From Anaerolineaceae bacterium (GTDB lineage Bacteria > Chloroflexota > Anaerolineae > Aggregatilineales > Phototrophicaceae): DNA of 64,000 nt. A model generated the notes under the pieces. That model saw only the letters and a program-made list of their open reading frames with translations. It had not been told where the DNA came from and searched no databases. This document shows positions 1-64,000 of the stretch, in pieces; position 1 is the first letter of the stretch, and the number at the start of each line of letters is the position of its first letter. Location: NCBI GenBank assembly GCA_002699585.1, contig PABP01000021.1:62001-126000 (forward strand). The letters run 5' to 3'. The position numbers and the translations under genes are program-made.

Positions 1-1458
1 CAAGTGTTCATGGGAGGCCCAGGTAATCAGGCGATCCGGCGCGCCCTTGGTAATCGAAATGAAATTCATTTTATCAAAGAGCGTATCTTCGCCAACGACC
101 TCATGGACTGTGGTCATGGCCTTGCGTTCACTGCTAAAGGGCAGTTCAGCCACGCGTGGGAGATGCTCTTCCAGATTTTCGCGCGTCCAGCCGACTTTGC
201 GGGCTGCGACTAGCAGCGCGCCTTCAGTGGTGTCGCCGACGACGTTCACGCTGCCGCTATCTGCGTGCTCCAGGTAGGCATTAGTAGAGAGTGCCATTGC
301 CTTCAAGAAGCGCCCAACAGCCGGGTCTTGCGTGGGGTCGAGTGGGTCGCCATCTTCTTCGACAAAGTCGCCTTCAGGCGTATAGCCGATACCACTGACA
401 TTGACATCATCACGACCGGGCAGTGCCAGGAATGTGGCTGTCATTTCATTTTTGGTGAGTGTACCTGTCTTATCGGAACAGATCACCGTCACGGAACCTA
501 GTGTCTCTACGGCGGGCAAACGACGAATCAGGGCGTTGCGCTTGACCATCCGGCTGGCACCCAGCGACAGGCCAATCGTGACCAGGGCAGGTAGGCCTTC
601 AGGAACAGCAGCCACCGCCAGCGATACCGCGATGAGGAACATCTGGTCCGGGGCGATGCCCTGTACGAATACACCCACGATGAACACAATCGCGACAACG
701 ATGACTGCGCCACCAGCCAGGACCTTGCCAAGCTGATCCAGACGACGCTGCAAGGGCGTTTCGCCCTCTTCCACGCCCATGAGCATACCGGCGATCTTGC
801 CGATTTCCGTGCTCAGGCCGGTTTCGGTCACCAGCAGGATGCCACGCCCATAGGTGACGGATGTTCCCATGAAGGCCATATTGGCGCGATCACCCAGTGG
901 TGGTTCGCCCTCGCTCTTAATGGGGGCAACGAACTTGTCGACTGGAACAGATTCACCCGTGAGGGCTGCTTCTTCAATTCGTAAATTGATGCTGCCAATC
1001 AGACGCCCGTCAGCGGGGACGCGGTCGCCTTCTTCCAGCAGCACGATATCGCCAGGGACGAGTTCCTCAGCGCTGATCTGGCGCACTTCATTGTCGCGGC
1101 GGACACGGACCAGAGGTACTTGCATCGCGCTGAGTGCTGCCAGGGCCTGTTCAGCTTGATACTCCTGGTAAATGCCGAGAGCAGCATTCAGCACCACGAT
1201 TATCAGAATGACAATCACGTCCGTTGTTTCACCCAAAAATGCGGAAATCACCGCGGCAACAATCAGGATGATGACCATGATATCGGTGAATTGGCCGGAA
1301 ATGAGTTTGAACCAATTGATGCCTTCATCACGCGGCAGTTCGTTGGGACCGTGTTTCTCACGACGTTTAGCCGCTTCCGCGCTCGTCAAGCCGGTCTCAC
1401 GGTCGACATCCAGGCGGCTGAGCGCTTCGTTTGCTTCTAAACGATAGTATTGCTCCAT
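1..1458 (-). CDS. P-type cation-transporting ATPase (Ca2+ type), 3' part missing
   Basis: This is the first 486 codons of a P-type ATPase; the frame stays open to the window edge, so the end of the N domain, the hinge and the C-terminal membrane helices lie outside. The visible part has an N-terminal cation-ATPase domain ([13 protein letters not shown]), the first transmembrane pair (about residues 60-100), an actuator domain with TGES, a second helix pair with the ion-site motif PEGLP, and the phosphorylation motif DKTGT, followed by the start of the nucleotide domain. PEGL and the N-terminus resemble SERCA/PMR1-type calcium pumps more than heavy-metal pumps, since no CPC or N-terminal metal-binding domain is present. 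The ATG at 1458 is preceded by AAGGAAG at good spacing. It probably exports Ca2+ or Mn2+ using ATP; the ion is inferred. Confidence 0.93.
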
Positions 1459-1583
1459 ATAGTGCTTCCTTAGTGGTGGTTCATGTTTACACAAACGAGC
1501 CGTTGCGTTGGATGTGACGACCGTAATGGCTCGATAATTCGTCAGATAAGGGATAGAACGTAGGTATTTCGATTATAGTTTAT

Positions 1584-1745
1584 ATGAAAGCTGATTACCT
1601 GCCACCTACTATAGATGCTGATGAGAATTTGAGCCTGATATCTATGCTGGAAGATGGTTTAGGTACGAAACAGCACTATGTTTTCCAAAAAGATACGCCC
1701 GCATACATATTGAATGAACCCCTAATAATTGGGGGTATATGCTGA
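1584..1745 (+). CDS. Possible small protein of 53 residues
   Basis: An uninterrupted ATG-to-TGA frame encodes a 53-residue peptide starting MKADYLPPTIDADENLSLIS and ending in a hydrophobic LIIGGIC tail. The composition is protein-like, with no low complexity. There is no Shine-Dalgarno; a TATAGT hexamer ends only four bases before the ATG, so it would have to be leaderless or is not a gene. It runs divergently from the ATPase and toward the terminator of the next gene. No family is recognised. Confidence 0.22.
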   Translation: MKADYLPPTIDADENLSLISMLEDGLGTKQHYVFQKDTPAYILNEPLIIGGIC

Positions 1746-1770
1746 ATAATGGGATCATCGGGCCGGAAAT

Positions 1771-1800
1771 CAAAAAGACCGCCCAGTAATCGGACGGTCT
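1771..1800 (-). terminator. Rho-independent terminator
   Basis: Read on the minus strand, AGACCGTCC pairs with GGGCGGTCT (one G-U) around a 7-base loop and is followed by TTTTT. It lies 25 bases after the stop codon of the minus-strand secreted-protein gene. Confidence 0.85.
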
Positions 1801-1824
1801 TCTGCTTATTTAGTGAGAAAAGGT

Positions 1825-2547
1825 CTATTCTTCGGGGACGTATAGGCCCAGAGCGTATTCGGCAGACGGGTCACCGAAGCTGAAGGAGAAGAGCGGTTCT
1901 TCCACAGCGATGACGTATAGATCGCCACCGGGGATCACGCCCATCGTGCCGCGTGTGACCAGACCACCGCCGAGAGCAGCCACTGCTGACAGGCGACCGG
2001 CGGTCGCGCTCTCATCAACCAGATTGATGCTTACCTGGGGCGCATAATCTCCCTGACGGGCAAACGATAGCATGAAGTCTTCATCGCCTTCGTAGACGTA
2101 GTAGTGAACGGTTTCGCTGTTAATCGTATCGTTCACGGGTTCACCGAGGGCAATCGGGGTTGGGTTGCGCAGGGTCAGCGTGTACTCACCGGCGCTGTCC
2201 CCATCAGCATCGTCACGGCGGCTGGCGATGATTGAGTAAGTCCCGTCTTCCGGCAGTTGGGTCACGACGGTGGTTTCACCATACCCATCGTAGCGCAGTA
2301 CTTCTTCGCCATCGAGCTGGATGATAATCGCCGGGTTGTCATAGTCCGCTAAAATATCAACCGGGAACAGATCAACAATAATGACCTCGCCGCCAATACC
2401 GACATAGTCGTACGTCACGGCGAAATTATCGTTGGTGATTTCACCTTCGACAGTATCGCCAGGTTTGAGCGCATCTTGGGCACTGGCACTAAATGTGCTT
2501 CCGACTAGAGCAACCAGCATCAACAACAGGACGACAACTTTTTTCAT
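1825..2547 (-). CDS. Secreted protein with two pre-peptidase-C-like beta domains
   Basis: A 240-residue exported protein of unknown role. Residues 1-23 form a classic signal peptide (MKK, hydrophobic core, SASAQ cleavage site). The mature part is acidic and falls into two beta-rich halves: residues about 28-128, with the pattern LPEDGTYSIIAS and EYTLTLRNP typical of pre-peptidase C-terminal (PPC) domains, and about 130-238, beginning LGEPVNDTINSETVHYYVYEG, which repeats the same start. PPC domains are usually extracellular accessory modules; here no catalytic domain is attached. It has its own terminator and is preceded by the terminator of korB, so it is likely a single-gene transcript. The ATG has GAGAGGAAA upstream. 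No sequence-based function can be given. Confidence 0.85.
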   Translation of the reverse strand: MKKVVVLLLMLVALVGSTFSASAQDALKPGDTVEGEITNDNFAVTYDYVGIGGEVIIVDLFPVDILADYDNPAIIIQLDGEEVLRYDGYGETTVVTQLPEDGTYSIIASRRDDADGDSAGEYTLTLRNPTPIALGEPVNDTINSETVHYYVYEGDEDFMLSFARQGDYAPQVSINLVDESATAGRLSAVAALGGGLVTRGTMGVIPGGDLYVIAVEEPLFSFSFGDPSAEYALGLYVPEE

Positions 2548-2651
2548 TGTATTTCCTCTCAGGGAACAACATATATATAAGGTGTGATAGTCACGCTATT
2601 GACTATAGCCTCAGTTTAGCGATTTGATCCCTTAAATCTACAAAAAAGAAA

Positions 2652-2676
2652 TAAAAAAACCTGGCCGGAGCCAGGT
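2652..2676 (-). terminator. Rho-independent terminator of korAB
   Basis: On the minus strand ACCTGGC-TCCG-GCCAGGT, a perfect 7-bp stem with a 4-base loop, is followed by seven T residues. It sits 28 bases after the korB stop. Confidence 0.9.
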
Positions 2677-2704
2677 CTTTATCATCATTGATGCTAGCGC
2701 TTAT

Positions 2705-3742
2705 CTACTGGAAGCTAGCCATAACTTCTGCGAGTTGGTCAGCCGACGGGCGGAGGGCCGATGAGGGCAGTGTTGCTAATGCCTCTGAGACTATGTTCTC
2801 GTTCTCTTGGACGGTTGGACGTGGCTCTTCATAGTAGACTAGGCCCGTCAGGAAGAGTTCTTCGCGCTGTGCCTGCTCCAGCACCGAAATGGCCTGCAAG
2901 CGATTACGCGGGTCATGATCGCGGTCCAGCTTCTTCAGGCGGACAACGGTGCCATCATGCATGTCGACTTCGATAATCTCGCCTTCTTCGTAGTCGCCAA
3001 CAGTGATCTCTTCTTTGCCTTCGACATAATCCGGTGCGAGCACCTGAATTTCGTGCAGCGGAATTTCATGCTCTTTACCGTAGGAGTAGCTCTTGGTGGA
3101 CGCATCGTTGTTGTTGAAGGTCACACACGGGCTGATGATGTCGAGGATCGCTGTGCCTTTGTGTGCGATAGCAGCTTGCAACAGCGACTGAACCTGCTTG
3201 GCATCACCACTGAAGCTGCGCGCAACAAAGGTTGCGCCTGCAATGATGGCTTCCAGCGCCAGATCAATCGGGGGCAGGTCGTTGCGGCCATAGTATTTCA
3301 GTTCCTGGCCTTCGTCAGCGGTCGCACTGAACTGACCCTTGGTCAGGCCATAGACACCGTTGTTCTCAATGATGTAAACAAACGGCACATTGCGACGGAT
3401 CACATGCTTGAACTGGCCCATGCCGATGCTACCCGTGTCACCATCACCGCTGACGGCGACGGCTTTCAGTTCACGGTTACCGAGCAGAGCGCCCGTTGCA
3501 ACCGATGGCATACGGCCATGCAGCGCGTTAAAGCCATGTGAACGTCCCAGGAAGTAGGCAGGGGTCTTGCTGGAGCAGCCAATGCCGCTCAACTTAATGA
3601 GCTTGTGTTGCTCAAGGCCGAGATCATAGGCGGTGCTGATGATCTGATTGCTGATCGAATCGTGACCGCAGCCAGGGCACAGTGTACTTTTGCGACCTTT
3701 GTAATCGTTACGGCTTAAGCCAAGTGCGTTTTCTCTCGCCAT
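2705..3742 (-). CDS. korB: 2-oxoacid:ferredoxin oxidoreductase, beta (thiamine diphosphate) subunit
   Basis: The beta subunit of a 2-oxoglutarate/2-oxoacid:ferredoxin oxidoreductase, which oxidatively decarboxylates a 2-oxoacid to its acyl-CoA and reduces ferredoxin. The 345-residue length fits the family. CPGCGH (C22, C25) and C56 in GIGCSSKTP are the usual cluster-ligand region; GDGD at 99-102 with NNGVYGLTKGQ at 127-136 form the thiamine diphosphate/Mg site. It begins 5 bases after korA stops, with AAGGA 8-9 bases before its ATG, so the two are one operon. Homologues include KorB/OorB and 2-oxoacid oxidoreductases of Actinobacteria and Chloroflexota. With aconitase in the same window the simplest role is the 2-oxoglutarate step of the citric acid cycle, but substrate is inferred. 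Confidence 0.93.
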   Translation of the reverse strand: MARENALGLSRNDYKGRKSTLCPGCGHDSISNQIISTAYDLGLEQHKLIKLSGIGCSSKTPAYFLGRSHGFNALHGRMPSVATGALLGNRELKAVAVSGDGDTGSIGMGQFKHVIRRNVPFVYIIENNGVYGLTKGQFSATADEGQELKYYGRNDLPPIDLALEAIIAGATFVARSFSGDAKQVQSLLQAAIAHKGTAILDIISPCVTFNNNDASTKSYSYGKEHEIPLHEIQVLAPDYVEGKEEITVGDYEEGEIIEVDMHDGTVVRLKKLDRDHDPRNRLQAISVLEQAQREELFLTGLVYYEEPRPTVQENENIVSEALATLPSSALRPSADQLAEVMASFQ

Positions 3743-3747
3743 GATTA

Positions 3748-5589
3748 TTATCCTTCGTGTTCAAGTATGCTGTTGACAATCCAGCGTGCGGCCATCGGCA
3801 GGCCATCACCCAACGCGAGCGACTTGACATTCGCCATGTGCTCAGCGTATTCGATACGCATGATCTGGTTCAGTTGACCATCGAAGTTGTTTTCGATCAC
3901 GTAAATGCGATCATGCTTTTTCACGAATTCCAGTACGCTTTCAGCAAGCGGTAAAGAGCGGACGCGCAGGTAGTTGGTTTCAACACCTTCGCTGGTCAGC
4001 CAATCACGGGCTTCGATAATTGCGGGTTCGTTAGTACCGAACGAGATGAGGCCTATTGATTTGCTGCTGTCGTAATCTTCAATGGGCTGCGGTAGCAGTT
4101 TGCGGCCCGTTTCTTCTTTGCGCTTGATGCGCGCCATGTTATCTAGCCATGTGTCGCTATCTTCGCTATAGACGGCCATCTCATCATGGCCTGTACCACG
4201 GGTGAAGTAAGCAGCCATGGGATGATCGGTGCCGGGGATCGTACGATAGCCAATCCCATCGCCATCGACATCCATGTAACGGCCCCACTTGCCATGATCG
4301 GCAATGAACTGCTGCAATTCTTCTGCATTCAGGACCTTGCCGCGTTTGATGGGTTCATCAGGATATTCGAACGGATCAGCCATCCAGTTGTTCATACCCA
4401 GGTCGAGGTCGCTGATGACGAAGATCGGTGCTTGTAGCTCTTCAGCCAGATCATGGGCGCGCCAGCCAAATTCGAATGCTTCTTCCGGGGATGCTGGTAG
4501 TAAGCAGAATTGGCGGCTGTCACCGTGGCCGAGGTAATGTGTAAAGAGAATGTCGCCCTGGCTGGTACGGGTGGGTAGGCCAGTGCTGGGGCCCATGCGT
4601 GTGATGTCCCAGAAGACACATGGGATTTCCGCGAAGTATGCCAGGCCAGCAAATTCAGCCATCAGGCTGATGCCAGGACCACTAGTCGCGGTCAGTGAAC
4701 GAGCGCCGGCGAAACCAGCACCGATAATCATACCGGCGGCGGCCAGCTCGTCTTCAGCCTGGACAACAGCGATGGTGGATTTGCCTGTTTCCGGGTCTTT
4801 GCGCAGATGCTTATAAGAGATGATGCCATCCACCAGGCTGGTCGATGGTGTGATCGGATACCAGGCGACAACGTGAACGCCGCCGAAGACTGCACCGAGC
4901 GCACCAGCTTCGTTACCCGTAATCAGGATTTTGCCCTTGGTCAGGTCCATCTTCTCAAAACGGAAGGGGTCGGACTTTTCGATGTTGTCTTTGAAGTAGT
5001 CATATGCCAGTTGGATGACCGCGAAGTTCATCGCTGCGGGCTTTTGCTTGCCACCGAAGTTCTTGAGCAAGCTCGCCTCAATCATATCCAGCGGGATGTC
5101 AAATAGCTGGGCGACAGCCCCCACATAGGTCATGTTCTCGACGCGCTTGGCAAACGCGCTGGGGACCTCGGCCTCCTTCATCAGGTCCTTGACCGGGACG
5201 ATATAAACCGTGATGTCATCGCGTTTAGGTGCAATCTTAGCGACATCTTCACGAATGATGCATACACCACCGGAAGGTAGGGCAGCAACATCTTCTGCGA
5301 CGGTCGCGCCATTAAAAGCGACGACAATTTCTGTGGTTGCGCGGCGTGCGGTATAGCCATCTTTACTGGCACGGATGGTATACCAGGTTGGCAAGCCTTT
5401 GATGTTCGACGGGAACAGGTTCTTGCCGTTGACGGGAATGCCCATGTCAAACAGGGTTTGCACAAGCACATTGTTGGATGTCTGGCTACCGGAGCCATTG
5501 GGTGTGGCTACGGAAAATGCGAAGTCGTTAACGACAGGTTCATTGCTGACAGATGATTGTTCACTCGTAGGAGCTTGGAAAGCACACAT
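3748..5589 (-). CDS. korA: 2-oxoacid:ferredoxin oxidoreductase, fused gamma-alpha subunit
   Basis: A 613-residue partner of korB. An N-terminal gamma domain (about 20-190, starting near VNDFAFSVATPNGSGSQTSN) is fused to the alpha pyrimidine-binding domain (from about 222, GNEAGALGAVFGGVHVVAWY then PITPST) and a C-terminal transketolase-like domain (from about 505). The fusion of gamma and alpha is usual for this oxidoreductase type. No ferredoxin domain is present, so electrons leave to a separate ferredoxin. The ATG at 5589 lacks a Shine-Dalgarno at normal spacing; a strong AAAGGAG lies 30 bases upstream, separated by a hairpin (see the regulatory entry). A GntR/FCD regulator gene lies directly upstream in the same direction and may control the operon. 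Confidence 0.93.
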   Translation of the reverse strand: MCAFQAPTSEQSSVSNEPVVNDFAFSVATPNGSGSQTSNNVLVQTLFDMGIPVNGKNLFPSNIKGLPTWYTIRASKDGYTARRATTEIVVAFNGATVAEDVAALPSGGVCIIREDVAKIAPKRDDITVYIVPVKDLMKEAEVPSAFAKRVENMTYVGAVAQLFDIPLDMIEASLLKNFGGKQKPAAMNFAVIQLAYDYFKDNIEKSDPFRFEKMDLTKGKILITGNEAGALGAVFGGVHVVAWYPITPSTSLVDGIISYKHLRKDPETGKSTIAVVQAEDELAAAGMIIGAGFAGARSLTATSGPGISLMAEFAGLAYFAEIPCVFWDITRMGPSTGLPTRTSQGDILFTHYLGHGDSRQFCLLPASPEEAFEFGWRAHDLAEELQAPIFVISDLDLGMNNWMADPFEYPDEPIKRGKVLNAEELQQFIADHGKWGRYMDVDGDGIGYRTIPGTDHPMAAYFTRGTGHDEMAVYSEDSDTWLDNMARIKRKEETGRKLLPQPIEDYDSSKSIGLISFGTNEPAIIEARDWLTSEGVETNYLRVRSLPLAESVLEFVKKHDRIYVIENNFDGQLNQIMRIEYAEHMANVKSLALGDGLPMAARWIVNSILEHEG

Positions 5590-5626
5590 AGTTATGGTGA
5601 CGCTGTGAGCCGCGTCACGCTCCTTT
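5590..5626 (-). promoter_or_regulatory. Hairpin between Shine-Dalgarno and korA start
   Basis: On the mRNA, AAAGGAG (5626-5620) is followed by one base, then GTGACGC (5618-5612), an 8-base loop, GCGTCAC (5603-5597), then CATAACT and the ATG. The linear distance from GGAG to ATG is 30 bases; with the 7-bp hairpin folded it is 8. No start codon lies at normal spacing after the unfolded Shine-Dalgarno. Confidence 0.5.
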
Positions 5627-5663
5627 CTACTGATGACTTATCAGACATAGGCAGTTCAGATAC

Positions 5664-5680
5664 TAACTCATTAGAAGTTA
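5664..5680. promoter_or_regulatory. Candidate regulator operator upstream of korA
   Basis: Inverted repeat TAACT-N7-AGTTA in the 116-base gap between the GntR-type regulator gene and korA. FadR/GntR-family proteins bind short palindromes of about this size. That this regulator binds here is inference from position. Confidence 0.3.
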
Positions 5681-5705
5681 CATAAACGGAAAACTTGGAA
5701 AAAGT

Positions 5706-6404
5706 CTATTTCGTCGCACTCTCCTTATTAATTATGGGATGCTGGTAGCGGCGTAGTTGCGTATGCTTTATGAAGAATTCTAGGGCAGCGTCAAAGTCGC
5801 CAGCGACTATTGCATTGAGAATTTGCTCGTGATGCTGCCATACTTCTTGAAGATAGCTATATTCTGCATACTGATTCGATGCAACGACATCGTAGACGTC
5901 CCAGTATGCTTCTAGTATGCCAATGACAAAGGGATTATCCAGATTCTTGAACACCGTCAGATGGAACTTGCGGTGCTCCGCAAAAGGAATGTGGATCGGA
6001 TGCGAGTTCAAAAGCCGTTGCGCATCTTCTATTGTTTCCCGCATGGTACAAATTTCTTTTTCGGTAAGCGTGCTGCATGCCCGATGCCAGAATGTCACTT
6101 CCACGCCAATGCGCAGGTCGTTGAATTGTTCAAAGCTCTCTGCATTTTGACCAAGGGCATAGAGGGCGGCTAAGCGAACGGGCTGTCCGAAGTTAAGGGG
6201 CTTGAGTTGCGTGCCTGTCCGTGACCGAACATCGACGATACCCAGAGCGCGGGCGACCTCTAGTTGCTCACGAATTTTACTGGTGCTGATACCCAGATAT
6301 TTTCGACTGCCCAACTCTTTGATTGTGGGCAACGTTTCGCCCGCTTCGTATCCAGCAGCCAGGATATGATTGAGCAGTTCAGAACCAAGGTCTATTTGTA
6401 CCAT
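5706..6404 (-). CDS. GntR-family (FadR/FCD-type) transcriptional regulator
   Basis: A 232-residue DNA-binding regulator. Residues 1-70 are a winged helix of GntR type (AGETLPTIKELGSRKYLGIS, then TGTQLKPL in the wing). Residues about 85-215 are an FCD helical ligand domain: RIGVEVTFWHRA, EHRKFHLTVF and HHEQILNAIVAGDFDAAL supply the His/acidic positions that hold a metal and an organic acid in this family. FCD regulators usually sense carboxylates. It lies just upstream of korA on the same strand, so control of the 2-oxoacid oxidoreductase is a fair guess. The start codon has no clear Shine-Dalgarno; the bases just upstream are a palindrome instead. Confidence 0.88.
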   Translation of the reverse strand: MVQIDLGSELLNHILAAGYEAGETLPTIKELGSRKYLGISTSKIREQLEVARALGIVDVRSRTGTQLKPLNFGQPVRLAALYALGQNAESFEQFNDLRIGVEVTFWHRACSTLTEKEICTMRETIEDAQRLLNSHPIHIPFAEHRKFHLTVFKNLDNPFVIGILEAYWDVYDVVASNQYAEYSYLQEVWQHHEQILNAIVAGDFDAALEFFIKHTQLRRYQHPIINKESATK

Positions 6405-6408
6405 TAAT

Positions 6409-6420
6409 CAGATAAATCTG
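6409..6420. promoter_or_regulatory. Palindrome at the regulator's own start
   Basis: CAGAT-AA-ATCTG, a perfect 5-bp inverted repeat with a 2-base centre, lies 5 bases upstream of the GntR-type gene start codon. Its place suggests autoregulation; this is inference. Confidence 0.3.
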
Positions 6421-6516
6421 TTTTATGTCATTAGTTGCAACAGTATATCATCAAACCCGCCAACCATCTATGTACATTTATGTGAAAACTGCATAAATCC
6501 AGGCTGAAAACGGATC

Positions 6517-6554
6517 TAAAAAGCAAAAGAGGGGATGGCTTTAACCATCCCCTC
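6517..6554 (-). terminator. Rho-independent terminator
   Basis: On the minus strand GAGGGGATGG pairs perfectly with CCATCCCCTC around a 6-base loop, followed by TTTTGCTTTTT. It ends the transcript of the secreted Thr/Pro-rich protein gene. Confidence 0.92.
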
Positions 6555-6586
6555 ATGTGTCTAGCTATGACCAATAAGATACAAGA

Positions 6587-8107
6587 CTAGTTGATGCGCG
6601 TCGCTGTTCCAGTCAGTACCCACTGGACGTAGGTGCCTTCGCCACCGACTGCTGTAATCGTGATGCTGCCATTGTTGGAATCAAAGGTCACTTCACGGTC
6701 CACAATCGTCTGGCCACAACTATAGGTCTGGCCGCCAGTAAAGAACTCGATTTGATCAGTATTTTCGCCGAAGCAACTGGCTGAGATGACCAGCCGTGCA
6801 CGTCCACCAGAGAAGGCAACGTTCGGGTTCATACGACGAACATCATAGACGACACGATCTTCGGTATCGCCCCCCGGGTAAGACACAAACTCAAGGATCG
6901 ATGCAGTCGTGTCCAGGTCGATGTTGAACGCATAACTACGCTGATCTTCTGGCGCAATCTGGGCTGCCGGTGGTGTCGTCGGTGTATACGATGGCGTGTA
7001 TGTTGCCGTTGCTGTGTAGGTCGGCGTATACGACGGTGTGTAGGTCGCTGTTGGCTGTTGTACCGTTGCCGTTGCTGTATAGGTTGGCGTATATGACGGC
7101 GTATAAGTTGCCGTTGCATTCACCTGCTGCTGCGTGGTCGACGTAGAAGTCGGTGTTCTTGTCGGTGTCGGAGTTCTTGTCGATGTTGGATTGGTCTGCT
7201 GTTGTTGCTGTCCAGTTGTTGGCGTGGTCGAGGGTGTCGAAGTCGATGTAGGTGTTGTCCCTGGCACAAGTGTTGAAGTGGATGTCGCTGTAGAATCTGA
7301 TTCGGATGTGGCTGTTTCGGTCGCATCACTCGAATCCGATGGTGTGCCTGCATCTTCTGTAGCATCTGATGCTTCGGTTGCGTCCGAGGAATCCACACTA
7401 GCACCACTCCCCAGGCTTAAAGAGACGTCACCATCCAGACCATTCGCAGATGTGACAATAATTTTGTACGTGCTGCTTGTCGCTGGGATAGTAACAAACG
7501 CTGGCATAGCATCGTTACCGGCGACAACTGCCAGTGTGGTGCCTGCGTCTTGTAACAATGCTGAAAAAGCGAAGCCCGCTGTGCTTGTGCTCACAGTTGC
7601 CACCTGGGTTGCATCCGGGTTGCCAGTCACGTTAAAAACTGTGTTGCCAGTGGCGACAACCGGACTATCAGCAGGGTTATCTGGATCGACTGTTGATTCT
7701 GACGAAACTGGACTGCCATCCAACCGAATTGCGTAATCGCCGACGACGCCATTCGCGGGTGTCACAATAACTGTGTAAAGTCCATCGCTGGGTAGTTGAA
7801 CGCTCAACCGCGCTGTGGAGCTGCCTGCACTGAAGGGATCATTGGTGCTGGTTGCGATGGCCTGCTGGCTCATATCATTAAGAACGATAGTCGGCTGCAT
7901 GCCGGGTGTCAGTCCCAGAACGAGGACGGAGACCAGATCATTTGCTTGGCCCTGGAATGTGTAGAATGCGAGGGGTGCCGTAGCGGAGAATGTTCCCGTG
8001 GCACCGCTGCCGTAAACAAGCACGGATTGCGCTGATGCGGGCATCAACACAGCGAACATGGCAACGATAACAGAAATAAGTACGAATACCTTTCCTCGTC
8101 GAATCAT
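6587..8107 (-). CDS. Secreted protein with beta domains and Thr/Pro-rich stalk
   Basis: A 506-residue exported protein. The start is placed at the ATG at 8107, which has GGGGGG 5 bases upstream and begins a clear signal peptide (MIRRGKVFVLISVIVAMF, cleaved after SASAQ-like PASAQ); a longer frame upstream has no ribosome site. After the signal come two PPC-like beta repeats (about 28-230, each with DGLYTVIVTPANG or STYKIIVTSANG near its end), an acidic Ser/Thr/Asp stretch, a Thr/Pro/Gln low-complexity stalk with YTPSYTPTYTATAT units (about 285-395), and a C-terminal domain of about 100 residues with two Cys. The plan is that of a cell-surface protein held away from the wall by a stalk. Its function is unknown. 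Confidence 0.83.
   Translation of the reverse strand: MIRRGKVFVLISVIVAMFAVLMPASAQSVLVYGSGATGTFSATAPLAFYTFQGQANDLVSVLVLGLTPGMQPTIVLNDMSQQAIATSTNDPFSAGSSTARLSVQLPSDGLYTVIVTPANGVVGDYAIRLDGSPVSSESTVDPDNPADSPVVATGNTVFNVTGNPDATQVATVSTSTAGFAFSALLQDAGTTLAVVAGNDAMPAFVTIPATSSTYKIIVTSANGLDGDVSLSLGSGASVDSSDATEASDATEDAGTPSDSSDATETATSESDSTATSTSTLVPGTTPTSTSTPSTTPTTGQQQQQTNPTSTRTPTPTRTPTSTSTTQQQVNATATYTPSYTPTYTATATVQQPTATYTPSYTPTYTATATYTPSYTPTTPPAAQIAPEDQRSYAFNIDLDTTASILEFVSYPGGDTEDRVVYDVRRMNPNVAFSGGRARLVISASCFGENTDQIEFFTGGQTYSCGQTIVDREVTFDSNNGSITITAVGGEGTYVQWVLTGTATRIN
6970..7115. repeat. In-gene repeats coding YTPSYTPTYTATAT
   Basis: Three imperfect copies of a roughly 40-base unit (core GGCGTATAYGAYGG on the plus strand) lie inside the stalk of the secreted protein. 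All keep frame. Such tracts can change copy number and so stalk length. Confidence 0.7.
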
Positions 8108-8337
8108 AAGACCCCCCTGTTTAGTTGTCGAGAATATAGAAATGAAAATGCCAACTTGTAATGTTGTGCGATACTTCCAGTGTAACCGGAAATGACTTAA
8201 TCTCAATCAAATTTGATAGGTTTTTTTCATTTCACCTTCTGAATCACTGTCTGAACACGCCCGATGGCTAGTCAAGGCCACCTCACTATGGCAAAATAGC
8301 GCCAGATTAGTGAACGCTTTCCAGGGGATAACGACGG

Positions 8338-8895
8338 ATGCATACATTTCAGCCACTAAAATTGCCAGGTGCTTTCTTAATTACATTTGAACCTATTGGT
8401 GATAATCGTGGGTACTTTGTAGAAACGTATCGCAAAGATCTGTACAAAGAGCATGGCCTGGTGACAGATTGGGTACAGGAAAATCAATCGTTATCCAGTC
8501 AAAAGGGCACCGTCCGCGGGTTGCATTTCCAGCTTCCGCCCCATACGGAGACGAAGCTCGTGCGTGTGCTGCAAGGCGTTGCGCTGGATGTCATCGTTGA
8601 TTTGCGTGCAGATTCCCCTACCTATGGCCAGTACGAAGCTGTCGAACTCAGCCCGGATAACCATCGTATGCTCTATATCCCCAAGGGCTTTGGGCATGGA
8701 TTTTGCACACTCACAGAAGATATGGTGATTTCTTACAAAGTGGATGCTTTTTATGCGTCTGGATCTGCGTCGGGCATCATCTGGAATGATCCCGATATTG
8801 GCATTGATTGGCCAGTGACAGACCCTATCATGTCAGAGCGTGATAAAGGGTTGGGCAGCTTTGCCGCGTTTGAGTCACCCTTCAAAATGCCTTAG
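8338..8895 (+). CDS. rfbC: dTDP-4-dehydrorhamnose 3,5-epimerase
   Basis: Epimerises carbons 3 and 5 of dTDP-4-dehydro-6-deoxyglucose on the way to dTDP-L-rhamnose (or a related deoxysugar). The 185-residue length and cupin fold pattern fit RmlC. Catalytic His is H63 in RGLHFQ, with K73 and the acid Y133 in ISYKVDAFY; GFGHGF at 118-122 is the usual second signature. None of the other rml genes is adjacent, so it probably works with genes elsewhere; the two GT2 glycosyltransferases near 29 kb could use such sugars. It converges with the deoxynucleoside kinase gene with only 20 bases between stops and no visible terminator. Confidence 0.93.
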   Translation: MHTFQPLKLPGAFLITFEPIGDNRGYFVETYRKDLYKEHGLVTDWVQENQSLSSQKGTVRGLHFQLPPHTETKLVRVLQGVALDVIVDLRADSPTYGQYEAVELSPDNHRMLYIPKGFGHGFCTLTEDMVISYKVDAFYASGSASGIIWNDPDIGIDWPVTDPIMSERDKGLGSFAAFESPFKMP

Positions 8896-8915
8896 GATTT
8901 GTTCGCTCTATGGCT

Positions 8916-9551
8916 TTACAGGAGCCGGCGGGTCATTGGGAATGTTGACTCGATCTGCTCAATGATGTACTGGAAGTCTTCTGTCTTGTGCTGGAAGTCC
9001 AGATCGTCAACAGGCAGCCGGAGCACAGGGCACACACTCCAGTCGGAGATCCAATCCTCGTATAGGAGGTTTAGCTGTTCCAGATAGCTGCGCGCAATAT
9101 CCTGTTCAAACTCGCGTCCGCGCTTTTTGATGTGTGACTTTAGCGTATCTACGCTGGCTTGCAGGTAAATCATCAGGTCGGGTGGGGGTAAGAAAGCGGC
9201 AATCGCCAAATAAAGCCGACGATAGGCGTCATAATCCCGATGCGACATATGCCCACGATTGAATAAGTTGCAGGCGAAAATTTCCGCATCTTCGTAAACT
9301 GTACGATCCTGCACGACGCTGCCGGGATGATCAAAGAGTTGGCGGTGATGCTCTAGCCGTTTGCCCAGGAAGAAAACCTGGGAGTGAAAGCTCCAACGCT
9401 CCATATCATTGTAAAAATCAGCCAGATATGGATTCTCCGTATTGGCTTCGTAGAACGGCTCCCAACCGTAATGCTTGGATAGCATACGGGTGAGGGTACT
9501 CTTACCAACGCCAATATTCCCTGCAACAGCAACAAAAAGATTCTGACTCAT
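8916..9551 (-). CDS. Deoxynucleoside kinase (dAdo/dGuo/dCyd kinase family)
   Basis: Phosphorylates deoxynucleosides to monophosphates in nucleotide salvage. The 211-residue protein has the P-loop GNIGVGKST (11-19), the substrate-binding acid and aromatic region WSFHSQVFFLGKRL, the DRTVYED motif of the family near residue 82, and the lid KKRGREFEQDI with its arginines. The family (Dck/Dgk, dNK) is sure; which base it prefers is not visible. It is transcribed toward rfbC. Confidence 0.92.
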   Translation of the reverse strand: MSQNLFVAVAGNIGVGKSTLTRMLSKHYGWEPFYEANTENPYLADFYNDMERWSFHSQVFFLGKRLEHHRQLFDHPGSVVQDRTVYEDAEIFACNLFNRGHMSHRDYDAYRRLYLAIAAFLPPPDLMIYLQASVDTLKSHIKKRGREFEQDIARSYLEQLNLLYEDWISDWSVCPVLRLPVDDLDFQHKTEDFQYIIEQIESTFPMTRRLL

Positions 9552-9641
9552 GCGGGTTGAACTCTGATAGGTAGGCTAATCGACAGACTTAAATCTAATC
9601 ATAGTTAAAAATAGAACACCCGCAACTCAAGGACGTTGCTT

Positions 9642-10355
9642 TTATCCTGCAATCGCAGTCAAGACTAGTTCAACCTCATCCAGCACGGCAAAGTTCCCGG
9701 TTTCATCTTCATACGCCAATGTGACTTGGACCGGGCCAGTGCGGTTATCGGTCAACAAATCGACTTGCCAGGGTATTTCATCGAGTTTATTAGGATAGTC
9801 AACTGCCGCAGTCGTCCGGCTGATTTCTTCTTCGCCCATTGACAGCGTGACAATAATTTCCTGAATACCTGGGCCGGATACAATGCCAAACACGGGTATT
9901 TGCTCCCCGCCGGCTGTGTCATTATTGGTTGGTTGTAGGATCAACCCATAGTGGTCGTTGGGACGGTTACTGATAGGGGAGAGAACGGCAGAGGCCAAGT
10001 CTAGCTCGGCAAATGTCTCGCCATCGCTCACTGATGCGATGATGGTGATTTCTGTAGGATCACCCGTGTAGGCATGGGGCAGTTGGACGTCCCATTGACC
10101 GTCAATCGGTGTAACTGTTGATTCGGCGATGATGTCGCCATTCCCTGTGATGACTTGAATTTGAAAGGCATCATTCATGCTGTCATTGGTGGTTCCGGCA
10201 ACGTAAATTGTGCCCGAATAGATGACAGTGCCGATACGCGGCGACTCAATCGTGACAAAAGTCTCGAATGTGTTGGTAGGTTGTGTGGCAGAGGGTGTTG
10301 ATGTGCAAGCAGCAGCCAACAACAGAGCCAAAACGCCTAATATTGATCGCAACAC
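9642..10355 (-). CDS. Lipoprotein with Gmad2/Ig-like beta domains
   Basis: A 237-residue lipoprotein. A GTG start at 10355 is chosen because it lies one base after the stop of the upstream small gene, has AGGA about 9 bases before it, and opens a clean lipoprotein signal (LRSILGVLALLLAAAC, lipobox LAAAC, lipid Cys at about 17). A longer ATG frame would overlap the upstream gene by 89 bases and add a hydrophilic leader that spoils the signal. The mature part has two beta-sandwich-like segments; the first (SPRIGTVIYSGTIYVAGTTN) resembles Gmad2 domains. Its role is unknown. The one-base gap implies translational coupling with the small gene. Confidence 0.78.
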   Translation of the reverse strand: MLRSILGVLALLLAAACTSTPSATQPTNTFETFVTIESPRIGTVIYSGTIYVAGTTNDSMNDAFQIQVITGNGDIIAESTVTPIDGQWDVQLPHAYTGDPTEITIIASVSDGETFAELDLASAVLSPISNRPNDHYGLILQPTNNDTAGGEQIPVFGIVSGPGIQEIIVTLSMGEEEISRTTAAVDYPNKLDEIPWQVDLLTDNRTGPVQVTLAYEDETGNFAVLDEVELVLTAIAG

Positions 10356-10356
10356 G

Positions 10357-10635
10357 CTAAGAGTCCTTTGCCAGCGATTGCTGCTCGACGTATTTTGCTG
10401 CAAAGCGTATTTTTTTGATTGTGTTCTCGTTGGATTGCAAAGCAATATCCAGGATGACCTTCAATTCATCCGGGTTGAGGTCTTCTTTGTTTTCGATCAT
10501 GTTGATGAGCATCGTTATTGAGCTATGAACCACACCCGCAGAACTGATCGCATCGTATTGCCATTGGCCTACAAAGCGGTCGAAAGGTGTGTTCTTATAC
10601 TTCTCTTTCAACATTTCTTCATATTCATCTGTCAT
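10357..10635 (-). CDS. Small helical protein, unknown
   Basis: A 92-residue, mostly helical and charged cytoplasmic protein beginning MTDEYEEMLKEKYKN. The ATG at 10635 has GGGA at 8 bases, whereas an earlier in-frame ATG at 10668 has no ribosome site. No known domain is recognised and there is no membrane segment. It is translationally coupled to the lipoprotein gene that starts one base after its stop, so the two products may act together. Confidence 0.7.
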   Translation of the reverse strand: MTDEYEEMLKEKYKNTPFDRFVGQWQYDAISSAGVVHSSITMLINMIENKEDLNPDELKVILDIALQSNENTIKKIRFAAKYVEQQSLAKDS

Positions 10636-10743
10636 ATTAATTCCCGACACTAGAGACTGTACCATCATACCATATGACGATCACAATCCCTACGATTGAG
10701 GGCTAGACACAATGCCTCAAATATCATGCTGATTTCTGTAAAA

Positions 10744-11907
10744 CTAGCCTAGTTTAGCCAATTTGTGCATCGCTTCTTCCAGGATTTCATCGCGCTTACA
10801 ATACGTAAAACGCACATGGTTATGCGCAATAGACTGATGTTCTGGACAGAAAAACGCTGATGGAGGAATACAGGCCACGCCTGCTTCGGTGATGAGATGC
10901 TTGGTAAAAGCAACATCGTCACCATCGAACAAATCACTGAAGTCCGCCATGATGTAGAAAGCGCCTTCTGGCTCGGAAATCTTAAAACCAGCATTTATCA
11001 GGGCATCAGATAGCATCTGACGCTTACGAGTATACATCGCTTGATAGTCATCATAGTAAGATTGCCCCAATTCCAGCGCTTTTACGACGCCCCATTGCCC
11101 AGGGTGATTGACCGCGAAGCTGATGTTCTGCCTAATGCGCCATGCCCCTGTGACCAAGTCTGGGTGCCCCATAACCCAGCCGACTTTCCAGCCTGTGACG
11201 CTGAACGTTTTGGCGGCACTGCTGACAGTCAGCGTGCGCTCGAACATACCGGGCAGCGTGGAAATGGGCACATGCTTGGCATCACCATACGTGAGATGCT
11301 CATATACTTCATCGGCGATGACAATTGCGTCGTATTTTTGGCATAGCTCAGCGATGAGCGCTAGTTCCTCCTGATCGAAGACGCGCCCGGTGGGGTTATG
11401 GGGCGTGTTGATGATGATCGCCCGCGTTTTGTCATTAAAAGCCGCGCGTAGTTCGGCTTCGTCAAAGCGCCATTCCGGCGGGCGCATGGGGACGAAGACG
11501 GGCTTGGCCCCGGCCCATTCTACTGCCGGCAGGTAAATATCGAAGTATGGCTCAATCAAGATGACTTCGTCGCCAGGGTTCACAACGCCCAATACGGCTG
11601 AATAAATGCCCTCAGAAGCGCCTGCTGAAGCAATGACACCCGTCTCCCAGTCAATCGGCAGGCCATAATGATCCTGTGCATGTTTGGCGACCGCTTGCTT
11701 AAATTCTGGGATGCCCACACCTGGTGGGTATTGGTTGCCGATACCTGTTCGGATGGCGTCCATAGCCGCTTCTAGCATGACTTTGGGTCCGTCGAAATCT
11801 GGCCGCCCCTGGCTGAGGTTCAGCGCGTTGTGCTGCTGGGCGAGGGTATTAATTTCAGAAAAAATGGTCGTACCAAAGGGCGCGACTCTATCGGCATAAG
11901 TTGGCAT
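10744..11907 (-). CDS. Pyridoxal-phosphate aminotransferase, class I/II
   Basis: A 387-residue fold-type I aminotransferase. K233 in SSAAKTFSVTGWKVGW carries the cofactor; N171 (NTPHNPTG), D199 and Y202 (DEVYEH) bind it, and an Arg near the C-terminus (VRFTYCK) would bind the substrate carboxylate. The N-terminal ALNLSQGRPDFDGP and the SSAAKTFSVTGWK block are like kynurenine/glutamine aminotransferases and methionine aminotransferase (YbdL/KAT class) more than classic aspartate aminotransferase. It moves an amino group between an amino acid and a 2-oxoacid; exact substrate is not visible. It stands alone on the minus strand. Confidence 0.9.
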   Translation of the reverse strand: MPTYADRVAPFGTTIFSEINTLAQQHNALNLSQGRPDFDGPKVMLEAAMDAIRTGIGNQYPPGVGIPEFKQAVAKHAQDHYGLPIDWETGVIASAGASEGIYSAVLGVVNPGDEVILIEPYFDIYLPAVEWAGAKPVFVPMRPPEWRFDEAELRAAFNDKTRAIIINTPHNPTGRVFDQEELALIAELCQKYDAIVIADEVYEHLTYGDAKHVPISTLPGMFERTLTVSSAAKTFSVTGWKVGWVMGHPDLVTGAWRIRQNISFAVNHPGQWGVVKALELGQSYYDDYQAMYTRKRQMLSDALINAGFKISEPEGAFYIMADFSDLFDGDDVAFTKHLITEAGVACIPPSAFFCPEHQSIAHNHVRFTYCKRDEILEEAMHKLAKLG

Positions 11908-12147
11908 TGAACAAGACTCCTGTTACGATAATAGCCGTATTGTAACAAGGGTTGTCATCTATTGGCATTAGCCTGTGATGTCCAATTTTGTATAAGGTCA
12001 CTTTGGACCCATTGCGACGATCATCACAGTTGCTTGGTTTGCCCAAATTTGATGATAATTCGGTGAAACTGTGCGACACCAGGGTATTTCGCACGTATAG
12101 CTTATTGACTGATGATGATGACAATATCCCTTTAGTGAGGTGCAGTC

Positions 12148-13116
12148 ATGACCACCCACGACGAAAACATGCCAGAACAAAACATGCCAGAAGACGAAAA
12201 CATCGAAGAAAATGAAACGAATAGTGCTCAAGTCGTTGACGAACCTGTGACCTCTGAGCACGCTGAAGACAGTGTCAGTGAAGAACTACCTGATGAAGGC
12301 TCTGACGTAGATGTAGCCGAAACACCCAAAGCCCAAATTCCCGTTGAAGCTGAAACCGAAGCCGAACCAGATAGCGATTCAACCAGCAAATTCCCGCCTG
12401 GGCATCTGGATGTCGCCTCTAAAGTGCGTGAACCCAATGAGCAGGAAAAAATCGTCGGTAGTATATTGGATGAGTTCGAGAAGATTGACGAGGTCGCTGG
12501 TGAAACGGGCTTTAAGCTAGAATCTGCCATTGCCAAAGAAGAAATTTTGCAGGGTGACGATGCTGACGAGCAACCCTCAACTGAGGATGTCGCACCCGAT
12601 AAACCCGTCTGGAAGACTGAAGCGGAACAGCGTTACGAAGCCCAGCAGGCGCGTAAGCAGCGTATGCTGGAAGAACGCCGTAAGCTCGATGAGGAACGTC
12701 GGCAGAAGCAGCAAGCCTACAAAGCACGACTGAAAGCAGATCGTGAAGCCTACGAAGCTGAGTTACTCCAGAAAAAGGCGGATGAAAAAGCGCGTCTGAT
12801 TGCAGAACGTGAGGCGGCTGATGCGCGCCTGCGGGCTGAGCGCGAAGCCAAACGTCGCGCACGTGAGCAGTACGAAGCTCAACAGAGTGGTCACGTCATC
12901 GATGACAACTACAGTCCCGAAACAATAGAGGATACAGAATCACCAGATGTTGAGGCTCCAGCAGTGGGAATCCCGGAGCAGCAACCTACACCTCCAGCAA
13001 AGCCGCCACAGGGTGAGTCGCCACAGGCCAAGCCACCCTCAGCCCGTGAACGCGAAGCGGTAAATCGTCTCGGCAAGCCGCCTAGCGATGACGAATCGGA
13101 TGATGAGAGCGAGTAA
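12148..13116 (+). CDS. Acidic coiled-coil protein, unknown
   Basis: A 322-residue soluble protein with strongly uneven composition. Residues 1-150 are very acidic (Glu/Asp-rich, no hydrophobic core); about 155-245 form an Arg/Lys/Glu/Gln-rich single helix or coiled coil (QRMLEERRKLDEERRQKQQA); 265-322 is Pro-rich and ends in DDESDDESE. It has no signal peptide or membrane helix. GAGGTG precedes the ATG. Such proteins are often scaffolds or nucleic-acid or envelope linkers; no family is recognised. It shares a bidirectional terminator with acnA. Confidence 0.75.
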   Translation: MTTHDENMPEQNMPEDENIEENETNSAQVVDEPVTSEHAEDSVSEELPDEGSDVDVAETPKAQIPVEAETEAEPDSDSTSKFPPGHLDVASKVREPNEQEKIVGSILDEFEKIDEVAGETGFKLESAIAKEEILQGDDADEQPSTEDVAPDKPVWKTEAEQRYEAQQARKQRMLEERRKLDEERRQKQQAYKARLKADREAYEAELLQKKADEKARLIAEREAADARLRAEREAKRRAREQYEAQQSGHVIDDNYSPETIEDTESPDVEAPAVGIPEQQPTPPAKPPQGESPQAKPPSAREREAVNRLGKPPSDDESDDESE

Positions 13117-13120
13117 GCAA

Positions 13121-13151
13121 AAAAGGCACTTCCAAATCGGAAGTGCCTTTT
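13121..13151. terminator. Bidirectional terminator between convergent genes
   Basis: AAAAGGCACTTCC and GGAAGTGCCTTTT form a perfect 13-bp stem with a 5-base loop. A-tract and T-tract on both sides let it work for the coiled-coil gene (plus) and acnA (minus). Confidence 0.93.
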
Positions 13152-13175
13152 GAATGACTCTGAAATTGTTGCAAC

Positions 13176-15884
13176 TTACTGCTTGACGAAACCGCGCAGC
13201 ACAGTCTGCAAAATACCACCATTCTTGTAGTATTCTACCTCGACCGGGCTGTCCAGGCGCACGACTGTCTTGAAGGTCTTGACTGTGCCGTCTTCGCTGG
13301 TGGCTGTGACGTCCAGTGTTTGTAGTGGCTTGAGGTCATCCGACACATGAATGTCGAATGTCTCATGGCCCGTGAGGCCCAGAGTTTGCCAATTCTGACC
13401 GTCTTCGAAGACTAGTGGCAGCACGCCCATCATGACCAGATTGCTACGGTGGATACGTTCGTAGCTTTCCGCGATGACGGCGCGTACACCCAGCAGCAGC
13501 GTACCTTTAGCTGCCCAGTCGCGACTGGAACCCATACCGTAGTCTTTGCCTGCCAAAATGATCAGATCGGTGCCATCTTTCTGGTATTTCATGGAAGCAT
13601 CGTAGATGGTCGTTTCTTCCATTTCCGGCAGATAGTAGGTCACGCCACCTTCGCTGCCCGGAACGAGCAAGTTACGTAGGCGCACATTGGCGAAGGTCCC
13701 GCGCGTCATGACTTGGTCATTACCACGGCGTGCGCCGTAGCTGTTGAACAGGCGCCGCTCAATGCCCTTTGCAGTCAGGTATTCACCTGCGGGGCTATTA
13801 GTCGCAATCGGGCCAGCCGGTGAGATATGGTCGGTTGTGATGCTGTCGCCGCCCAGGACCAGTACACGCGCGTCCTTGATGGGCTGCAATGCTTCCGGCT
13901 CCAGCGGCATATCGACGAAGAAGGGCGGTTCCTGCACGTAGGTGCTGGTATCGGTCCACTCGTAGACTGCTTCGTCTGTACTGGCTATGGCATTCCAGGC
14001 TTCGTTGCCATCGTACACGTTGCCATACTGTTCCAGGAACATATTGGCTGTGAGCGAACTCTGGACAACGTCAACGACTTCCTGCTGGGTCGGCCAGATA
14101 TCACGCAAATAGACTGGCTCGCCATCTTTGCCGATACCGAGTGGCTCGGTATTCAGGTCGATGTCGACTGTACCAGCCAGGGCGTAAGCTACCACCAGCG
14201 GTGGGGATGCCAGATAGTTGGCGCGGACATCCGGGCTAATGCGGCCACCGAAGTTACGGTTACCACTCAGGACGCTTGTGGCGACCAGGTCAGACTCATT
14301 GATGACTTCGCGCACAGGCTCAGGGATCGGGCCGCTGTTACCGATACAGGTCGTGCAGCCATAACCAACCGTATAGAAACCGAGTTCTTCAAGGTAAGGC
14401 GTCAGACCTGCTTTGTTGTAGTACTCGGTGACGACTTTGGACCCAGGAGCCAGGCTTGTCTTGACATAAGGTTTGCGCGTCAAACCCTTTTCGACAGCAT
14501 TCTTGGCCAGCAAACCCGCAGCGACCATCACGGAGGGGTTGCTGGTGTTGGTGCAGCTCGTAATGGCTGCGATGACGACCGCGCCATGCGCCATTTCTGC
14601 ACTGCTGCCGTTGTCCTTGTAAACGCCCTTGTTATCGAGCTGATTATCAGGAATTTCCAGGCCTTGCGGGCCAACTGGGGCGCGCAGCGTCTTTTGGAAC
14701 GTTTCTTTCATATCGCGCAGCAGAATGCGATCTTGCGGTCGCAGCGGACCAGCCATGCTCGGTTCCACTGTGCTCAGGTCCAATTCCAGGCTGTCGATGT
14801 ATTCGGGATCGGGTGTTTCGTTGGTGCGGAACAGACCTTGTTCCGTGTAATAGCGCTTGACCAGCTCAATCTGTGCTTCATCACGCCCGGTACGGCGCAT
14901 GTAGTTGAGTGTTTCCTCGTCTACCGGGAAGAAGCCCATTGTCGCGCCATATTCTGGGGCCATGTTGGCCAATGTTGCGCGGTCGGGGAGGGTCATGTTG
15001 CTCAGGCCCGTGCCGTAGAACTCCACGAATTTGCCGACGACGCCTTTCTTACGCAGCATCTGGGTCACAGCTAACACGAGGTCCGTAGCAGTCGCGCCTT
15101 CCGGCAGGCTGCCGATCATCTTGAAGCCGATGACTTCCGGCATCAGCATGTAGATCGGTTGGCCCAGCATAGCGGCTTCGGCTTCAATACCACCGACACC
15201 CCAGCCGAGTACGCCCAGGCCGTTAATCATGGTCGTGTGGCTATCTGTACCAACCAGCGTATCCGGCAGGGCAACTTTGCCTTCGCCATTGGGATCATCA
15301 AATAGCTGGACGCCTTTTGCCAGGAATTCCAAGTTCACTTGATGGACGATACCGGTGGCCGGGGGCACGACTTTGAAATTGTCGAATGCCTTCTGGCCCC
15401 AATGTAGGAACTCATAGCGCTCGGCGTTGCGTTCAAATTCAAACTGGCTGTTGAGCAAAATCGCGTCATCGCGGCCAAAGACATCCACCTGCACCGAGTG
15501 GTCAATGACCATGTCGACCGGGATAATCGGATTGACTTTTGCCGGGTCGCCACCCATGCGCAACATGGCACTGCGTAGCGCGGCCAGGTCGACAACGGCG
15601 GGGACGCCTGTGAAGTCCTGCATCACGACGCGCGCTGGTTTAAACGGAATTTCAACAGCTTCGTAGGTTTCTTTGCTCCAACTGGCGATGTTACGGACGT
15701 CGTCTTCTGAAACCTGAACGCCATCAACATTGCGGAGGGCATTTTCCAGCAGAATCTTGATGCTGAAGGGCAACTTCTCAACGTTGCCAATACCTTGCTC
15801 GATCAATGCATCGAGGCGGTAAATGGCAGCCGAACCGTTGCCGGTGTCAAATGTGCTGCGTGCACCAAAGGGGTCATTGCTCAT
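13176..15884 (-). CDS. acnA: Aconitate hydratase
   Basis: Interconverts citrate and isocitrate through cis-aconitate with a [4Fe-4S] cluster. The 902 residues match AcnA/IRP-type aconitases. Cluster Cys lie in [10 protein letters not shown] (about 437) and [11 protein letters not shown] (about 503 and 506). Substrate motifs include [21 protein letters not shown] in the first half and the swivelling domain with [16 protein letters not shown] near residue 765. It is cytoplasmic and monocistronic with its own terminator. With korAB nearby it supports a citric acid cycle that uses a ferredoxin-linked 2-oxoglutarate step. Confidence 0.97.
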
Positions 15885-16059
15885 AATCAGTCCTTTACGA
15901 TGTGTCTCTTACGATCTAATGACGTGTAAAAAGGCATATAGAGATCGCTTTGCCAGGGTTTAATGGTGTGGATTGAGAACTTGTGAAGTCGTTCTGGCTC
16001 CTGATTGTACCGAAAGACGGTGCAATATGTGAGGTGTTGTTGCGAACCATTTGCGTTAA

Positions 16060-16833
16060 CTAGGGCTTTTTGCCAGCGATAATAATGTAACGATGCTGGA
16101 AAGTGGCTTCTGGTTGGCCCAAATCGCGCGGCTCAAACCAGGCGGCAACGCCCTCTGATGCTTCATTGAGCATGGTTTCTAATTCTGCAACGACCTCATC
16201 AGAACAATCCTGTGTCTGGCACCAATCATAAAATGATTTGCGCTTGGCTGTTGATTCCACATGATCGACGTTCAGGCCAGCCGCCTCAAACTTGGCTTGC
16301 CACTCACCAAGATTGTAATTGCGATTGTGACTGGGATCGCGCAGGGTCTCAAAGGCATCAATCGTACGCGCATCAGTGTCTTCATCCGGGACCAACTGAT
16401 CTTGCACCAGGAACGTGCCGCCTGGCTTCAATACACGGGCTGCTTCATTGATGAATGCCTGAATGTTGGGGAAGTGGTGCGGTGCAATGCGGCATGTCAC
16501 CAAATCAAACGTATTGTCCTCAAACGGCAAATTCTCAGAATCCGCTTCTTTGAATTCAATATTGGTAATGCCTAGTTTTTCGATATTGGCCTGTGCCGCT
16601 GCTAGCATATCCGTTGATATATCGCTGGCGATGACATGCCGCACATGTGGTGCGAATGTGCGTGCCGTATGGCCGCCGCCTGTGGCGATGTCTAAAATGA
16701 GCCAATCTGATTGCGGATTGGCAATCTCGACCAGCTTCTCTAGATCTGATCCCTGGGAATGGGTTGTGCTCGTAACGTAACCTTCTGCAAATTGGCTAAA
16801 GCGACTTTTTGATAAAGTTTTTTTGTCTGTCAT
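16060..16833 (-). CDS. Class I SAM-dependent methyltransferase
   Basis: A 257-residue methyltransferase of the UbiE/Methyltransf_11 type. The ATG at 16833 is chosen because AGGAGG lies 7 bases upstream; a longer frame from 16875 has no ribosome site. The SAM-binding motif is LDIATGGGHTARTFAPH (about 54-70), followed by ASDIS, the motif II/III region ADSENLPFEDNTFDLVTCRIAPHHF, and VLKPGGTFLVQDQL. The HHF after the core is common in small-molecule methylases. The substrate is unknown. It is divergent from a LysR regulator with 108 bases between, a layout in which the regulator often controls its neighbour. Confidence 0.9.
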   Translation of the reverse strand: MTDKKTLSKSRFSQFAEGYVTSTTHSQGSDLEKLVEIANPQSDWLILDIATGGGHTARTFAPHVRHVIASDISTDMLAAAQANIEKLGITNIEFKEADSENLPFEDNTFDLVTCRIAPHHFPNIQAFINEAARVLKPGGTFLVQDQLVPDEDTDARTIDAFETLRDPSHNRNYNLGEWQAKFEAAGLNVDHVESTAKRKSFYDWCQTQDCSDEVVAELETMLNEASEGVAAWFEPRDLGQPEATFQHRYIIIAGKKP

Positions 16834-16897
16834 AAGCGCCTCCTTTTTTTGAATGATGCTTATAGGATACGACAATTGTGCATATAAATTCCAGTGA

Positions 16898-16918
16898 TTA
16901 TACTAACCCTTAGGATAA
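16898..16918. promoter_or_regulatory. Candidate LysR operator in divergent promoter region
   Basis: Imperfect palindrome TTATACTAA-CCC-TTAGGATAA (8 of 9 pairs match) between the methyltransferase and the LysR-type gene. LysR proteins commonly bind such sites between divergent genes. The exact T-N11-A spacing is not met. Confidence 0.35.
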
Positions 16919-16941
16919 ATATTTTTTATATAGGGCTGGCG

Positions 16942-17856
16942 ATGGAATTAGGTCAACTGGAAGCATTTGAACGAGTGGCGCGCGAGGGGAGCTTCACACG
17001 GGCGGCTGATGCCCTTGGCTTGACGCAGCCTGCAGTGAGCACACGTGTCAGTATGTTGGAAAGTGAGCTTGGTGGCCCACTGTTTGATAGGCGCGGCCGC
17101 CAATTGGTGTTGTCGCCATTGGGTGAGCGATTTTTGCCTTATGCCCAACGCATGTTGGCTGTGATGGCCGAAAGTCTGCACATGGTGGAGAACTTCCACG
17201 AGAATCGCCTTGGCGAAGTCAAAATTGCTGCGCCGACACCGCTATTGATTAGTTTTCTGATGGAGACGTTAACCACGTTCCGGGCAATCCATCCTACAAT
17301 TGACGTGCTCATACGAGAGCGAAATAAAACGACCATTTACGAATTGTTGCTGGACAACACCCTGACGCTGGGGCTGGTCAATGGCCCGGTATTTGACAAG
17401 CGCTTCCTGCATCTGGCGTCATTTCGGGACCCCATTATTCCCGTAGTCGGCGCAACCCACCCACTAGCGAAGTTGAATCGTCCCATCGGCATCGACGAAA
17501 TATATGCTTATACCATCTATCGCGTATCGATGTTCCCGCAGATGACGGCCTTTATGGATGAGTTGGTGGAAAATGGCAGGCAGGGCAGCGGTGGGGCGGT
17601 CATTGCGCTGCCGATGGTCATGGCACGTGAGCTGGTGATGACAGGCGAGGGCATCACATTTTTACCTCAGAGTTATGCTAAAGGGCCGATTGATAACAAT
17701 CGACTGGTGCCTCTAACTATCGAGGATGTGCAGATCTTATACAGCGAACCGATCCTTATTGCTGCCAAAAGTCGCAAGTTAGATGCCGTTCACAGCTTGT
17801 TTTGCGAGATATTAGTGACGTCTTGGAGACATCTGCTGGTTAAAACCGTTGTTTGA
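16942..17856 (+). CDS. LysR-family transcriptional regulator
   Basis: A 304-residue regulator. The ATG at 16942 (MELGQLEAFERVAREGSFTR) is the canonical LysR start; an upstream in-frame ATG at 16894 would overlap the likely operator and adds a hydrophobic tail not found in the family. Residues 1-60 form the winged helix-turn-helix (ADALGLTQPAVSTRVSMLES), followed by the linker helix and a periplasmic-binding-like effector domain (about 90-300). Its inducer is unknown. Divergence from the methyltransferase suggests that gene as a target, and self-repression is typical. Confidence 0.92.
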   Translation: MELGQLEAFERVAREGSFTRAADALGLTQPAVSTRVSMLESELGGPLFDRRGRQLVLSPLGERFLPYAQRMLAVMAESLHMVENFHENRLGEVKIAAPTPLLISFLMETLTTFRAIHPTIDVLIRERNKTTIYELLLDNTLTLGLVNGPVFDKRFLHLASFRDPIIPVVGATHPLAKLNRPIGIDEIYAYTIYRVSMFPQMTAFMDELVENGRQGSGGAVIALPMVMARELVMTGEGITFLPQSYAKGPIDNNRLVPLTIEDVQILYSEPILIAAKSRKLDAVHSLFCEILVTSWRHLLVKTVV

Positions 17857-17860
17857 AGTC

Positions 17861-17895
17861 TTGTGGACAGGTACACTCTTGTCCGTAGTGGACAA
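17861..17895. promoter_or_regulatory. Overlapping inverted repeats before the DsbA-like gene
   Basis: GGACA (17865-17869) can pair with TGTCC (17880-17884), and TTGTCC (17879-17884) can instead pair with GGACAA (17890-17895). The two stems share the middle arm, so only one can form. The site lies 30 bases before the DsbA-like start codon, right after the LysR stop. Confidence 0.35.
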
Positions 17896-17924
17896 AGTTG
17901 TTTCCCAGATGGAGTAACGAGAAT

Positions 17925-18803
17925 ATGACCAAAAATCGAACCCAACGTGTGCGGCAAGCGCGCGAGAAACAGCGTCGCCGTAATCAACAGCGCAACATCG
18001 CTATTGGCGTTGTGCTGGTCGCGGTGATTGTATTGATGCTACTCATTATCTCCAATACGCCGACCGAAGCTCCAATACCGGAAGGCGTCGCTGAGCGCTA
18101 TGAGGGTATTCAAAAAGGTGTATCGGAAGAAGGCTATCCGATGCTCGGTGATCCAGATGCTCCAGTAAGTGTTGTTGAGTATTCCAGCTTCTCCTGCCCA
18201 ACATGTGCCGAAGTTCACGATAATGCATTCCCTGGTATTTTGGAGCGTGTGGAGGCTGGTCAAGCTTCTGTGACATATGTTCCGCTGCCAGTCGCAGGCC
18301 GCAATGTTGAGGGTGCCAACCGCGCGGCAATCTGTATGCAGGAACAAGGCCTGTTCTGGGAATACCACGATACGCTATTTAGTTGGGCACAGCAGTTTGG
18401 TAATTCACCATTTACGCAAAATCGTTTGACAGCGGGTGCCGAAGCCCTGGGTGCAGATACAGCTGCATTCAATAGCTGCGTAACCGATGGTGAGACACAG
18501 TTCTTGCTTGATTCAGCAAACAGTCAGGCGGCTAGCCAGGGTATCCAATCCACACCGACCCTTCTGGTCAATGGCACGCGCGTCGATGACATCAGCACAA
18601 ACGGTATTCTAGGCGCTATCGATACGGCTTATGCCCCATTCGCAGGTCAGGAACCGGAAGTTGAGCCGACCGCTGAAGAGGTCGAACCGACTGCTGAGGA
18701 AATGGAACCCACCCCTGAAGAGGCTGAACCGACTGCTGAGGATGCTGAACCAACTGCTGAAGAAACTGAACCCACCGCTGAAGCAACAGAGAGTTCTGAC
18801 TAA
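17925..18803 (+). CDS. Membrane-anchored DsbA-like thiol oxidoreductase with acidic repeat tail
   Basis: A 292-residue protein of the DsbA/BdbD family (thioredoxin_4). The ATG at 17925 has GGAG upstream and opens a basic N-terminus followed by one membrane helix (about 24-43), so the rest is outside the cell membrane. The thioredoxin-like domain (about 65-240) has the active site CPTC (C91, C94) in EYSSFSCPTCAEVH and the cis-Pro region QGIQSTPTLLVNG. It likely forms or exchanges disulphides in exported proteins. The last 50 residues are six-residue acidic repeats of the form EPTAEE, absent from typical family members. It ends at a strong terminator. Confidence 0.88.
   Translation: MTKNRTQRVRQAREKQRRRNQQRNIAIGVVLVAVIVLMLLIISNTPTEAPIPEGVAERYEGIQKGVSEEGYPMLGDPDAPVSVVEYSSFSCPTCAEVHDNAFPGILERVEAGQASVTYVPLPVAGRNVEGANRAAICMQEQGLFWEYHDTLFSWAQQFGNSPFTQNRLTAGAEALGADTAAFNSCVTDGETQFLLDSANSQAASQGIQSTPTLLVNGTRVDDISTNGILGAIDTAYAPFAGQEPEVEPTAEEVEPTAEEMEPTPEEAEPTAEDAEPTAEETEPTAEATESSD
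18658..18790. repeat. In-gene tandem repeats coding EPTAEE
   Basis: About seven imperfect 18-base units, consensus GAACCGACTGCTGAGGAA, at the 3' end of the DsbA-like gene. All stay in frame and give an acidic Pro/Thr tail. Confidence 0.75.
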
Positions 18804-18831
18804 AGCAATTAGGCGGGTTTATTAGGAAACC

Positions 18832-18860
18832 AAAAGGGCGCACATAGCGCCCTTTTTTGT
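18832..18860. terminator. Bidirectional terminator
   Basis: AAAAGGGCGC-ACATA-GCGCCCTTTT, a 10-bp stem with T-tract on the plus side. It separates the DsbA-like gene (plus) from the HIT gene (minus). Confidence 0.92.
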
Positions 18861-18885
18861 ATCGTAATTTGATTGTGCTGTTGTG

Positions 18886-19236
18886 TCAGTCGTGCTTGGC
18901 AAGCATGGGGCCCAGGTTGCGGCCACCCAGCAAGTGCATGTGGATGTGGAACACTTCCTGGCCGCCATCTTCGTTGCAGTTGACCATCAGCCGATAGCCA
19001 CTGGCCGCGATGCCATTTTCCTCAGCGATTTTGGCTGCTGCGGTAAAGAGCCGCCCCAGGGCCATTTCGTCCTCAGCCGTCACGTCATTGACGGTTGCGA
19101 TTTCTTTTTTGGGGACGATTAAGATATGTACTGGCGCTTGTGGGCTGATGTCCCTGAAAGCAATCACGAGATCATCCTCGTAAACAATGTCACTCGGAAT
19201 TTCCCGGTTGATAATTTTTGTAAAAATACTGGCCAT
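18886..19236 (-). CDS. HIT-family (histidine triad) nucleotide hydrolase
   Basis: A 116-residue HinT-like phosphoramidase or nucleotidyl hydrolase. The triad HIHMHLLGG has His at 97, 99 and 101; the N-terminal [20 protein letters not shown] is the standard HIT opening. HinT enzymes cleave adenosine phosphoramidates and lysyl-AMP. It is the last gene of a minus-strand run, 33 bases after fabG, and is followed by a terminator. Confidence 0.93.
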
Positions 19237-19269
19237 TTTGGTTGTCTCCTCCTGTAATTGACCCGTGTG

Positions 19270-20016
19270 CTACATGACCATGCCACCGTCGACCACCAGC
19301 ACCTGGCCGGTGATGTAGGCTGCATCGTCGCTAGCGAGGAATGCCACTGCCTTGGCGACGTCTTCCGGTGCGCCCATACGCCCCAACGGAATATGGCTAA
19401 TAGCGGTTTCTTTGATGTCGTCTGACAGGTCAGAGGTCATATCTGTGCCGATAAAGCCCGGTGCCACTGCATTGACGGTCACGTTGCGTGGCGCAATTTC
19501 CTTTGCCAACGATTTGGTCAGGCCGAGCAGACCGGCTTTACTGGCGGCATAATTGGTCTGGCCGCCGTTGCCTGCGATACCCACTACGCTGCTGATATTG
19601 ATAATGCGGCCACTGCGCTTCTTCATCATGGTACGGCTGGCAGCCTTGCTGCAAAGCCACGCGCTACGCAAATTGGTATTGATGACTGTATCGAAATCGT
19701 CGGGTTTCAGCATCATGATGACGTTATCGCGCGTGACGCCTGCATTGTTCACCAGGATGTCGAGCTGGCCATATGCTTTAGTGACATCCTTAAACATGGT
19801 TGCTACCTGGTCCGCGTCACTCACATCACACTGAAACGTCATGCCATCGCCACCAGCGGCTTTAATTTCAGCGATAACTGCTTCTGCTGCGTCCGCACTC
19901 TGGTTGTAGTTCACGACGACTGTCGCCCCACGCTGTCCAAGTTCCAACGCGATAGCGCGCCCGATGCCGCGACTGCCGCCCGTAACGATTGCTATCTTGC
20001 CCTCAAGTTGACTCAT
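19270..20016 (-). CDS. fabG: 3-oxoacyl-[acyl-carrier-protein] reductase
   Basis: A 248-residue short-chain dehydrogenase that reduces 3-oxoacyl-ACP with NADPH in fatty-acid elongation. The ATG at 20016 has GAGGGG/GAAG upstream and gives the standard FabG start [20 protein letters not shown] longer in-frame ATG at 20295 would run into the upstream gene and is rejected. The nucleotide-binding TGGSRGIG is at 12-19, NNAG at 90-93, and the catalytic set is S143, Y156 and K160 (YAASK), with VDGGMVM at the end. Other SDR substrates are possible, but the match to FabG is close along the full length. Confidence 0.92.
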
Positions 20017-20117
20017 CTTCTTCCCCTCATATCGCACCACAGTGGCTGTCTCACCACAATGGGTGTGCTGATAATTCAAATAACCATTATTTACTATAAC
20101 ACGCGATCCGCCGCAGG

Positions 20118-21692
20118 CTACGATTGTGGCCCCAGCCATCCGATCAACGTCATGGAACCACGCAGGTCCACACTCAAGTTGACCTGACCAAAGCCATTGG
20201 GTGTCGCGCTGTAGACATCTACCCGGCCATCGACATTCGGATTCAGCCCGGTAAAAGCTAGGAATTGCCCATTTGGCGAATACAATGGGTCGCACATGGT
20301 AGGTGGTGGACTGCCGCTGGCCACGAAGTCAAAATTGGGATCGGCTACACGCACCCCATATGGACATTGCCCACGTACACCACCAATTGCGATGCGATCA
20401 CCTGTTGCAGCCCAATCCGCTAGCATGCCAAAACGCGGGAACTGGAAATCGTCTTGTCGTGACCGAATGAGCCCCCCGTCGGCGGTCATCATCACAACCT
20501 GAATATCGTTGCCCTCGACGCGCTGGAGCAGCACGGTACTACCATCCGGTGACCATCTATCATTCAGATAGAATGTGTCTTCGTCGCCGGGTAAGGCGAC
20601 TCGCTGCACATTGTCGACCTGTACATTGGCAATCCACAGGTTGCGCTGAGGATTGAGCAGATCGAGCTGGTCGCCGCTTGCCAGGACTACCTGCCGTCGG
20701 TTAATCCAACGAGGGGGTTCTGTGACAATGATGTCGGCGAGTTGTTCGGTGGTTTCCGTTTGTGAGTCGTAAACATAGACTGTGCCGCCTGTGGGGGCGG
20801 GCGTCGAGAGCGCATCGCAGCCACCCTCGGTGCCGGGTACCCAGGATGGGCACGTATCCCGGTCAGAGACGAAAGCCAGATAGCGTCCATCTGGTGACCA
20901 CGTCGGCCACCAATCGTATGAACCTGATTGTGTTAAGTTGGTACGCGAGCTGCCATCACGAGCATACAGATAGACATCTAGCGCGTAACCCGTTTGTAGC
21001 GCGATGGCCATTGTCTCACCATCAGGCGACCATGCTGGTTCGCTGACCAGCCCGCGCTGGACCATCGAGCGAATCGGTATGAGGCGGCCCGTAAAAGCAG
21101 TAGTTGAAGTTGTATCCAGAATGTAGAGGCCCGGCGCTGCACCTAAAGGCTGGAAGTAAGCGATGGTTCTGCCATCTGGTGCTGGATAGATCTGGTGGCC
21201 AGTACTGACGTCCAACTCCAACATTTCGACGCGGCTGTTTGGGGCACCTGGCGCGACAGCATACAGGATCATCGTCGTGTTTTCAGCTTCTGCCGTAGCG
21301 ATGTTGCTGATGCTTTGCTGATCATTGCTATTGGTAAAGAGGATCAGTGGCGAGTCAATGCCATCGGCGATGCTTTCTGGCAGTGTCGTTTCACCCCATT
21401 GATCCAACCGGAATTGGACTTCCGGCATAGGCGTAATTGTTGGCAGGGGTGTTTCACTCGGAATCGGCGTGATAGACGGTGTCAACGTTTCCGTCGGCGT
21501 TTCACTCGGTGTAAGCGTCGCCGTTGCCGTTGCCGTCACAGTTGGTGATGGCGTTGCCGAGGGTTCAACAGTTTCTGTTGGAGTAGGTGTCTCTGTCGGT
21601 GTGCTGGTTGCCGTAGGCGGCGGTGTCAAGGCATCGCATGCGGTCAGCACGACCATCAGCATAACTAACGCATAGCGCAGGGATCGTCTCAT
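20118..21692 (-). CDS. Lipoprotein with TolB-like beta-propeller
   Basis: A 524-residue lipoprotein: signal peptide with lipobox LTAC (Cys at 19), a Thr/Pro/Ser stalk (about 24-90, PTATSTPTETPTPTET), then a beta-propeller built from WD40-like/TolB repeats. Repeat signatures are SEPAWSPDGETMAIAL, WWPTWSPDGRYLAFVSDRD, NDRWSPDGSTVLLQR, and DPLYSPNGQFLAFTG. Propellers of this type hold proteins or peptides at the membrane surface; no enzyme site is seen. It sits between the AlbA_2 ATPase gene and fabG on the same strand (71 and 101 bases). Confidence 0.88.
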   Translation of the reverse strand: MRRSLRYALVMLMVVLTACDALTPPPTATSTPTETPTPTETVEPSATPSPTVTATATATLTPSETPTETLTPSITPIPSETPLPTITPMPEVQFRLDQWGETTLPESIADGIDSPLILFTNSNDQQSISNIATAEAENTTMILYAVAPGAPNSRVEMLELDVSTGHQIYPAPDGRTIAYFQPLGAAPGLYILDTTSTTAFTGRLIPIRSMVQRGLVSEPAWSPDGETMAIALQTGYALDVYLYARDGSSRTNLTQSGSYDWWPTWSPDGRYLAFVSDRDTCPSWVPGTEGGCDALSTPAPTGGTVYVYDSQTETTEQLADIIVTEPPRWINRRQVVLASGDQLDLLNPQRNLWIANVQVDNVQRVALPGDEDTFYLNDRWSPDGSTVLLQRVEGNDIQVVMMTADGGLIRSRQDDFQFPRFGMLADWAATGDRIAIGGVRGQCPYGVRVADPNFDFVASGSPPPTMCDPLYSPNGQFLAFTGLNPNVDGRVDVYSATPNGFGQVNLSVDLRGSMTLIGWLGPQS

Positions 21693-21763
21693 AGGGTCTA
21701 TTCTTGTTTCAGTTAATTTGGCGTATAGCGTACCATGTCAGTGAACACAACCCAACGCCTGAA

Positions 21764-23257
21764 CTAGGTGTTTGGGCTACGATCACGCGTTTCAGTGGGT
21801 GGGGACGTATCCTCATCCGGCGTACTTGCGCGCCGCAAGACATAGTAAGAGCCGCGTTTTTGCCCCATTTTAATCAGAATGTCCTTGTTGACGAGGTCGA
21901 CAAGATCGCGCCGGATCGTTTCTGAGTGAACGTCTGGGAAAAGCTGCTGCAAATCGCTATTGGTGATGCGCGTGTTGTTGGTCTTATGCAGATACTTCAA
22001 TGCGGACTCTTGCCGGGGGTTGATGGCCTGTCCGAGATAGGTCCCGTCGAAGATGATTTCGTCGGACTTAGGCGGCTCGGTGGTTTCAGGCTCAGGTTCT
22101 GTAACAGCTTGGGCGCGATTCTGCAATGTAACCGTGAATCCGCCACTGCGCTCTGTGAAGCTTGGCTCAGCCATATTCTGCTGGCGCATCAGTTCGATGA
22201 CACGGTCGACCCCATAACCCAGGCGCTCGATGAAATGCATATCGGCCAACACCTGCACGATGATCGGATTGCGTGAAAAACGCTCGTCCTTGAGGTTTTC
22301 GAGTGTCATGGGGCCAGGTAAACGGCCAGGGCTGTGGACTTCCATGCGGTTTCCATAGATAAACAGCCGGATTGTATCGCCAGTGATGCTGTAATCGCGA
22401 TGAGCGACTGCATTCACGACCAACTCGCGGGCGGCTTCCAGAGGATATTCATAAGTCTCTGTACGGGCCATCGTGTCCGCCAGTGTGACATCCTTGCGCA
22501 GATGGTCGATCATGAATGTCTCAGCCCGTTTGATCTGGTCGATCAAGGTGCCGCCAATATCTTGCCGATTGTGCTTATCTGTCATGGTATCCCCGGCAAA
22601 TCGGACAGCGGCAATTTCTGCACAACGGATGAATTGCTGGGGGTCTTTACCAAACAGCAGAATCCCCGCATTCGTTGGCCTCAGATCACTGCCAGCCTGG
22701 GCTAAGCATCCGCGTTGCAGCAGGATCGTCTTCTCGTCGTTGTCACCTGTGCCGCGCAGATTTTTGACGTAGTCCCGAGCTTTTTCCCAGTCTAAATCGT
22801 CCAGCTTTGCCGTTGGATGCACCTGCGTTTCGTAGCTCAGTTCGCCGCGTTCGAGCATCAGCCGACGCAGTTCTTGGGGCAATAGGGGCAAGTTTTTGGT
22901 ATCTTCGCGCTTAAGATAGCGACCTTCATAAGCGTACACGCTGGGCATGCCTGCGGGGATCAGCGCGACAATAACTGATTTTTCGTTAAGCGCCGTCGAT
23001 TGGGGAACAGGAATAATCAGTGGTGGGGTGATGTCCAGCGCCGCCTGGATCAGCCGATCGATGGCGTTGTTGGCATCGGCAATGTCTTCCAGTTCGCCAT
23101 CTTCAGCAACACCCAGCATGATCTGGCCACCAGCCGTATTGGCCATAGCGACCATGTTCTCAGCAATGGTCGCTTCTGGCGTTTTTTCAGGCAACCAATC
23201 AAAGCGTTCAGACCGGCCCTGTTTAAAGAGGCTCTCCAGTTCGTTCCCACCAAGCAT
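21764..23257 (-). CDS. AlbA_2/Schlafen-type ATP-binding protein with winged helix
   Basis: A 497-residue protein often annotated as putative transcriptional regulator or RecG-like helicase. An N-terminal AlbA_2 (Schlafen-like) domain spans about 1-125 (SERFDWLPEKTPEATIAENM, AMANTAGGQIMLGVAEDGEL). The middle carries the HATPase_c_4 region with the N-box AARELVVNAVAHRDYS (about 275-290) and GNRMEVHSPGRLPGPM. Residues about 415-480 form a DeoR-like winged helix (DLQQLFPDVHSETIRRDLVD). The family is linked to gene regulation and, in some members, to phage defence; which applies here cannot be told. It is 86 bases downstream of lon in the same direction. Confidence 0.87.
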   Translation of the reverse strand: MLGGNELESLFKQGRSERFDWLPEKTPEATIAENMVAMANTAGGQIMLGVAEDGELEDIADANNAIDRLIQAALDITPPLIIPVPQSTALNEKSVIVALIPAGMPSVYAYEGRYLKREDTKNLPLLPQELRRLMLERGELSYETQVHPTAKLDDLDWEKARDYVKNLRGTGDNDEKTILLQRGCLAQAGSDLRPTNAGILLFGKDPQQFIRCAEIAAVRFAGDTMTDKHNRQDIGGTLIDQIKRAETFMIDHLRKDVTLADTMARTETYEYPLEAARELVVNAVAHRDYSITGDTIRLFIYGNRMEVHSPGRLPGPMTLENLKDERFSRNPIIVQVLADMHFIERLGYGVDRVIELMRQQNMAEPSFTERSGGFTVTLQNRAQAVTEPEPETTEPPKSDEIIFDGTYLGQAINPRQESALKYLHKTNNTRITNSDLQQLFPDVHSETIRRDLVDLVNKDILIKMGQKRGSYYVLRRASTPDEDTSPPTETRDRSPNT

Positions 23258-23343
23258 GTTGCTAGCCCACCGATAGATGAAGGTTCTTTGCGATGTGTTC
23301 CTTGTGATACGTTCCTTAGTTGTTGGAAAACCTACCGACTTAC

Positions 23344-25788
23344 TTATTCATTATCCTGATCTTCGTCATTTTCACCACTGGAATCATTATCAAGGTCACG
23401 CTGACGTTGTTCTGGTGCGTCCAGCAGGACCAAGTCCAGCACTTCCTGCATATGCTCTACAAAGTGGATATTCAAGTCCTTGAGGGCTTGCTTAGGGATG
23501 TCTGGCAGATCTTTCTTGTTATCTGCTGGCAGAATGACATTCGGGATGCGGTTACGCCGCGCCGCCAGCACTTTTTCCTTGATGCCCCCCACCGGTAGCA
23601 CATGGCCGCGCAGGGTAATTTCACCCGTCATGCAGAAGTCATGGCGTACTTTACGCTCAGTGAAGGCAGAAATGATCGCTATCGCCAGCGTGATACCTGC
23701 GCTAGGCCCATCTTTGGGCACAGCACCTTCTGGCATATGAATATGAATATCGTAGTTATCGAAGTCATCATGCGAAACTTGCCATTCAGATGCCCGCGAG
23801 CGCATATAGCTTAATGCCGTTTGCGCTGATTCTTGCAGTACATCACCCAGTTGGCCCGTGAGCGTCAATGACCCCTTGCCGGGTAGCAAAGACACTTCGA
23901 TAAGCTGGAAATCACCGCCGTGATTGGTCCATACCAGGCCCGTTGATAGGCCGACAAGGTCTTCTTTGTTGATGCGTGCATCGAGTATAGGCGGTGGCCC
24001 CAGGTACTTTTCCACAAGCTGCGAAGTGATCCGCTTGGGGTACTTGCGTTTGGTCGCCACCAGCCGCGTGATCTTGCGACAGATATTGCCGATTTCGCGC
24101 TCCAGATTACGCACACCCGCTTCCAACGTGTAATTGTGGATAATGGTCATCAAAGCTTCGTTCTGGAACTGGATGCCTTGCTTGTTGATGCCGTTTGCCA
24201 CAAGCTGCTTCGGAATCAAGAAGCGTTTGGCGATTTCGAGTTTCTCTTCTTCGGTATAGGCTCGGAACTCGATGATTTCCATCCGGTCTTCGAGCGCTTC
24301 CGGCAGCGGATACAGATCATTGGCTGTGGTGATGAAGAAGACCTTTGACAGGTCATAGGGCACTTCAAGGTAATGATCTGTAAACTCGTTGTTCTGTTCA
24401 GGATCAAGTACTTCCAGCAGTGCCGATGCCGGGTCACCCCGATAGTCGGCACTTAACTTGTCGATTTCATCCAGCATAAATACTGGATTATTAGTCCCTG
24501 CACGCTTCATTGTCTGGATGATGCGCCCCGGCAAGGCTCCGATATAGGTGCGACGATGGCCGCGTATTTCTGCCTCATCGCGCACGCCGCCCAGGGAAAT
24601 CCGCACGAACTCGCGTCCCAGCGATTTGGCGATGCTGCGCCCTAGCGAAGTCTTGCCAACGCCGGGTGGTCCCACAAAGCACAGAATCGGCGTGTTCATC
24701 TTGTCTTTGGCCAGCTTGCGCACTGCGATATGCTCAATGATGCGGTCTTTCACCTTGTCGAGGCCAAAGTGTGCGTCTTCCAGCACTTTTTCCGCATGGT
24801 TGAGGTTCAGGTTGTCGCGTGTTTTAGCTTGCCAGGGTAGGTCTGCCAGCCATTCGACATAACTACGAATAACGCTCGCTTCTGGTGCGATAGATGGCAT
24901 CGTCGAAAGGCGCTTGAGTTCAGCGAAGGCCTTGTCTTGTGCTTCTTGGGACATATTGGCTTCGAGTACGCTGTGATGCAGTTGCTCGATGTCTGCCTGG
25001 GCATATTCCTCGTCGCCAAGCTCACTTTGAATAACGCGCATCTGTTCCCGCAAATAGGCTTCGCGTTGGATGCGTGCCATTTCGCCATGCACGGCGCTGT
25101 TGACGTCTTCTCGGACTTCCTGCACGCTGATCTGATTGGCCAGTAACTGGATCAAACGCTCGTAGCGCACGGCCAGGTTCTCCAATTCGAGCAGTTCCTG
25201 GCGTTCATCGACAGTGATATCCAACGTTGACCCAATCAAGTCACATAGCTCAGATGGATCGTCAATCTGTTCGATGAGGTCGCCCACTTCGTCGGAGATG
25301 AACATATTCAGTGTCGCCAGTTGATCGAAGGTCTCCAGCGTGGTATCGACCAGGTTCGATAGCTCTTCTTCTTCGACGGTGGTGACGTCGGCCACAATTT
25401 GCGCGCGGGCAATCAAATGCGGTTCCGTCTGGAGCAGTTCCAGTATCTGCACCCGTTGGCGTCCCTGAGCAAGTGTACTTGGGATTGTGCTGCGCAGTTG
25501 ACGCAGGGGCATCGGCTGGACGGCAATCTCAGTCCCAATTGCATGGAACTGATTGATTAAATCAGCGTCGCTATCGTGTCGCCTAGCGAGCACGCTGATG
25601 AGCGTAGTTTTGTTATCTAGCGCATATTGAATGGCAGCCTGTCCGCGTTCGCCTTGGGGCGTCAGCGGGACAAGGGTATTCGGAAAAACGACCTGTGACG
25701 ACAGCACAACGACAGGTAGCTCAATGAAGCCGTTATCATCAGGCTGTGCGTCGGGTATTTGGTCGTAATGTAAAATCGTTGAACTCAC
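23344..25788 (-). CDS. lon: ATP-dependent protease Lon
   Basis: Hexameric cytosolic AAA+ serine protease that degrades misfolded and regulatory proteins. A GTG start at 25788 is preferred because GAGGA lies about 8 bases upstream and gives an 814-residue protein of normal Lon length; the first ATG at 25869 has no ribosome site and adds 27 residues. The N-domain begins at FIELPVVVLSSQVVFPNTLVP. Walker A is GPPGVGKTSLG, Walker B VFMLDEIDKL, and the protease domain has the catalytic Ser in PKDGPSAGIT and Lys in GIKEKVLAA. The C-terminal tail is acidic (SSGENDEDQDNE). It heads a possible run of five minus-strand genes. Confidence 0.96.
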   Translation of the reverse strand: MSSTILHYDQIPDAQPDDNGFIELPVVVLSSQVVFPNTLVPLTPQGERGQAAIQYALDNKTTLISVLARRHDSDADLINQFHAIGTEIAVQPMPLRQLRSTIPSTLAQGRQRVQILELLQTEPHLIARAQIVADVTTVEEEELSNLVDTTLETFDQLATLNMFISDEVGDLIEQIDDPSELCDLIGSTLDITVDERQELLELENLAVRYERLIQLLANQISVQEVREDVNSAVHGEMARIQREAYLREQMRVIQSELGDEEYAQADIEQLHHSVLEANMSQEAQDKAFAELKRLSTMPSIAPEASVIRSYVEWLADLPWQAKTRDNLNLNHAEKVLEDAHFGLDKVKDRIIEHIAVRKLAKDKMNTPILCFVGPPGVGKTSLGRSIAKSLGREFVRISLGGVRDEAEIRGHRRTYIGALPGRIIQTMKRAGTNNPVFMLDEIDKLSADYRGDPASALLEVLDPEQNNEFTDHYLEVPYDLSKVFFITTANDLYPLPEALEDRMEIIEFRAYTEEEKLEIAKRFLIPKQLVANGINKQGIQFQNEALMTIIHNYTLEAGVRNLEREIGNICRKITRLVATKRKYPKRITSQLVEKYLGPPPILDARINKEDLVGLSTGLVWTNHGGDFQLIEVSLLPGKGSLTLTGQLGDVLQESAQTALSYMRSRASEWQVSHDDFDNYDIHIHMPEGAVPKDGPSAGITLAIAIISAFTERKVRHDFCMTGEITLRGHVLPVGGIKEKVLAARRNRIPNVILPADNKKDLPDIPKQALKDLNIHFVEHMQEVLDLVLLDAPEQRQRDLDNDSSGENDEDQDNE

Positions 25789-26059
25789 CAATGGGTCCTC
25801 AAATGTCGGTTGGGAATTAGGAATGATGTTGTGTGGTGTTGGTGTAATCAAGCAGTTTACATGAGCCATGCTTGTGATGTAAACCGTTAGCCGTGTTCCT
25901 CATATGCAATTCTTGCGTAGGGCAAACGTGCGTGATGATTGTCAACTTGGTCTTGTCGGCTATAAGGCACTTCTGTATAGTCGTCGCGCAGGAACTTATT
26001 GCAGTACCCCTGTTAAAGTAATGGTTCGATCACATGGGTCATTCACGATTGGAAGTGTG

Positions 26060-27460
26060 ATGCGCATACCAGTAATCTGGACAATAATTGCAGCGGTCGT
26101 CGGTGTCATTCTTGTTGGTGTCATCGGCATGCTGCTGATACAGCCTGACCAACCCCTTGTCATATCCGCTGGCTTTGACCGTGATGCGATTACGCCGAAT
26201 GCCGATGGCGAAAACGATGTGGCCAATTTCAGTTATGACCTGACGCGCAATGCGCTTGTCAGCATTCTACTGACGGATACGGACGGCAATACCTATGTAT
26301 TTAGGGACGCCCAGCAGCGTATTCCGCAGGCCTATACAGTGCAGTTCAGCGGCGTTGTCGATGGTTTTGTGCTGCCAGACGAAGAATTAGGTGGCACAGT
26401 CGAGCGGCGTTTGCTGCCCGATGGCGACTACACCTGGGAACTGGTTGCTGAAGCTGCCGATGGTGAGGTCGCTAACCATGAGGGCACGTTGACGGTCCAG
26501 GATGCCGATGTGCCCTTGCCCGATATTCTAACCTTTACGGTCAGCAATCCTGTTTTTACGCCCAATCAGGATGGCCGTACAGATCGCGTTGAAATCAATG
26601 TTTTCGTGGCCAAGCAGGATGTCGATGTCAATGTGGTCCTCATCGGCGAAGAAGGCCAGGAAATCCCTATTTCTGCGCGTAAAGAGGGCAATACCAATGG
26701 TGACGAACGCCGCTTTATCTTTGACTATGAAGCGGGTATCGACCTCAATGCAGAGCCGCCACCCGATGGCACCTATACGATCCGTGCAACCGCCACTGAT
26801 GATGAGGGCCAGCGCGTGACAGCGACCAGCGAATTGACCATTCAAGATGGCGGTAAGCCCTTCGCGGAAATTGTGCCGCAAGCAGTCGGTGTCGATGTCG
26901 TCTTTGTGACACAGCCATATGACGAGCGTTTTTTCAGTGATGCCTCACAGATTGGCGACCTCGTCGATATGCCGGATGACCCTGCGGCTTTCGCAGCTAC
27001 CGACATCACCATGAATGTGGGTGATATGCTGGTCTTTATGCTGACTGTCGAAAACTATTCCGATGTAGCCATTCGTACGACATGGCCGCCGCCTGGTGCC
27101 GTCTACCAGCAAGAACAGCGTGCGCCCGCCTTAGGGCAGAATGACTCGCCAGGAGCGTGGCGTGTCGCTATTGAGTGTGAATCGTCCAAGTCGAGTTATC
27201 CCTATCGTTGGGCGATTGGTACGGATGATGTGTTGGTAACAGAAATCGGCGCCAATGGCGAGGAATTCCGCTATTTGCCGCCAAACACAAGCTCGGTTGT
27301 TTGGGGTGCCATTCGCTTCACGGATATTGATCCAACGCGCAACCCACAGGCATGTTATGCTGGCTTGATTCATGAAGATGTGGCGCTCTCCGAACGCAAT
27401 AGCGGTGTTGGGAGGCGTAGCATCGAATTGGTCGATCCTGAAGCGGGTTCGCAAGAATAA
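26060..27460 (+). CDS. Membrane-anchored protein with FlgD-like Ig domains
   Basis: A 466-residue exported protein. The ATG at 26060 follows GGAAGTG and starts a basic tip plus one hydrophobic helix (MRIPVIWTIIAAVVGVILVG), a signal anchor; the longer frame from 25904 lacks this logic. Two beta domains begin with the same motif, ITPNADGENDVANFSY (about 42) and FTPNQDGRTDRVEINVF (about 160), the acidic-loop opening of FlgD/CHU_C-type Ig-like domains. Each ends with DGTYTIRA or DGDYTWEL. The C-terminal third (about 275-466) is a different domain with WPPPGAVYQQEQR, possibly cupredoxin- or transglutaminase-like in look, but not identified. It is divergent from lon. Confidence 0.8.
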   Translation: MRIPVIWTIIAAVVGVILVGVIGMLLIQPDQPLVISAGFDRDAITPNADGENDVANFSYDLTRNALVSILLTDTDGNTYVFRDAQQRIPQAYTVQFSGVVDGFVLPDEELGGTVERRLLPDGDYTWELVAEAADGEVANHEGTLTVQDADVPLPDILTFTVSNPVFTPNQDGRTDRVEINVFVAKQDVDVNVVLIGEEGQEIPISARKEGNTNGDERRFIFDYEAGIDLNAEPPPDGTYTIRATATDDEGQRVTATSELTIQDGGKPFAEIVPQAVGVDVVFVTQPYDERFFSDASQIGDLVDMPDDPAAFAATDITMNVGDMLVFMLTVENYSDVAIRTTWPPPGAVYQQEQRAPALGQNDSPGAWRVAIECESSKSSYPYRWAIGTDDVLVTEIGANGEEFRYLPPNTSSVVWGAIRFTDIDPTRNPQACYAGLIHEDVALSERNSGVGRRSIELVDPEAGSQE

Positions 27461-27569
27461 GGGTAATCTTCAGCATAAGGGGCTTCGTCGTGTGCTATGC
27501 TACGGTTGCATGTATGCATTGCATGGTTTTACGCCAGCCATCTGGCACTGACGCACGAGGGGAAACGCC

Positions 27570-28526
27570 ATGTTTAAACGCTGGCACACAATCATAGTGA
27601 TATTCTTGTTGCCGCTGTTGGTCGCTGCTTGTGGGCCTTCCGCTCCCCAGGCAACGGCTCGGCCTACACAGACGCCCTTTTCAACGCCCTTGCCCTGGAT
27701 TAGCACCCCAATGCCAGCAGGTACAGGTGATAATCCGCTGCGTATGGCGATCCTGCCTGCGGAAGATCTCAGCGACGATCAAATCACTGAGTTTGAATCC
27801 TTATTCGCATCGTCCGGTGTCGCGGTCCAGGTTGTTGTTGCTGAGTCTGAATCTGACGCCCTCAAACTGCTTTGTAGCAATACCACTGCTGAACATGCTG
27901 TCGTCGCCTGGTTGGATGGCATTGGCTATGTCTCTGCGTATGGTCGCTTATGTGGCCAAGCGCAGCTATTGCTGTCAACAGGCGATGGTGATACCCAGTT
28001 TGGCGAGCGGGTTGAGCTGATAATCCGGCCTGAATTGGGCACACAGCAGATCAGCGCCGCTGAAGGGCGCACGTTCTGTCGCGTTGGCTATGACGACTCT
28101 TATAGCTGGCGGATTCCGCAGCTTTGGTTTGCGCAGGTCGATTTCGACATTGCGGCTATTGATACCCTTGAAGATGTCGAAGACTACCAGTCAATTGTCG
28201 ATGGAGTGGCATCGGATACCTGTGATCTAGGGGCCGTACCTGGCTCTATGGTGGATGCCCTCGACGAAGATATTGCTGAAGCCATAATTGTTGCTAAGAC
28301 CAGTCCAGTCTTGCCCTATGGCGTTTTGGTTGTGCCACCGGGCTTGCCCCAGCAACATCGGGACGCTTTAAGCCAGGTGCTTGTGGATGCATCGGGTAGT
28401 CATCAGGACTTGATGAGCGCTTTCTTTGGTGATTACGAGATTCAAACCGTTGATTCGGATCTGGTGGATGACTTGCATGATTTTGTCGATGACTCCGGTT
28501 TTGATTTTGTGCAAGTGGATCGGTAA
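27570..28526 (+). CDS. Lipoprotein resembling a periplasmic solute-binding protein
   Basis: A 318-residue lipoprotein with lipobox LVAAC (Cys at 21) and a short Thr/Pro linker. The body opens NPLRMAILPAEDLSDDQITEFE and follows the pattern of PhnD-like type 2 solute-binding proteins: EGRTFCRVGYDDSYSWRIPQLWF resembles the SGY/S..P hinge region, and VSDTCDLGAVPGSMVDAL the D..AVP site. No ABC permease or ATPase gene is adjacent, so it may be a sensor or orphan binder. It ends with a stop that overlaps the start of the next gene by one base (TAATG), so it may be coupled to the glycosyltransferases. Confidence 0.72.
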   Translation: MFKRWHTIIVIFLLPLLVAACGPSAPQATARPTQTPFSTPLPWISTPMPAGTGDNPLRMAILPAEDLSDDQITEFESLFASSGVAVQVVVAESESDALKLLCSNTTAEHAVVAWLDGIGYVSAYGRLCGQAQLLLSTGDGDTQFGERVELIIRPELGTQQISAAEGRTFCRVGYDDSYSWRIPQLWFAQVDFDIAAIDTLEDVEDYQSIVDGVASDTCDLGAVPGSMVDALDEDIAEAIIVAKTSPVLPYGVLVVPPGLPQQHRDALSQVLVDASGSHQDLMSAFFGDYEIQTVDSDLVDDLHDFVDDSGFDFVQVDR

Positions 28527-29479
28527 TGTTTGATCTGGCCGTCATTATCGTATCGTGGAACACGCGCGACCTGACGTTGCAGACGCTTGATTCCCTCCTT
28601 GCGGATGTGAGTGAAAGCCGGCTTTCATATCACGTACTTGTGGTAGATAACGCTTCTGAAGACGACTCTGTTGTGGCTATTCAAGCGCAGTTCCCAGATG
28701 TAGAAGTACTCGTTAGTGAAACCAATATAGGTTTCGGCGGTGCCAATAACCTGGGTATGCGCCACCTGGGCTTCGGCCAGAATGCTGCATTAGTAGACCT
28801 TCCAAAAGCAGTTTATTTGCTCAATTCAGATACCATCACACAACCCGGCGCAACTGAAGCCCTGTTCAACGGGCTTTTTTCGGCATCAGATGTAGGCTTG
28901 GTTGGTGCGCGCCTGACTTACGGTGATGGTCAGTTTCAGGAATCGGCCTTTGGATTCCCTGGCCTGCGCCAGCTTTATGCCGAGCTTTTCTGGATACCCG
29001 GTCGCTTTCGTTTGGGGCAGTTCAATGGGCGCTATCCTCAGTCACTGTTTGAGCAATCACGGCCTTTTGAAGTTGATTTCACCCTGGGCGCGACCATGAT
29101 GCTGCGCTCAGAAGTCATCCAGCAAACCGGTATGTTTGACGAAGCCTTCTTCATGTACTCCGAAGAAATTGATTGGGCTTGGCGTATCAAGGATGCGGGT
29201 TGGTGCGTGCTATGTGTGCCGCAGGCGCATGTGGTCCACTTAGCAGGGCAGAGTACGGTGCAGGTCAAGCCGCGTAGTATCATCAACCTGTGGGAAAGTC
29301 GCCTGCGCTTGGCTGATAAGCACTATCCGCGCTGGAAGTATTGGCTGGCACGCCAGATTATTGTCTTTGGTATGCGTCGCAAGTTGAATGCGTTGGATAG
29401 GGAGTCTTCGACACCTGAAGCTGTCCGCGACGCTTATCATAAAGTGCTTCGTATGGCCCAGGATGGCACATATGCCTAG
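28526..29479 (+). CDS. GT2 glycosyltransferase, rhamnosyltransferase-like
   Basis: A 317-residue GT-A fold glycosyltransferase of the WbbL class. It begins FDLAVIIVSWNTRDLTLQTL, has VVDNASEDDS and NIGFGGANNLGM in the donor site, LLNSDT as the DxD-type metal motif, and EEIDWAWRIKDAGW as the acceptor/catalytic-base region. It has no membrane helix. WbbL-type enzymes often transfer rhamnose to polysaccharide. It overlaps the lipoprotein gene by one base upstream and the next GT2 by 8 bases, so the three are likely co-transcribed. Confidence 0.92.
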   Translation: MFDLAVIIVSWNTRDLTLQTLDSLLADVSESRLSYHVLVVDNASEDDSVVAIQAQFPDVEVLVSETNIGFGGANNLGMRHLGFGQNAALVDLPKAVYLLNSDTITQPGATEALFNGLFSASDVGLVGARLTYGDGQFQESAFGFPGLRQLYAELFWIPGRFRLGQFNGRYPQSLFEQSRPFEVDFTLGATMMLRSEVIQQTGMFDEAFFMYSEEIDWAWRIKDAGWCVLCVPQAHVVHLAGQSTVQVKPRSIINLWESRLRLADKHYPRWKYWLARQIIVFGMRRKLNALDRESSTPEAVRDAYHKVLRMAQDGTYA

Positions 29480-30227
29480 GTTGATAGCAGTCGTATTGAC
29501 CTATAACGAGGAAAAGCACATTCAGGGTTGTTTGCAGACTCTGCAATTTGCTGATGATCGACTCGTGTTTGATTCATACAGCTCGGATAATACCGTCGCC
29601 TTGGCCCGTGTGGTAGGTGCGAAGGTCTTGCAGCGTAAGTTCGATGACTATGCTAGCCAGCGCAATGCGGCGCTAGATGCTGTCAGCGATCAATGCGATT
29701 GGGTGCTGTTTATCGATGCCGATGAACGTGTGACGCCCGCCTTAGCTGAGGAAATACGTTACACTATCGACCATCCAGAGATAGTCGCCTGGGGTATTCC
29801 ACGCCATAATTACCTCTTTCGTAAATTGACACTCGGTGCAGGTTGGTATCCCGATTATCAGATGCGCCTGCTGCGCATTGGACGCGTGCATTACGATGCC
29901 TCGCGCAAGGTACATGAACTCGTCGTTTGCGATGGACCCTCTGGCAACCTGACCAATCATCTCATTCACTATAATTACCGGACTGTCGCGCAGTTCATTC
30001 AAAAACAACGCCAGTATTCATCGTATGACGCACAAATACTGGCTGAGCAGGGCATTCGCCCCAAGCCCCAGAATTACCTTCTTCAACCGTTGCGGCAATT
30101 TCGTTGGCGCTTTATTGAATTAGAAGGCTACAAAGAGGGTTGGCATGGCTTCCGCTTGAGCTTGCTCATGGCTTATTATGAACTTGTGAAATACCTCAAA
30201 CTCCGGCAGTTTTCACGCTCATCATGA
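29472..30227 (+). CDS. GT2 glycosyltransferase, WaaE/KdtX-like
   Basis: A 251-residue glycosyltransferase of the lipopolysaccharide-core type (WaaE/KdtX, beta-1,4-glucosyltransferase group). The ATG at 29472 has AGGA 8 bases upstream and gives the standard start MPRLIAVVLTYNEEKHIQGC. LVFDSYSSDNTVALAR, YASQRNAALD, LFIDADERVTP (metal DxD) and WGIPRHNYLFRK are diagnostic. The C-terminus (GFRLSLLMAYYELVKYLKLRQ) is amphipathic and may touch the membrane. It overlaps the preceding GT2 by 8 bases and ends at a strong terminator. Confidence 0.91.
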   Translation: MPRLIAVVLTYNEEKHIQGCLQTLQFADDRLVFDSYSSDNTVALARVVGAKVLQRKFDDYASQRNAALDAVSDQCDWVLFIDADERVTPALAEEIRYTIDHPEIVAWGIPRHNYLFRKLTLGAGWYPDYQMRLLRIGRVHYDASRKVHELVVCDGPSGNLTNHLIHYNYRTVAQFIQKQRQYSSYDAQILAEQGIRPKPQNYLLQPLRQFRWRFIELEGYKEGWHGFRLSLLMAYYELVKYLKLRQFSRSS

Positions 30228-30231
30228 TAAT

Positions 30232-30271
30232 AAGAAACGGGGTGGCCCAAATGGACCACCCCGTTTCTTTG
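30232..30271. terminator. Bidirectional terminator
   Basis: AAGAAACGGGGTGG and CCACCCCGTTTCTT form a 14-bp perfect stem with a 10-base loop. It lies between the GT2 gene (plus) and hpf (minus). Confidence 0.92.
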
Positions 30272-30296
30272 TCAGATTGGTATGTTTCGCTAAATG

Positions 30297-30887
30297 CTAC
30301 TCAACGTCCAGCGCGAGGATGCCGTAGCCGCCTGTTTTGCGCTTATAAACCACATTGGTAGCGTTGTCATCCATGTTGTAAAACATGAAGAACGTGTGGC
30401 CCAGTAGTTCCATTTGTTCAATCGCCTCTGATTCGTTCATCGCGCGTGCTGCAATCTTCTTGCGGCGGATGATTTCAGGTTCATCCCCCTCGCCATCCAG
30501 GCCCGATGCTTCTGGTAGCTCCTCAGCCAATGCCAGTTCTTCGATGGTCGCTGCGTAGGCACCACGCCGCTTATTCTCGCGTTTGCCCTTAAAGCGGCGA
30601 ATACGCCGATACATCTTGTCCACTGCGTGGTTCACGGCCATCCGAATGCTGTCACGGTCTTCTTTTTCCAGGCTTTCTTCCGAACGGAGGATAGCGCCAC
30701 GCTGATGTTTCACCGTAATCTGCGCGACAACAACATCAGGTCCACGATTGTTGTTTTTATGCGACAAGTCAATGTGGACTGTGCTGATATTCGGTAAGTA
30801 GCGTTCGAGCTTATCTACCTTGTTGAGGACGTATTCTTCCAACGATTCAGATACCTGAATACCGTCACCACGGATTGTAACGTTCAT
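30297..30887 (-). CDS. hpf: Ribosome hibernation promoting factor, long form
   Basis: A 196-residue long HPF that dimerises 70S ribosomes into inactive 100S particles in slow growth. Residues 1-100 form the RaiA/YfiA ribosome-binding domain (MNVTIRGDGIQVSESLEEYV, KVDKLERYLPNI). After a charged linker, residues about 140-196 form the dimerisation domain (MNESEAIEQMELLGHTFFMF, and KRKTGGYGILALDVE). The ATG has GGAGGA upstream. It is 39 bases after comF, which suggests co-transcription, and ends at a terminator. Confidence 0.95.
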   Translation of the reverse strand: MNVTIRGDGIQVSESLEEYVLNKVDKLERYLPNISTVHIDLSHKNNNRGPDVVVAQITVKHQRGAILRSEESLEKEDRDSIRMAVNHAVDKMYRRIRRFKGKRENKRRGAYAATIEELALAEELPEASGLDGEGDEPEIIRRKKIAARAMNESEAIEQMELLGHTFFMFYNMDDNATNVVYKRKTGGYGILALDVE

Positions 30888-30926
30888 TGAATCCTCCTAT
30901 GGAAATAATGTGGAAACTAAGTTGGG

Positions 30927-31637
30927 CTAAAACTCCGCGACGGTTATGGTCGCAGCATAAACATTGGGAACACCTGCATTTTTGAGGGCTTTGGCGCAGG
31001 CAGTGAGGGTTGCGCCAGTCGTGCGGACATCATCGATAATAAGAGCCGTTTTTGTGTTGCTAGGTACAGTAGCCACAAATGCTCCTTCGACGTTTGTGAG
31101 GCGCTCAGTGCGGTTGAGGCCGACCTGGGAGGGGGTGTTGCGTTCGCGCTGGAGCGCGTCTACAACGAGAATGCCAGCCTGTGCGGAAAGCGCCTCCGCG
31201 ATTAGCTTAGCTTGATTATACCCCCGATTTTGCAATCGCAAACTATGTAATGGCACTGGAATCAGGGTGTCAATTGGCCAAGCTTGCTGGATGATGCCCG
31301 CGTTAAGGCGCTTGGCCAAAGGCTGTGCTAAAGTACGCGCATTGTGATATTTCAGAGCCTGGACAGCATGCTGCAATATGCCAGTATGCCAAGTTGTCCC
31401 TATCGCAGCGTCTACGAAATCTAGGTCTCCCTCGATTATTGAAAGTGGGACATGTTCCAGCTCTGTCTGGCAGGCCTCACACCAGGTTGTGTCAACGCGA
31501 CCACAGTGCACACAGGTCGGCGGAAAGACCAGATCGAGAAGTGAAGTGCCGAGTGCCCGCCAATCAAATAAATGCTGCAAGCGTCTGGACGAAAAAAGCC
31601 CAGAGCGTATCCGGGCTTCTTCTTGTAATGGCGACAT
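30927..31637 (-). CDS. comF: ComF-family phosphoribosyltransferase-like protein
   Basis: A 236-residue ComF/GntX homologue. The N-terminal zinc-binding part has two CxxC pairs (TCVHCG and WCEACQ, about 43-61). The C-terminal PRTase domain has the PRPP motif ALIIDDVRTTGATLTAC (about 198-214) and LIPVPLHSLRLQNRGYNQAK. ComF is needed for DNA uptake in competent bacteria; GntX-type members have other roles. The ATG at 31637 has GGGG at 7 bases; a terminator-like hairpin lies inside the first 15 codons, which leaves the start open to doubt. It follows the Tad motor operon by 20 bases. Confidence 0.88.
   Translation of the reverse strand: MSPLQEEARIRSGLFSSRRLQHLFDWRALGTSLLDLVFPPTCVHCGRVDTTWCEACQTELEHVPLSIIEGDLDFVDAAIGTTWHTGILQHAVQALKYHNARTLAQPLAKRLNAGIIQQAWPIDTLIPVPLHSLRLQNRGYNQAKLIAEALSAQAGILVVDALQRERNTPSQVGLNRTERLTNVEGAFVATVPSNTKTALIIDDVRTTGATLTACAKALKNAGVPNVYAATITVAEF
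31592..31618 (-). terminator. Terminator-like hairpin inside the 5' end of comF
   Basis: On the minus strand AAGCCC pairs with GGGCTT (plus a G-U) around a loop of about 9 bases and is followed by TTTTTT. It lies 40-66 bases after the last Tad motor gene stop, as a terminator for that operon would, yet falls within the first codons of comF. Confidence 0.6.
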
Positions 31638-31657
31638 GAATAAACCCCATACTGGCG

Positions 31658-32602
31658 CTAAAGCGAGATGTTGCTATCCATAATCTGTAGCAATGCCGGT
31701 CCCAAAAGCACAACCCACATCGACGGGAAGATCAATAGTACCATCGGGAACATCATTTTCACTGGGGCTTGTTGGGCTTTTTCCTGGGCGCGCTGACGCC
31801 GCTTTACACGCATCTGGTCAGATTGCACACGAAGGATTTTACCCATACTCACACCCAGTTGTTCCGCTTGAATAATCGCGGCCACAAATGAATTGACATC
31901 TGGCACATCCATACGATCTGCCATGTCTTTAAGCGCGACTTTACGCGACTTGCCCAGTTGAATTTCGCGCAAGACACGGCCAAATGCCAACGAAAGTTCG
32001 TTATCCCACTTTTCGTAGACCTTGCCCATCGCCTGGTCAAAGCCAAGACCTGCTTCAACACAAATCACCAGCAGGTCGAGCGCATCGGGTAGGGCCTTCT
32101 GAATACCTTCTTGACGACGGCGAATTTTGCTGCGCAGCAACAGGATTGGCAGATAGTTACCAAAAGCAGCACCGCCAATCGTCCATAGCAAACCTTGCAA
32201 CAGCTCGGATTTAAGCAGAGAGAAACCCACGATCATGCCTGCGACACCCAGGACGACGGTGAAAATAATGCGCTGTAAGAAGAATTGGGTCGGGTCGGTT
32301 GTAAGGCCGGCTTGCTCCAACTGACGCCGCATCGATTCAAGCTGACGTTGGGGTGTGACTCGCGATAGTAATTCGGCGATCTTATTGAAGAATGGCAGAA
32401 ATACACGATCTTTGAAGCCGACAGAAAGCTCGACTTCTTCAAGGGAGTCAACTTCAATATCGTTGACGCCATAGTGCTCCAGACGCTCTTGTAGCGGATC
32501 GCTGCCACTGTCATCGCGCAAGCCAATGTAAAGCAGAATGCCGATGATGAATAGAACGGCCATTGCGATAATTAAGGGTAAGAGAGGTTGAAGGGCTTCC
32601 AT
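31658..32602 (-). CDS. tadC: Type II secretion F-domain protein, TadC-like
   Basis: A 314-residue inner-membrane platform protein of a Tad (type IV pilus-like) machine. One N-terminal helix (about 9-28) is followed by a cytosolic acidic region, a helix pair (about 110-155), the cytosolic T2SSF domain (KALPDALDLLVICVEAGLGF, LGVSMGKILRVQSDQMRVKR) and a last helix (about 285-312). Platform proteins pass the motor's motion to the pilin. The ATG has GGAAGG upstream. It lies 50 bases after the paralogous TadB gene. Confidence 0.9.
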   Translation of the reverse strand: MEALQPLLPLIIAMAVLFIIGILLYIGLRDDSGSDPLQERLEHYGVNDIEVDSLEEVELSVGFKDRVFLPFFNKIAELLSRVTPQRQLESMRRQLEQAGLTTDPTQFFLQRIIFTVVLGVAGMIVGFSLLKSELLQGLLWTIGGAAFGNYLPILLLRSKIRRRQEGIQKALPDALDLLVICVEAGLGFDQAMGKVYEKWDNELSLAFGRVLREIQLGKSRKVALKDMADRMDVPDVNSFVAAIIQAEQLGVSMGKILRVQSDQMRVKRRQRAQEKAQQAPVKMMFPMVLLIFPSMWVVLLGPALLQIMDSNISL

Positions 32603-32652
32603 GATGACCTTCCTGTTAAAGACTCGTACAGTATAGAACGATGTACAGTAGC

Positions 32653-33648
32653 CTAAATATCAATGTCGACGATTTTCTGGATAAGGGCGCCACCCATACC
32701 AATTAAGGCGAGTCCCAGACCGATCATTGGCCAACCGCATTCACGATTGGTGAACATACGCCCCATGTATTGTTCATTGACCGTCATGAGCAGTAGTGCA
32801 ACGGCAATTGGCAAACCACTGATAACGTAACCTGTGATGCGCCCTTGAGACGTCAAAACACGAATCTCGCCCTTGAGCTTGATACGCTCGCGGATCGTTG
32901 CGCCAATAACTTCCAGAATTTCTGCTAGGTTACCACCGACCTCACGCTGAATATTGACGGCAGTAATTACCAGATCAAGATCAGGGCTGTCCAGACGATC
33001 CAACATATGATCCAGGGCATCTGGCACATCGATACCAATCTGGACCTCTTGTACAACGCGCTGGAACTCACTCTGGGTAGGTTCTGGTGCATCCTGTGCG
33101 ATGGCTTCCATAGCCTGCAAAACGCTGTAACCGGATCGGAGGGCGTTAACCCATAAGCCCAGCGTGTCAGGTAATTGCGTTTCGAAGGCAATCAGACGTT
33201 TGTTGATGGCGCGCCCCACATAAATACGCGGGACAAAGTAACCAATCACCGCACCGACAACGGCCATTGCAATGCTACCCGGACTGACAAACAGGTACAT
33301 GATAGCAAAGCCTGCCGCAACCGATGCGACCTGTGCGACAGCATATTCGGCTACTGTCAGCTTGATATCCGCACGGGCAAGCCGTCTTCGGGCATTTTTA
33401 CCGAATCGTCGCTCGGTCAGATAATTATTGATAGGTTCGAGGAGCTTGCGTCCTTCATCGATGCCGCTGTCGGCACCTTCGGCATCGTCTTCTTCATACT
33501 CCGGGAAGTCATTGAGGTCAGAGTCAATTTGGCCTAGCCGCGCCTCCACCAGGTCTTCGCGTCGGCTCGTAATGGCGCCAAATATGATGATCCCTATGGC
33601 GATTGCCCCGGCAACCCCTAGAATGAGTAATTGCTCAGGTCCTAACAT
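32653..33648 (-). CDS. tadB: Type II secretion F-domain protein, TadB-like
   Basis: A 331-residue paralogue and partner of TadC in the Tad platform. It has an N-terminal helix (about 5-25), two helices near 105-145, the T2SSF domain (FETQLPDTLGLWVNALRSGY, then IQREVGGNLAEILEVIGATI) and two C-terminal helices (about 270-330). The pattern and position between cpaF and tadC identify it as TadB. It starts 104 bases after cpaF stops. Confidence 0.91.
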   Translation of the reverse strand: MLGPEQLLILGVAGAIAIGIIIFGAITSRREDLVEARLGQIDSDLNDFPEYEEDDAEGADSGIDEGRKLLEPINNYLTERRFGKNARRRLARADIKLTVAEYAVAQVASVAAGFAIMYLFVSPGSIAMAVVGAVIGYFVPRIYVGRAINKRLIAFETQLPDTLGLWVNALRSGYSVLQAMEAIAQDAPEPTQSEFQRVVQEVQIGIDVPDALDHMLDRLDSPDLDLVITAVNIQREVGGNLAEILEVIGATIRERIKLKGEIRVLTSQGRITGYVISGLPIAVALLLMTVNEQYMGRMFTNRECGWPMIGLGLALIGMGGALIQKIVDIDI

Positions 33649-33752
33649 TGAATCGCGCCTCTCTGATTTCGGGCTATCTTTTGCACTGTTTTCATTACCT
33701 GTGAAGCAGTCACAAACTGAATATCAATGTGGCTATTCGGAAAACTCAAGTT

Positions 33753-35123
33753 TTAACGGCGCCCCACACCGAAAACAGTCGGCGGTAGGGTGATACCTGC
33801 ATCTTCAATGCGGTCAATGAACTTTGGCCGGATGCCCGTCGGGCGAATGCGACCTACAATGCGGCCCTCTTCATAGCCCGTCTGTTCAAACTCAAAGATA
33901 CCGGACATGGTAATCATTTCGCCTTCCATGCCTTGCACTTCGGATATTTCCACGATTTTACGTGATCCATCGCGTAGGCGGGATTGCTGAACAATACAGT
34001 CAACCGCGCTTGCGATCTGTTCCTTGATTGCTCGCGTGGGCAACTCCATACCAGCCATCAAGCACATAACTTCAAGACGAGCGACCGAGTCGCGCGGCGA
34101 ATTCGCGTGGAGGGTTGTCAATGAACCATCGTGGCCGGTATTCATCGCCTGGAGCATATCCAGCGCTTCACCGCTACGGCACTCACCAACCACAATGCGC
34201 TCAGGACGCATACGCAAGCAATTGACGACGAGATCGCGAATTTCAATCGCACCTTTGCCTTCGATGTTGGCCGGACGGCTCTCCAATGGCACCACATGTT
34301 CCTGCTGAAGTTGCAGCTCAGCCGCGTTTTCTACGGTGATGATGCGCTCATCATTGGGGATAAAGCTTGAAAGCACGTTTAGTAGGGTGGTTTTACCAGA
34401 ACCTGTGCCGCCAGAGACAACCATGTTCAGGCTGGCGATAACACATGCCCGCAGGAAGTGGGCAATTTCAGAAGTCATGGTCCCGAAGTTAATCAAATCC
34501 TGGACAGTGTAGGGTGTCTTAGAAAACTTACGAATCGTAATGGTCGGGCCGCATAGTGCGATAGGACGAATAACGACATTCACACGCGACCCATCTGGAA
34601 GACGAGCGTCAACAAGCGGTTGGCTTTCATCAACACGACGACCCAGTGGGGCGACAATACGGTCAATAACGCGCATGACGTGGTCGTCATCGTCAAAGCT
34701 CACACCCGCCAGGGTGATGCGCCCCTTCCGTTCGACAAAGACATTCTTTGGCCCATTAACCATAATTTCTGTAACGGATTCATCGCTCAACAGAGATTCG
34801 ATGGGACCAAAACCCAGGATGTCGGCGATGATCGTTTTGAAGAGCCGTTCACGCTCTGACTTTGCGATAACGATGTTTTCTTCCGCCAGAATGTTGTTAA
34901 ACAACTCCTGGATCTGGCGGCGAATTTCGTCTTTACGAGAGATGTCTAGCGAAGGATCAAGCTCTGACAGTAGTTTGTTTTGAATCCGTGTCTTCAGGTC
35001 AGCATAACCTTCTTGCGCGCCTGGGGTTGCCTTTCGATTGGCTGGTGTGCGCCCTGCGCCGCTACCTGACTGATCGCCTTCGCCCTTTGAACCACCTTTT
35101 TCAATGCGTCTTAACAATGACAT
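33753..35123 (-). CDS. cpaF: Tad secretion ATPase CpaF/TadA
   Basis: A 456-residue hexameric secretion ATPase that powers assembly of Flp/Tad pili. Residues 1-40 are a basic, disordered lead; the N-domain follows (DPSLDISRKDEIRRQIQELF); Walker A is GGTGSGKTTLLN (about 245), the Asp box and Walker B region is MRPERIVVGECRSGEALDML (about 308), and the His box is LTTLHANSPRDSVARLE. The ATG has GGAG upstream. It is the cytoplasmic motor of the operon and acts on the TadB/TadC platform. Confidence 0.96.
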   Translation of the reverse strand: MSLLRRIEKGGSKGEGDQSGSGAGRTPANRKATPGAQEGYADLKTRIQNKLLSELDPSLDISRKDEIRRQIQELFNNILAEENIVIAKSERERLFKTIIADILGFGPIESLLSDESVTEIMVNGPKNVFVERKGRITLAGVSFDDDDHVMRVIDRIVAPLGRRVDESQPLVDARLPDGSRVNVVIRPIALCGPTITIRKFSKTPYTVQDLINFGTMTSEIAHFLRACVIASLNMVVSGGTGSGKTTLLNVLSSFIPNDERIITVENAAELQLQQEHVVPLESRPANIEGKGAIEIRDLVVNCLRMRPERIVVGECRSGEALDMLQAMNTGHDGSLTTLHANSPRDSVARLEVMCLMAGMELPTRAIKEQIASAVDCIVQQSRLRDGSRKIVEISEVQGMEGEMITMSGIFEFEQTGYEEGRIVGRIRPTGIRPKFIDRIEDAGITLPPTVFGVGRR

Positions 35124-35217
35124 CGCATGACTCCATTAAACTGCTGGCGTTAAGTTGACGGATAGGGCGAACCGGTTCATTTAGGGACTGAAAAGAGCGG
35201 CATTTTCTTTGGTGCCG

Positions 35218-36540
35218 CTAGCTTTTGCCAAATGAAAACAGTCCGCGCCGTTCTTTTGACTTTTCGGTTTCTTGATCTTCGACCAGCGTACCCATCATAC
35301 TGCCGTAAAGCGTATCAGACAACTCCAGCAGGCGTTTTACGATTGGCTTATTGGGGTCACGCATCGCAATAACCGGGACACCTTTGTTGATTGCATTCAA
35401 GATGAAATACTCGTCTGTCAGCGGGATAGAGGCTGTGACATCCATCTTGAGATAGTTTGAAATGCGGTCTGGCGTAGGGTGTGCCCGCTGATGCCGCGAT
35501 GGATTCTCGATTGCTTTATTGACCACCAGGGCCACTTTTTCTTTGTTGACGTTGCTCTTTTCCAGCAGATCAAGCACCAGCTTAACATTCTTGATGGCTG
35601 GCAAGGTGGGCGTGACCACGACAACGATCTTCGTTGCCAGCTCCAGCAAACCCGCCACGACAGCATCTATGTTGTGGCTGGTATCTACGACGACAAAATC
35701 GTAGTAATACCGGATTTGCTCGATGATGGCTGACACGGCATCTGGGTTCAACTCGCGTATGTCCGCACCCACATTTGGCAGTGAAGGGCTTAACAATACA
35801 CGAATACCACTATTATGCGTGGCAACAACGCTGTCGAAGTACTCCGCATCGAGGTCATCCGTTTTGTCCGCCAACTCGGAAATGGTCGATTGCGACCTCA
35901 AGTCGAGGAAAGTGCCTACATCGCCGAACTCAAGATCGGCATCCACAACCAGGGTCTTGATGTCCTCTTTCATAAGGCCGGAAGCGAGATTGGTTGCGAT
36001 AGTGGTACATCCGGTACCACCGGCTGGGCTGTAAACCACGATAACGTGTCCAGCGCGTGTGCCATCGTCTGGACGCTTTTCGTCGGCGGGATCCATCAGC
36101 ATAGCCGATGGATCGTTCATACGACGGAAACGCTCGCGGATGGGCGCATACTGCTCGTACACGTTGCGTATCGTGCCATAAAGCTGATCCGTGCTCGGAG
36201 GTTTGCTCAGGAAGAAACGCGCACCTGCGAGCATCGCCCGTTGCATATAGTCGGAGTCATCCTGAACAGACATCATGATGACCCCGACGAACGGAAGCGC
36301 TTTGGTGATGCGGCTGGCTGCCTCCAGGCCGTCCATATCAGGCATGTTGATATCCATGATGACGATATCCGGTTGCAGTTCTTGCACTAATGCAACCCCT
36401 TGACGCCCATTTTCAGCCGTGCCAACGACTTTGAAGTCTTGCTCGAAGGACAGAAGGCGTTGGATACCATCACGCGCATCTTGTATGTCATCTACAAGAA
36501 TGATCGTAATACTATCACTGCCATCGTCTGGTCGCTTCAT
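35218..36540 (-). CDS. cpaE: Receiver domain fused to CpaE/TadZ-like ATPase
   Basis: A 440-residue fusion. Residues 10-125 are a full response-regulator receiver: acidic pocket at VDD (17-18), phospho-acceptor D63 (VIMDINMPD) and K113 (FLSKPPS). Residues 163-415 are a MinD/ParA-type ATPase of the CpaE/TadZ class, which places the Tad machine in the cell. The P-loop reads SPAGGTGCTT, so both the signature Lys and the Walker A Lys are missing, as happens in several CpaE proteins; DTSHNIDA carries the Walker B Asp. D63 is intact, so phosphorylation by a kinase is possible, perhaps by the one encoded 1.5 kb upstream. It lies 15 bases after cpaB. Confidence 0.92.
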   Translation of the reverse strand: MKRPDDGSDSITIILVDDIQDARDGIQRLLSFEQDFKVVGTAENGRQGVALVQELQPDIVIMDINMPDMDGLEAASRITKALPFVGVIMMSVQDDSDYMQRAMLAGARFFLSKPPSTDQLYGTIRNVYEQYAPIRERFRRMNDPSAMLMDPADEKRPDDGTRAGHVIVVYSPAGGTGCTTIATNLASGLMKEDIKTLVVDADLEFGDVGTFLDLRSQSTISELADKTDDLDAEYFDSVVATHNSGIRVLLSPSLPNVGADIRELNPDAVSAIIEQIRYYYDFVVVDTSHNIDAVVAGLLELATKIVVVVTPTLPAIKNVKLVLDLLEKSNVNKEKVALVVNKAIENPSRHQRAHPTPDRISNYLKMDVTASIPLTDEYFILNAINKGVPVIAMRDPNKPIVKRLLELSDTLYGSMMGTLVEDQETEKSKERRGLFSFGKS

Positions 36541-36555
36541 TATGTTACACCTATC

Positions 36556-37770
36556 TTATGGGTTCGTTTCAGGTTCGCTCGTGACCGTATTCAACTGAAT
36601 GCGAGTACCAACTTCCAATTGGCGAATACTACGAATCGCTGGCTCAATACTATAGGGCAGGCGATCCGGCAGGGTAATGCGGAAGCGGTTCAAGATGTAA
36701 TCCAATGTAACCGGGTCTGTTTCTGCCAGCGACGTGCTAGAAGCTGAGCGCAATGCGAAAGTAATCGGAACACCGGCTTCAACGTACCATGTTAAGACGA
36801 CAGCATCCTGTGGCGAAACTGCCAAGGCGATGATGTCAGGGCGCGGCACTTCGGTCGGGGGGACCGGTGTGCCATCATTGGTGCGGCGGCTGCTGGCTGC
36901 TTCAGTTTCTTCATCTTCTGCTTGCGGCAGAGGAGTCGGTGTTGGGGCAATGAAGAGACGACCGTCCGCCGGGAAGTCACCTACGTTGACAACCAACGCA
37001 TTTTGAATCGTTCGCTGGGTCGTAAGACGGGGCCGCTGCTGTTCAGATGGGCGGACCATGACTGGAACTGTACCGAGGTTAGGCACGATACGTGTGTCAA
37101 AGCGGCCATCTATTGGGTCTGAGAAAATGAATGTACCTTCTTCGCCTTCTGGGTTCGCAAGCATGAAGGAGAACTCATTGGGCGAAGCAGATTGGAACTG
37201 GTCATCGACATCGATGAAGAGCAACGAAACCATGACATCAACTCGATCACCTGGCTGAATAGCGTAAGCTACACTGGTCAGCCGGTCCATCGGCACGGCG
37301 ACCAATACTCGGTTGGATGGCAGCATTGCTGCGGCGTCCGAACCGACATTGCCGCTGTTTGCCAGGGCCACCAGGTCATCAACGACCTTGCCCTGGATGA
37401 TGATTTCTTCGCGGGCAATATCCGTACGTGCGATTTTACCAATGACATCTTCTGCCTCAGAAAATGCGCTAAATGGTGAGAATTGCTCAGGGATTTGCAC
37501 AACAGCAACCATATTTTCAGCGATAGGCAGGCCGCGCGGAATATCCTGCACCGCGATCACGACTTCCACAACCTCAATCGGCTCTGCCGTCGGTTCTGGT
37601 GTTGAACGTGTCGTTGTCTCACGCGTCGGTTGTTGAGCAGCAGACGTTGAAGCCGGGGTCGAGTCGTTTGTCGCCCCGTTTCCAGTATTTTGAAGCAGTA
37701 GGGCTGCAATCACCGCAACCACAATGATGATTAAGGCCAGGAGCAGGAACAGCCGTGTCCTTGAATTCAT
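36556..37770 (-). CDS. cpaB: Flp pilus assembly protein CpaB/RcpC
   Basis: A 404-residue membrane-anchored protein. The ATG at 37770 has GGAGAG 6-8 bases upstream; an ATG 33 bases earlier lacks one. One helix (about 6-27) is followed by a Thr/Ser/Pro linker, a SAF domain (about 60-130, VVEVVIAVQDIPRGLPIAEN) and the RcpC domain (VLVAVPMDRLTSVAYAIQPG, DRVDVMVSLLFID). In diderms CpaB works at the secretin; none is seen here. It is the first gene of the motor operon, with a fair sigma-70 promoter about 110 bases upstream. Confidence 0.9.
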   Translation of the reverse strand: MNSRTRLFLLLALIIIVVAVIAALLLQNTGNGATNDSTPASTSAAQQPTRETTTRSTPEPTAEPIEVVEVVIAVQDIPRGLPIAENMVAVVQIPEQFSPFSAFSEAEDVIGKIARTDIAREEIIIQGKVVDDLVALANSGNVGSDAAAMLPSNRVLVAVPMDRLTSVAYAIQPGDRVDVMVSLLFIDVDDQFQSASPNEFSFMLANPEGEEGTFIFSDPIDGRFDTRIVPNLGTVPVMVRPSEQQRPRLTTQRTIQNALVVNVGDFPADGRLFIAPTPTPLPQAEDEETEAASSRRTNDGTPVPPTEVPRPDIIALAVSPQDAVVLTWYVEAGVPITFALRSASSTSLAETDPVTLDYILNRFRITLPDRLPYSIEPAIRSIRQLEVGTRIQLNTVTSEPETNP

Positions 37771-37887
37771 GTTTCTCTCCGTGTTGGAATTGATCGCCCC
37801 CACATGAGCGACATTTCGCCGTTAATTACTTCAATCAATAATATAATGAAACCACACAATGCGATATTAAGGTTGCGGGCTATTTTA

Positions 37888-37915
37888 AGTGTAATGCAAT
37901 GCGATTAATTGTCAA
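37888..37915 (-). promoter_or_regulatory. Candidate sigma-70 promoter of the Tad motor operon
   Basis: On the minus strand TTGACA (37915-37910), a 16-base spacer and TACACT (37893-37888) form a good match to the vegetative consensus. It would give a leader of about 110 bases before cpaB. Confidence 0.5.
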
Positions 37916-37983
37916 ACGTACCTTAGTCGCGTCGTAATCTTACGATGTGGATTGCCACATTGAGTATGTTCAGTCCAAAATAA

Positions 37984-38031
37984 ATAAAAAAGAATAAAGA
38001 CATGTCACGAAGGATGCCGGCATGTCTTTAT
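37984..38031 (-). terminator. Rho-independent terminator of the two-component operon
   Basis: On the minus strand ATAAAGACATG pairs perfectly with CATGTCTTTAT (11 bp) around a 16-base loop, followed by a T-rich TCTTTTTT tail. It lies 25 bases after the histidine kinase stop. Confidence 0.88.
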
Positions 38032-38056
38032 CAATATTCGGAACAAAGATAGCGAT

Positions 38057-39154
38057 TTATTTGAAGTTCGTCGTGGGTTCGCCTGCCGGTATTTCCATGC
38101 GCACGACGGTTCCATCCACTTCAGAACTCTGAACATGAATGGTGCCACCGACCAACTCAAGCTTGTCTCTGAGCATGTTCATGCCCTTGACCCGCACATC
38201 ATGGGCCTGTTCAGCCAGTTCAGGGTCTTGTAGTACGGAGGCATCAAAACCGTTGCCATCATCTTCGACACTCATCTTGATCTTATCGCCCGCCATGTCC
38301 AGTTTGATCTCTACCCGGTTAGGTGCGGCATAATCGCGTGCCATACTCAGTGCATCCTGGATGCTGCGGAATATCATGACCTCGCGGTGATTCTCCAGGC
38401 GACGATCATCGTTGATGATCTGTACCTTGGTTTCGATGTCATTCTTTTCTTCATAGCTTTCTAAATAGCGTCGGACGGTTGGTGCGACGCCCAGGTCATC
38501 GAGCATCATCGGGCGAAGGTCGAAGATAAAGTCACGCACTTTTTGGAATGTGCTGCTGGCATTTGTTTTGAGGTTTTCCAACTCTTCCGCCGCACGATCT
38601 GGATTGCGATCAAACAGCCGTTGGCAGATTTCTGCCTGGAGGATGAAGTTGGTAAGGGATTGAGCCGGGCCATCATGCATCTGACGTGCCAGCCGTTGCC
38701 GTTCTTCTTCCTGCGCCTGGATGACGCCCGCCACATCGAAAGCCCGCATGTTTTCGTTACCGCTGGAATCAGGCAGGACATCATAGCCCTGTAGAATACT
38801 CAGAATTTGAGCGTAGGTCTTTTGATATTGCTCCAACATCTGATAGTTGGACTCGAATTTTTCGAGTTGGCCGCGCATGGTCGCCAGCCTGAAGCGCACA
38901 TCAAGTGCTTCATCATACTTGTCGCGGATGTCTTCACGGGGGACAGTTGCCAGGTTCTCTTTGATCGTTCGCAATTCCGTCGCGATGCCAGTATAGCGCG
39001 TTTGCTCGCGGTCAACGGAATTCTGCATACTCTCAATCTGGTCTTTGATTTCAGTAAGACGCCGCCGCGCATTGTCCATCTCCTTAGTTAAAAGGTCGAT
39101 GATTTCCGTTCTCGCGTCGAGTTCGTCCCCGATTTGTTCGTTGAAGTCTGCCAT
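38057..39154 (-). CDS. Cytosolic sensor histidine kinase (HisKA_3/DegS-like)
   Basis: A 365-residue kinase with no membrane segment. Residues 1-118 are a long coiled coil (LTKEMDNARRRLTEIKDQIE), as in DegS. The HisKA_3 dimer and phosphotransfer domain has H160 in RQRLARQMHDGPAQSLTNF, and the HATPase_c domain follows (NRVEIKLDMAGDKIKMSVED, DDGNGFD, GMNMLRDKLELVGG). Its start is 2 bases after the response regulator stops, so the two form one operon. The signal is unknown and must be cytosolic or passed by partner protein. Its place next to the Tad motor operon with a receiver-CpaE protein suggests a shared control circuit, by inference. Confidence 0.93.
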   Translation of the reverse strand: MADFNEQIGDELDARTEIIDLLTKEMDNARRRLTEIKDQIESMQNSVDREQTRYTGIATELRTIKENLATVPREDIRDKYDEALDVRFRLATMRGQLEKFESNYQMLEQYQKTYAQILSILQGYDVLPDSSGNENMRAFDVAGVIQAQEEERQRLARQMHDGPAQSLTNFILQAEICQRLFDRNPDRAAEELENLKTNASSTFQKVRDFIFDLRPMMLDDLGVAPTVRRYLESYEEKNDIETKVQIINDDRRLENHREVMIFRSIQDALSMARDYAAPNRVEIKLDMAGDKIKMSVEDDGNGFDASVLQDPELAEQAHDVRVKGMNMLRDKLELVGGTIHVQSSEVDGTVVRMEIPAGEPTTNFK

Positions 39155-39156
39155 CG

Positions 39157-39846
39157 TCAGGCCTCCTGCTGATTGTCGTTGAGCCGTACCCAGCCACGGC
39201 GCAAGGCCAGGATAGCGGCCTGGGTACGATCATTGACGTTGAGCTTCTTCAAGATTGAAGTCATGTGATTTTTGACAGTTTGCTGGCTAATGCCCAACTT
39301 GCTGGCAATTTCTTTATTGATGAGGCCACTGGTCACATATTCCAAGATTTCCATTTCACGCGGACTCAGTGGGATATAATGGTCATCAGCATCTGTCTTA
39401 TAACCTATATTATCCTCAAGTTGGGAATTCAACCAATTGAGGTATTCGTTATGGCTCATGTATTTATCGCCAACCACAAAGTAGCCCTTAGCCACTGCTC
39501 GAATGATGGATACGAGGGAATCGGCATCGACATCTTTTGCACAATACGCAGATGCCCCTGAGCGCATGGCGTGTAAGGTTTGTTCGTCATCGTGGTGGGC
39601 TGTCAGAATGACAATCGAGGTATCGCCAGCAGTAGACCGCAATTTCCTGGCAACTTGTAGGCCATTGACCCCCGGCAAGTTCACATCAAGGAGGACAACA
39701 TCGGGGTTCAATTCGTTGATCTTATTTAACGCAGTTTGGCCATCTTCACCAACCCCAACGACCTCAATATCATCGGCAAAACTGAGTGCTCCCATCAAGC
39801 CCTCGCGGTAGAGGGGGTGGTCATCAACAATAATTACTGTGATCAT
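39157..39846 (-). CDS. NarL/DegU-type response regulator
   Basis: A 229-residue regulator with a receiver domain (acidic pocket VDDH at 7-10, phospho-acceptor D54 in VVLLDVNLPG, K at AKDVDADS replaced region) and a LuxR/NarL helix-turn-helix (about 160-215, REMEILEYVTSGLINKEIAS and QQTVKNHMTSILKKL). The conserved receiver Lys position reads CAKDVD, which keeps the Lys. It is first in the operon with the DegS-like kinase. Targets are unknown; pilus and surface genes nearby are candidates. Confidence 0.94.
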   Translation of the reverse strand: MITVIIVDDHPLYREGLMGALSFADDIEVVGVGEDGQTALNKINELNPDVVLLDVNLPGVNGLQVARKLRSTAGDTSIVILTAHHDDEQTLHAMRSGASAYCAKDVDADSLVSIIRAVAKGYFVVGDKYMSHNEYLNWLNSQLEDNIGYKTDADDHYIPLSPREMEILEYVTSGLINKEIASKLGISQQTVKNHMTSILKKLNVNDRTQAAILALRRGWVRLNDNQQEA

Positions 39847-40042
39847 TTTCGATTCGCACCCTTCGTTTGATGTAGAGAATGGTGATTCTGAATTGGCTAG
39901 TAGAGATACCTTATGTGAATGATAAACTCAGTCGCATAGGCTTGAATTGCCCTGCATCAAGCTGCTAGGCTACATAATCCAGAAAAAGTCCATAGGCCAT
40001 CGGGTCTAAGACGAAATGGAGTATAGCACGGATTAATTGGCT

Positions 40043-40063
40043 GTTACAATGACGTCACGTAAC
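40043..40063. promoter_or_regulatory. Palindromic site around TGACGTCA
   Basis: A perfect 8-bp palindrome TGACGTCA (40050-40057) is flanked by GTTAC and GTAAC, an outer inverted repeat with its centre shifted by half a base pair or so. It lies 110 bases before pgeF and 197 bases from the response regulator start. A regulator site is likely; the protein is unknown. Confidence 0.35.
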
Positions 40064-40140
40064 CCGTTTTGCAACTTTTTTACTTTTCAGTGCAGAAATG
40101 ATTTGGATATACGGGCCATAAAAACCCGATGAAAAATAAG

Positions 40141-40146
40141 TATAAT
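40141..40146 (+). promoter_or_regulatory. -10 element for the pgeF operon
   Basis: A perfect TATAAT 27 bases before the pgeF ATG. The -35 region (ATAAAA) is a poor match, so an activator may be needed. Confidence 0.4.
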
Positions 40147-40172
40147 CGCCTACCAACGTTGAGGTCATCGAT

Positions 40173-40967
40173 ATGTTACCTGCTGACGAGCTAGCCGCAG
40201 TAGAAGTTGACAACATCAAATACTATTACAATCCGGCTTGGCGGGGCATCAAACACGGCATCTTTACTCGTCAGGGTGGTTACAGTCAGGCGCCCTGGGG
40301 CGGCCTAAATGTTGGCGGCACCGTCGGCGATGATTTGCAGGCGGTTCGCTCAAATCACAGCTTGATCTATGACAAGCTTGGCATGAATCAGTCGCGCTCC
40401 TGCACGACATGGCAGGTACATGGAGCCGATGTCGTCGTGGCAACTGGCCCCGTAAGCGGCCGGCGCTGGCTGGCTCAGGCCGATGGCATGGTGACAAATC
40501 TGCCGGATACACCGCTGTTCATGCGTTATGCGGATTGCACCCCTTTACTGTTTTACGACCCTGAAAATAGCGCAATTGGCATTGCCCATGCGGGTTGGCG
40601 TGGAACGGTTCAAGGAATTGCGACAAACATGGTGCAGACCATGCAGTTTATCTATGGAACACAGCCTGCACGCCTACAGGTGATTATCGGCCCTAGCATC
40701 TCCTGTGAGAAATTCCAGGTGGGGCAGGAAGTTGTCGATGCGCTAGAGGACTACTTCGGTACATTAGATGGCTTGATGCGCCGTGATGCCTCCGATGGAA
40801 CCGCCTATGTGGACCTTTGGGCGGCTAATGAACTGGCATTGCACCGCTGCGGTGTGGAAAATGTCACTGTCAGTGGCATCTGCACTTACCAGAATACGGA
40901 TGAGTTCTTCTCACATCGTGCAGAAAACGGGCGTACCGGGCGTTTTGGTGCTGCCATCAGCTTATAG
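40173..40967 (+). CDS. pgeF: PgeF/YfiH (LACC1-like) multifunctional purine nucleoside enzyme
   Basis: A 264-residue zinc enzyme of the DUF152 family. Members act on purine nucleosides (phosphorylase, deaminase) and were once called polyphenol oxidase; in peptidoglycan work PgeF edits wrongly charged cell-wall precursors. The metal and catalytic residues are H83 (WQVHGADVV), C122 (ADCTPLLFYD) and H139 (IAHAGWRG), all present. The C-terminal FFSHRAENGRTGRFGA is standard. It is followed 40 bases later by yggS, a common pairing in bacteria. Confidence 0.94.
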   Translation: MLPADELAAVEVDNIKYYYNPAWRGIKHGIFTRQGGYSQAPWGGLNVGGTVGDDLQAVRSNHSLIYDKLGMNQSRSCTTWQVHGADVVVATGPVSGRRWLAQADGMVTNLPDTPLFMRYADCTPLLFYDPENSAIGIAHAGWRGTVQGIATNMVQTMQFIYGTQPARLQVIIGPSISCEKFQVGQEVVDALEDYFGTLDGLMRRDASDGTAYVDLWAANELALHRCGVENVTVSGICTYQNTDEFFSHRAENGRTGRFGAAISL

Positions 40968-41007
40968 AGGCTGTGTCTTAGCGGTATATTCTTAGAAATG
41001 TGATGAT

Positions 41008-41745
41008 ATGAGTCGTGAACGTGAAATTGCCAACAATATCGATGAAGTTCAGGAACAAATTGCATTAGCTTGCGCGCGTGCAGGTCGTTCGGTCGATGAT
41101 GTCAAATTGGTCGCGGTCAGCAAGACAAAGCCCATTGAAGACATTTTAGCGGCTACCAAAGTTGGCATTCGGGACTTTGGCGAAAACCGAATTGAAGAAG
41201 CTTCCGAAAAGATTCCCGCTGTGAATGATATGTTGGATCAGACCGTGGTGTGGCATATGATCGGTCATATACAGAGCCGCAAAGCCCGGGATGTTGTGCC
41301 CTTGTTTGCTTCAGTTCATTCGGTCGATTCGCTGAAGATCGCACGCAAGCTATCTTCACTGGCCTCAGAAGAAGGCAAAACCCTAAACGTATTTGCTGAA
41401 GTCAATGTATCCGGTGAGCCACAGAAATATGGTTTTGAAGCATCCAACTGGCAGATAGATGCCCAGCAATTTGATATGCTGCAACAAACTATTTCACAGA
41501 TCGCTCAGCTTCCTGGGCTAAAATTGGTCGGTCTGATGACAATGGCACCCTTTGTCAGTGATGCTGAACGGACCCGCCCCGTATTTGCGAGCATGGCCGC
41601 GCTGCGTTCTGAGTTGGCGAGTAAGCTAGCTATCAGCCTGCCGCACTTGAGTATGGGTATGACCAATGACTATACGGTCGCCATAGAAGAAGGTGCAACG
41701 ATGGTGCGGGTGGGTACGGCGATTTTTGGTGCACGCAATACATAG
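41008..41745 (+). CDS. yggS: YggS/PLPBP pyridoxal-phosphate homeostasis protein
   Basis: A 245-residue fold-type III PLP-binding protein that buffers free pyridoxal 5'-phosphate and affects amino-acid pools; it has no known enzyme activity. The cofactor Lys is K39 in LVAVSKTKP; FGENRIEEA, WHMIGHIQSRKA and the phosphate-binding LSMGMTNDYTVAIEEGATMV are present. Full length for the family. In many bacteria it sits beside yggT, as here. Confidence 0.95.
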   Translation: MSREREIANNIDEVQEQIALACARAGRSVDDVKLVAVSKTKPIEDILAATKVGIRDFGENRIEEASEKIPAVNDMLDQTVVWHMIGHIQSRKARDVVPLFASVHSVDSLKIARKLSSLASEEGKTLNVFAEVNVSGEPQKYGFEASNWQIDAQQFDMLQQTISQIAQLPGLKLVGLMTMAPFVSDAERTRPVFASMAALRSELASKLAISLPHLSMGMTNDYTVAIEEGATMVRVGTAIFGARNT

Positions 41746-41904
41746 TCTTGCTGATAAAGTGTCGTCTATATAGGAATTTCTAATGAACATATAGCGACCG
41801 CGTGCTACTCTCATACGTTATATAAACAGTGATCAATTAGTGTAATTTCGTTAAAACGTTGCAGAATAGGCAACGAATCCCGTAGAAGATGAGGAGTAAT
41901 CCCT

Positions 41905-42168
41905 ATGACCATGTTGATTTCGCTGCTGATGTGGGCGCTACAGATTTATAGCTTTGTCCTGGTCGCCCGCGCGCTGATGACTTGGATACCCAATCTTGAT
42001 TACAGCAACCCGATCGTGCGCTTCCTGATTAACGTTACCGAGCCAGTTTTGCGCCCGGTACGTCAGATGCTGCCCTCTAACAGTGGTGCGGATTTCAGCC
42101 CATTGATTGTGCTTGTTGGCATCATGCTGATTCGTATGGTGCTTGGCCAGATAGTCTGGTCATTCTAA
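41905..42168 (+). CDS. YggT-family membrane protein
   Basis: An 87-residue integral membrane protein with two helices (about 4-24 and 62-84) and the family motif LDYSNPIVRFLINVTEPVLR. YggT proteins are linked to cell division, pigment organisation and osmotic tolerance in various phyla. GAGGAG lies 9 bases before the ATG. It follows yggS by 159 bases. Confidence 0.92.
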   Translation: MTMLISLLMWALQIYSFVLVARALMTWIPNLDYSNPIVRFLINVTEPVLRPVRQMLPSNSGADFSPLIVLVGIMLIRMVLGQIVWSF

Positions 42169-42183
42169 TGACTCGGTGCTGGT

Positions 42184-42344
42184 AGACAATTGTCTAGTCG
42201 CATTAACGATGATTTATCACTATTTATTACGGTTCGGCGTATAATAGATTTGGGAATACGTGCGCGTATTCCTGGTCTGTTGTAAACTTACGGTATAACG
42301 TTAGTGAAATATCATCCTGATGCGACGTGTTGCGTGAGGCAACA
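42184..42344 (+). promoter_or_regulatory. Structured leader of the DUF167 gene
   Basis: This 205-base gap holds a perfect 12-base palindrome AGACAATTGTCT (42184-42195), a TATAAT (42240-42245), then an 8-bp hairpin GGAATACG-TGCG-CGTATTCC (42253-42272) that would begin near the transcript start, and a 6-bp hairpin TGTTGC/GCAACA (42328-42344) whose right arm is repeated at 42350-42355. No T-tract follows, so these are not ordinary terminators. Confidence 0.4.
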
Positions 42345-42382
42345 AATAGGCAACAGGGTGTGCCAACTGAGGGATGTCAAAG

Positions 42383-42691
42383 ATGTCTGAACGTAAATTT
42401 GAGTTTACGGATATTCGTGGGGGCGCAGCGATTGGTGTGCGCGTCGTAACCAGGGCAGCGGGTACAGAGTTAGCGGGTCGCTTAGAGGATGGAACGCTCA
42501 AAGTGCGCTTGCAGGCATCACCAGCAGGTGACCCGGCTGCCAATGCTGAGTTGGTTGCTTTCATCGCCGACTTACTCAATGTCGATGCATCAGCCATCGA
42601 GGTTGTTGCTGGCGAAGATAAGCGTGATAAGCTCCTGAGTATCGAAGGACTATCAACGTCAGATGTTGAGGCACGTCTTCAATTGGATTAA
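42383..42691 (+). CDS. DUF167 (YggU) family protein
   Basis: A 102-residue protein of the DUF167 family. The ATG at 42383 is chosen since GAGGG lies 9 bases upstream; an ATG at 42374 would touch that site. Signatures are GAAIGVRVVTRA, LKVRLQASPAGDPAANAELV and the C-terminal VVAGEDKRDKLLSIEG. Function is unknown. The family often clusters with yggS and yggT, as here. Confidence 0.9.
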   Translation: MSERKFEFTDIRGGAAIGVRVVTRAAGTELAGRLEDGTLKVRLQASPAGDPAANAELVAFIADLLNVDASAIEVVAGEDKRDKLLSIEGLSTSDVEARLQLD

Positions 42692-42737
42692 CCTCTGGAT
42701 TAAACTCGTGTGGCCCAAGTTAAATAACGTATCTTCA

Positions 42738-43526
42738 ATGCACGCAAAACACCTGGTTGTTATCTGCGTGCTTTCTCTTTTATTGTTGGCGAACTGTAGC
42801 ACGGCTGCTGTAGAATCGACGCTTGTCGCGACTCAGCCCCTCATAGCCGCCAGTGCCACGCCCACCCAACCACAGCCAACGGTCACACCAACTCCTGAAC
42901 CCCTCACGTCTGCTAGCGAAATCAATACGCGCACTTCGGAATCCAGCGAACTGGTTCCACTGATCACGGGTGATGTCTCCCTTTCTGCTGAATTCTTGAG
43001 TGCCATTCAGATGGATATAGCCCAGCGGCTACAGATTGATGCGGATCGTATCCTGTTGGGGCAGGTTGTGCCAGCAACCTGGACCCATCCAGATCTCGGC
43101 TGTGGAAATACGCAGGACTTCGTACGAGCGATTGATGGTTATGCCCTGGCCTGGATCGTCAATAACCATGTCTATGACGTGCATACCCGCGGCGAATCCG
43201 ACTATGTGTTATGCAGTGGCTCGCAGACTGTCAGCGGCGATTTGCTGATGGCGGTTGATGCCATCGCCGCTGATTTATTTGGTTTGGTTCAGCGTCGCTT
43301 ATCCAACGAACTTGATTTACCGCAGCAGCGCATTCGCTTAGTCAATGCCTATGCGGTGACCTGGCCGGATAACAGCCTGGGCTGTCCTCAGCCAGATGAA
43401 GATTATACAGACGCCGAACTACGCGGCTATCGCATTGAAGTCCTGGTTGGCGAAACGACTTACATTTTCCATACAGACGACTCTCGCTTGGTCGCATGCA
43501 CACCTGAACGCGAAGTGCTCCCTTAA
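42738..43526 (+). CDS. Lipoprotein with a duplicated WPD-LGCP domain
   Basis: A 262-residue lipoprotein with lipobox LLANC (Cys at 20); the ATG at 42738 opens the signal, while the longer frame from 42663 overlaps DUF167 and adds no signal logic. After a Thr/Pro linker come two related domains of about 85 residues: the first has RLQIDADRILLGQVVPATWT, DLGCGN, YDVHTRGESDYVLCS; the second has ELDLPQQRIRLVNAYAVTWP, DNSLGCPQP, YIFHTDDSRLVACT. Paired Cys suggest one disulphide each. Similar W-x-D-x-S-L-G-C-P domains appear in many exported proteins of this phylum without known role. Shadows the 3' end of a possible operon with DUF167. Confidence 0.8.
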   Translation: MHAKHLVVICVLSLLLLANCSTAAVESTLVATQPLIAASATPTQPQPTVTPTPEPLTSASEINTRTSESSELVPLITGDVSLSAEFLSAIQMDIAQRLQIDADRILLGQVVPATWTHPDLGCGNTQDFVRAIDGYALAWIVNNHVYDVHTRGESDYVLCSGSQTVSGDLLMAVDAIAADLFGLVQRRLSNELDLPQQRIRLVNAYAVTWPDNSLGCPQPDEDYTDAELRGYRIEVLVGETTYIFHTDDSRLVACTPEREVLP

Positions 43527-43533
43527 GCCGAAG

Positions 43534-46119
43534 TTAGGCTGGTAACGGGAGCTTTTTGTCCATCCCATGCTGCAAGTTCATCAGCGCTTGATAGGCCATA
43601 TCGCGCACGCCTTCATTGGGGTCAAACAGCCGTTGATAAATCACGGGGGCAGATTGCGTTAGATCAAGTTGGGATGCGGTCAGCAGCGCCATATAACGTA
43701 TGTCTTCCTGGCGGCTCTTCATGGCGAAGTGCAGCATTTCTTCACCGGTCGCTTCTTCATCTACAGCACCCGCGCGCTGTTGTTGTGCTCCCCAGTCCAA
43801 TAACCAGGAAACGGAATTTGTATGCGGGTAGCCAACCACGCCCTGGCTCTCTTTTTCGTAGATTTTGCGGAACACTTCCATAGCCGCTAGACGTACGTAG
43901 TATTCTTCCTCCCCTGAAGAGACGACCTCATTGATCGTGATGAGTGCCCAGTTGGTGCGAATACGACCCAATCCAAAGATAATGGCACGTCGCATCAAGA
44001 TGTCTTTGACTTCGCTAACGGCGTCATAAAGCGTTTCATAGCCAATTTCAGGGTAAAGCGCCAGCATCTCCGCTGCTGCCCGCCGAACACCGCGGCTGAT
44101 ACTTTCTTGCATTGCATTGACCATAGCAACCAGCGAGTCATCTGTGCCAATGGCACCGAGACTGAGCGTTGCGGCAATCTTGACACCCTCATTTGAATTT
44201 TGTAGCAGCCGGCTTATTGGCTGTACGGCTGCGACATCCTTGATTGCCCCCAGGCCCAGGCAAGCAACGCGGCGCACATCCGGGTTCGGGTTCTGCACAG
44301 CCGCTCGTAAGATCACGATCGCGCCTTCATCCCGGCTGCTGACCAACGCCGCAGCAATTCGCTGGCGAATTGGCGAGAATTGATTCGGTGCAACCAGCAA
44401 ATTGCCCAGTAGGCGCAAATAATGGTTACGCCAGCTTGCCGGTTTACCCGCGTAACTCAGCCATTTTGAAACACTCAGGATGGAATCAAGCGCGACGTCG
44501 CGCGGCTGTTCAAGTTTGGTTTTAACGGCCACATCGATAGGGACGATTTCTGCAGCATAAGCAATCGCCCGTTCCCAACTTGGGAACAGCGCTTTCTCGG
44601 CTAATTCATCGGAATCAGCATATTTCAGTCCTTCACCTGCAATAAATGCAGCCAGGATAGGATGCTTAAACTGGTAGCGCTGTGAGCTTCGTTTGAGAAG
44701 GACGTGATTCTGGGTCAGGAAGGTAAGTAGCTGTGTGACCCTGCGCCGTGGGGACGGTTGTTTGCTTTCTCCATTTTGAGCTTCATCTTCATCAAGGATG
44801 TCGAGCGGTGTCCATGTTGGCTGCTGACTTTCCCGTTCGATGAGCGTCGATAAGCGAATAGTGCCCTTATCGAGTTCCATCTCGGCCATAATCTGTAGGA
44901 AGGGTAGCCATGCTTCCAGGTCATCTAGGTGCTGGTTGAAGTACGTTTGGGACCACTTATGTTGCCAACCAAAACGATCCTCATCTTGTGTTTCAACGGC
45001 AGCAGCTGTTCCAGATTGTTTTAGATGATGGTTTATGAACAGTGCTATGTCAGCAGGCGGCAGAAATCGGCACTGATGGGTTAGTGTTTCTAGTTTTTCT
45101 GGTTCCAGTGGGTCTTCGCCATCATGCCACAGCGAGATGGCATCGGCGACGGTGGTTGTGTGCCAAGGCCTGACAAAGACCGGGGATATATCCATATCGC
45201 TCAGCCATTTATAGCCGGTTACAGCGCCAGTTACGACGAGGTAGTTTTGAGGATAGGTTTGCACAAACCCTTTGATCCAGCTGCGGGCCGTGTGTTGATT
45301 TTCGGTGGCCAACTCATCGTAACCATCAATCAACAAGGTCGCTCGACCGTTGACGATAGCCTTGTACAGGCTCTGGGGTAGTGTTTTAGCTGCGAGGAAG
45401 CTGTATTTCTTTTGTAGTAGATCGATCAATTGTTCTGCTGGGTCGATGATTTGTTGATTGGCTAAGGCCTCAAGATCGATTTCAGCAAGATGGCAGTAGA
45501 TCGGAACGCGCTCTTGGTAGGGTTGCGGGATGTCTCTTTCACTTCCTTCATCCGTTCCAATATAGGTTTTGCCATCACTTTCTGACATGCGTTCCTGAGC
45601 AAGCTGGGCAATGCGGATGCGTTGCTTGATGCGCTTGGCGCGCTCTTCTGGCGATAATTTTGCTTCGTATTTGTCGATTTCTGCCTGTACTTTGTCGTAC
45701 GGGGGTTGGAACTCCAACAAACCTAAGCTTTGAAGGGCAATACACATGAGTGCAAATGTTCGTCCGCTGCCAGGGTTACCGAGTATGGCGATATGCGGCA
45801 CGCCGTGGCTGAGTTCCGCAATGCCGAGAGTCGGGATGTTATATGCGGCGTGCAAAAACGGGTATGCCGGATCTTTGGGGACCATCTCAAAAACATCAGG
45901 GTCCACTTCTTGTTCGAGGCTTTCCGGGAGCGGTTCTGGCGCGATGAAACGCGGCTCTACAGCGACTTGGCTCAAGGGTGTGACATCGCCAAACAGGTGA
46001 TTCTGTTCGCAAAATCTTATGAATTCTGCCAGGTAACGGCTATCGATATGACGGGCAGAAAATTCTTGATTGACCGTCGTTGGGATGCCCTGTATGCGAT
46101 TTCTAAGTTTGCTAATCAT
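43534..46119 (-). CDS. NACHT-type NTPase with C-terminal HEAT repeats
   Basis: An 861-residue STAND-like NTPase. An N-terminal region (1-100) with FIRFCEQNHLFGDV is not identified. The NTPase core has HIAILGNPGSGRTFALM, whose Walker A ends in R120 instead of Lys (codon CGA on the minus strand), and ATLLIDGYDELATENQ (about 260-275), the extended Walker B with acidic pair typical of NACHT. A winged-helix-like region follows (to about 520), then at least six HEAT/PBS-type repeats (about 590-855, for example PDVRRVACLGLGAIKDVAAV). NACHT proteins work as NTP-driven switches; bacterial ones include antiphage sensors. The Arg makes NTP hydrolysis uncertain. It converges with the preceding lipoprotein gene and follows the zinc-ribbon gene by 29 bases. 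Confidence 0.85.
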   Translation of the reverse strand: MISKLRNRIQGIPTTVNQEFSARHIDSRYLAEFIRFCEQNHLFGDVTPLSQVAVEPRFIAPEPLPESLEQEVDPDVFEMVPKDPAYPFLHAAYNIPTLGIAELSHGVPHIAILGNPGSGRTFALMCIALQSLGLLEFQPPYDKVQAEIDKYEAKLSPEERAKRIKQRIRIAQLAQERMSESDGKTYIGTDEGSERDIPQPYQERVPIYCHLAEIDLEALANQQIIDPAEQLIDLLQKKYSFLAAKTLPQSLYKAIVNGRATLLIDGYDELATENQHTARSWIKGFVQTYPQNYLVVTGAVTGYKWLSDMDISPVFVRPWHTTTVADAISLWHDGEDPLEPEKLETLTHQCRFLPPADIALFINHHLKQSGTAAAVETQDEDRFGWQHKWSQTYFNQHLDDLEAWLPFLQIMAEMELDKGTIRLSTLIERESQQPTWTPLDILDEDEAQNGESKQPSPRRRVTQLLTFLTQNHVLLKRSSQRYQFKHPILAAFIAGEGLKYADSDELAEKALFPSWERAIAYAAEIVPIDVAVKTKLEQPRDVALDSILSVSKWLSYAGKPASWRNHYLRLLGNLLVAPNQFSPIRQRIAAALVSSRDEGAIVILRAAVQNPNPDVRRVACLGLGAIKDVAAVQPISRLLQNSNEGVKIAATLSLGAIGTDDSLVAMVNAMQESISRGVRRAAAEMLALYPEIGYETLYDAVSEVKDILMRRAIIFGLGRIRTNWALITINEVVSSGEEEYYVRLAAMEVFRKIYEKESQGVVGYPHTNSVSWLLDWGAQQQRAGAVDEEATGEEMLHFAMKSRQEDIRYMALLTASQLDLTQSAPVIYQRLFDPNEGVRDMAYQALMNLQHGMDKKLPLPA

Positions 46120-46148
46120 CGGTTTGCACTCCCGGCTTCACAATCTGG

Positions 46149-46856
46149 CTAATGACCCATATTGACAAGGATGCGTCCGCAGTTGCTGCAATAGACGAGT
46201 TCATCACCGGCGCGGACCGCTTTTGCAACAGTAGCAATCTGGGATACGCCACACACAGTACATGTATCGTTTTCAATAATCGACACAGCACGATTGCCCT
46301 TGGAACGCCGCAGGGATACATACGTGTTGAGCGTCTCACGATCAATTGTTGCGGCGATTTCCTGACGTCGTTCTTCCAGCAAGGGGTTTTGAGCGTTGAT
46401 TTGCTCTCGCTCTGTCAATAGCTCGGCGTTGCCAGCAGCAGCGGCTTCCAGGGCCTCATCATATTGCGCCTGCTGAAGATCAAGATTTTCCTGAGCGTTT
46501 TCCATGCTTCCCATAGCCACCAGCAGACGTTCATCCCATTCTGTCCGCCACTTACGCAGCGATTCCACTTCTTGCTGCATATCCTGTAGTTCTTTAGGGT
46601 TGGTCACAGAGCCGCTGTACAGGCGTGTTTCGGTTTGTGTCAGCTTCTCTTGATTCGACTGGATTTGGTGTTCAACGTCGTTGTAATGTGCTTTGACTGG
46701 CTTAAAGGCCGCTTCCGCTTGTTCAAGTGCTTGTTTAGCTTCTTGCACAGCCTGATTATCTTCTAGCGATGCTTCAATCGCACGCAGCCGACGTTTGTTG
46801 GCTATGAGTTCAAGCTCAACGGACTGTAGTTGGTATAATGTCTTTGCGGTATTCAT
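46149..46856 (-). CDS. Coiled-coil zinc-ribbon protein (DUF164/CT398-like)
   Basis: A 235-residue protein: residues 1-180 form a long antiparallel coiled coil (LYQLQSVELELIANKRRLRA, YSGSVTNPKELQDMQQEVES), followed by a C-terminal zinc ribbon with two CxxC pairs (DTCTVCG and VYCSNCG). The SGSVTNPKEL segment is the family signature. Relatives such as CT398/CdsZ bind secretion or RNA-polymerase parts; the job in this phylum is unknown. It starts the minus-strand pair with the NACHT-HEAT gene, 29 bases apart. Confidence 0.88.
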   Translation of the reverse strand: MNTAKTLYQLQSVELELIANKRRLRAIEASLEDNQAVQEAKQALEQAEAAFKPVKAHYNDVEHQIQSNQEKLTQTETRLYSGSVTNPKELQDMQQEVESLRKWRTEWDERLLVAMGSMENAQENLDLQQAQYDEALEAAAAGNAELLTEREQINAQNPLLEERRQEIAATIDRETLNTYVSLRRSKGNRAVSIIENDTCTVCGVSQIATVAKAVRAGDELVYCSNCGRILVNMGH

Positions 46857-47021
46857 AGGTTACTGAGCTTTCTCAATGCGTGAATAATGTGTGAGCAAGT
46901 GTAGACACGTAATCTCTAATAGAATAAAGATATTGGTTACTGTCTAACATATGGAACCGTGATACTCTAATTTTACTGATTGTAAGCGAAATGCCGAATT
47001 AATATCAGTAAACGGTATCGG

Positions 47022-47072
47022 GATTGGACTGTTCTCCTATTTGGAGTCTTCCAGTCCGTTGCTTGTCCAATC
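47022..47072 (+). promoter_or_regulatory. Leader with two competing hairpins
   Basis: GGACTG (47026-47031) can pair with CAGTCC (47052-47057), stacked on CTCC/GGAG (47034-47037 and 47043-47046). Alternatively GATTGGAC (47022-47029) pairs perfectly with GTCCAATC (47065-47072). The two outer pairings share GGAC and exclude each other. The site ends 15 bases before the ATG and touches the ribosome-binding region. Confidence 0.4.
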
Positions 47073-47087
47073 GCTAAGGTAGGTTAA

Positions 47088-48752
47088 ATGCAAGCCACTT
47101 TTACAGGTTACGTTGGGCGTACAGAATGGCGTTGGGTCACAATTGTTTCTGCGTTGACCCTTTTCGCCATGTTACTGCCATATCTGGTTGTAACTGCACA
47201 AGCGCCTGACCAGACCTTCATGGGCGTGCTGCATAAGTATGAAGATGGGGCAGCTTACCTTTCCAAAATGGACCAGGGGGCCAATGGCAACTGGCTGACA
47301 TTTTTTCAGCATACGCCGGAGCCTCACGCTAGTGCCTTAATTCATCCACTTTATATGCTTTTAGGACATCTCACACGCTTATCGTTTTTCCCTCCGCTCT
47401 TGGTTTTTCACGGGGCAAGGGTGTTGGCAACACTCGTCATGTTCTCTGCCATATATCAACTCGGTGCCAATATCTGGGTCAAGCTGCGGGCCAGGCGAAT
47501 TTTCTTCGTCCTTGCTGTTTTTGGTTCGGGTTTTGGTTGGATCATTGTCTTGCTCAGTTCAGGTGATTTGGTCTCGCCTGATGTCAATATGCCTCATATG
47601 TACCCGCTCTACGCGGCGATGGTGAGCATACATTATCCTTTGAGTATTGCCTTCCAGGCGATGATTGCTTCTGTATTTATTGCTGTATTCCGGCCCGGTT
47701 TCACTTCAGAACCCACAGTTGATAATGGCGGAACGGTGATCTTCTTGGGAGGGGTGGTGCTCGCATTTCTCTTTCAAGAAGCACTTTTACCGATTATTAT
47801 CGCCGTGATTGGTAGTGTGCTGGCACGCTGGGTGCTTGATCGCAAGGTCAAAGCCTTTGAGCTTCGCTGGGCCATGTGGCTCATTGTTCCCATTTTTCCC
47901 ATCGCAGCCTATTACACCACGACTATTCAAAGTAACTTAGCCGTTGGCTTCTGGTTGAGCCAACGCCCTAGCGCATTGCCTTCCCTTGTTCTGACACTTT
48001 TGGGTCTGGGGCTGCCGCTTGTGCTAAGTATACCTGGGTTGGCCCGTGCACTGCGTCGTTTTGAAGAAGATGGCGACCGCTTTATGCTGCTTTGGCTGTT
48101 TGCGATGGTCGTAAGCTATTTCGTGGCGTCATCGGGTCGCGTGCAGTATTTGGCTGGTATTATGATTCCCATTGCGTATTTTGCGACGCGCGCCATCGAA
48201 GATTACTGGTTCAAACAGATTTTCTCACGCCGTATCCACCAGCAGCGAATTTACATCGCCCTGTTTCCTATAGTCATTTTGACAAACCTTTTTGTCCTCT
48301 TCTTGCCCGTCAGTGGTGTCATGGTCGGCGAACGTGTGGAGTCTTTTTTGCCAAATGACTATGTGGACACGTTCCACTATCTGAATACGATAAGCCAGCC
48401 CAATGAAGTTGTCATGGCAGCTCCTGTCATAGGAACATGGCTGCCTGCATACACTGATTTGCGATCCTACTATGGGCATCCTGCTGAAACGCTCCATGCT
48501 GCACAACGGCGCTCCGAGGTTATGGCCTTTTACCGTGCGCAATCACAAGCTGCCTGTAGTTTTGTCCAAGATGCGAGTCTCTTCAGATCAAACGGATTTG
48601 TTGTGCAATATGTGCTCTATGGCCCCGAAGAAGCTCGATTTGGACAACCCCCATGCTTGGAAGATTTGACGTTGTTGACGCGTATTGGTGATGTCCAGGT
48701 TTATACAACGCAATTTGTCGATATGGCTTCGGAACCTATTGAGTCTCCGTAG
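47088..48752 (+). CDS. Polytopic membrane protein, GT-C-like, unknown
   Basis: A 554-residue membrane protein with about 11 predicted helices. A first helix (about 15-35) is followed by a large outside loop rich in acidic and aromatic residues (KYEDGAAYLSKMDQGANGNW, HTPEPHASALIHPLYMLLGH), the layout of GT-C fold lipid-linked sugar transferases. The C-terminal outer domain (about 430-554) includes YVDTFHYLNTISQPNEVVMA, like the soluble tails of ArnT/PMT-type proteins. No clear DD/DE catalytic motif was found. AAGGTAGG precedes the ATG. First of five membrane genes in a row. Confidence 0.75.
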   Translation: MQATFTGYVGRTEWRWVTIVSALTLFAMLLPYLVVTAQAPDQTFMGVLHKYEDGAAYLSKMDQGANGNWLTFFQHTPEPHASALIHPLYMLLGHLTRLSFFPPLLVFHGARVLATLVMFSAIYQLGANIWVKLRARRIFFVLAVFGSGFGWIIVLLSSGDLVSPDVNMPHMYPLYAAMVSIHYPLSIAFQAMIASVFIAVFRPGFTSEPTVDNGGTVIFLGGVVLAFLFQEALLPIIIAVIGSVLARWVLDRKVKAFELRWAMWLIVPIFPIAAYYTTTIQSNLAVGFWLSQRPSALPSLVLTLLGLGLPLVLSIPGLARALRRFEEDGDRFMLLWLFAMVVSYFVASSGRVQYLAGIMIPIAYFATRAIEDYWFKQIFSRRIHQQRIYIALFPIVILTNLFVLFLPVSGVMVGERVESFLPNDYVDTFHYLNTISQPNEVVMAAPVIGTWLPAYTDLRSYYGHPAETLHAAQRRSEVMAFYRAQSQAACSFVQDASLFRSNGFVVQYVLYGPEEARFGQPPCLEDLTLLTRIGDVQVYTTQFVDMASEPIESP

Positions 48753-48764
48753 TGCTTCATCTAC

Positions 48765-48787
48765 AGGTCACCACTATAGGTCACCAC
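48765..48787. repeat. Direct repeat AGGTCACCAC
   Basis: Two copies of AGGTCACCAC lie 13 bases apart (48765-48774 and 48778-48787), 170 bases upstream of the next membrane-protein gene. They may be paired half-sites for a regulator. Confidence 0.4.
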
Positions 48788-48958
48788 AGATAACTCGTCT
48801 CAACTTGTGAAAATAGGGCATCGCTTCGTCTTCCTAGTAGCGATTTCTTTATGTAGCGATAGCATATTTTCCTGTAATCTTAACTTCGGAAGCTTTCAAC
48901 AGACATCAACCGTTTAACCATTTGCAGTATTTGCTCACATCGTGCGAAGTTGCGAAAA

Positions 48959-50413
48959 ATGCTCCAGAAATTGACCATCCAACGAACAGCCATTATTGTC
49001 CTGTTCATGCTCCTGCTGGCGATGGCTGCACGGATTCCCTTAGATACGGATATGTACTGGCATCTGGGTAGTGCTCGCCATATTGTTGAAGAGGGTGGAT
49101 TATTTTATGGTGATCCATTCTCCCACACCATGCCTGGGGCCTATCGCGTCAATTTTGATTGGGGTAGTCAGCTTGTCATGTATGGTTTATGGCAAATCGG
49201 TGGCTTAACCGCCATGATGCTGTTCACGACAATAACAGCCATCCTGGGCATGTATTGGGTTTACCGCGCCATGCCCGATAATCCCTATTTGAATGCCTTA
49301 ATCCTTGTCTTGGCTACGGCTGCGGCTGCCGCTTTCTGGTCACCACGTCCGCAAATGATGACGCATCTATTTACGTGTTTTACGGTCTTTCTTGTTTATC
49401 GCTACAAATGGCAGGGCATTGATCGCCTGTGGTGGTTCGTGCCGATGATGCTCCTATGGGGCAATATGCATGCTGGATATATTGTCGGCTTCATCATATT
49501 GGGTGGCATGATTGCTGGCGAAATCGCCAATATGCTCATCCAGCCCGACAAAGTAACCCATATTGGATGGTCCGGTGTTCGCAAGATGATTGTGGTCGGC
49601 ATAGCTGGCGCTGCCGTGCTGGTCATCAATCCCTACGGATTGGACTTATATACTGTGCCCTTCAATACCTTTGGCCTCCAGGTGCTGCGCGACTATATCC
49701 AAGAGTGGCAGCCTCCTGTATTGACCCAGTCAATTGTCTTGCCCTACACAGCCATGCTCATTCTGACGCCACTTGCGATGGTGTTGAGCCGTCGCCGACT
49801 CGATTTCTCTGAGCTTGTTTTGCTACTAGGCACAGGCTATCTATCCATCACGGTTGCCCGTAACATTGCCTTGTTTGCCGTGGTGGCAGCACCTATCCTA
49901 TCGCGCCATCTGAACGACTTTATGCAAAATCGCGGCTGGGTCGTCGATGCAGTACAGCGCCCCACTCGGATGATGGTTCGCCTCAATATTGTGATTATCA
50001 TCCTCGTTGCGTTGGGTGTCCTCCTTAATATTGTGAACAATGCGCTGCCCAAAGTGCAACAAGAAGCCTTGGTATCGACGCTGCCCGTTGATGCGGTTGC
50101 CTATCTACAATCACATGCTTTAGAAGGCGAGATGTTCAATAGTTATAACTGGGGGGGCTACCTCATTTACTATCTGCCGGATTCACCCGTTTTTATAGAT
50201 GGCCGAACCGATTTATATGGTAATTTTGTCGATGACTTCGCTCAGGTCACCCAGGGCCGTACTGCGCCGGATGCCATGTTCGAGGAATACAATGTCGGTT
50301 ATGTGCTTATAGAAAATGGGGGCATTTTGGACGAGATTTTGCGGTCAAAGCCTGGTTGGGGCGTGCTTTATGAGGATGATGTGGCCGTTATCTATGTGAA
50401 AGCGGAGGTCTGA
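48959..50413 (+). CDS. Polytopic membrane protein, GT-C-like, unknown
   Basis: A 484-residue membrane protein with about 10 helices. The ATG at 48959 is taken; a TTG 9 bases upstream is the only other choice and neither has a good ribosome site. The first outside loop reads LDTDMYWHLGSARHIVEEGG and FSHTMPGAYRVNFDWGSQLV, with an acidic residue right after the first helix as in GT-C transferases. The C-terminal part (about 390-484, FNSYNWGGYLIYYLPDSPVF) is like the ends of oligosaccharyltransferase-like proteins in other bacteria. Substrate unknown. The next gene starts one base after its stop. Confidence 0.78.
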   Translation: MLQKLTIQRTAIIVLFMLLLAMAARIPLDTDMYWHLGSARHIVEEGGLFYGDPFSHTMPGAYRVNFDWGSQLVMYGLWQIGGLTAMMLFTTITAILGMYWVYRAMPDNPYLNALILVLATAAAAAFWSPRPQMMTHLFTCFTVFLVYRYKWQGIDRLWWFVPMMLLWGNMHAGYIVGFIILGGMIAGEIANMLIQPDKVTHIGWSGVRKMIVVGIAGAAVLVINPYGLDLYTVPFNTFGLQVLRDYIQEWQPPVLTQSIVLPYTAMLILTPLAMVLSRRRLDFSELVLLLGTGYLSITVARNIALFAVVAAPILSRHLNDFMQNRGWVVDAVQRPTRMMVRLNIVIIILVALGVLLNIVNNALPKVQQEALVSTLPVDAVAYLQSHALEGEMFNSYNWGGYLIYYLPDSPVFIDGRTDLYGNFVDDFAQVTQGRTAPDAMFEEYNVGYVLIENGGILDEILRSKPGWGVLYEDDVAVIYVKAEV

Positions 50414-50414
50414 T

Positions 50415-51689
50415 ATGGCGCAAGAACCGCTGCGGTTGCACAAGTTGTTGTCGGATTTCAGGCTGCTGCTCATCCTGTTTGTCGCCTTCCGCCTGATGAT
50501 GCTCATTGCCTACCAGCCTTTTTATCTTGATGGCAACGAACGCGGCGTCGGCACAGGTGGCGACCGCCTTTACTACTATCAACTGTCGGCATTGGCTGAT
50601 GAAGGCTACCTGCCGTTCCGCGATTGGTGGAGCGAATTCCCGCCTTTACTCTATGTGGTCACCACGGGTATCTATATCGGCCTGGGCCAGAGCGCGACCT
50701 ACGCCAATTGGTCGCTCATCATGGGCGCACTTAGCGTACTTTCCGAAGCGGGCATTCTCATATTGCTGTATCAGATCGCCCGTAAATTGCATGGTCAGTC
50801 AACAGCATTGGCACTGTCATGGATTTATGCGTTGCTCTTTGTACCACTGTTATTTTCCTGGTGGGCACTGAACACCTTCGTTGTTTTCTTCTTATTGTTG
50901 GGTATTTACTGGCTTATCTGCAACAAAGACGTGCCTTCAGCGGTCGCCATCGCCATCGGGGCGTTATTCAAGTTCATCCCCCTATTGATTATTGGGGCCG
51001 TCATTCGTTTCTTCAAACCGCAGCGAACACTGCGTTATATTGCTATTGCGGCAGGCGTCTTTATCCTGGCATATGTGCCACTATTCGTCATGAACAGCGA
51101 ACTTGCGACCATTTCTTTAACTGCTCAGTTGGGCAAGCCCTCCTATCAGACGGTCTGGGCGCTGCTGGATGGCAATTACACCACGGGTAATTTCGGCTCT
51201 GTGGAAGAACGCCTCGAACCAGCAACGGCGCAGGCTGGCTATGGAGATCGTAACCCGCCAATCGTACCCGGTTGGCTGCGTCTGGTAATTGCAGGAACGA
51301 TTGGTTTATTCGTCTTCATTCGTGTACATCGCTTTGATGACATCGGCTTGATAGCATTTATCGGCATCACATTGCTGATTTTCTACCTGCAATCCCAGGG
51401 TTGGAGTCCGCAATGGCTTGCGGAAATCATCGTTTTGACCTTACTTGTCTACCCAACTCGTGATGGCGTGCTGGTTTGTATCATGTTGAGTTTCCTCGCT
51501 TTGATTGAATATCCGTTCATGTTTATTCGGACCGCTGCGACCAATGGCTATATTCTTCCTGGTGACCCAATGTTTTTACCCTGGGTGGGTGTCGTCATCA
51601 TGCGTACGCTGCTGCTGATAGGCTTGGCCGTTTCATTCTACAAAAAACTGCGACAATCGCCTTTACCGGAAGGAGTAACCGGTGAGTAG
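50415..51689 (+). CDS. Polytopic membrane protein, GT87/mannosyltransferase-like
   Basis: A 424-residue membrane protein with about 10 helices. The first outside loop has FYLDGNERGVGTGGDRLYYY and DEGYLPFRDWWSEFPPLLYV, the acidic and EFPP/YPPL pattern of GT87-like (DUF2029) polyprenyl-phosphate-dependent mannosyltransferases. GAGG lies 6 bases before the ATG, within the end of the preceding gene. It overlaps the next gene by 8 bases. A role in building a surface glycan or glycolipid is likely. Confidence 0.78.
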   Translation: MAQEPLRLHKLLSDFRLLLILFVAFRLMMLIAYQPFYLDGNERGVGTGGDRLYYYQLSALADEGYLPFRDWWSEFPPLLYVVTTGIYIGLGQSATYANWSLIMGALSVLSEAGILILLYQIARKLHGQSTALALSWIYALLFVPLLFSWWALNTFVVFFLLLGIYWLICNKDVPSAVAIAIGALFKFIPLLIIGAVIRFFKPQRTLRYIAIAAGVFILAYVPLFVMNSELATISLTAQLGKPSYQTVWALLDGNYTTGNFGSVEERLEPATAQAGYGDRNPPIVPGWLRLVIAGTIGLFVFIRVHRFDDIGLIAFIGITLLIFYLQSQGWSPQWLAEIIVLTLLVYPTRDGVLVCIMLSFLALIEYPFMFIRTAATNGYILPGDPMFLPWVGVVIMRTLLLIGLAVSFYKKLRQSPLPEGVTGE

Positions 51690-52221
51690 GTTACTAGCAG
51701 CCTGGGACGAATTGTTGCAATCCGCGCTTGATGGCGACTTTGACGAGCAGCAAGCGGCCATCTTCCAGATTGGGCTAATTTTGGAGCGTCACAATCCGGC
51801 AATTACTGGTGAGCAAGACATCTATGATGAGGAACTCAGCCGCGATCTTCAGCGCCTGATGTTGGCCAAGGACCGTCTTGTTGACACAATAAACAAATTG
51901 CTTAACTGGGCCACAACGCGCAAGGCCCCTGCCGATGCCTGCTTATTTGCAGTCAGCCACGCACCCGCGAGTTTAGTCTTGCGGCCGTTTTTTGCATTTT
52001 TAGTGAAGCGAGGTGCTGCTCTGGATGATGCGGCGGCCTATGTGGCCACGCAAATCATCGATGACTGTGTGCGTCAGGAGCCGCAGCAAGTCGCGAAGAT
52101 GCCGTCTCTGGATACGGTCATCGCCTTGTTAGAGGATTGGCAAGATGCTGAAGATGATTTGTTGGCAGATAAAGCCCTGTTTTCATCTCGCCGCCTCAAT
52201 AACCTAATGGGACAGGCGTGA
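51682..52221 (+). CDS. Soluble helical protein, unknown
   Basis: A 179-residue soluble protein with a GTG start backed by AGGAG 7-8 bases upstream. It is largely helical and acidic (LLQSALDGDFDEQQAAIFQI), with no signal peptide, membrane helix or Cys cluster. No family is recognised. It overlaps the membrane-protein genes on both sides (8 bases and 1 base), so it is an embedded part of the operon and may bind the cytoplasmic face of one of the transferases. Confidence 0.72.
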   Translation: MSRLLAAWDELLQSALDGDFDEQQAAIFQIGLILERHNPAITGEQDIYDEELSRDLQRLMLAKDRLVDTINKLLNWATTRKAPADACLFAVSHAPASLVLRPFFAFLVKRGAALDDAAAYVATQIIDDCVRQEPQQVAKMPSLDTVIALLEDWQDAEDDLLADKALFSSRRLNNLMGQA

Positions 52222-53822
52222 TGAAGGCTGTTCAGAATCAGCACGCGATGATACGACGTCATCAGGTTGTAAATGCGCTTGTGATGCTGCTTGTAGCCTT
52301 TGTTGTAGTACGCTTTTTTAACGGTCGTCCTGCCTATACGGATGCTTTCTACCATTACAATGCCGCTGTTCGTTTAGCGTCTGGTGATGGCCTGGTCGAT
52401 GACTATCTATGGATGTTCATCGCTGCACCGGATTCATTGCCTGCACCTTCTCATCTGTACTGGATGCCGCTGACTTCCATCGTATCGGCTATGGGCATGT
52501 CCATAACGGGCGTGGATTACTTTGGCGCTCAGATTGGCCTGACGTTAGCCCTCTGGGGCGCATCCATGCTCGCGTTCTGGCTGGGTCTGCGCTTTACGGG
52601 CCGCATTGTGTTGGCATGGTTCGCCAGCATCTTGCTGGTATGTGGTGGCTTCTTACTGCGCATGTGGGGCATCACCGATACCTTCGCGCTGTATGCGTTT
52701 GTCGGTTCGGCGTCCCTGGTTTCGATGGGCCTGGGGCTGACTGTTGCGCGTCGGCGTTGGTTGTGGTGGCTGCTGGCGGGGATGTTTGCCGCTTTGGGCC
52801 ATTTGACCCGTAGCGACGGCCTGTTGCTGATTGTCGTCGCTATGATTTCTGTGTTGTGGCCCTTTGGTAGGACGAACGGTACTTGGCGTCGCCGTTTGCA
52901 ATGGCTGGCGATTTTCCTGGTTGCTTATGTGCTTGTCATGATGCCCTGGTTTGTCCGCAACCTGGCTACTATTGGTACGATTTTGCCTGTAGGTGGTGCG
53001 CAGGCTATCTGGTACACCGAATACAATGACCTGTTTAACTATCCGCCCGATGCCAACCCACAAACCTTTTTCGCATCCGGGCTTGGGGACATCCTGTCTT
53101 CACGCCTGGAAGGGCTGAGCGCGGCGCTACAAAACTTGCTTGCCATCGAGGGCTACATTTTTATGACGCCCTTTATGCTGTATGCGTTATGGGTTCGGCG
53201 CCGTGATCCGTTTTTGCGCCCGATGATCTGGTTTGTATTGGGACTTCACGCGGCCTTTGCCCTTGTATTTACCTATCCTGGCATCCGGGGTGGCCTCCTA
53301 CATGGATTAACAGCGCTGATGCCATTCTGGGTGGCCTTGAGTTTTGACGGTCTTCAACGTGCGATTGCCTGGGCTGCGCAGCGCCTACCGCATTGGAATC
53401 AGAAAAAAGCCACAGTCATGTTTTCGCTTATGTTGACTCTGGTGGCTGTCGTTTTTGGTCTGGCTTTGGGGCTACCACGTCGCGTGTCGGCAACAGGTAA
53501 TCGTCCGCTGCTTTATGACGTCATGGCTGAACTTGTCGCCCCTGGCCAGCGAGTGATGATTAACGATCCTTCTCAACTTTACTACTACACAGGCATCGGC
53601 GGTGTAACCCTGCCCAATGAACCACCAGAGACGCTGTTATCAATTGCAGGGACCTACGATATTGATTATCTGGTTGTGGAGTATTCAGAAAGAGAGGACG
53701 AAATAGGCCTTTCTGTGCCTGTTCCCTTCATATTTGATCTTGATAATCCGCCAGGATATCTCACTCCTATCAACATAGACATAGACCTTGAGAGAGCCAG
53801 AATTTATGCGATCAATCGTTAA
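52221..53822 (+). CDS. Polytopic membrane protein, PMT/ArnT-like GT-C
   Basis: A 533-residue membrane protein with about 11-12 helices. The ATG at 52221 overlaps the preceding stop (TGATG). The first outer loop begins PAYTDAFYHYNAAVRLASGD and continues APSHLYWMPLTSIVSAMGMS, with the early Asp and the xHLYxxPL pattern of PMT_2-family glycosyltransferases. The C-terminal outer domain has MINDPSQLYYYTGIGGVTLP. Donor would be a polyprenyl-phosphate sugar; acceptor is unknown. It overlaps the next gene by 17 bases. Confidence 0.8.
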   Translation: MKAVQNQHAMIRRHQVVNALVMLLVAFVVVRFFNGRPAYTDAFYHYNAAVRLASGDGLVDDYLWMFIAAPDSLPAPSHLYWMPLTSIVSAMGMSITGVDYFGAQIGLTLALWGASMLAFWLGLRFTGRIVLAWFASILLVCGGFLLRMWGITDTFALYAFVGSASLVSMGLGLTVARRRWLWWLLAGMFAALGHLTRSDGLLLIVVAMISVLWPFGRTNGTWRRRLQWLAIFLVAYVLVMMPWFVRNLATIGTILPVGGAQAIWYTEYNDLFNYPPDANPQTFFASGLGDILSSRLEGLSAALQNLLAIEGYIFMTPFMLYALWVRRRDPFLRPMIWFVLGLHAAFALVFTYPGIRGGLLHGLTALMPFWVALSFDGLQRAIAWAAQRLPHWNQKKATVMFSLMLTLVAVVFGLALGLPRRVSATGNRPLLYDVMAELVAPGQRVMINDPSQLYYYTGIGGVTLPNEPPETLLSIAGTYDIDYLVVEYSEREDEIGLSVPVPFIFDLDNPPGYLTPINIDIDLERARIYAINR

Positions 53823-55353
53823 GCCGCGTGATGGGCTTTTTATTGCCCTTGCGATTATCCTGGTTGGCGTGTATGTCCTGGCTGGTGGCGGTGGATTCGC
53901 ACTCGATGATAGCTGGATTCATCAGACCTACGCCCGTAATCTGGCGACCTATGGCGAGTGGGCCTTTATCCCTGGCCAGCCAAGTGCAGCGTCGACATCT
54001 CCCTTATATACTGTTTTGTTGGCAACAGGGTATGTGCTTGGTGTTCACTATACTCTGTGGACACACGGCCTGGGTGCAGTGACACTTGCATTGATGGGCA
54101 TCATCAGCGCGCGTATGGCTGACATACTCATCCTTAAAAGCAAACTGGGACCGATATTTGTCGGCGTCAGTGTCATGCTCATTTGGCAGTTGATCTGGGC
54201 GGCTGCCAGTGGCATGGAAACGCTGCTGTTTGCCATGTTAATCATGTGGTGCAGTTACCTCGCTTGGCGGGAACTCCACGCGGATCAGATACATAACCGA
54301 TCGGTGGCCCTTCGCGGATTTTTCTTAGGTGCTTCCATCGCTTTAGCGACCTTGGCTCGTCCTGAAGGCATCGTTCTTGGCGCCTGGATTGGTGTGGCCA
54401 TGCTGATTGTACGTCCACAACAGTCTTGGCAGCGATTCTTGGTCTACGGTGCTACAGCGATTGTTGGCTTCTTGCTCCTGATCTCACCTTATTTGCTGCT
54501 GAACTATCAGCTAACGGGGGGCTTGCTGCCCAATACCGCCGCTGCCAAGTTTGTTCAGCATGAAGTCCTCTTGCAGTTGCCGTTGAGTACGCGCGTCATA
54601 GACTTGTTCCAGACGTTGCAGATTGGTGGGCAGGCGTTGACGCTGCCCGGTATCCTGATTTATGTCGTTGTGATCGCCCGCAAACCTAATCGCTATTGGA
54701 TGTTGTATCTTCTGCCATTGTTCTGGGCGGTCAGCCTAATCTTGATCTATGCGCTGCGGCTCCCGGCAGCCTATCAACATGGTCGTTATGTGATGTCCGC
54801 TTTGCCAGTCCTGAGTTTCATGGGATTGGTGGGGTTGTGGTTCTTGTTGGACTGGGGGCAGTCTGCTGGTCCAATGCTCGTTTTGCGGCGCGTTTTGACG
54901 CGGGTTGCTGTCATTGCGGCCTTTGGGACGATACTCGTTTTCGCTTTGGTGCCAGGGTTACAGGCCTATCAACGCGATGTGGCTATCATTAATGAAGAAA
55001 TGGTCGCGTCTGCAAAGTGGATTGACGAGCATATCCCCCAGTCTGAGCTTATGGCGATCCATGATATAGGTGCCGTCGGCTACTTTGCCCCGCGTGACGA
55101 TATGATTGATATTGCTGGGCTTGTCTCACCGGATATTGTGCCGATTATCAATGATGCGGATGCGCTCTGGCAATATATGGAAGATGCAGATACACGCTAT
55201 CTAATGGCGTTCCCGGACCAGATACCTGGCGACGATCCTGATGATCCTCGCCTCTGTGAAGTTTTCTCAGCAGATGGCCCGGCTTCTGCTGCCGTTGATG
55301 GTCCCACAATGGCGATTTACCGTCTTGCCTGGGATGGGGACTGTTCGTCATGA
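53806..55353 (+). CDS. Polytopic membrane protein, PMT/ArnT-like GT-C
   Basis: A 515-residue membrane protein with about 11 helices. The ATG at 53806 (MRSIVKPRDGLFIALAIILV) has GAGAG about 11 bases upstream and is preferred to a TTG at 53788 that has nothing. The first outer loop, FALDDSWIHQTYARNLATYG, then PSAASTSPLYTVLLATGYVL, is the DD and SPLY pattern of GT-C mannosyltransferases. The C-terminal outer domain has WIDEHIPQSELMAIHDIGAV and VDIAGLVSPDIV, a block shared by many such proteins. Last of the GT-C run. Confidence 0.8.
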   Translation: MRSIVKPRDGLFIALAIILVGVYVLAGGGGFALDDSWIHQTYARNLATYGEWAFIPGQPSAASTSPLYTVLLATGYVLGVHYTLWTHGLGAVTLALMGIISARMADILILKSKLGPIFVGVSVMLIWQLIWAAASGMETLLFAMLIMWCSYLAWRELHADQIHNRSVALRGFFLGASIALATLARPEGIVLGAWIGVAMLIVRPQQSWQRFLVYGATAIVGFLLLISPYLLLNYQLTGGLLPNTAAAKFVQHEVLLQLPLSTRVIDLFQTLQIGGQALTLPGILIYVVVIARKPNRYWMLYLLPLFWAVSLILIYALRLPAAYQHGRYVMSALPVLSFMGLVGLWFLLDWGQSAGPMLVLRRVLTRVAVIAAFGTILVFALVPGLQAYQRDVAIINEEMVASAKWIDEHIPQSELMAIHDIGAVGYFAPRDDMIDIAGLVSPDIVPIINDADALWQYMEDADTRYLMAFPDQIPGDDPDDPRLCEVFSADGPASAAVDGPTMAIYRLAWDGDCSS

Positions 55354-55431
55354 GCGGCCTTTGCTGCAACCGTGCCCCGATAATTGCGCTATACTCTGTA
55401 TAACAATATGCCATATAAGGGGGCTTCTCAG

Positions 55432-56157
55432 ATGACCTCATTTTGGAAAAAGCTTGACACAGCCATTCGTGCCCAGATAAACGATCTGGTCGATTTCGAT
55501 AAGGATGATGAAACCAGTCGTGCCCGACGCAAGTATTTGTCCCGTCACGATGTGAGTCGGTCGCTGCAAAATGATGTGAAAGGTTTGCGTACTCGCATTG
55601 ATGATGCCTTAGCCTACGAAGAGCAGTTGCAGGCTAAGATCAATGGGCTTTATGCGGCTGTCGCTGAATGGGACCAGAAAGCGGATGAAGCCATTGCCAA
55701 TGGCCGTGATGATGATGCGCGTCTGGCCCTGGGTCGCATGCAGCAAGCCCAGCGTGAACTCGAAATGGAAGAGTCTTCGCTCAAGGAACATCGCTATTTG
55801 ACACAGGAATTGATGAGCCAGGTCAATGCGCTGGAGTCTACTTTGTTCGAAGCCAATCAAAACCAGAGTCAACAAGACAACTCGCTTGACGAGGAGACGC
55901 CTGCTGGTGAACGTGTCGTAGATAACATTGCTCGGCAGATTGACCAGACGCGGCGCACACTCAGTCAACTGGTGGAAGAGAGCATCAAGACGGTTACGGG
56001 AGCCGATGAAGCGCCAGCAAAGGCTAAGCCCGATGACACATCTCAGTCGCCCGCTCGGCCAGCGCATCCTGTCAATCGGCGCGCTGTTGATGATGACCTT
56101 GCTAGACGACGGTCTCGTTTGACTCGGCCACCAGAAAGCCCGAATGACGACAGCTAA
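55432..56157 (+). CDS. PspA/IM30-like coiled-coil protein
   Basis: A 241-residue protein. The ATG at 55432 has AAGGGGG about 9 bases upstream and gives the start MTSFWKKLDTAIRAQINDLV, an amphipathic helix like the membrane-binding lead of PspA. Residues about 45-190 form coiled-coil helices (LRTRIDDALAYEEQLQAKIN, LALGRMQQAQRELEMEESSL), which matches ESCRT-III-like PspA/IM30 in layout but with weak identity. The C-terminal 60 residues are charged and Pro-rich. A membrane-repair or stress role is possible. It has its own terminator. Confidence 0.65.
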   Translation: MTSFWKKLDTAIRAQINDLVDFDKDDETSRARRKYLSRHDVSRSLQNDVKGLRTRIDDALAYEEQLQAKINGLYAAVAEWDQKADEAIANGRDDDARLALGRMQQAQRELEMEESSLKEHRYLTQELMSQVNALESTLFEANQNQSQQDNSLDEETPAGERVVDNIARQIDQTRRTLSQLVEESIKTVTGADEAPAKAKPDDTSQSPARPAHPVNRRAVDDDLARRRSRLTRPPESPNDDS

Positions 56158-56172
56158 TGAGGCTGAATCGCT

Positions 56173-56206
56173 AAAAAGCAGGCCATTAATTGGGCCTGCT
56201 TTTTTA
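56173..56206 (+). terminator. Rho-independent terminator
   Basis: AAAAAGCAGGCC and GGCCTGCTTTTT form an 11-12-bp stem with an 8-base loop and a T-tract. It lies 15 bases after the PspA-like gene. Confidence 0.92.
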
Positions 56207-56339
56207 TGCCTGGCTCCCCTAAATACATTCTTACAAATGGCCTTATGCGTATACAAGTCTTGACAATACCTAAACAGTGCAATTCTGGCTCTATGGTATA
56301 GTTAGTTTATTTGAGATCACTGGTGGCAAAAGGTCAACG

Positions 56340-57584
56340 ATGCAGAGCATTTTGCGTACACTAACGAAAATTCTCGATGGCACACCCAGCCACATACGGC
56401 ATTCTCGCCAAAGAGGGCAGAGTTTGGCGGAAATGGCTTTGGTGACGCCATTACTCTTCATTATGGTAGTTGGCATCGTAGAAATTGGCTGGTTTGCCAA
56501 CAACTACCTGACGCTGCTAGAAGTTACCCGTATTGGTGCAAGGACGGGTACCGTGCTTATCGGTGACTTAAGCCCCCTTGAGTGGAATAATGCCGCCAGC
56601 TTGCATCCAGATGTGCTTAGAGAGATGGGTGTCCAGGAATACGAGGGCATTCCGAATGGCGACCCAGTCCCAGAGCCTAAACCAGTCAGAGACGATCGCT
56701 ATCGAATGGGCGAGATCGCACGCGACTGTGAAACTGCTCAAGATTATGATTTCAGTGGTTTCTACACATTTATTGCCTGCTCAATGGAAGATTCCTTAGA
56801 GCCACTAACCATCAAACGCGGTGAATTTGACGTAGTTGACCGTAATGGGAATGTTAACCAAGTTCCTTATGTTGATGACATCATTATTTCTGCCTTCTCC
56901 TTGCAAGCCGTCAACAATGATGATCCCGCCAATTGGGTAGGTGATCCGGTCATTTATTCCCGAACCATCGATTTTGACACGACTGATGCAGTTGGAGATT
57001 ACCCAGATGGGCCATCTGTGATCGTTGTCGGCCGTTACCCCACCAATGCCAATGAATGTAATATGTGGGATGTAAACGGGATACCCGTGCCGAGTAACGA
57101 GCGTGATCCATTCGATTTTTATAACTTCGGAACCCAGGACGAAACCCGTCCCATTGATGGCGTGATCCGCGATATTGAACTTGAGGAAGGCGATACGGGC
57201 GCTGAGTACCAGCGTGGTTTTGTCTGGACCGGCCAATATCAAGTAGAAGAAACACGACCCAATCCCACGCCTTCTGATCCAAATGCAACGGATTCGATCA
57301 TTTGCTGGGGTTCAAACTTCACTATTGAAGAAGTCCAAGATCTCATGAATGCCAACAGTTTTATCCCTGAAGGTAGTGCGGACTATGAAGATCGTCGTCA
57401 ATATTTACCCAGCCAGGGTTTGGTGTTGGTAGAGATGGTTTGGCATCATGACTTACTTCTTAATTTCCCGTTTTTCCCCACACTGGTCCAGATGTTTGGG
57501 GATACTCAGCAAGTTTCCATAACAGTGTGGGCTGCTTTCCCGGCTCCGACAGTCGAACCGAACATTGTCTTTGATTTGAACTAG
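56340..57584 (+). CDS. TadE-like pilus-assembly protein with large outer domain
   Basis: A 414-residue protein. The ATG at 56340 has AAGG 8 bases upstream; a frame from 56277 has none. After a short basic lead, RGQSLAEMALVTPLLFIMVV (about residues 25-44) is the TadE motif with its membrane helix, like a class III pseudopilin. The outer part of about 350 residues, acidic and without Cys pairs beyond four, is far longer than usual TadE domains (around 100-150). First of three such genes in a row. It likely joins or tips the Tad fibre or anchors in the membrane. Confidence 0.85.
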   Translation: MQSILRTLTKILDGTPSHIRHSRQRGQSLAEMALVTPLLFIMVVGIVEIGWFANNYLTLLEVTRIGARTGTVLIGDLSPLEWNNAASLHPDVLREMGVQEYEGIPNGDPVPEPKPVRDDRYRMGEIARDCETAQDYDFSGFYTFIACSMEDSLEPLTIKRGEFDVVDRNGNVNQVPYVDDIIISAFSLQAVNNDDPANWVGDPVIYSRTIDFDTTDAVGDYPDGPSVIVVGRYPTNANECNMWDVNGIPVPSNERDPFDFYNFGTQDETRPIDGVIRDIELEEGDTGAEYQRGFVWTGQYQVEETRPNPTPSDPNATDSIICWGSNFTIEEVQDLMNANSFIPEGSADYEDRRQYLPSQGLVLVEMVWHHDLLLNFPFFPTLVQMFGDTQQVSITVWAAFPAPTVEPNIVFDLN

Positions 57585-57673
57585 GCCGTTAAAGGTGCCT
57601 GCCGCAGTAGGGTGGGCAAACTGAGCGCGTTGTCCTTTTTATGGCAGAACAACATTAACGTAGAGGGTACGGA

Positions 57674-60451
57674 ATGAGACGATTGTTATCACGACCTATA
57701 GGCAGGTGGCTAAGGCGGCATGAAAAAGGCCAGTCACTTATCTTCCTGGCGTTAGGCTTCCTGGGATTGATTGCCTTTATCGGCATCACAGCCGATGTCG
57801 CGATCTTATTTGCGCGCTATAGTCAGTTGGCACGGGCAGTCGATAGTGCTGCGATTTCCGCTGCTAACCAGATGCGCGAGGACCGTGAATATCCGCATGT
57901 GCGTCTAGCTGCGACCCAGTTCATCGAGTTCTATGGCCTGAACCCCGAATTGGTCGATGTGCAGTATTATGACACATTGCCAGACGATGCCTGTACTGGG
58001 CCGGACCCAGACGAACTTTGCGAGAGAGACCGCAAACTGGTACGTGTGACGGCCCAGATTGGCGTGGATACCATCTTTGGATCAGTCCTTCCATTTTGGC
58101 CGGATCGCATCCAACTGGAAGCCTCATCCGTATCGGAAACAGCGGCGCTCGATGTCGTGATTATCATGGACGTCTCTGAGTCGATGCTGCGTTATACCAG
58201 CTACGAAGATTGGGCGGACCCGAATATCAGCAAGGGCGTTATTTACCGTCCACCGACCATTGATGAAATTGCAGATGATTACTCCGTCGACAAAGCCGAT
58301 GTCCGCGAAAATGGCTTCGCTGGCTCAGCAGGTTTATTGACGCTACCACAGGCTACCGTGAATAACTATCTGTCGTATGTGGGTGATGGCATCAACGAAC
58401 CTGGTGCGATTTCCAATTTTACTGTTCAGGTGGATAATCAATACTTCCGCTCGTTGACGGGCAATACTCAGTCACAACCTAGGGAAGAATGCCGTGTGCG
58501 TTGGTTCCCGGGTAGTTATTACACGAGTACCAGCAGTTACGTTGGGTACTATGATGATGCCACGGGCACTTATGTTGATCTGCCGACATTGTACGACGAA
58601 GCTAGCGGTATCACCGATCTACCAGAAACCACATTCCGTGGTTTTGTTCCGACATACAATTTCTACGACTGCTGTAACGATCCGCTTGTAACGGGTGAAC
58701 CTAACGATGCCCCGGGCTTTAGCAATTTGATTTGTCAGCCATTCCGGCAGGCGCGTGATGCGACCGAACAGTTCCTGGAGCGCATTGACTTTGCACGCGG
58801 TGATCGTGTCGGATTTGTTACCTTCGATCGTTCCGCGTTTCTGATTAATCCTTACGTCCCCGATAGCGACAATGTGCCGATGATCAATAATCTCCGTGAT
58901 GCAACGGCTGTTGTCCAGCAGTTGTTAGGTGTCCGGGCCGAGCCTAACTTCTATGTCTATGACAACAGTGGCCCAATTGATCCAGCGACTCAAGATGAGT
59001 TTGTCGGTAAGTGGACTGGTCTTGCGGCTGGAGTAGATTCAACGGGTACATCCATACCGTTTGATCCTGGTAAAGCTTCATATAGTGTGGATGATCCTTT
59101 GATTCCAGAGGTCTATAACTATCCGGCTCGTAACAATTGTCCTTTCCAGAATGCGGGCCTGCCAGCTTCCTACTCGCTCTTTGATGCGAGTTTGCTGAAG
59201 ATTTCCAACCCGCTCGATGCTTCCTGGCATTCTTACTATGATCCCACGGACGGGAGTCCCTATCTAGAATCGGCATCGCCACGAGAAGTAAACATCGCCA
59301 TGTCTTATGAATACTGGTCATCGTGCCGCGGTACAAATATCGGCGCTGGCTTACGTGTCGCCAACAACGCCCTACTGGACCCGCGCACTATTCGCGAAGA
59401 TGGCGTGTGGATCATGGTTTTGCTGAGCGATGGTGGTGCGGGTGCCAGCGATGCAGTTCGTCGCAATGGAGCCAAGCTTAACCCGGCTAATCCTTACTTC
59501 GATACCAATCCCGATATCAACATTGAAGAATTTGGCGTTGAAGGTGAATATGGTGCATTTGGTGTCTGCCCATCAGGTACACCCTCGAATCCGGCTGAGC
59601 TAATGACACCCGGTGATGACAATCCCTATGCCACGTTCCCGCATTGCTCCGATGAGGACTGGTATACGCGTCATCGGTGCGACTTCCGACCGCTGCGTAT
59701 TGCGCTCTTCGATGAAGAAGATGCCATGCAAGACAACGACTATGTGCCTTATGGAGCGCCGGGTGGGCCGCCTTCTGCTGAAGAAGAACTCGACTGGAAC
59801 CTGGAACGCAACAACCTGTACGATGTCGATATAGGTCAGGCGTCCCAATGCCAGATCGACTACTACGACGTTGATGACTATGCGCGCGACTGGGCGGATT
59901 ATGTTGCCTTACAGGAAATCGCAGGCAGTGAGGATGCTGTTCTCCCGACCATTTTCACAATTGGTTTCGGTCTGGAATTCCCGGAACGTGTAACGGACAC
60001 AGGCGTCGTGTTGGACATCACGCGGCAGGAAGATTCGGTGCGTATTTGCGATTTGAACCCGGCTGACTGCCTGGGCGAACAGCTCCTGCGCTACATTGCC
60101 GACGTCGGTGACAATAACCTGATCGATAATGACTACTACCAGGACTTGATGACGTTCGATGACACTGGTGAGTATGCAGGTGTGATTGACCTGGGTACCA
60201 ACTGGGATGGTGTTTTGGATGGCGGCTACGGCGAACGTGGTCCTTGCCAGACGGAACTCGGTTATTCGGTTGCTGGTGATTATGACATTGACCGTGATGG
60301 TTCTTTCGAATCGTCAGAGCGTGAACTGCAGAGGCGAATGCTCCTTCCGCAGGTAAGCTGCGGTAACTACTACTTCGCTCCAGATGGTAACCAGTTGCGG
60401 TTCGTGTTTGATGACATTGCGTCCCGGATGTATACGCGTCTTGCCCGCTAG
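57674..60451 (+). CDS. TadG-like protein with an interrupted von Willebrand A domain
   Basis: A 925-residue exported protein. Residues 17-45 (KGQSLIFLALGFLGLIAFIG) are the TadE/TadG-like lead and helix, followed by RAVDSAAISAANQM, the typical TadG helix. A VWA domain begins near 158 with the MIDAS DVSES (166-170); the MIDAS Thr is T554 (GTNIGAGL) and Asp is D586 (LSDGGAG). Between these are two insertions (about 172-352 and 412-548) with extra Cys. VWA domains bind ligands through a metal, so this may be an adhesin at the pilus. GAGGG precedes the ATG. Confidence 0.87.
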   Translation: MRRLLSRPIGRWLRRHEKGQSLIFLALGFLGLIAFIGITADVAILFARYSQLARAVDSAAISAANQMREDREYPHVRLAATQFIEFYGLNPELVDVQYYDTLPDDACTGPDPDELCERDRKLVRVTAQIGVDTIFGSVLPFWPDRIQLEASSVSETAALDVVIIMDVSESMLRYTSYEDWADPNISKGVIYRPPTIDEIADDYSVDKADVRENGFAGSAGLLTLPQATVNNYLSYVGDGINEPGAISNFTVQVDNQYFRSLTGNTQSQPREECRVRWFPGSYYTSTSSYVGYYDDATGTYVDLPTLYDEASGITDLPETTFRGFVPTYNFYDCCNDPLVTGEPNDAPGFSNLICQPFRQARDATEQFLERIDFARGDRVGFVTFDRSAFLINPYVPDSDNVPMINNLRDATAVVQQLLGVRAEPNFYVYDNSGPIDPATQDEFVGKWTGLAAGVDSTGTSIPFDPGKASYSVDDPLIPEVYNYPARNNCPFQNAGLPASYSLFDASLLKISNPLDASWHSYYDPTDGSPYLESASPREVNIAMSYEYWSSCRGTNIGAGLRVANNALLDPRTIREDGVWIMVLLSDGGAGASDAVRRNGAKLNPANPYFDTNPDINIEEFGVEGEYGAFGVCPSGTPSNPAELMTPGDDNPYATFPHCSDEDWYTRHRCDFRPLRIALFDEEDAMQDNDYVPYGAPGGPPSAEEELDWNLERNNLYDVDIGQASQCQIDYYDVDDYARDWADYVALQEIAGSEDAVLPTIFTIGFGLEFPERVTDTGVVLDITRQEDSVRICDLNPADCLGEQLLRYIADVGDNNLIDNDYYQDLMTFDDTGEYAGVIDLGTNWDGVLDGGYGERGPCQTELGYSVAGDYDIDRDGSFESSERELQRRMLLPQVSCGNYYFAPDGNQLRFVFDDIASRMYTRLAR

Positions 60452-60528
60452 ATTTGTCGAGGGAACGGTTCTGTCGTTCCCTCATCCGCTTCTGCCACTG
60501 ACTGTGTGCTGAGCAAAGGAAAGATATA

Positions 60529-62841
60529 ATGTTTCGACGGTTTATAAGAGATCAACGCCCTATGCGTGAAGAAAGATCGCCAGAGGCTGAAGGGCAGCGG
60601 CGGCGGCGTGGCCAGACTTTGGCCGAGTTTGCTATCTCGTTGCCATTGTTGCTCATACTGGTATTCGGCATCGTAGAATTTGGCCGCATGTTTCAATCAT
60701 GGGTCACTATCCAGAATGCAGCGCGTGCTGCGGCGCGCTACGCTGTCACTGGGCGCTATAACGAAGAGCGCTACGATATCGATACTTTATTGCCCTGTAC
60801 GGTCGATCTGGATGAGAATAATCTTTCTCTTAGCAGTCGGAATGTCCAGTATTTGGATGCCGATGGCAACATGGCAACACGCACGGTGGAAGTATATATT
60901 TCGAATACCCCAGGTGGCGAAGAAGTCTACGCGACCTGGTATGGGGAAGAAGACTGTTTCCCTGATGCGGAAAGCTTGGACCGTCGTGAAGACATGCTGC
61001 GTTTGGCATCCATATATGATGAAGCCTGGGATGCATCGACAGGCTTGTTGCGTCAAGGGCTACAGACTGGGCCGATTGAAACAGCCCCAACAGCTCAAGA
61101 CGTTGAAGATTTCCTCTATGGTTATTGGGGCAATCCAACACCCGAGATGAATGAACGCGGTTGGTTCCATGTGGAAATCTGTAGTACGCGTGAACAGCAG
61201 TATTCTGATACACTAACGAATATTGTCCCTGTCAATGCGGATGCCAGAGATGATCGGCGTTTTCATGATCTAGACCCGACAACAGAATACCCATATGGTT
61301 CGTGTATCTTACAGGAACAGCCGGATTCTTCCGCAGCGGGAGCCGGTGGGATTGCTGATCAGTATGGCGTACCCTGGGCCGATGCCGGTAGCGGTGGTCA
61401 GATTGTCAATATCGGCATTATCTACAATCATCCGCTGATTACGCCGCTTGGTTTGGCCTCATTTGTTCGCATGTCAGCCCGTCGTTCGGCTGTGAACGAA
61501 GCTTTCCGTGTGACCAATGCAGAGCGTTCCCTCGGCCCGACGAATCCTGGTGGCCCTGGTCTCTATAACCCAACACCACCGACGGCGACACATACACCCA
61601 CAGCATCGGATACGCCGGAAGCAACCGAGCCGTTGCCGACCAATACGCCCTATTATACACCGACTGATGCGCCGTTTAGTTGTGACAAGATCAGTGTGTA
61701 TAACCTGAGCTATGGTGCGAATTCTGTTCTCTTGACAGTCCGTAATGACAACGCCCAGGATACGTTTATCACAGGTACCGACCTTGAATGGAACGATGGC
61801 GAAGTTAAGCCTGACTTCCCGAACATCTATATGGGCTTCATGTATATCAATGATGATGTCTTCTGGCGCGGTACGGATAGCACATCGCCAACCGACACTT
61901 TCATTGAAGGTACATTCTTTACTGGCGCGGATCGCAGGATCAGTGGACGCTCGACATCTCCTTGGGAAGGCGTATTCGTCAATGGTCCTGTCATTCTCCA
62001 GACTTATCTACGCCCGTGGGATTTCTCCGGCTCGTATTTCTTCTTCGATCATCCGACAGAGGACACAGACTGTGAAATCCTGTTAACGGTTGACCCGGAA
62101 CCGGAATCGACCAATACGCCGGAAGGCTTTGAGCCTAGCCCGACCTTTACGCCAGATTGCGCATCCTCGACCCTGAGTGTTGAGTTTGTCAGCTTCGATC
62201 CCTTAGGCGATGTGCGCTTCCGTATCGTGAATAACCGACCTGTGGTATCGAATCTGCTTGATTTCAACATCGTCTGGCCAACAGATATTGCGGGCCTTAA
62301 GCTCCAGAGGGTGGTTGTGGGTGGTTCATCCGCTAATGATATTCCACCCGGTGCGGTTGTCTGGCAAAACACGGCAGGTGGTGATACATCTCCGCCAACG
62401 CGAGGTTCAAATGCTAGCGATGGTCAATGGTTGCTGGACTATACATTCCCGCCGAACTCATCGACCTTCCTCCACTTGGACTTCACAGGTACAGGCGCTC
62501 CTGCATTGAACCAGCTTGGCGCTGCACCTGCAGACTTCAATGGCTCATGGTTTGAGATTAGCTGTGGCCGTGAAGGTGTGGGTGATGGTAGTGGTACGCC
62601 GCCAACCGGACGTATCTTCCCATCAGAGCTGCCAACACCGACCAATACGCCGGTTCCGCAGCCGACCAACACGCCGCGCCCGACGCACACACCTGGCCCG
62701 ACAAACACGCCGCGTCCGACCCGTACGCCTGGCCCGACGGCTACGCCTGGCCCGACGAACACACCGCGTCCAACCGCTACGGATGTTCCGCCAACTGAAG
62801 AAGAAGATGATGATCCAGGTGGCATCGGCCCGTCAGAATAG
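60529..62841 (+). CDS. TadE-like protein with stalk and adhesin-like domains
   Basis: A 770-residue exported protein. Residues 25-60 carry the TadE motif and helix (RRGQTLAEFAISLPLLLILV, FGIVEFGRM), then NAARAAARYAV. The outer part has a domain to about 330, a Thr/Pro linker (PTPPTATHTPTASDTPEATE), two related beta domains beginning CDKISVYNLSYGANSVLLTV (about 385) and CASSTLSVEFVSFDPLGDVR (about 545), and a C-terminal stalk of PTNTPRPTHTPGPT units that ends in an acidic tail. There is no sorting signal at the end. AAAGGAAAG precedes the ATG. Third of the TadE-like genes. Confidence 0.87.
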   Translation: MFRRFIRDQRPMREERSPEAEGQRRRRGQTLAEFAISLPLLLILVFGIVEFGRMFQSWVTIQNAARAAARYAVTGRYNEERYDIDTLLPCTVDLDENNLSLSSRNVQYLDADGNMATRTVEVYISNTPGGEEVYATWYGEEDCFPDAESLDRREDMLRLASIYDEAWDASTGLLRQGLQTGPIETAPTAQDVEDFLYGYWGNPTPEMNERGWFHVEICSTREQQYSDTLTNIVPVNADARDDRRFHDLDPTTEYPYGSCILQEQPDSSAAGAGGIADQYGVPWADAGSGGQIVNIGIIYNHPLITPLGLASFVRMSARRSAVNEAFRVTNAERSLGPTNPGGPGLYNPTPPTATHTPTASDTPEATEPLPTNTPYYTPTDAPFSCDKISVYNLSYGANSVLLTVRNDNAQDTFITGTDLEWNDGEVKPDFPNIYMGFMYINDDVFWRGTDSTSPTDTFIEGTFFTGADRRISGRSTSPWEGVFVNGPVILQTYLRPWDFSGSYFFFDHPTEDTDCEILLTVDPEPESTNTPEGFEPSPTFTPDCASSTLSVEFVSFDPLGDVRFRIVNNRPVVSNLLDFNIVWPTDIAGLKLQRVVVGGSSANDIPPGAVVWQNTAGGDTSPPTRGSNASDGQWLLDYTFPPNSSTFLHLDFTGTGAPALNQLGAAPADFNGSWFEISCGREGVGDGSGTPPTGRIFPSELPTPTNTPVPQPTNTPRPTHTPGPTNTPRPTRTPGPTATPGPTNTPRPTATDVPPTEEEDDDPGGIGPSE
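62636..62800. repeat. In-gene repeats coding PTNTPRPT
   Basis: Imperfect repeats of CCGACCAACACGCCGCGYCC code the C-terminal stalk of the third TadE-like protein. All keep frame. Confidence 0.75.
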
Positions 62842-62864
62842 GCGAAGAGTAAGATGATAAACGG

Positions 62865-62892
62865 ACAGCTCCCTACTCAGGGAGCTGTTTTG
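62865..62892 (+). terminator. Rho-independent terminator of the TadE-like genes
   Basis: ACAGCTCCCT-ACTC-AGGGAGCTGT is a perfect 10-bp stem with a 4-base loop, followed by TTTTG. It lies 23 bases after the last TadE-like gene. Confidence 0.9.
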
Positions 62893-62904
62893 TTATCAGG
62901 TAAC

Positions 62905-63471
62905 TTATTCTGATGAAAGTGACTGAATATGTTGTTGTAGGGTAGCGTAGCTGATGGGGCCATAGTAAATGGTGACAATCTGTCCAGCGGGGTTGATAAC
63001 AACTGTTGTAGGTAAACCGCGCACTTGATAGGTTTCGCTCACCAAACCGTCACGGTCGATGGCAATGTCAAATGTTAGGTCCAGATCATGTACCCAGTTC
63101 ATGACATCTGTGCGCCTTTCTCCCGCGTTGATGCCAATGATGTGGATGCTATCCTCATAATCAGTATGAATTGCCTGTAAATCGGCCATTTCCGCTCTAC
63201 AAGGCCCACACCAGGTAGCCCAGAAGTTTAGCACTATGAGCTTGCCCGTTGTGACAGATAGACTGAACCTTGTGCCATCCAATAAATTGAGTGTGACATC
63301 TGGTGCTTTGGCTCCAGTCTCTGGTGCGATGAACAGGCCACTGTCATTGAGGTAGCCTGTGAATTCATACCGATCTGGCAAGCCACCTATCGCTAGCAAG
63401 AAGGCCCCTCCACTCGCTACTAAGGTTGCTAGAATGAGGGTAAAGGCTCTTATGATAGTTGAACGGCGCAT
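62905..63471 (-). CDS. TlpA/ResA-like thioredoxin, membrane anchored
   Basis: A 188-residue exported thiol-disulphide oxidoreductase. One N-terminal helix (about 8-30) anchors it. The AhpC/TSA-type domain has the active site WATWCGPCRAEM with C88 and C91, and the cis-Pro region VRGLPTTVVINPAG. Such proteins reduce disulphides in cytochrome c maturation or other exported proteins. It starts 24 bases after the next upstream gene, a paralogue, stops. Confidence 0.92.
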   Translation of the reverse strand: MRRSTIIRAFTLILATLVASGGAFLLAIGGLPDRYEFTGYLNDSGLFIAPETGAKAPDVTLNLLDGTRFSLSVTTGKLIVLNFWATWCGPCRAEMADLQAIHTDYEDSIHIIGINAGERRTDVMNWVHDLDLTFDIAIDRDGLVSETYQVRGLPTTVVINPAGQIVTIYYGPISYATLQQHIQSLSSE

Positions 63472-63495
63472 CTAGATGCTACGATGGCTTTTGAC

Positions 63496-64000
63496 CTAGC
63501 TGGCCAAAATGGATGTAATGACTGGTACAAGCTGGGACTGCGTAACAATACCAAAGCTCTGGAATTGAATCACACCCTCAGGGTCGATCAAGATCGTACT
63601 GGGTTGGCTGGTGATGTTATACAGCTTGTTGACGACATCATCTTCATCCAGAGCCAATGGGAACGTCAAATCGAATTCTTCCTGGAATGCCAGAATGTCC
63701 TCAGTGGTATCGTTCACAGCGATAGCCAGTATCGTTAGCCCGTCATCCGCATATTGCTCGTATAATGCCTGCAAATCTGGCATTTCTCGGCGACAGGGGC
63801 CGCACCACGTTCCCCAGAAGTTCAGCAGCACGGTCTGTCCTCGAAGACTTTCCAAGCTGGTTTGCTCACCATCGATTGTAGTAATAGTAAAATCTGGTGC
63901 TGTGTTGCCTATTTCCAGGCCCTCTATTGCATCACTTTGCTGTGCCAGTGCTTCGATACTGCTGACGCCTTCGGTGGCAATATCGGTTAGAGGACCATCC
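63496..64000 (-). CDS. TlpA/ResA-like thioredoxin, 5' part missing
   Basis: The C-terminal 167 residues of a second TlpA-like protein; the frame is open to the window edge, so the start and any signal anchor are outside. An internal TTG at 63855 is not the start, since the domain begins upstream of it with EIGNTAPDFTITTIDGEQTS. The active site is WGTWCGPCRREM and the cis-Pro region ITSQPSTILIDPEG. It precedes the other TlpA gene by 24 bases on the same strand, so they are co-transcribed paralogues. Confidence 0.9.
   Translation of the reverse strand, partial: DGPLTDIATEGVSSIEALAQQSDAIEGLEIGNTAPDFTITTIDGEQTSLESLRGQTVLLNFWGTWCGPCRREMPDLQALYEQYADDGLTILAIAVNDTTEDILAFQEEFDLTFPLALDEDDVVNKLYNITSQPSTILIDPEGVIQFQSFGIVTQSQLVPVITSILAS

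Follow-up and report, generated by a model that had tools for sequence, protein, structure and literature searches.

The NACHT class is best known for immune roles; the Walker A lysine is treated as indispensable, and its change to arginine serves as a standard inactivating mutation. In the animal NLRs (NOD2, NLRP3 and NLRC4) the NACHT core is combined with an acidic Walker B motif, a helical domain, a winged-helix histidine and C-terminal repeats, and the P-loops of the NLRs and Apaf-1 all read GKS or GKT (PMC2323615, Table 2, which also lists the winged-helix histidine). The sensor 1 motif of the NLRs was used as given in PMC2323615; certain human NLRs are also without its arginine. Bacterial NACHT proteins (bNACHT) protect against phages, and NCH1 and SNaCT are named as their C-terminal domains (PMC12169576). 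Engineered Lys-to-Arg P-loop mutants often bind ATP without hydrolysing it, as in B. subtilis RecA K70R, in which hydrolysis is lost and some binding remains (PMC9769622); against binding, a plant NLR paper says that a change of the motif Lys to Ala or Arg loses nucleotide binding (PMC6713354).

The gene family described here shares with the animal NLRs all of the elements listed above for the NACHT module, with the bNACHT proteins a bacterial NACHT domain, and with RecA K70R the exchange of Lys for Arg at the corresponding residue of the P-loop. It differs from the NLRs by an arginine in the P-loop, the absence of a sensor-1 arginine, HEAT repeats in place of LRRs, the lack of any effector domain that could be found and, in most orthologues, an N-terminal hydrophobic segment. 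Unlike bNACHT defence proteins it is resident and syntenic, no effector was found, and HEAT repeats stand where NCH1 and SNaCT domains are found in those proteins, a contrast drawn by description only. Unlike that of RecA K70R, its arginine is natural, fixed by lineage and paired with Ser118, and the P-loop class is different. A literature search for NACHT proteins with a natural P-loop arginine, and for the present family, returned nothing on target; most subscription papers lay outside the search.

The window analysed was a stretch of 64,000 nucleotides of an Anaerolineaceae genome (contig PABP01000021.1, positions 62,001 to 126,000). The gene and the motifs of its product are as follows.

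43534-46119, minus strand: NACHT-HEAT gene with an 861-aa product (ATG start and no internal stop; from the open reading frame, Pfam and AlphaFold2)
45757-45780, minus strand: Walker A motif GNPGSGRT, aa 114-121 (from the sequence), with the Arg120 codon CGA at 45760-45762
45520-45699, minus strand: charged insert of helical structure, aa 141-200, which separates the Walker A helix from the strand that follows (AlphaFold2 model)
45310-45336, minus strand: extended Walker B motif LLIDGYDEL, aa 262-270, with D265, D268 and E269 (from the sequence)
44662-44664, minus strand: winged-helix His486 within RYQFKHP (assigned by motif)
43561-44370, minus strand: C-terminal HEAT repeats, about aa 584-853 (Pfam HEAT_2 and the model)

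Pfam NACHT matched the window protein below its cut-off (22.3 against 26.7 bits) and over aa 205-297 only; the orthologue of genome G014 exceeded the cut-off, with 30.8 bits. Pfam HEAT_2 matched the C-terminal part at 5.1e-24 in two stretches. The AlphaFold2 model of the window protein, built on 57 sequences, had a pLDDT of 90.5 and a pTM of 0.92. Artificial HEAT proteins were ranked first by Foldseek, as expected from the HEAT repeats, and NLRC4 and NOD2 were within the top 20. With a second structural aligner the best matches were NOD2-ADP and the NLRP3 NACHT module (Z 17.4, 407-412 residues, 12-14% identity), above HEAT-only entries at a Z of about 13; the match to NLR NACHT modules spanned aa 22-686 of the predicted fold. 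On this model the domain is a NACHT domain with helical and winged-helix parts, joined to a C-terminal HEAT array. A non-NACHT domain was ruled out by the G014 orthologue, the AlphaFold2 fold and the NOD2/NLRP3 match. The preliminary description of this DNA had proposed a NACHT-HEAT protein with GNPGSGRT and an acidic Walker B motif, and the open reading frame, the HEAT_2 match and the NOD2/NLRP3 fold match bear it out.

The extended Walker B pattern hhhhDGxDE was present (LLIDGYDE), and Asp265 was found in 123/123 Arg and Lys forms. The Walker A pattern GxxxxGK[ST] carried Arg120 in place of its invariant Lys, and an Arg corresponding to the sensor-1 TxR motif after strand 4 was found at aa 295-300 in 0/125 orthologues, Lys forms included. 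With Arg at this site in 70/125 orthologues and Lys in 53, we describe the family as having a NACHT fold and a P-loop variant, and withhold the label of canonical NACHT NTPase. By its motif, His486 is a putative counterpart of the winged-helix His of NLRs. In the model of the window protein the charged insert contains helices 143-153 and 157-181; it is much shorter in certain orthologues (e.g. L057-L059). In most NACHT-HEAT orthologues the N-terminus is hydrophobic and basic residues come directly after it (73/122 at or above 1.2, scored by a simple hydropathy window only; three more were too short to score). This hydrophobic segment is strong in distant lineages and less marked in many members of the Arg clade; the genus of the window lacks it, and there the gap to the CT398-like gene described below is only 29 bp.

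In a first search of 61 genomes (that of the window and 60 relatives) matches were found in 60, mostly to one full-length gene and in some cases to the HEAT part only. A genome collection was then scanned with patterns taken solely from the C-terminal repeats, to prevent bias toward either form of the P-loop. Of the 80 loci obtained, nearly all bore the label Anaerolineae, Chloroflexi or a subgroup. Forty further stretches were added across the class, and 129 distinct frames of at least 600 residues were aligned; four (L133, L047, L157 and L158), in which the P-loop was missing or misaligned, were excluded before counting. At aa 120 the 125 remaining orthologues, distinct and all from the class Anaerolineae, carried Arg (70), Lys (53), Thr (one) or Leu (one). 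On a 125-row maximum-likelihood tree from which the P-loop columns had been left out, residue 120 required at least nine changes, Thr and Leu included, and the family of the window (f1) formed one clade of 50 rows, 49 with Arg and one with Leu. On a smaller tree of 92 rows at least six changes were required, and 52 Arg-clade rows (f1 and four rows of family f4) were grouped; this clade, the basis of the codon count below, was not recovered in the 125-row tree, in which f1 is a clade by itself and f4 is placed elsewhere. Both trees were quick ones, without bootstrap. Since the root was not inferred, Lys is taken as the earlier state on the strength of its presence in other NACHT proteins. Among the other NACHT-family matches in the genome of the window and its relatives (36 non-orthologous loci, three of them unreadable), all 33 readable P-loops had Lys, three of the 33 coming from matches below the Pfam cut-off.

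Judged from the alignment and the trees, the P-loop Lys of the family was exchanged for Arg repeatedly, in several lineages, and the Arg was then preserved. A single-strain change is ruled out by the presence of Arg in 70/125 orthologues and in 49/50 rows of the family clade. The alignment of homologues proposed in the preliminary description was carried out, and Arg was fixed in a clade; neither of the objections raised there, a change confined to one strain and a domain other than NACHT, held.

In the 52-row Arg clade at least 22 codon changes had occurred at aa 120, with a single residue change; the codons were CGC, CGA, CGG, CGT, AGA and one CTG. The comparison columns gave 20 codon changes and 0 residue changes at Gly119, 23 and 0 at Ala123, and 36 and 27 at the free position 115. 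By these counts Arg120 is held by purifying selection, like the glycines of the P-loop. Of all columns scanned (aa 20-861) the one most associated with Arg120 was Ser118, two residues before it, which was found in 67/70 Arg forms against 17/53 Lys forms; in seven independent pairs, 4.9 changed in the same direction and 0.1 in the opposite one (sign test, median p 0.06).

The rest of the nucleotide pocket was retained in the Arg forms. Asp265 was present in 70/70 Arg forms and 53/53 Lys forms, and all 70 Arg forms had Asp or Glu at position 268 and Thr or Ser at position 121. The winged-helix His486 was found in 59/70 Arg forms and 37/53 Lys forms, and Pro355 of a putative GxP motif in 56/70 Arg forms; retention of the pocket motifs was no better in the Lys forms than in the Arg forms. 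The preliminary description had offered three options for the arginine. Of these, a lineage form that still works and a locked switch (here, one that holds nucleotide) are favoured, since the Arg codon is under purifying selection and the remaining pocket residues are kept; the nucleotide-free scaffold is disfavoured.

Our working reading, which we regard as evenly balanced between right and wrong, is that the Arg form is a NACHT switch that holds nucleotide, hydrolyses it slowly or not at all, and is resident in Anaerolineae (Chloroflexota). It is drawn from the conserved pocket, the selected Arg and the missing sensor-1 Arg; its slow or absent hydrolysis rests on the published engineered Lys-to-Arg changes (RecA K70R). 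The protein would be a STAND switch of the NACHT class, vertically inherited across the class Anaerolineae. Nucleotide would be bound through the main chain of the P-loop, Thr/Ser121, the Walker B Asp and the winged-helix His, with Arg120 perhaps gripping the phosphates; with slow or absent hydrolysis, the protein could then serve as a conformational switch or adaptor that nucleotide holds in one state for a long time. From the architecture, the HEAT repeats may read a ligand or a partner protein, and from the architecture and the gene order the membrane may be where the switch works, with a CT398-like protein as a possible companion in many lineages. A more specific statement is held only tentatively: that the P-loop Lys is exchangeable class-wide, and that the Arg forms, locked in GSGR, are non-hydrolysing, nucleotide-holding switches with a resident, membrane-associated role and not a role in defence. 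The natural Lys/Arg exchange, with matched Lys sister forms, offers a direct way to ask if nucleotide occupancy is enough for a STAND switch or if hydrolysis is required, and the family would exemplify a NACHT protein with a resident role beyond immunity. This importance hinges on whether the Arg forms bind nucleotide and do not hydrolyse it.

A normally hydrolysing NACHT ATPase or GTPase, in which Lys and Arg are interchangeable and the pocket is reshaped by Ser118 and by the missing sensor-1 Arg, is rather unlikely in our view. The repeated switching between Lys and Arg (the nine or more changes counted above, Thr and Leu among them), the Walker B acidic residues, which all Arg forms have kept, and the association with Ser118 speak for such an enzyme. 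Arg nevertheless stays fixed in the 50-row family clade, with no drift back, and engineered Lys-to-Arg changes often abolish hydrolysis (PMC9769622). The second acidic position of the Walker B motif, residue 269, also differs between the forms, with 31 Glu and 32 Asp among the 70 Arg forms and 42 Glu and 8 Asp among the 53 Lys forms; the commoner Asp in the Arg forms is a possible sign of weaker catalysis.

A nucleotide-free scaffold, in which the pocket is vestigial and the HEAT repeats form an assembly platform, is improbable for the family. It would accommodate the replacement of Lys by Arg and the family-wide lack of the sensor-1 Arg, and two orthologues lean toward it: L041 (genome G007) has an intact frame with Leu at the P-loop slot, Arg for Asp268 and Tyr for the winged-helix His, and L034 has an intact gene with Thr at the P-loop slot. 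These Leu and Thr orthologues make a scaffold possible in some lineages, and since both genes are intact and neither Asp268 nor the winged-helix His survives in L041, nucleotide may not matter in every lineage. A dead pocket is, however, expected to decay, and from its substitutions L041 seems to be a lineage in which the pocket is decaying; by contrast, the Arg forms have not decayed, and the strong constraint on Arg120, Gly119, Thr/Ser121, Asp265 and Asp268 is at odds with a vestigial site.

The genes that flank the NACHT-HEAT gene in the window are as follows.

46149-46856, minus strand: CT398/CdsZ-like protein with a coiled coil and a C4 zinc ribbon (Pfam CT398_CC, 6.7e-15; Zn_ribbon_9, 7.4e-8)
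47088-48752, plus strand: divergent polytopic membrane protein of no confident family (Pfam DUF7519 only below cut-off)
40173-43526, plus strand: convergent block of pgeF, yggS-like, yggT-like and DUF167/yggU-like genes and a predicted lipoprotein gene (conserved neighbours)

The CT398-like gene lies 29 bp upstream of the NACHT-HEAT gene in the window, and the two are probably in one operon. It was directly upstream in 89 of the 120 orthologue loci whose upstream sequence was long enough, and these range from the taxonomic order of the window to distant families. Its product belongs to the coiled-coil hairpin and C4 zinc ribbon proteins of the CT398/CdsZ/HP0958 type, both Pfam matches being above cut-off; the NCBIfam CdsZ model matched below its cut-off (65 against 275 bits). 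The coiled coils of CT398 and HP0958, which are related in structure, bind proteins (PMC5947703). A role linked to RpoN through this neighbour was considered and rejected: the genome of the window (96% complete) gave no match for a sigma-54 DNA-binding domain, which makes a sigma-54 (RpoN) role unlikely here. An obligate pairing of the two genes was likewise rejected. When the CT398-like protein of the window was searched in 18 genomes, four that bear the NACHT gene had no match (G016, G032, G031 and G042) and eleven without a NACHT orthologue retained a CT398-like gene, so that each gene occurs alone and an obligate partnership is weakened. The polytopic membrane protein adjoined the NACHT/CT398-like pair in 16/16 long loci and is a conserved neighbour in the taxonomic order of the window. 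In that taxonomic order the pgeF-yggS-yggT-yggU block often comes after the NACHT gene, and the divergent membrane protein before it. The yggS, yggT and yggU names are those that we presume from the sequences. The assignment of pgeF was by TIGR00726.

The NACHT-HEAT protein matched in 139/396 genomes of the class at E ≤ 1e-40, nearly always as a single gene. In a sample of 251 genomes of the phylum there were 22 matches, all 22 within the class Anaerolineae. Within the taxonomic family of the window at least 20 listed genomes were without a match, and the gene is therefore not essential there. Searches of 50,697 phage records gave no match, and those of 72,556 plasmid records one short, weak match, at 30%. 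Single copy, synteny with housekeeping genes and absence from the phage records make this, by gene order, a resident and vertically inherited gene and not mobile defence.

An antiphage or cell-suicide sensor akin to bNACHT and Avs, the angle raised in the preliminary description, is accordingly at odds with most of what was found, and we consider it very improbable. The NACHT class is shared with bacterial proteins that protect against phages (PMC12169576). Against such a role, no effector domain was found in the window protein by Pfam, NCBIfam or PADLOC, and none of a bNACHT/Avs type was fused or adjacent to it, the neighbours being the CT398-like gene, the membrane protein and the pgeF block. 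Nor was the patchy, mobile or island setting of bNACHT/Avs genes seen at this single-copy gene, syntenic class-wide with housekeeping genes and all but missing from the phage and plasmid records just described. PADLOC matches to HEAT-ARM_XIII, WGR_XIII and mad8 fell on the HEAT part and the P-loop only and were taken to reflect a likeness of the repeats or of the P-loop. The description had also placed the gene in a genome without other visible defence genes, which proved incorrect: the genome has N6_Mtase matches (E 3.7e-108 and others) and several further NACHT proteins with the canonical Lys, among the other defence candidates, and Cas1 was not found in it.

A drift from Lys to Arg in GC-rich genomes is scarcely credible as the cause of the exchange, for although the GC content of the Arg-form loci is slightly higher (median 0.588 against 0.543, p 0.05) and the protein-wide Lys fraction is lower in the Arg forms (p 0.002), in statistics that ignore relatedness, the two forms overlap widely (Arg forms at 46% GC, Lys forms at 68% GC), the locus of the window has 50% GC with Lys making up 41% of its basic residues, and other NACHT proteins of the same genomes retain Lys.

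Several minor features of the region were recorded. The Tad/Flp pilus cluster at 30927-39846 of the window (CpaB, a CpaE-like protein with a receiver domain, CpaF and two T2SSF proteins, accompanied by a DegS-like kinase and a LuxR-type regulator) is a conserved near neighbour of the NACHT gene across much of the family, and Tad pilus genes were not seen near it at distant loci. The predicted lipoprotein at 42663-43526 carries an LLANCS motif, and its halves resemble, by eye, two copies of one domain; it had no NCBIfam match and was kept in 10/16 long loci. In genera g17 and g19 (L232-L234 and L236-L239) the NACHT gene is absent and the CT398-like gene is followed directly by convergent yggT-yggS-pgeF, and yggU and the lipoprotein gene were also not seen there; the arrangement looks as it would after a clean loss of the NACHT gene, with the genes on the pgeF side closed up. 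Two records titled Pleurocapsa minor and Bacteroidetes bacterium (L079 and L121) carry the gene in the Anaerolineae gene order and group with Anaerolineae, and their labels are probably wrong.
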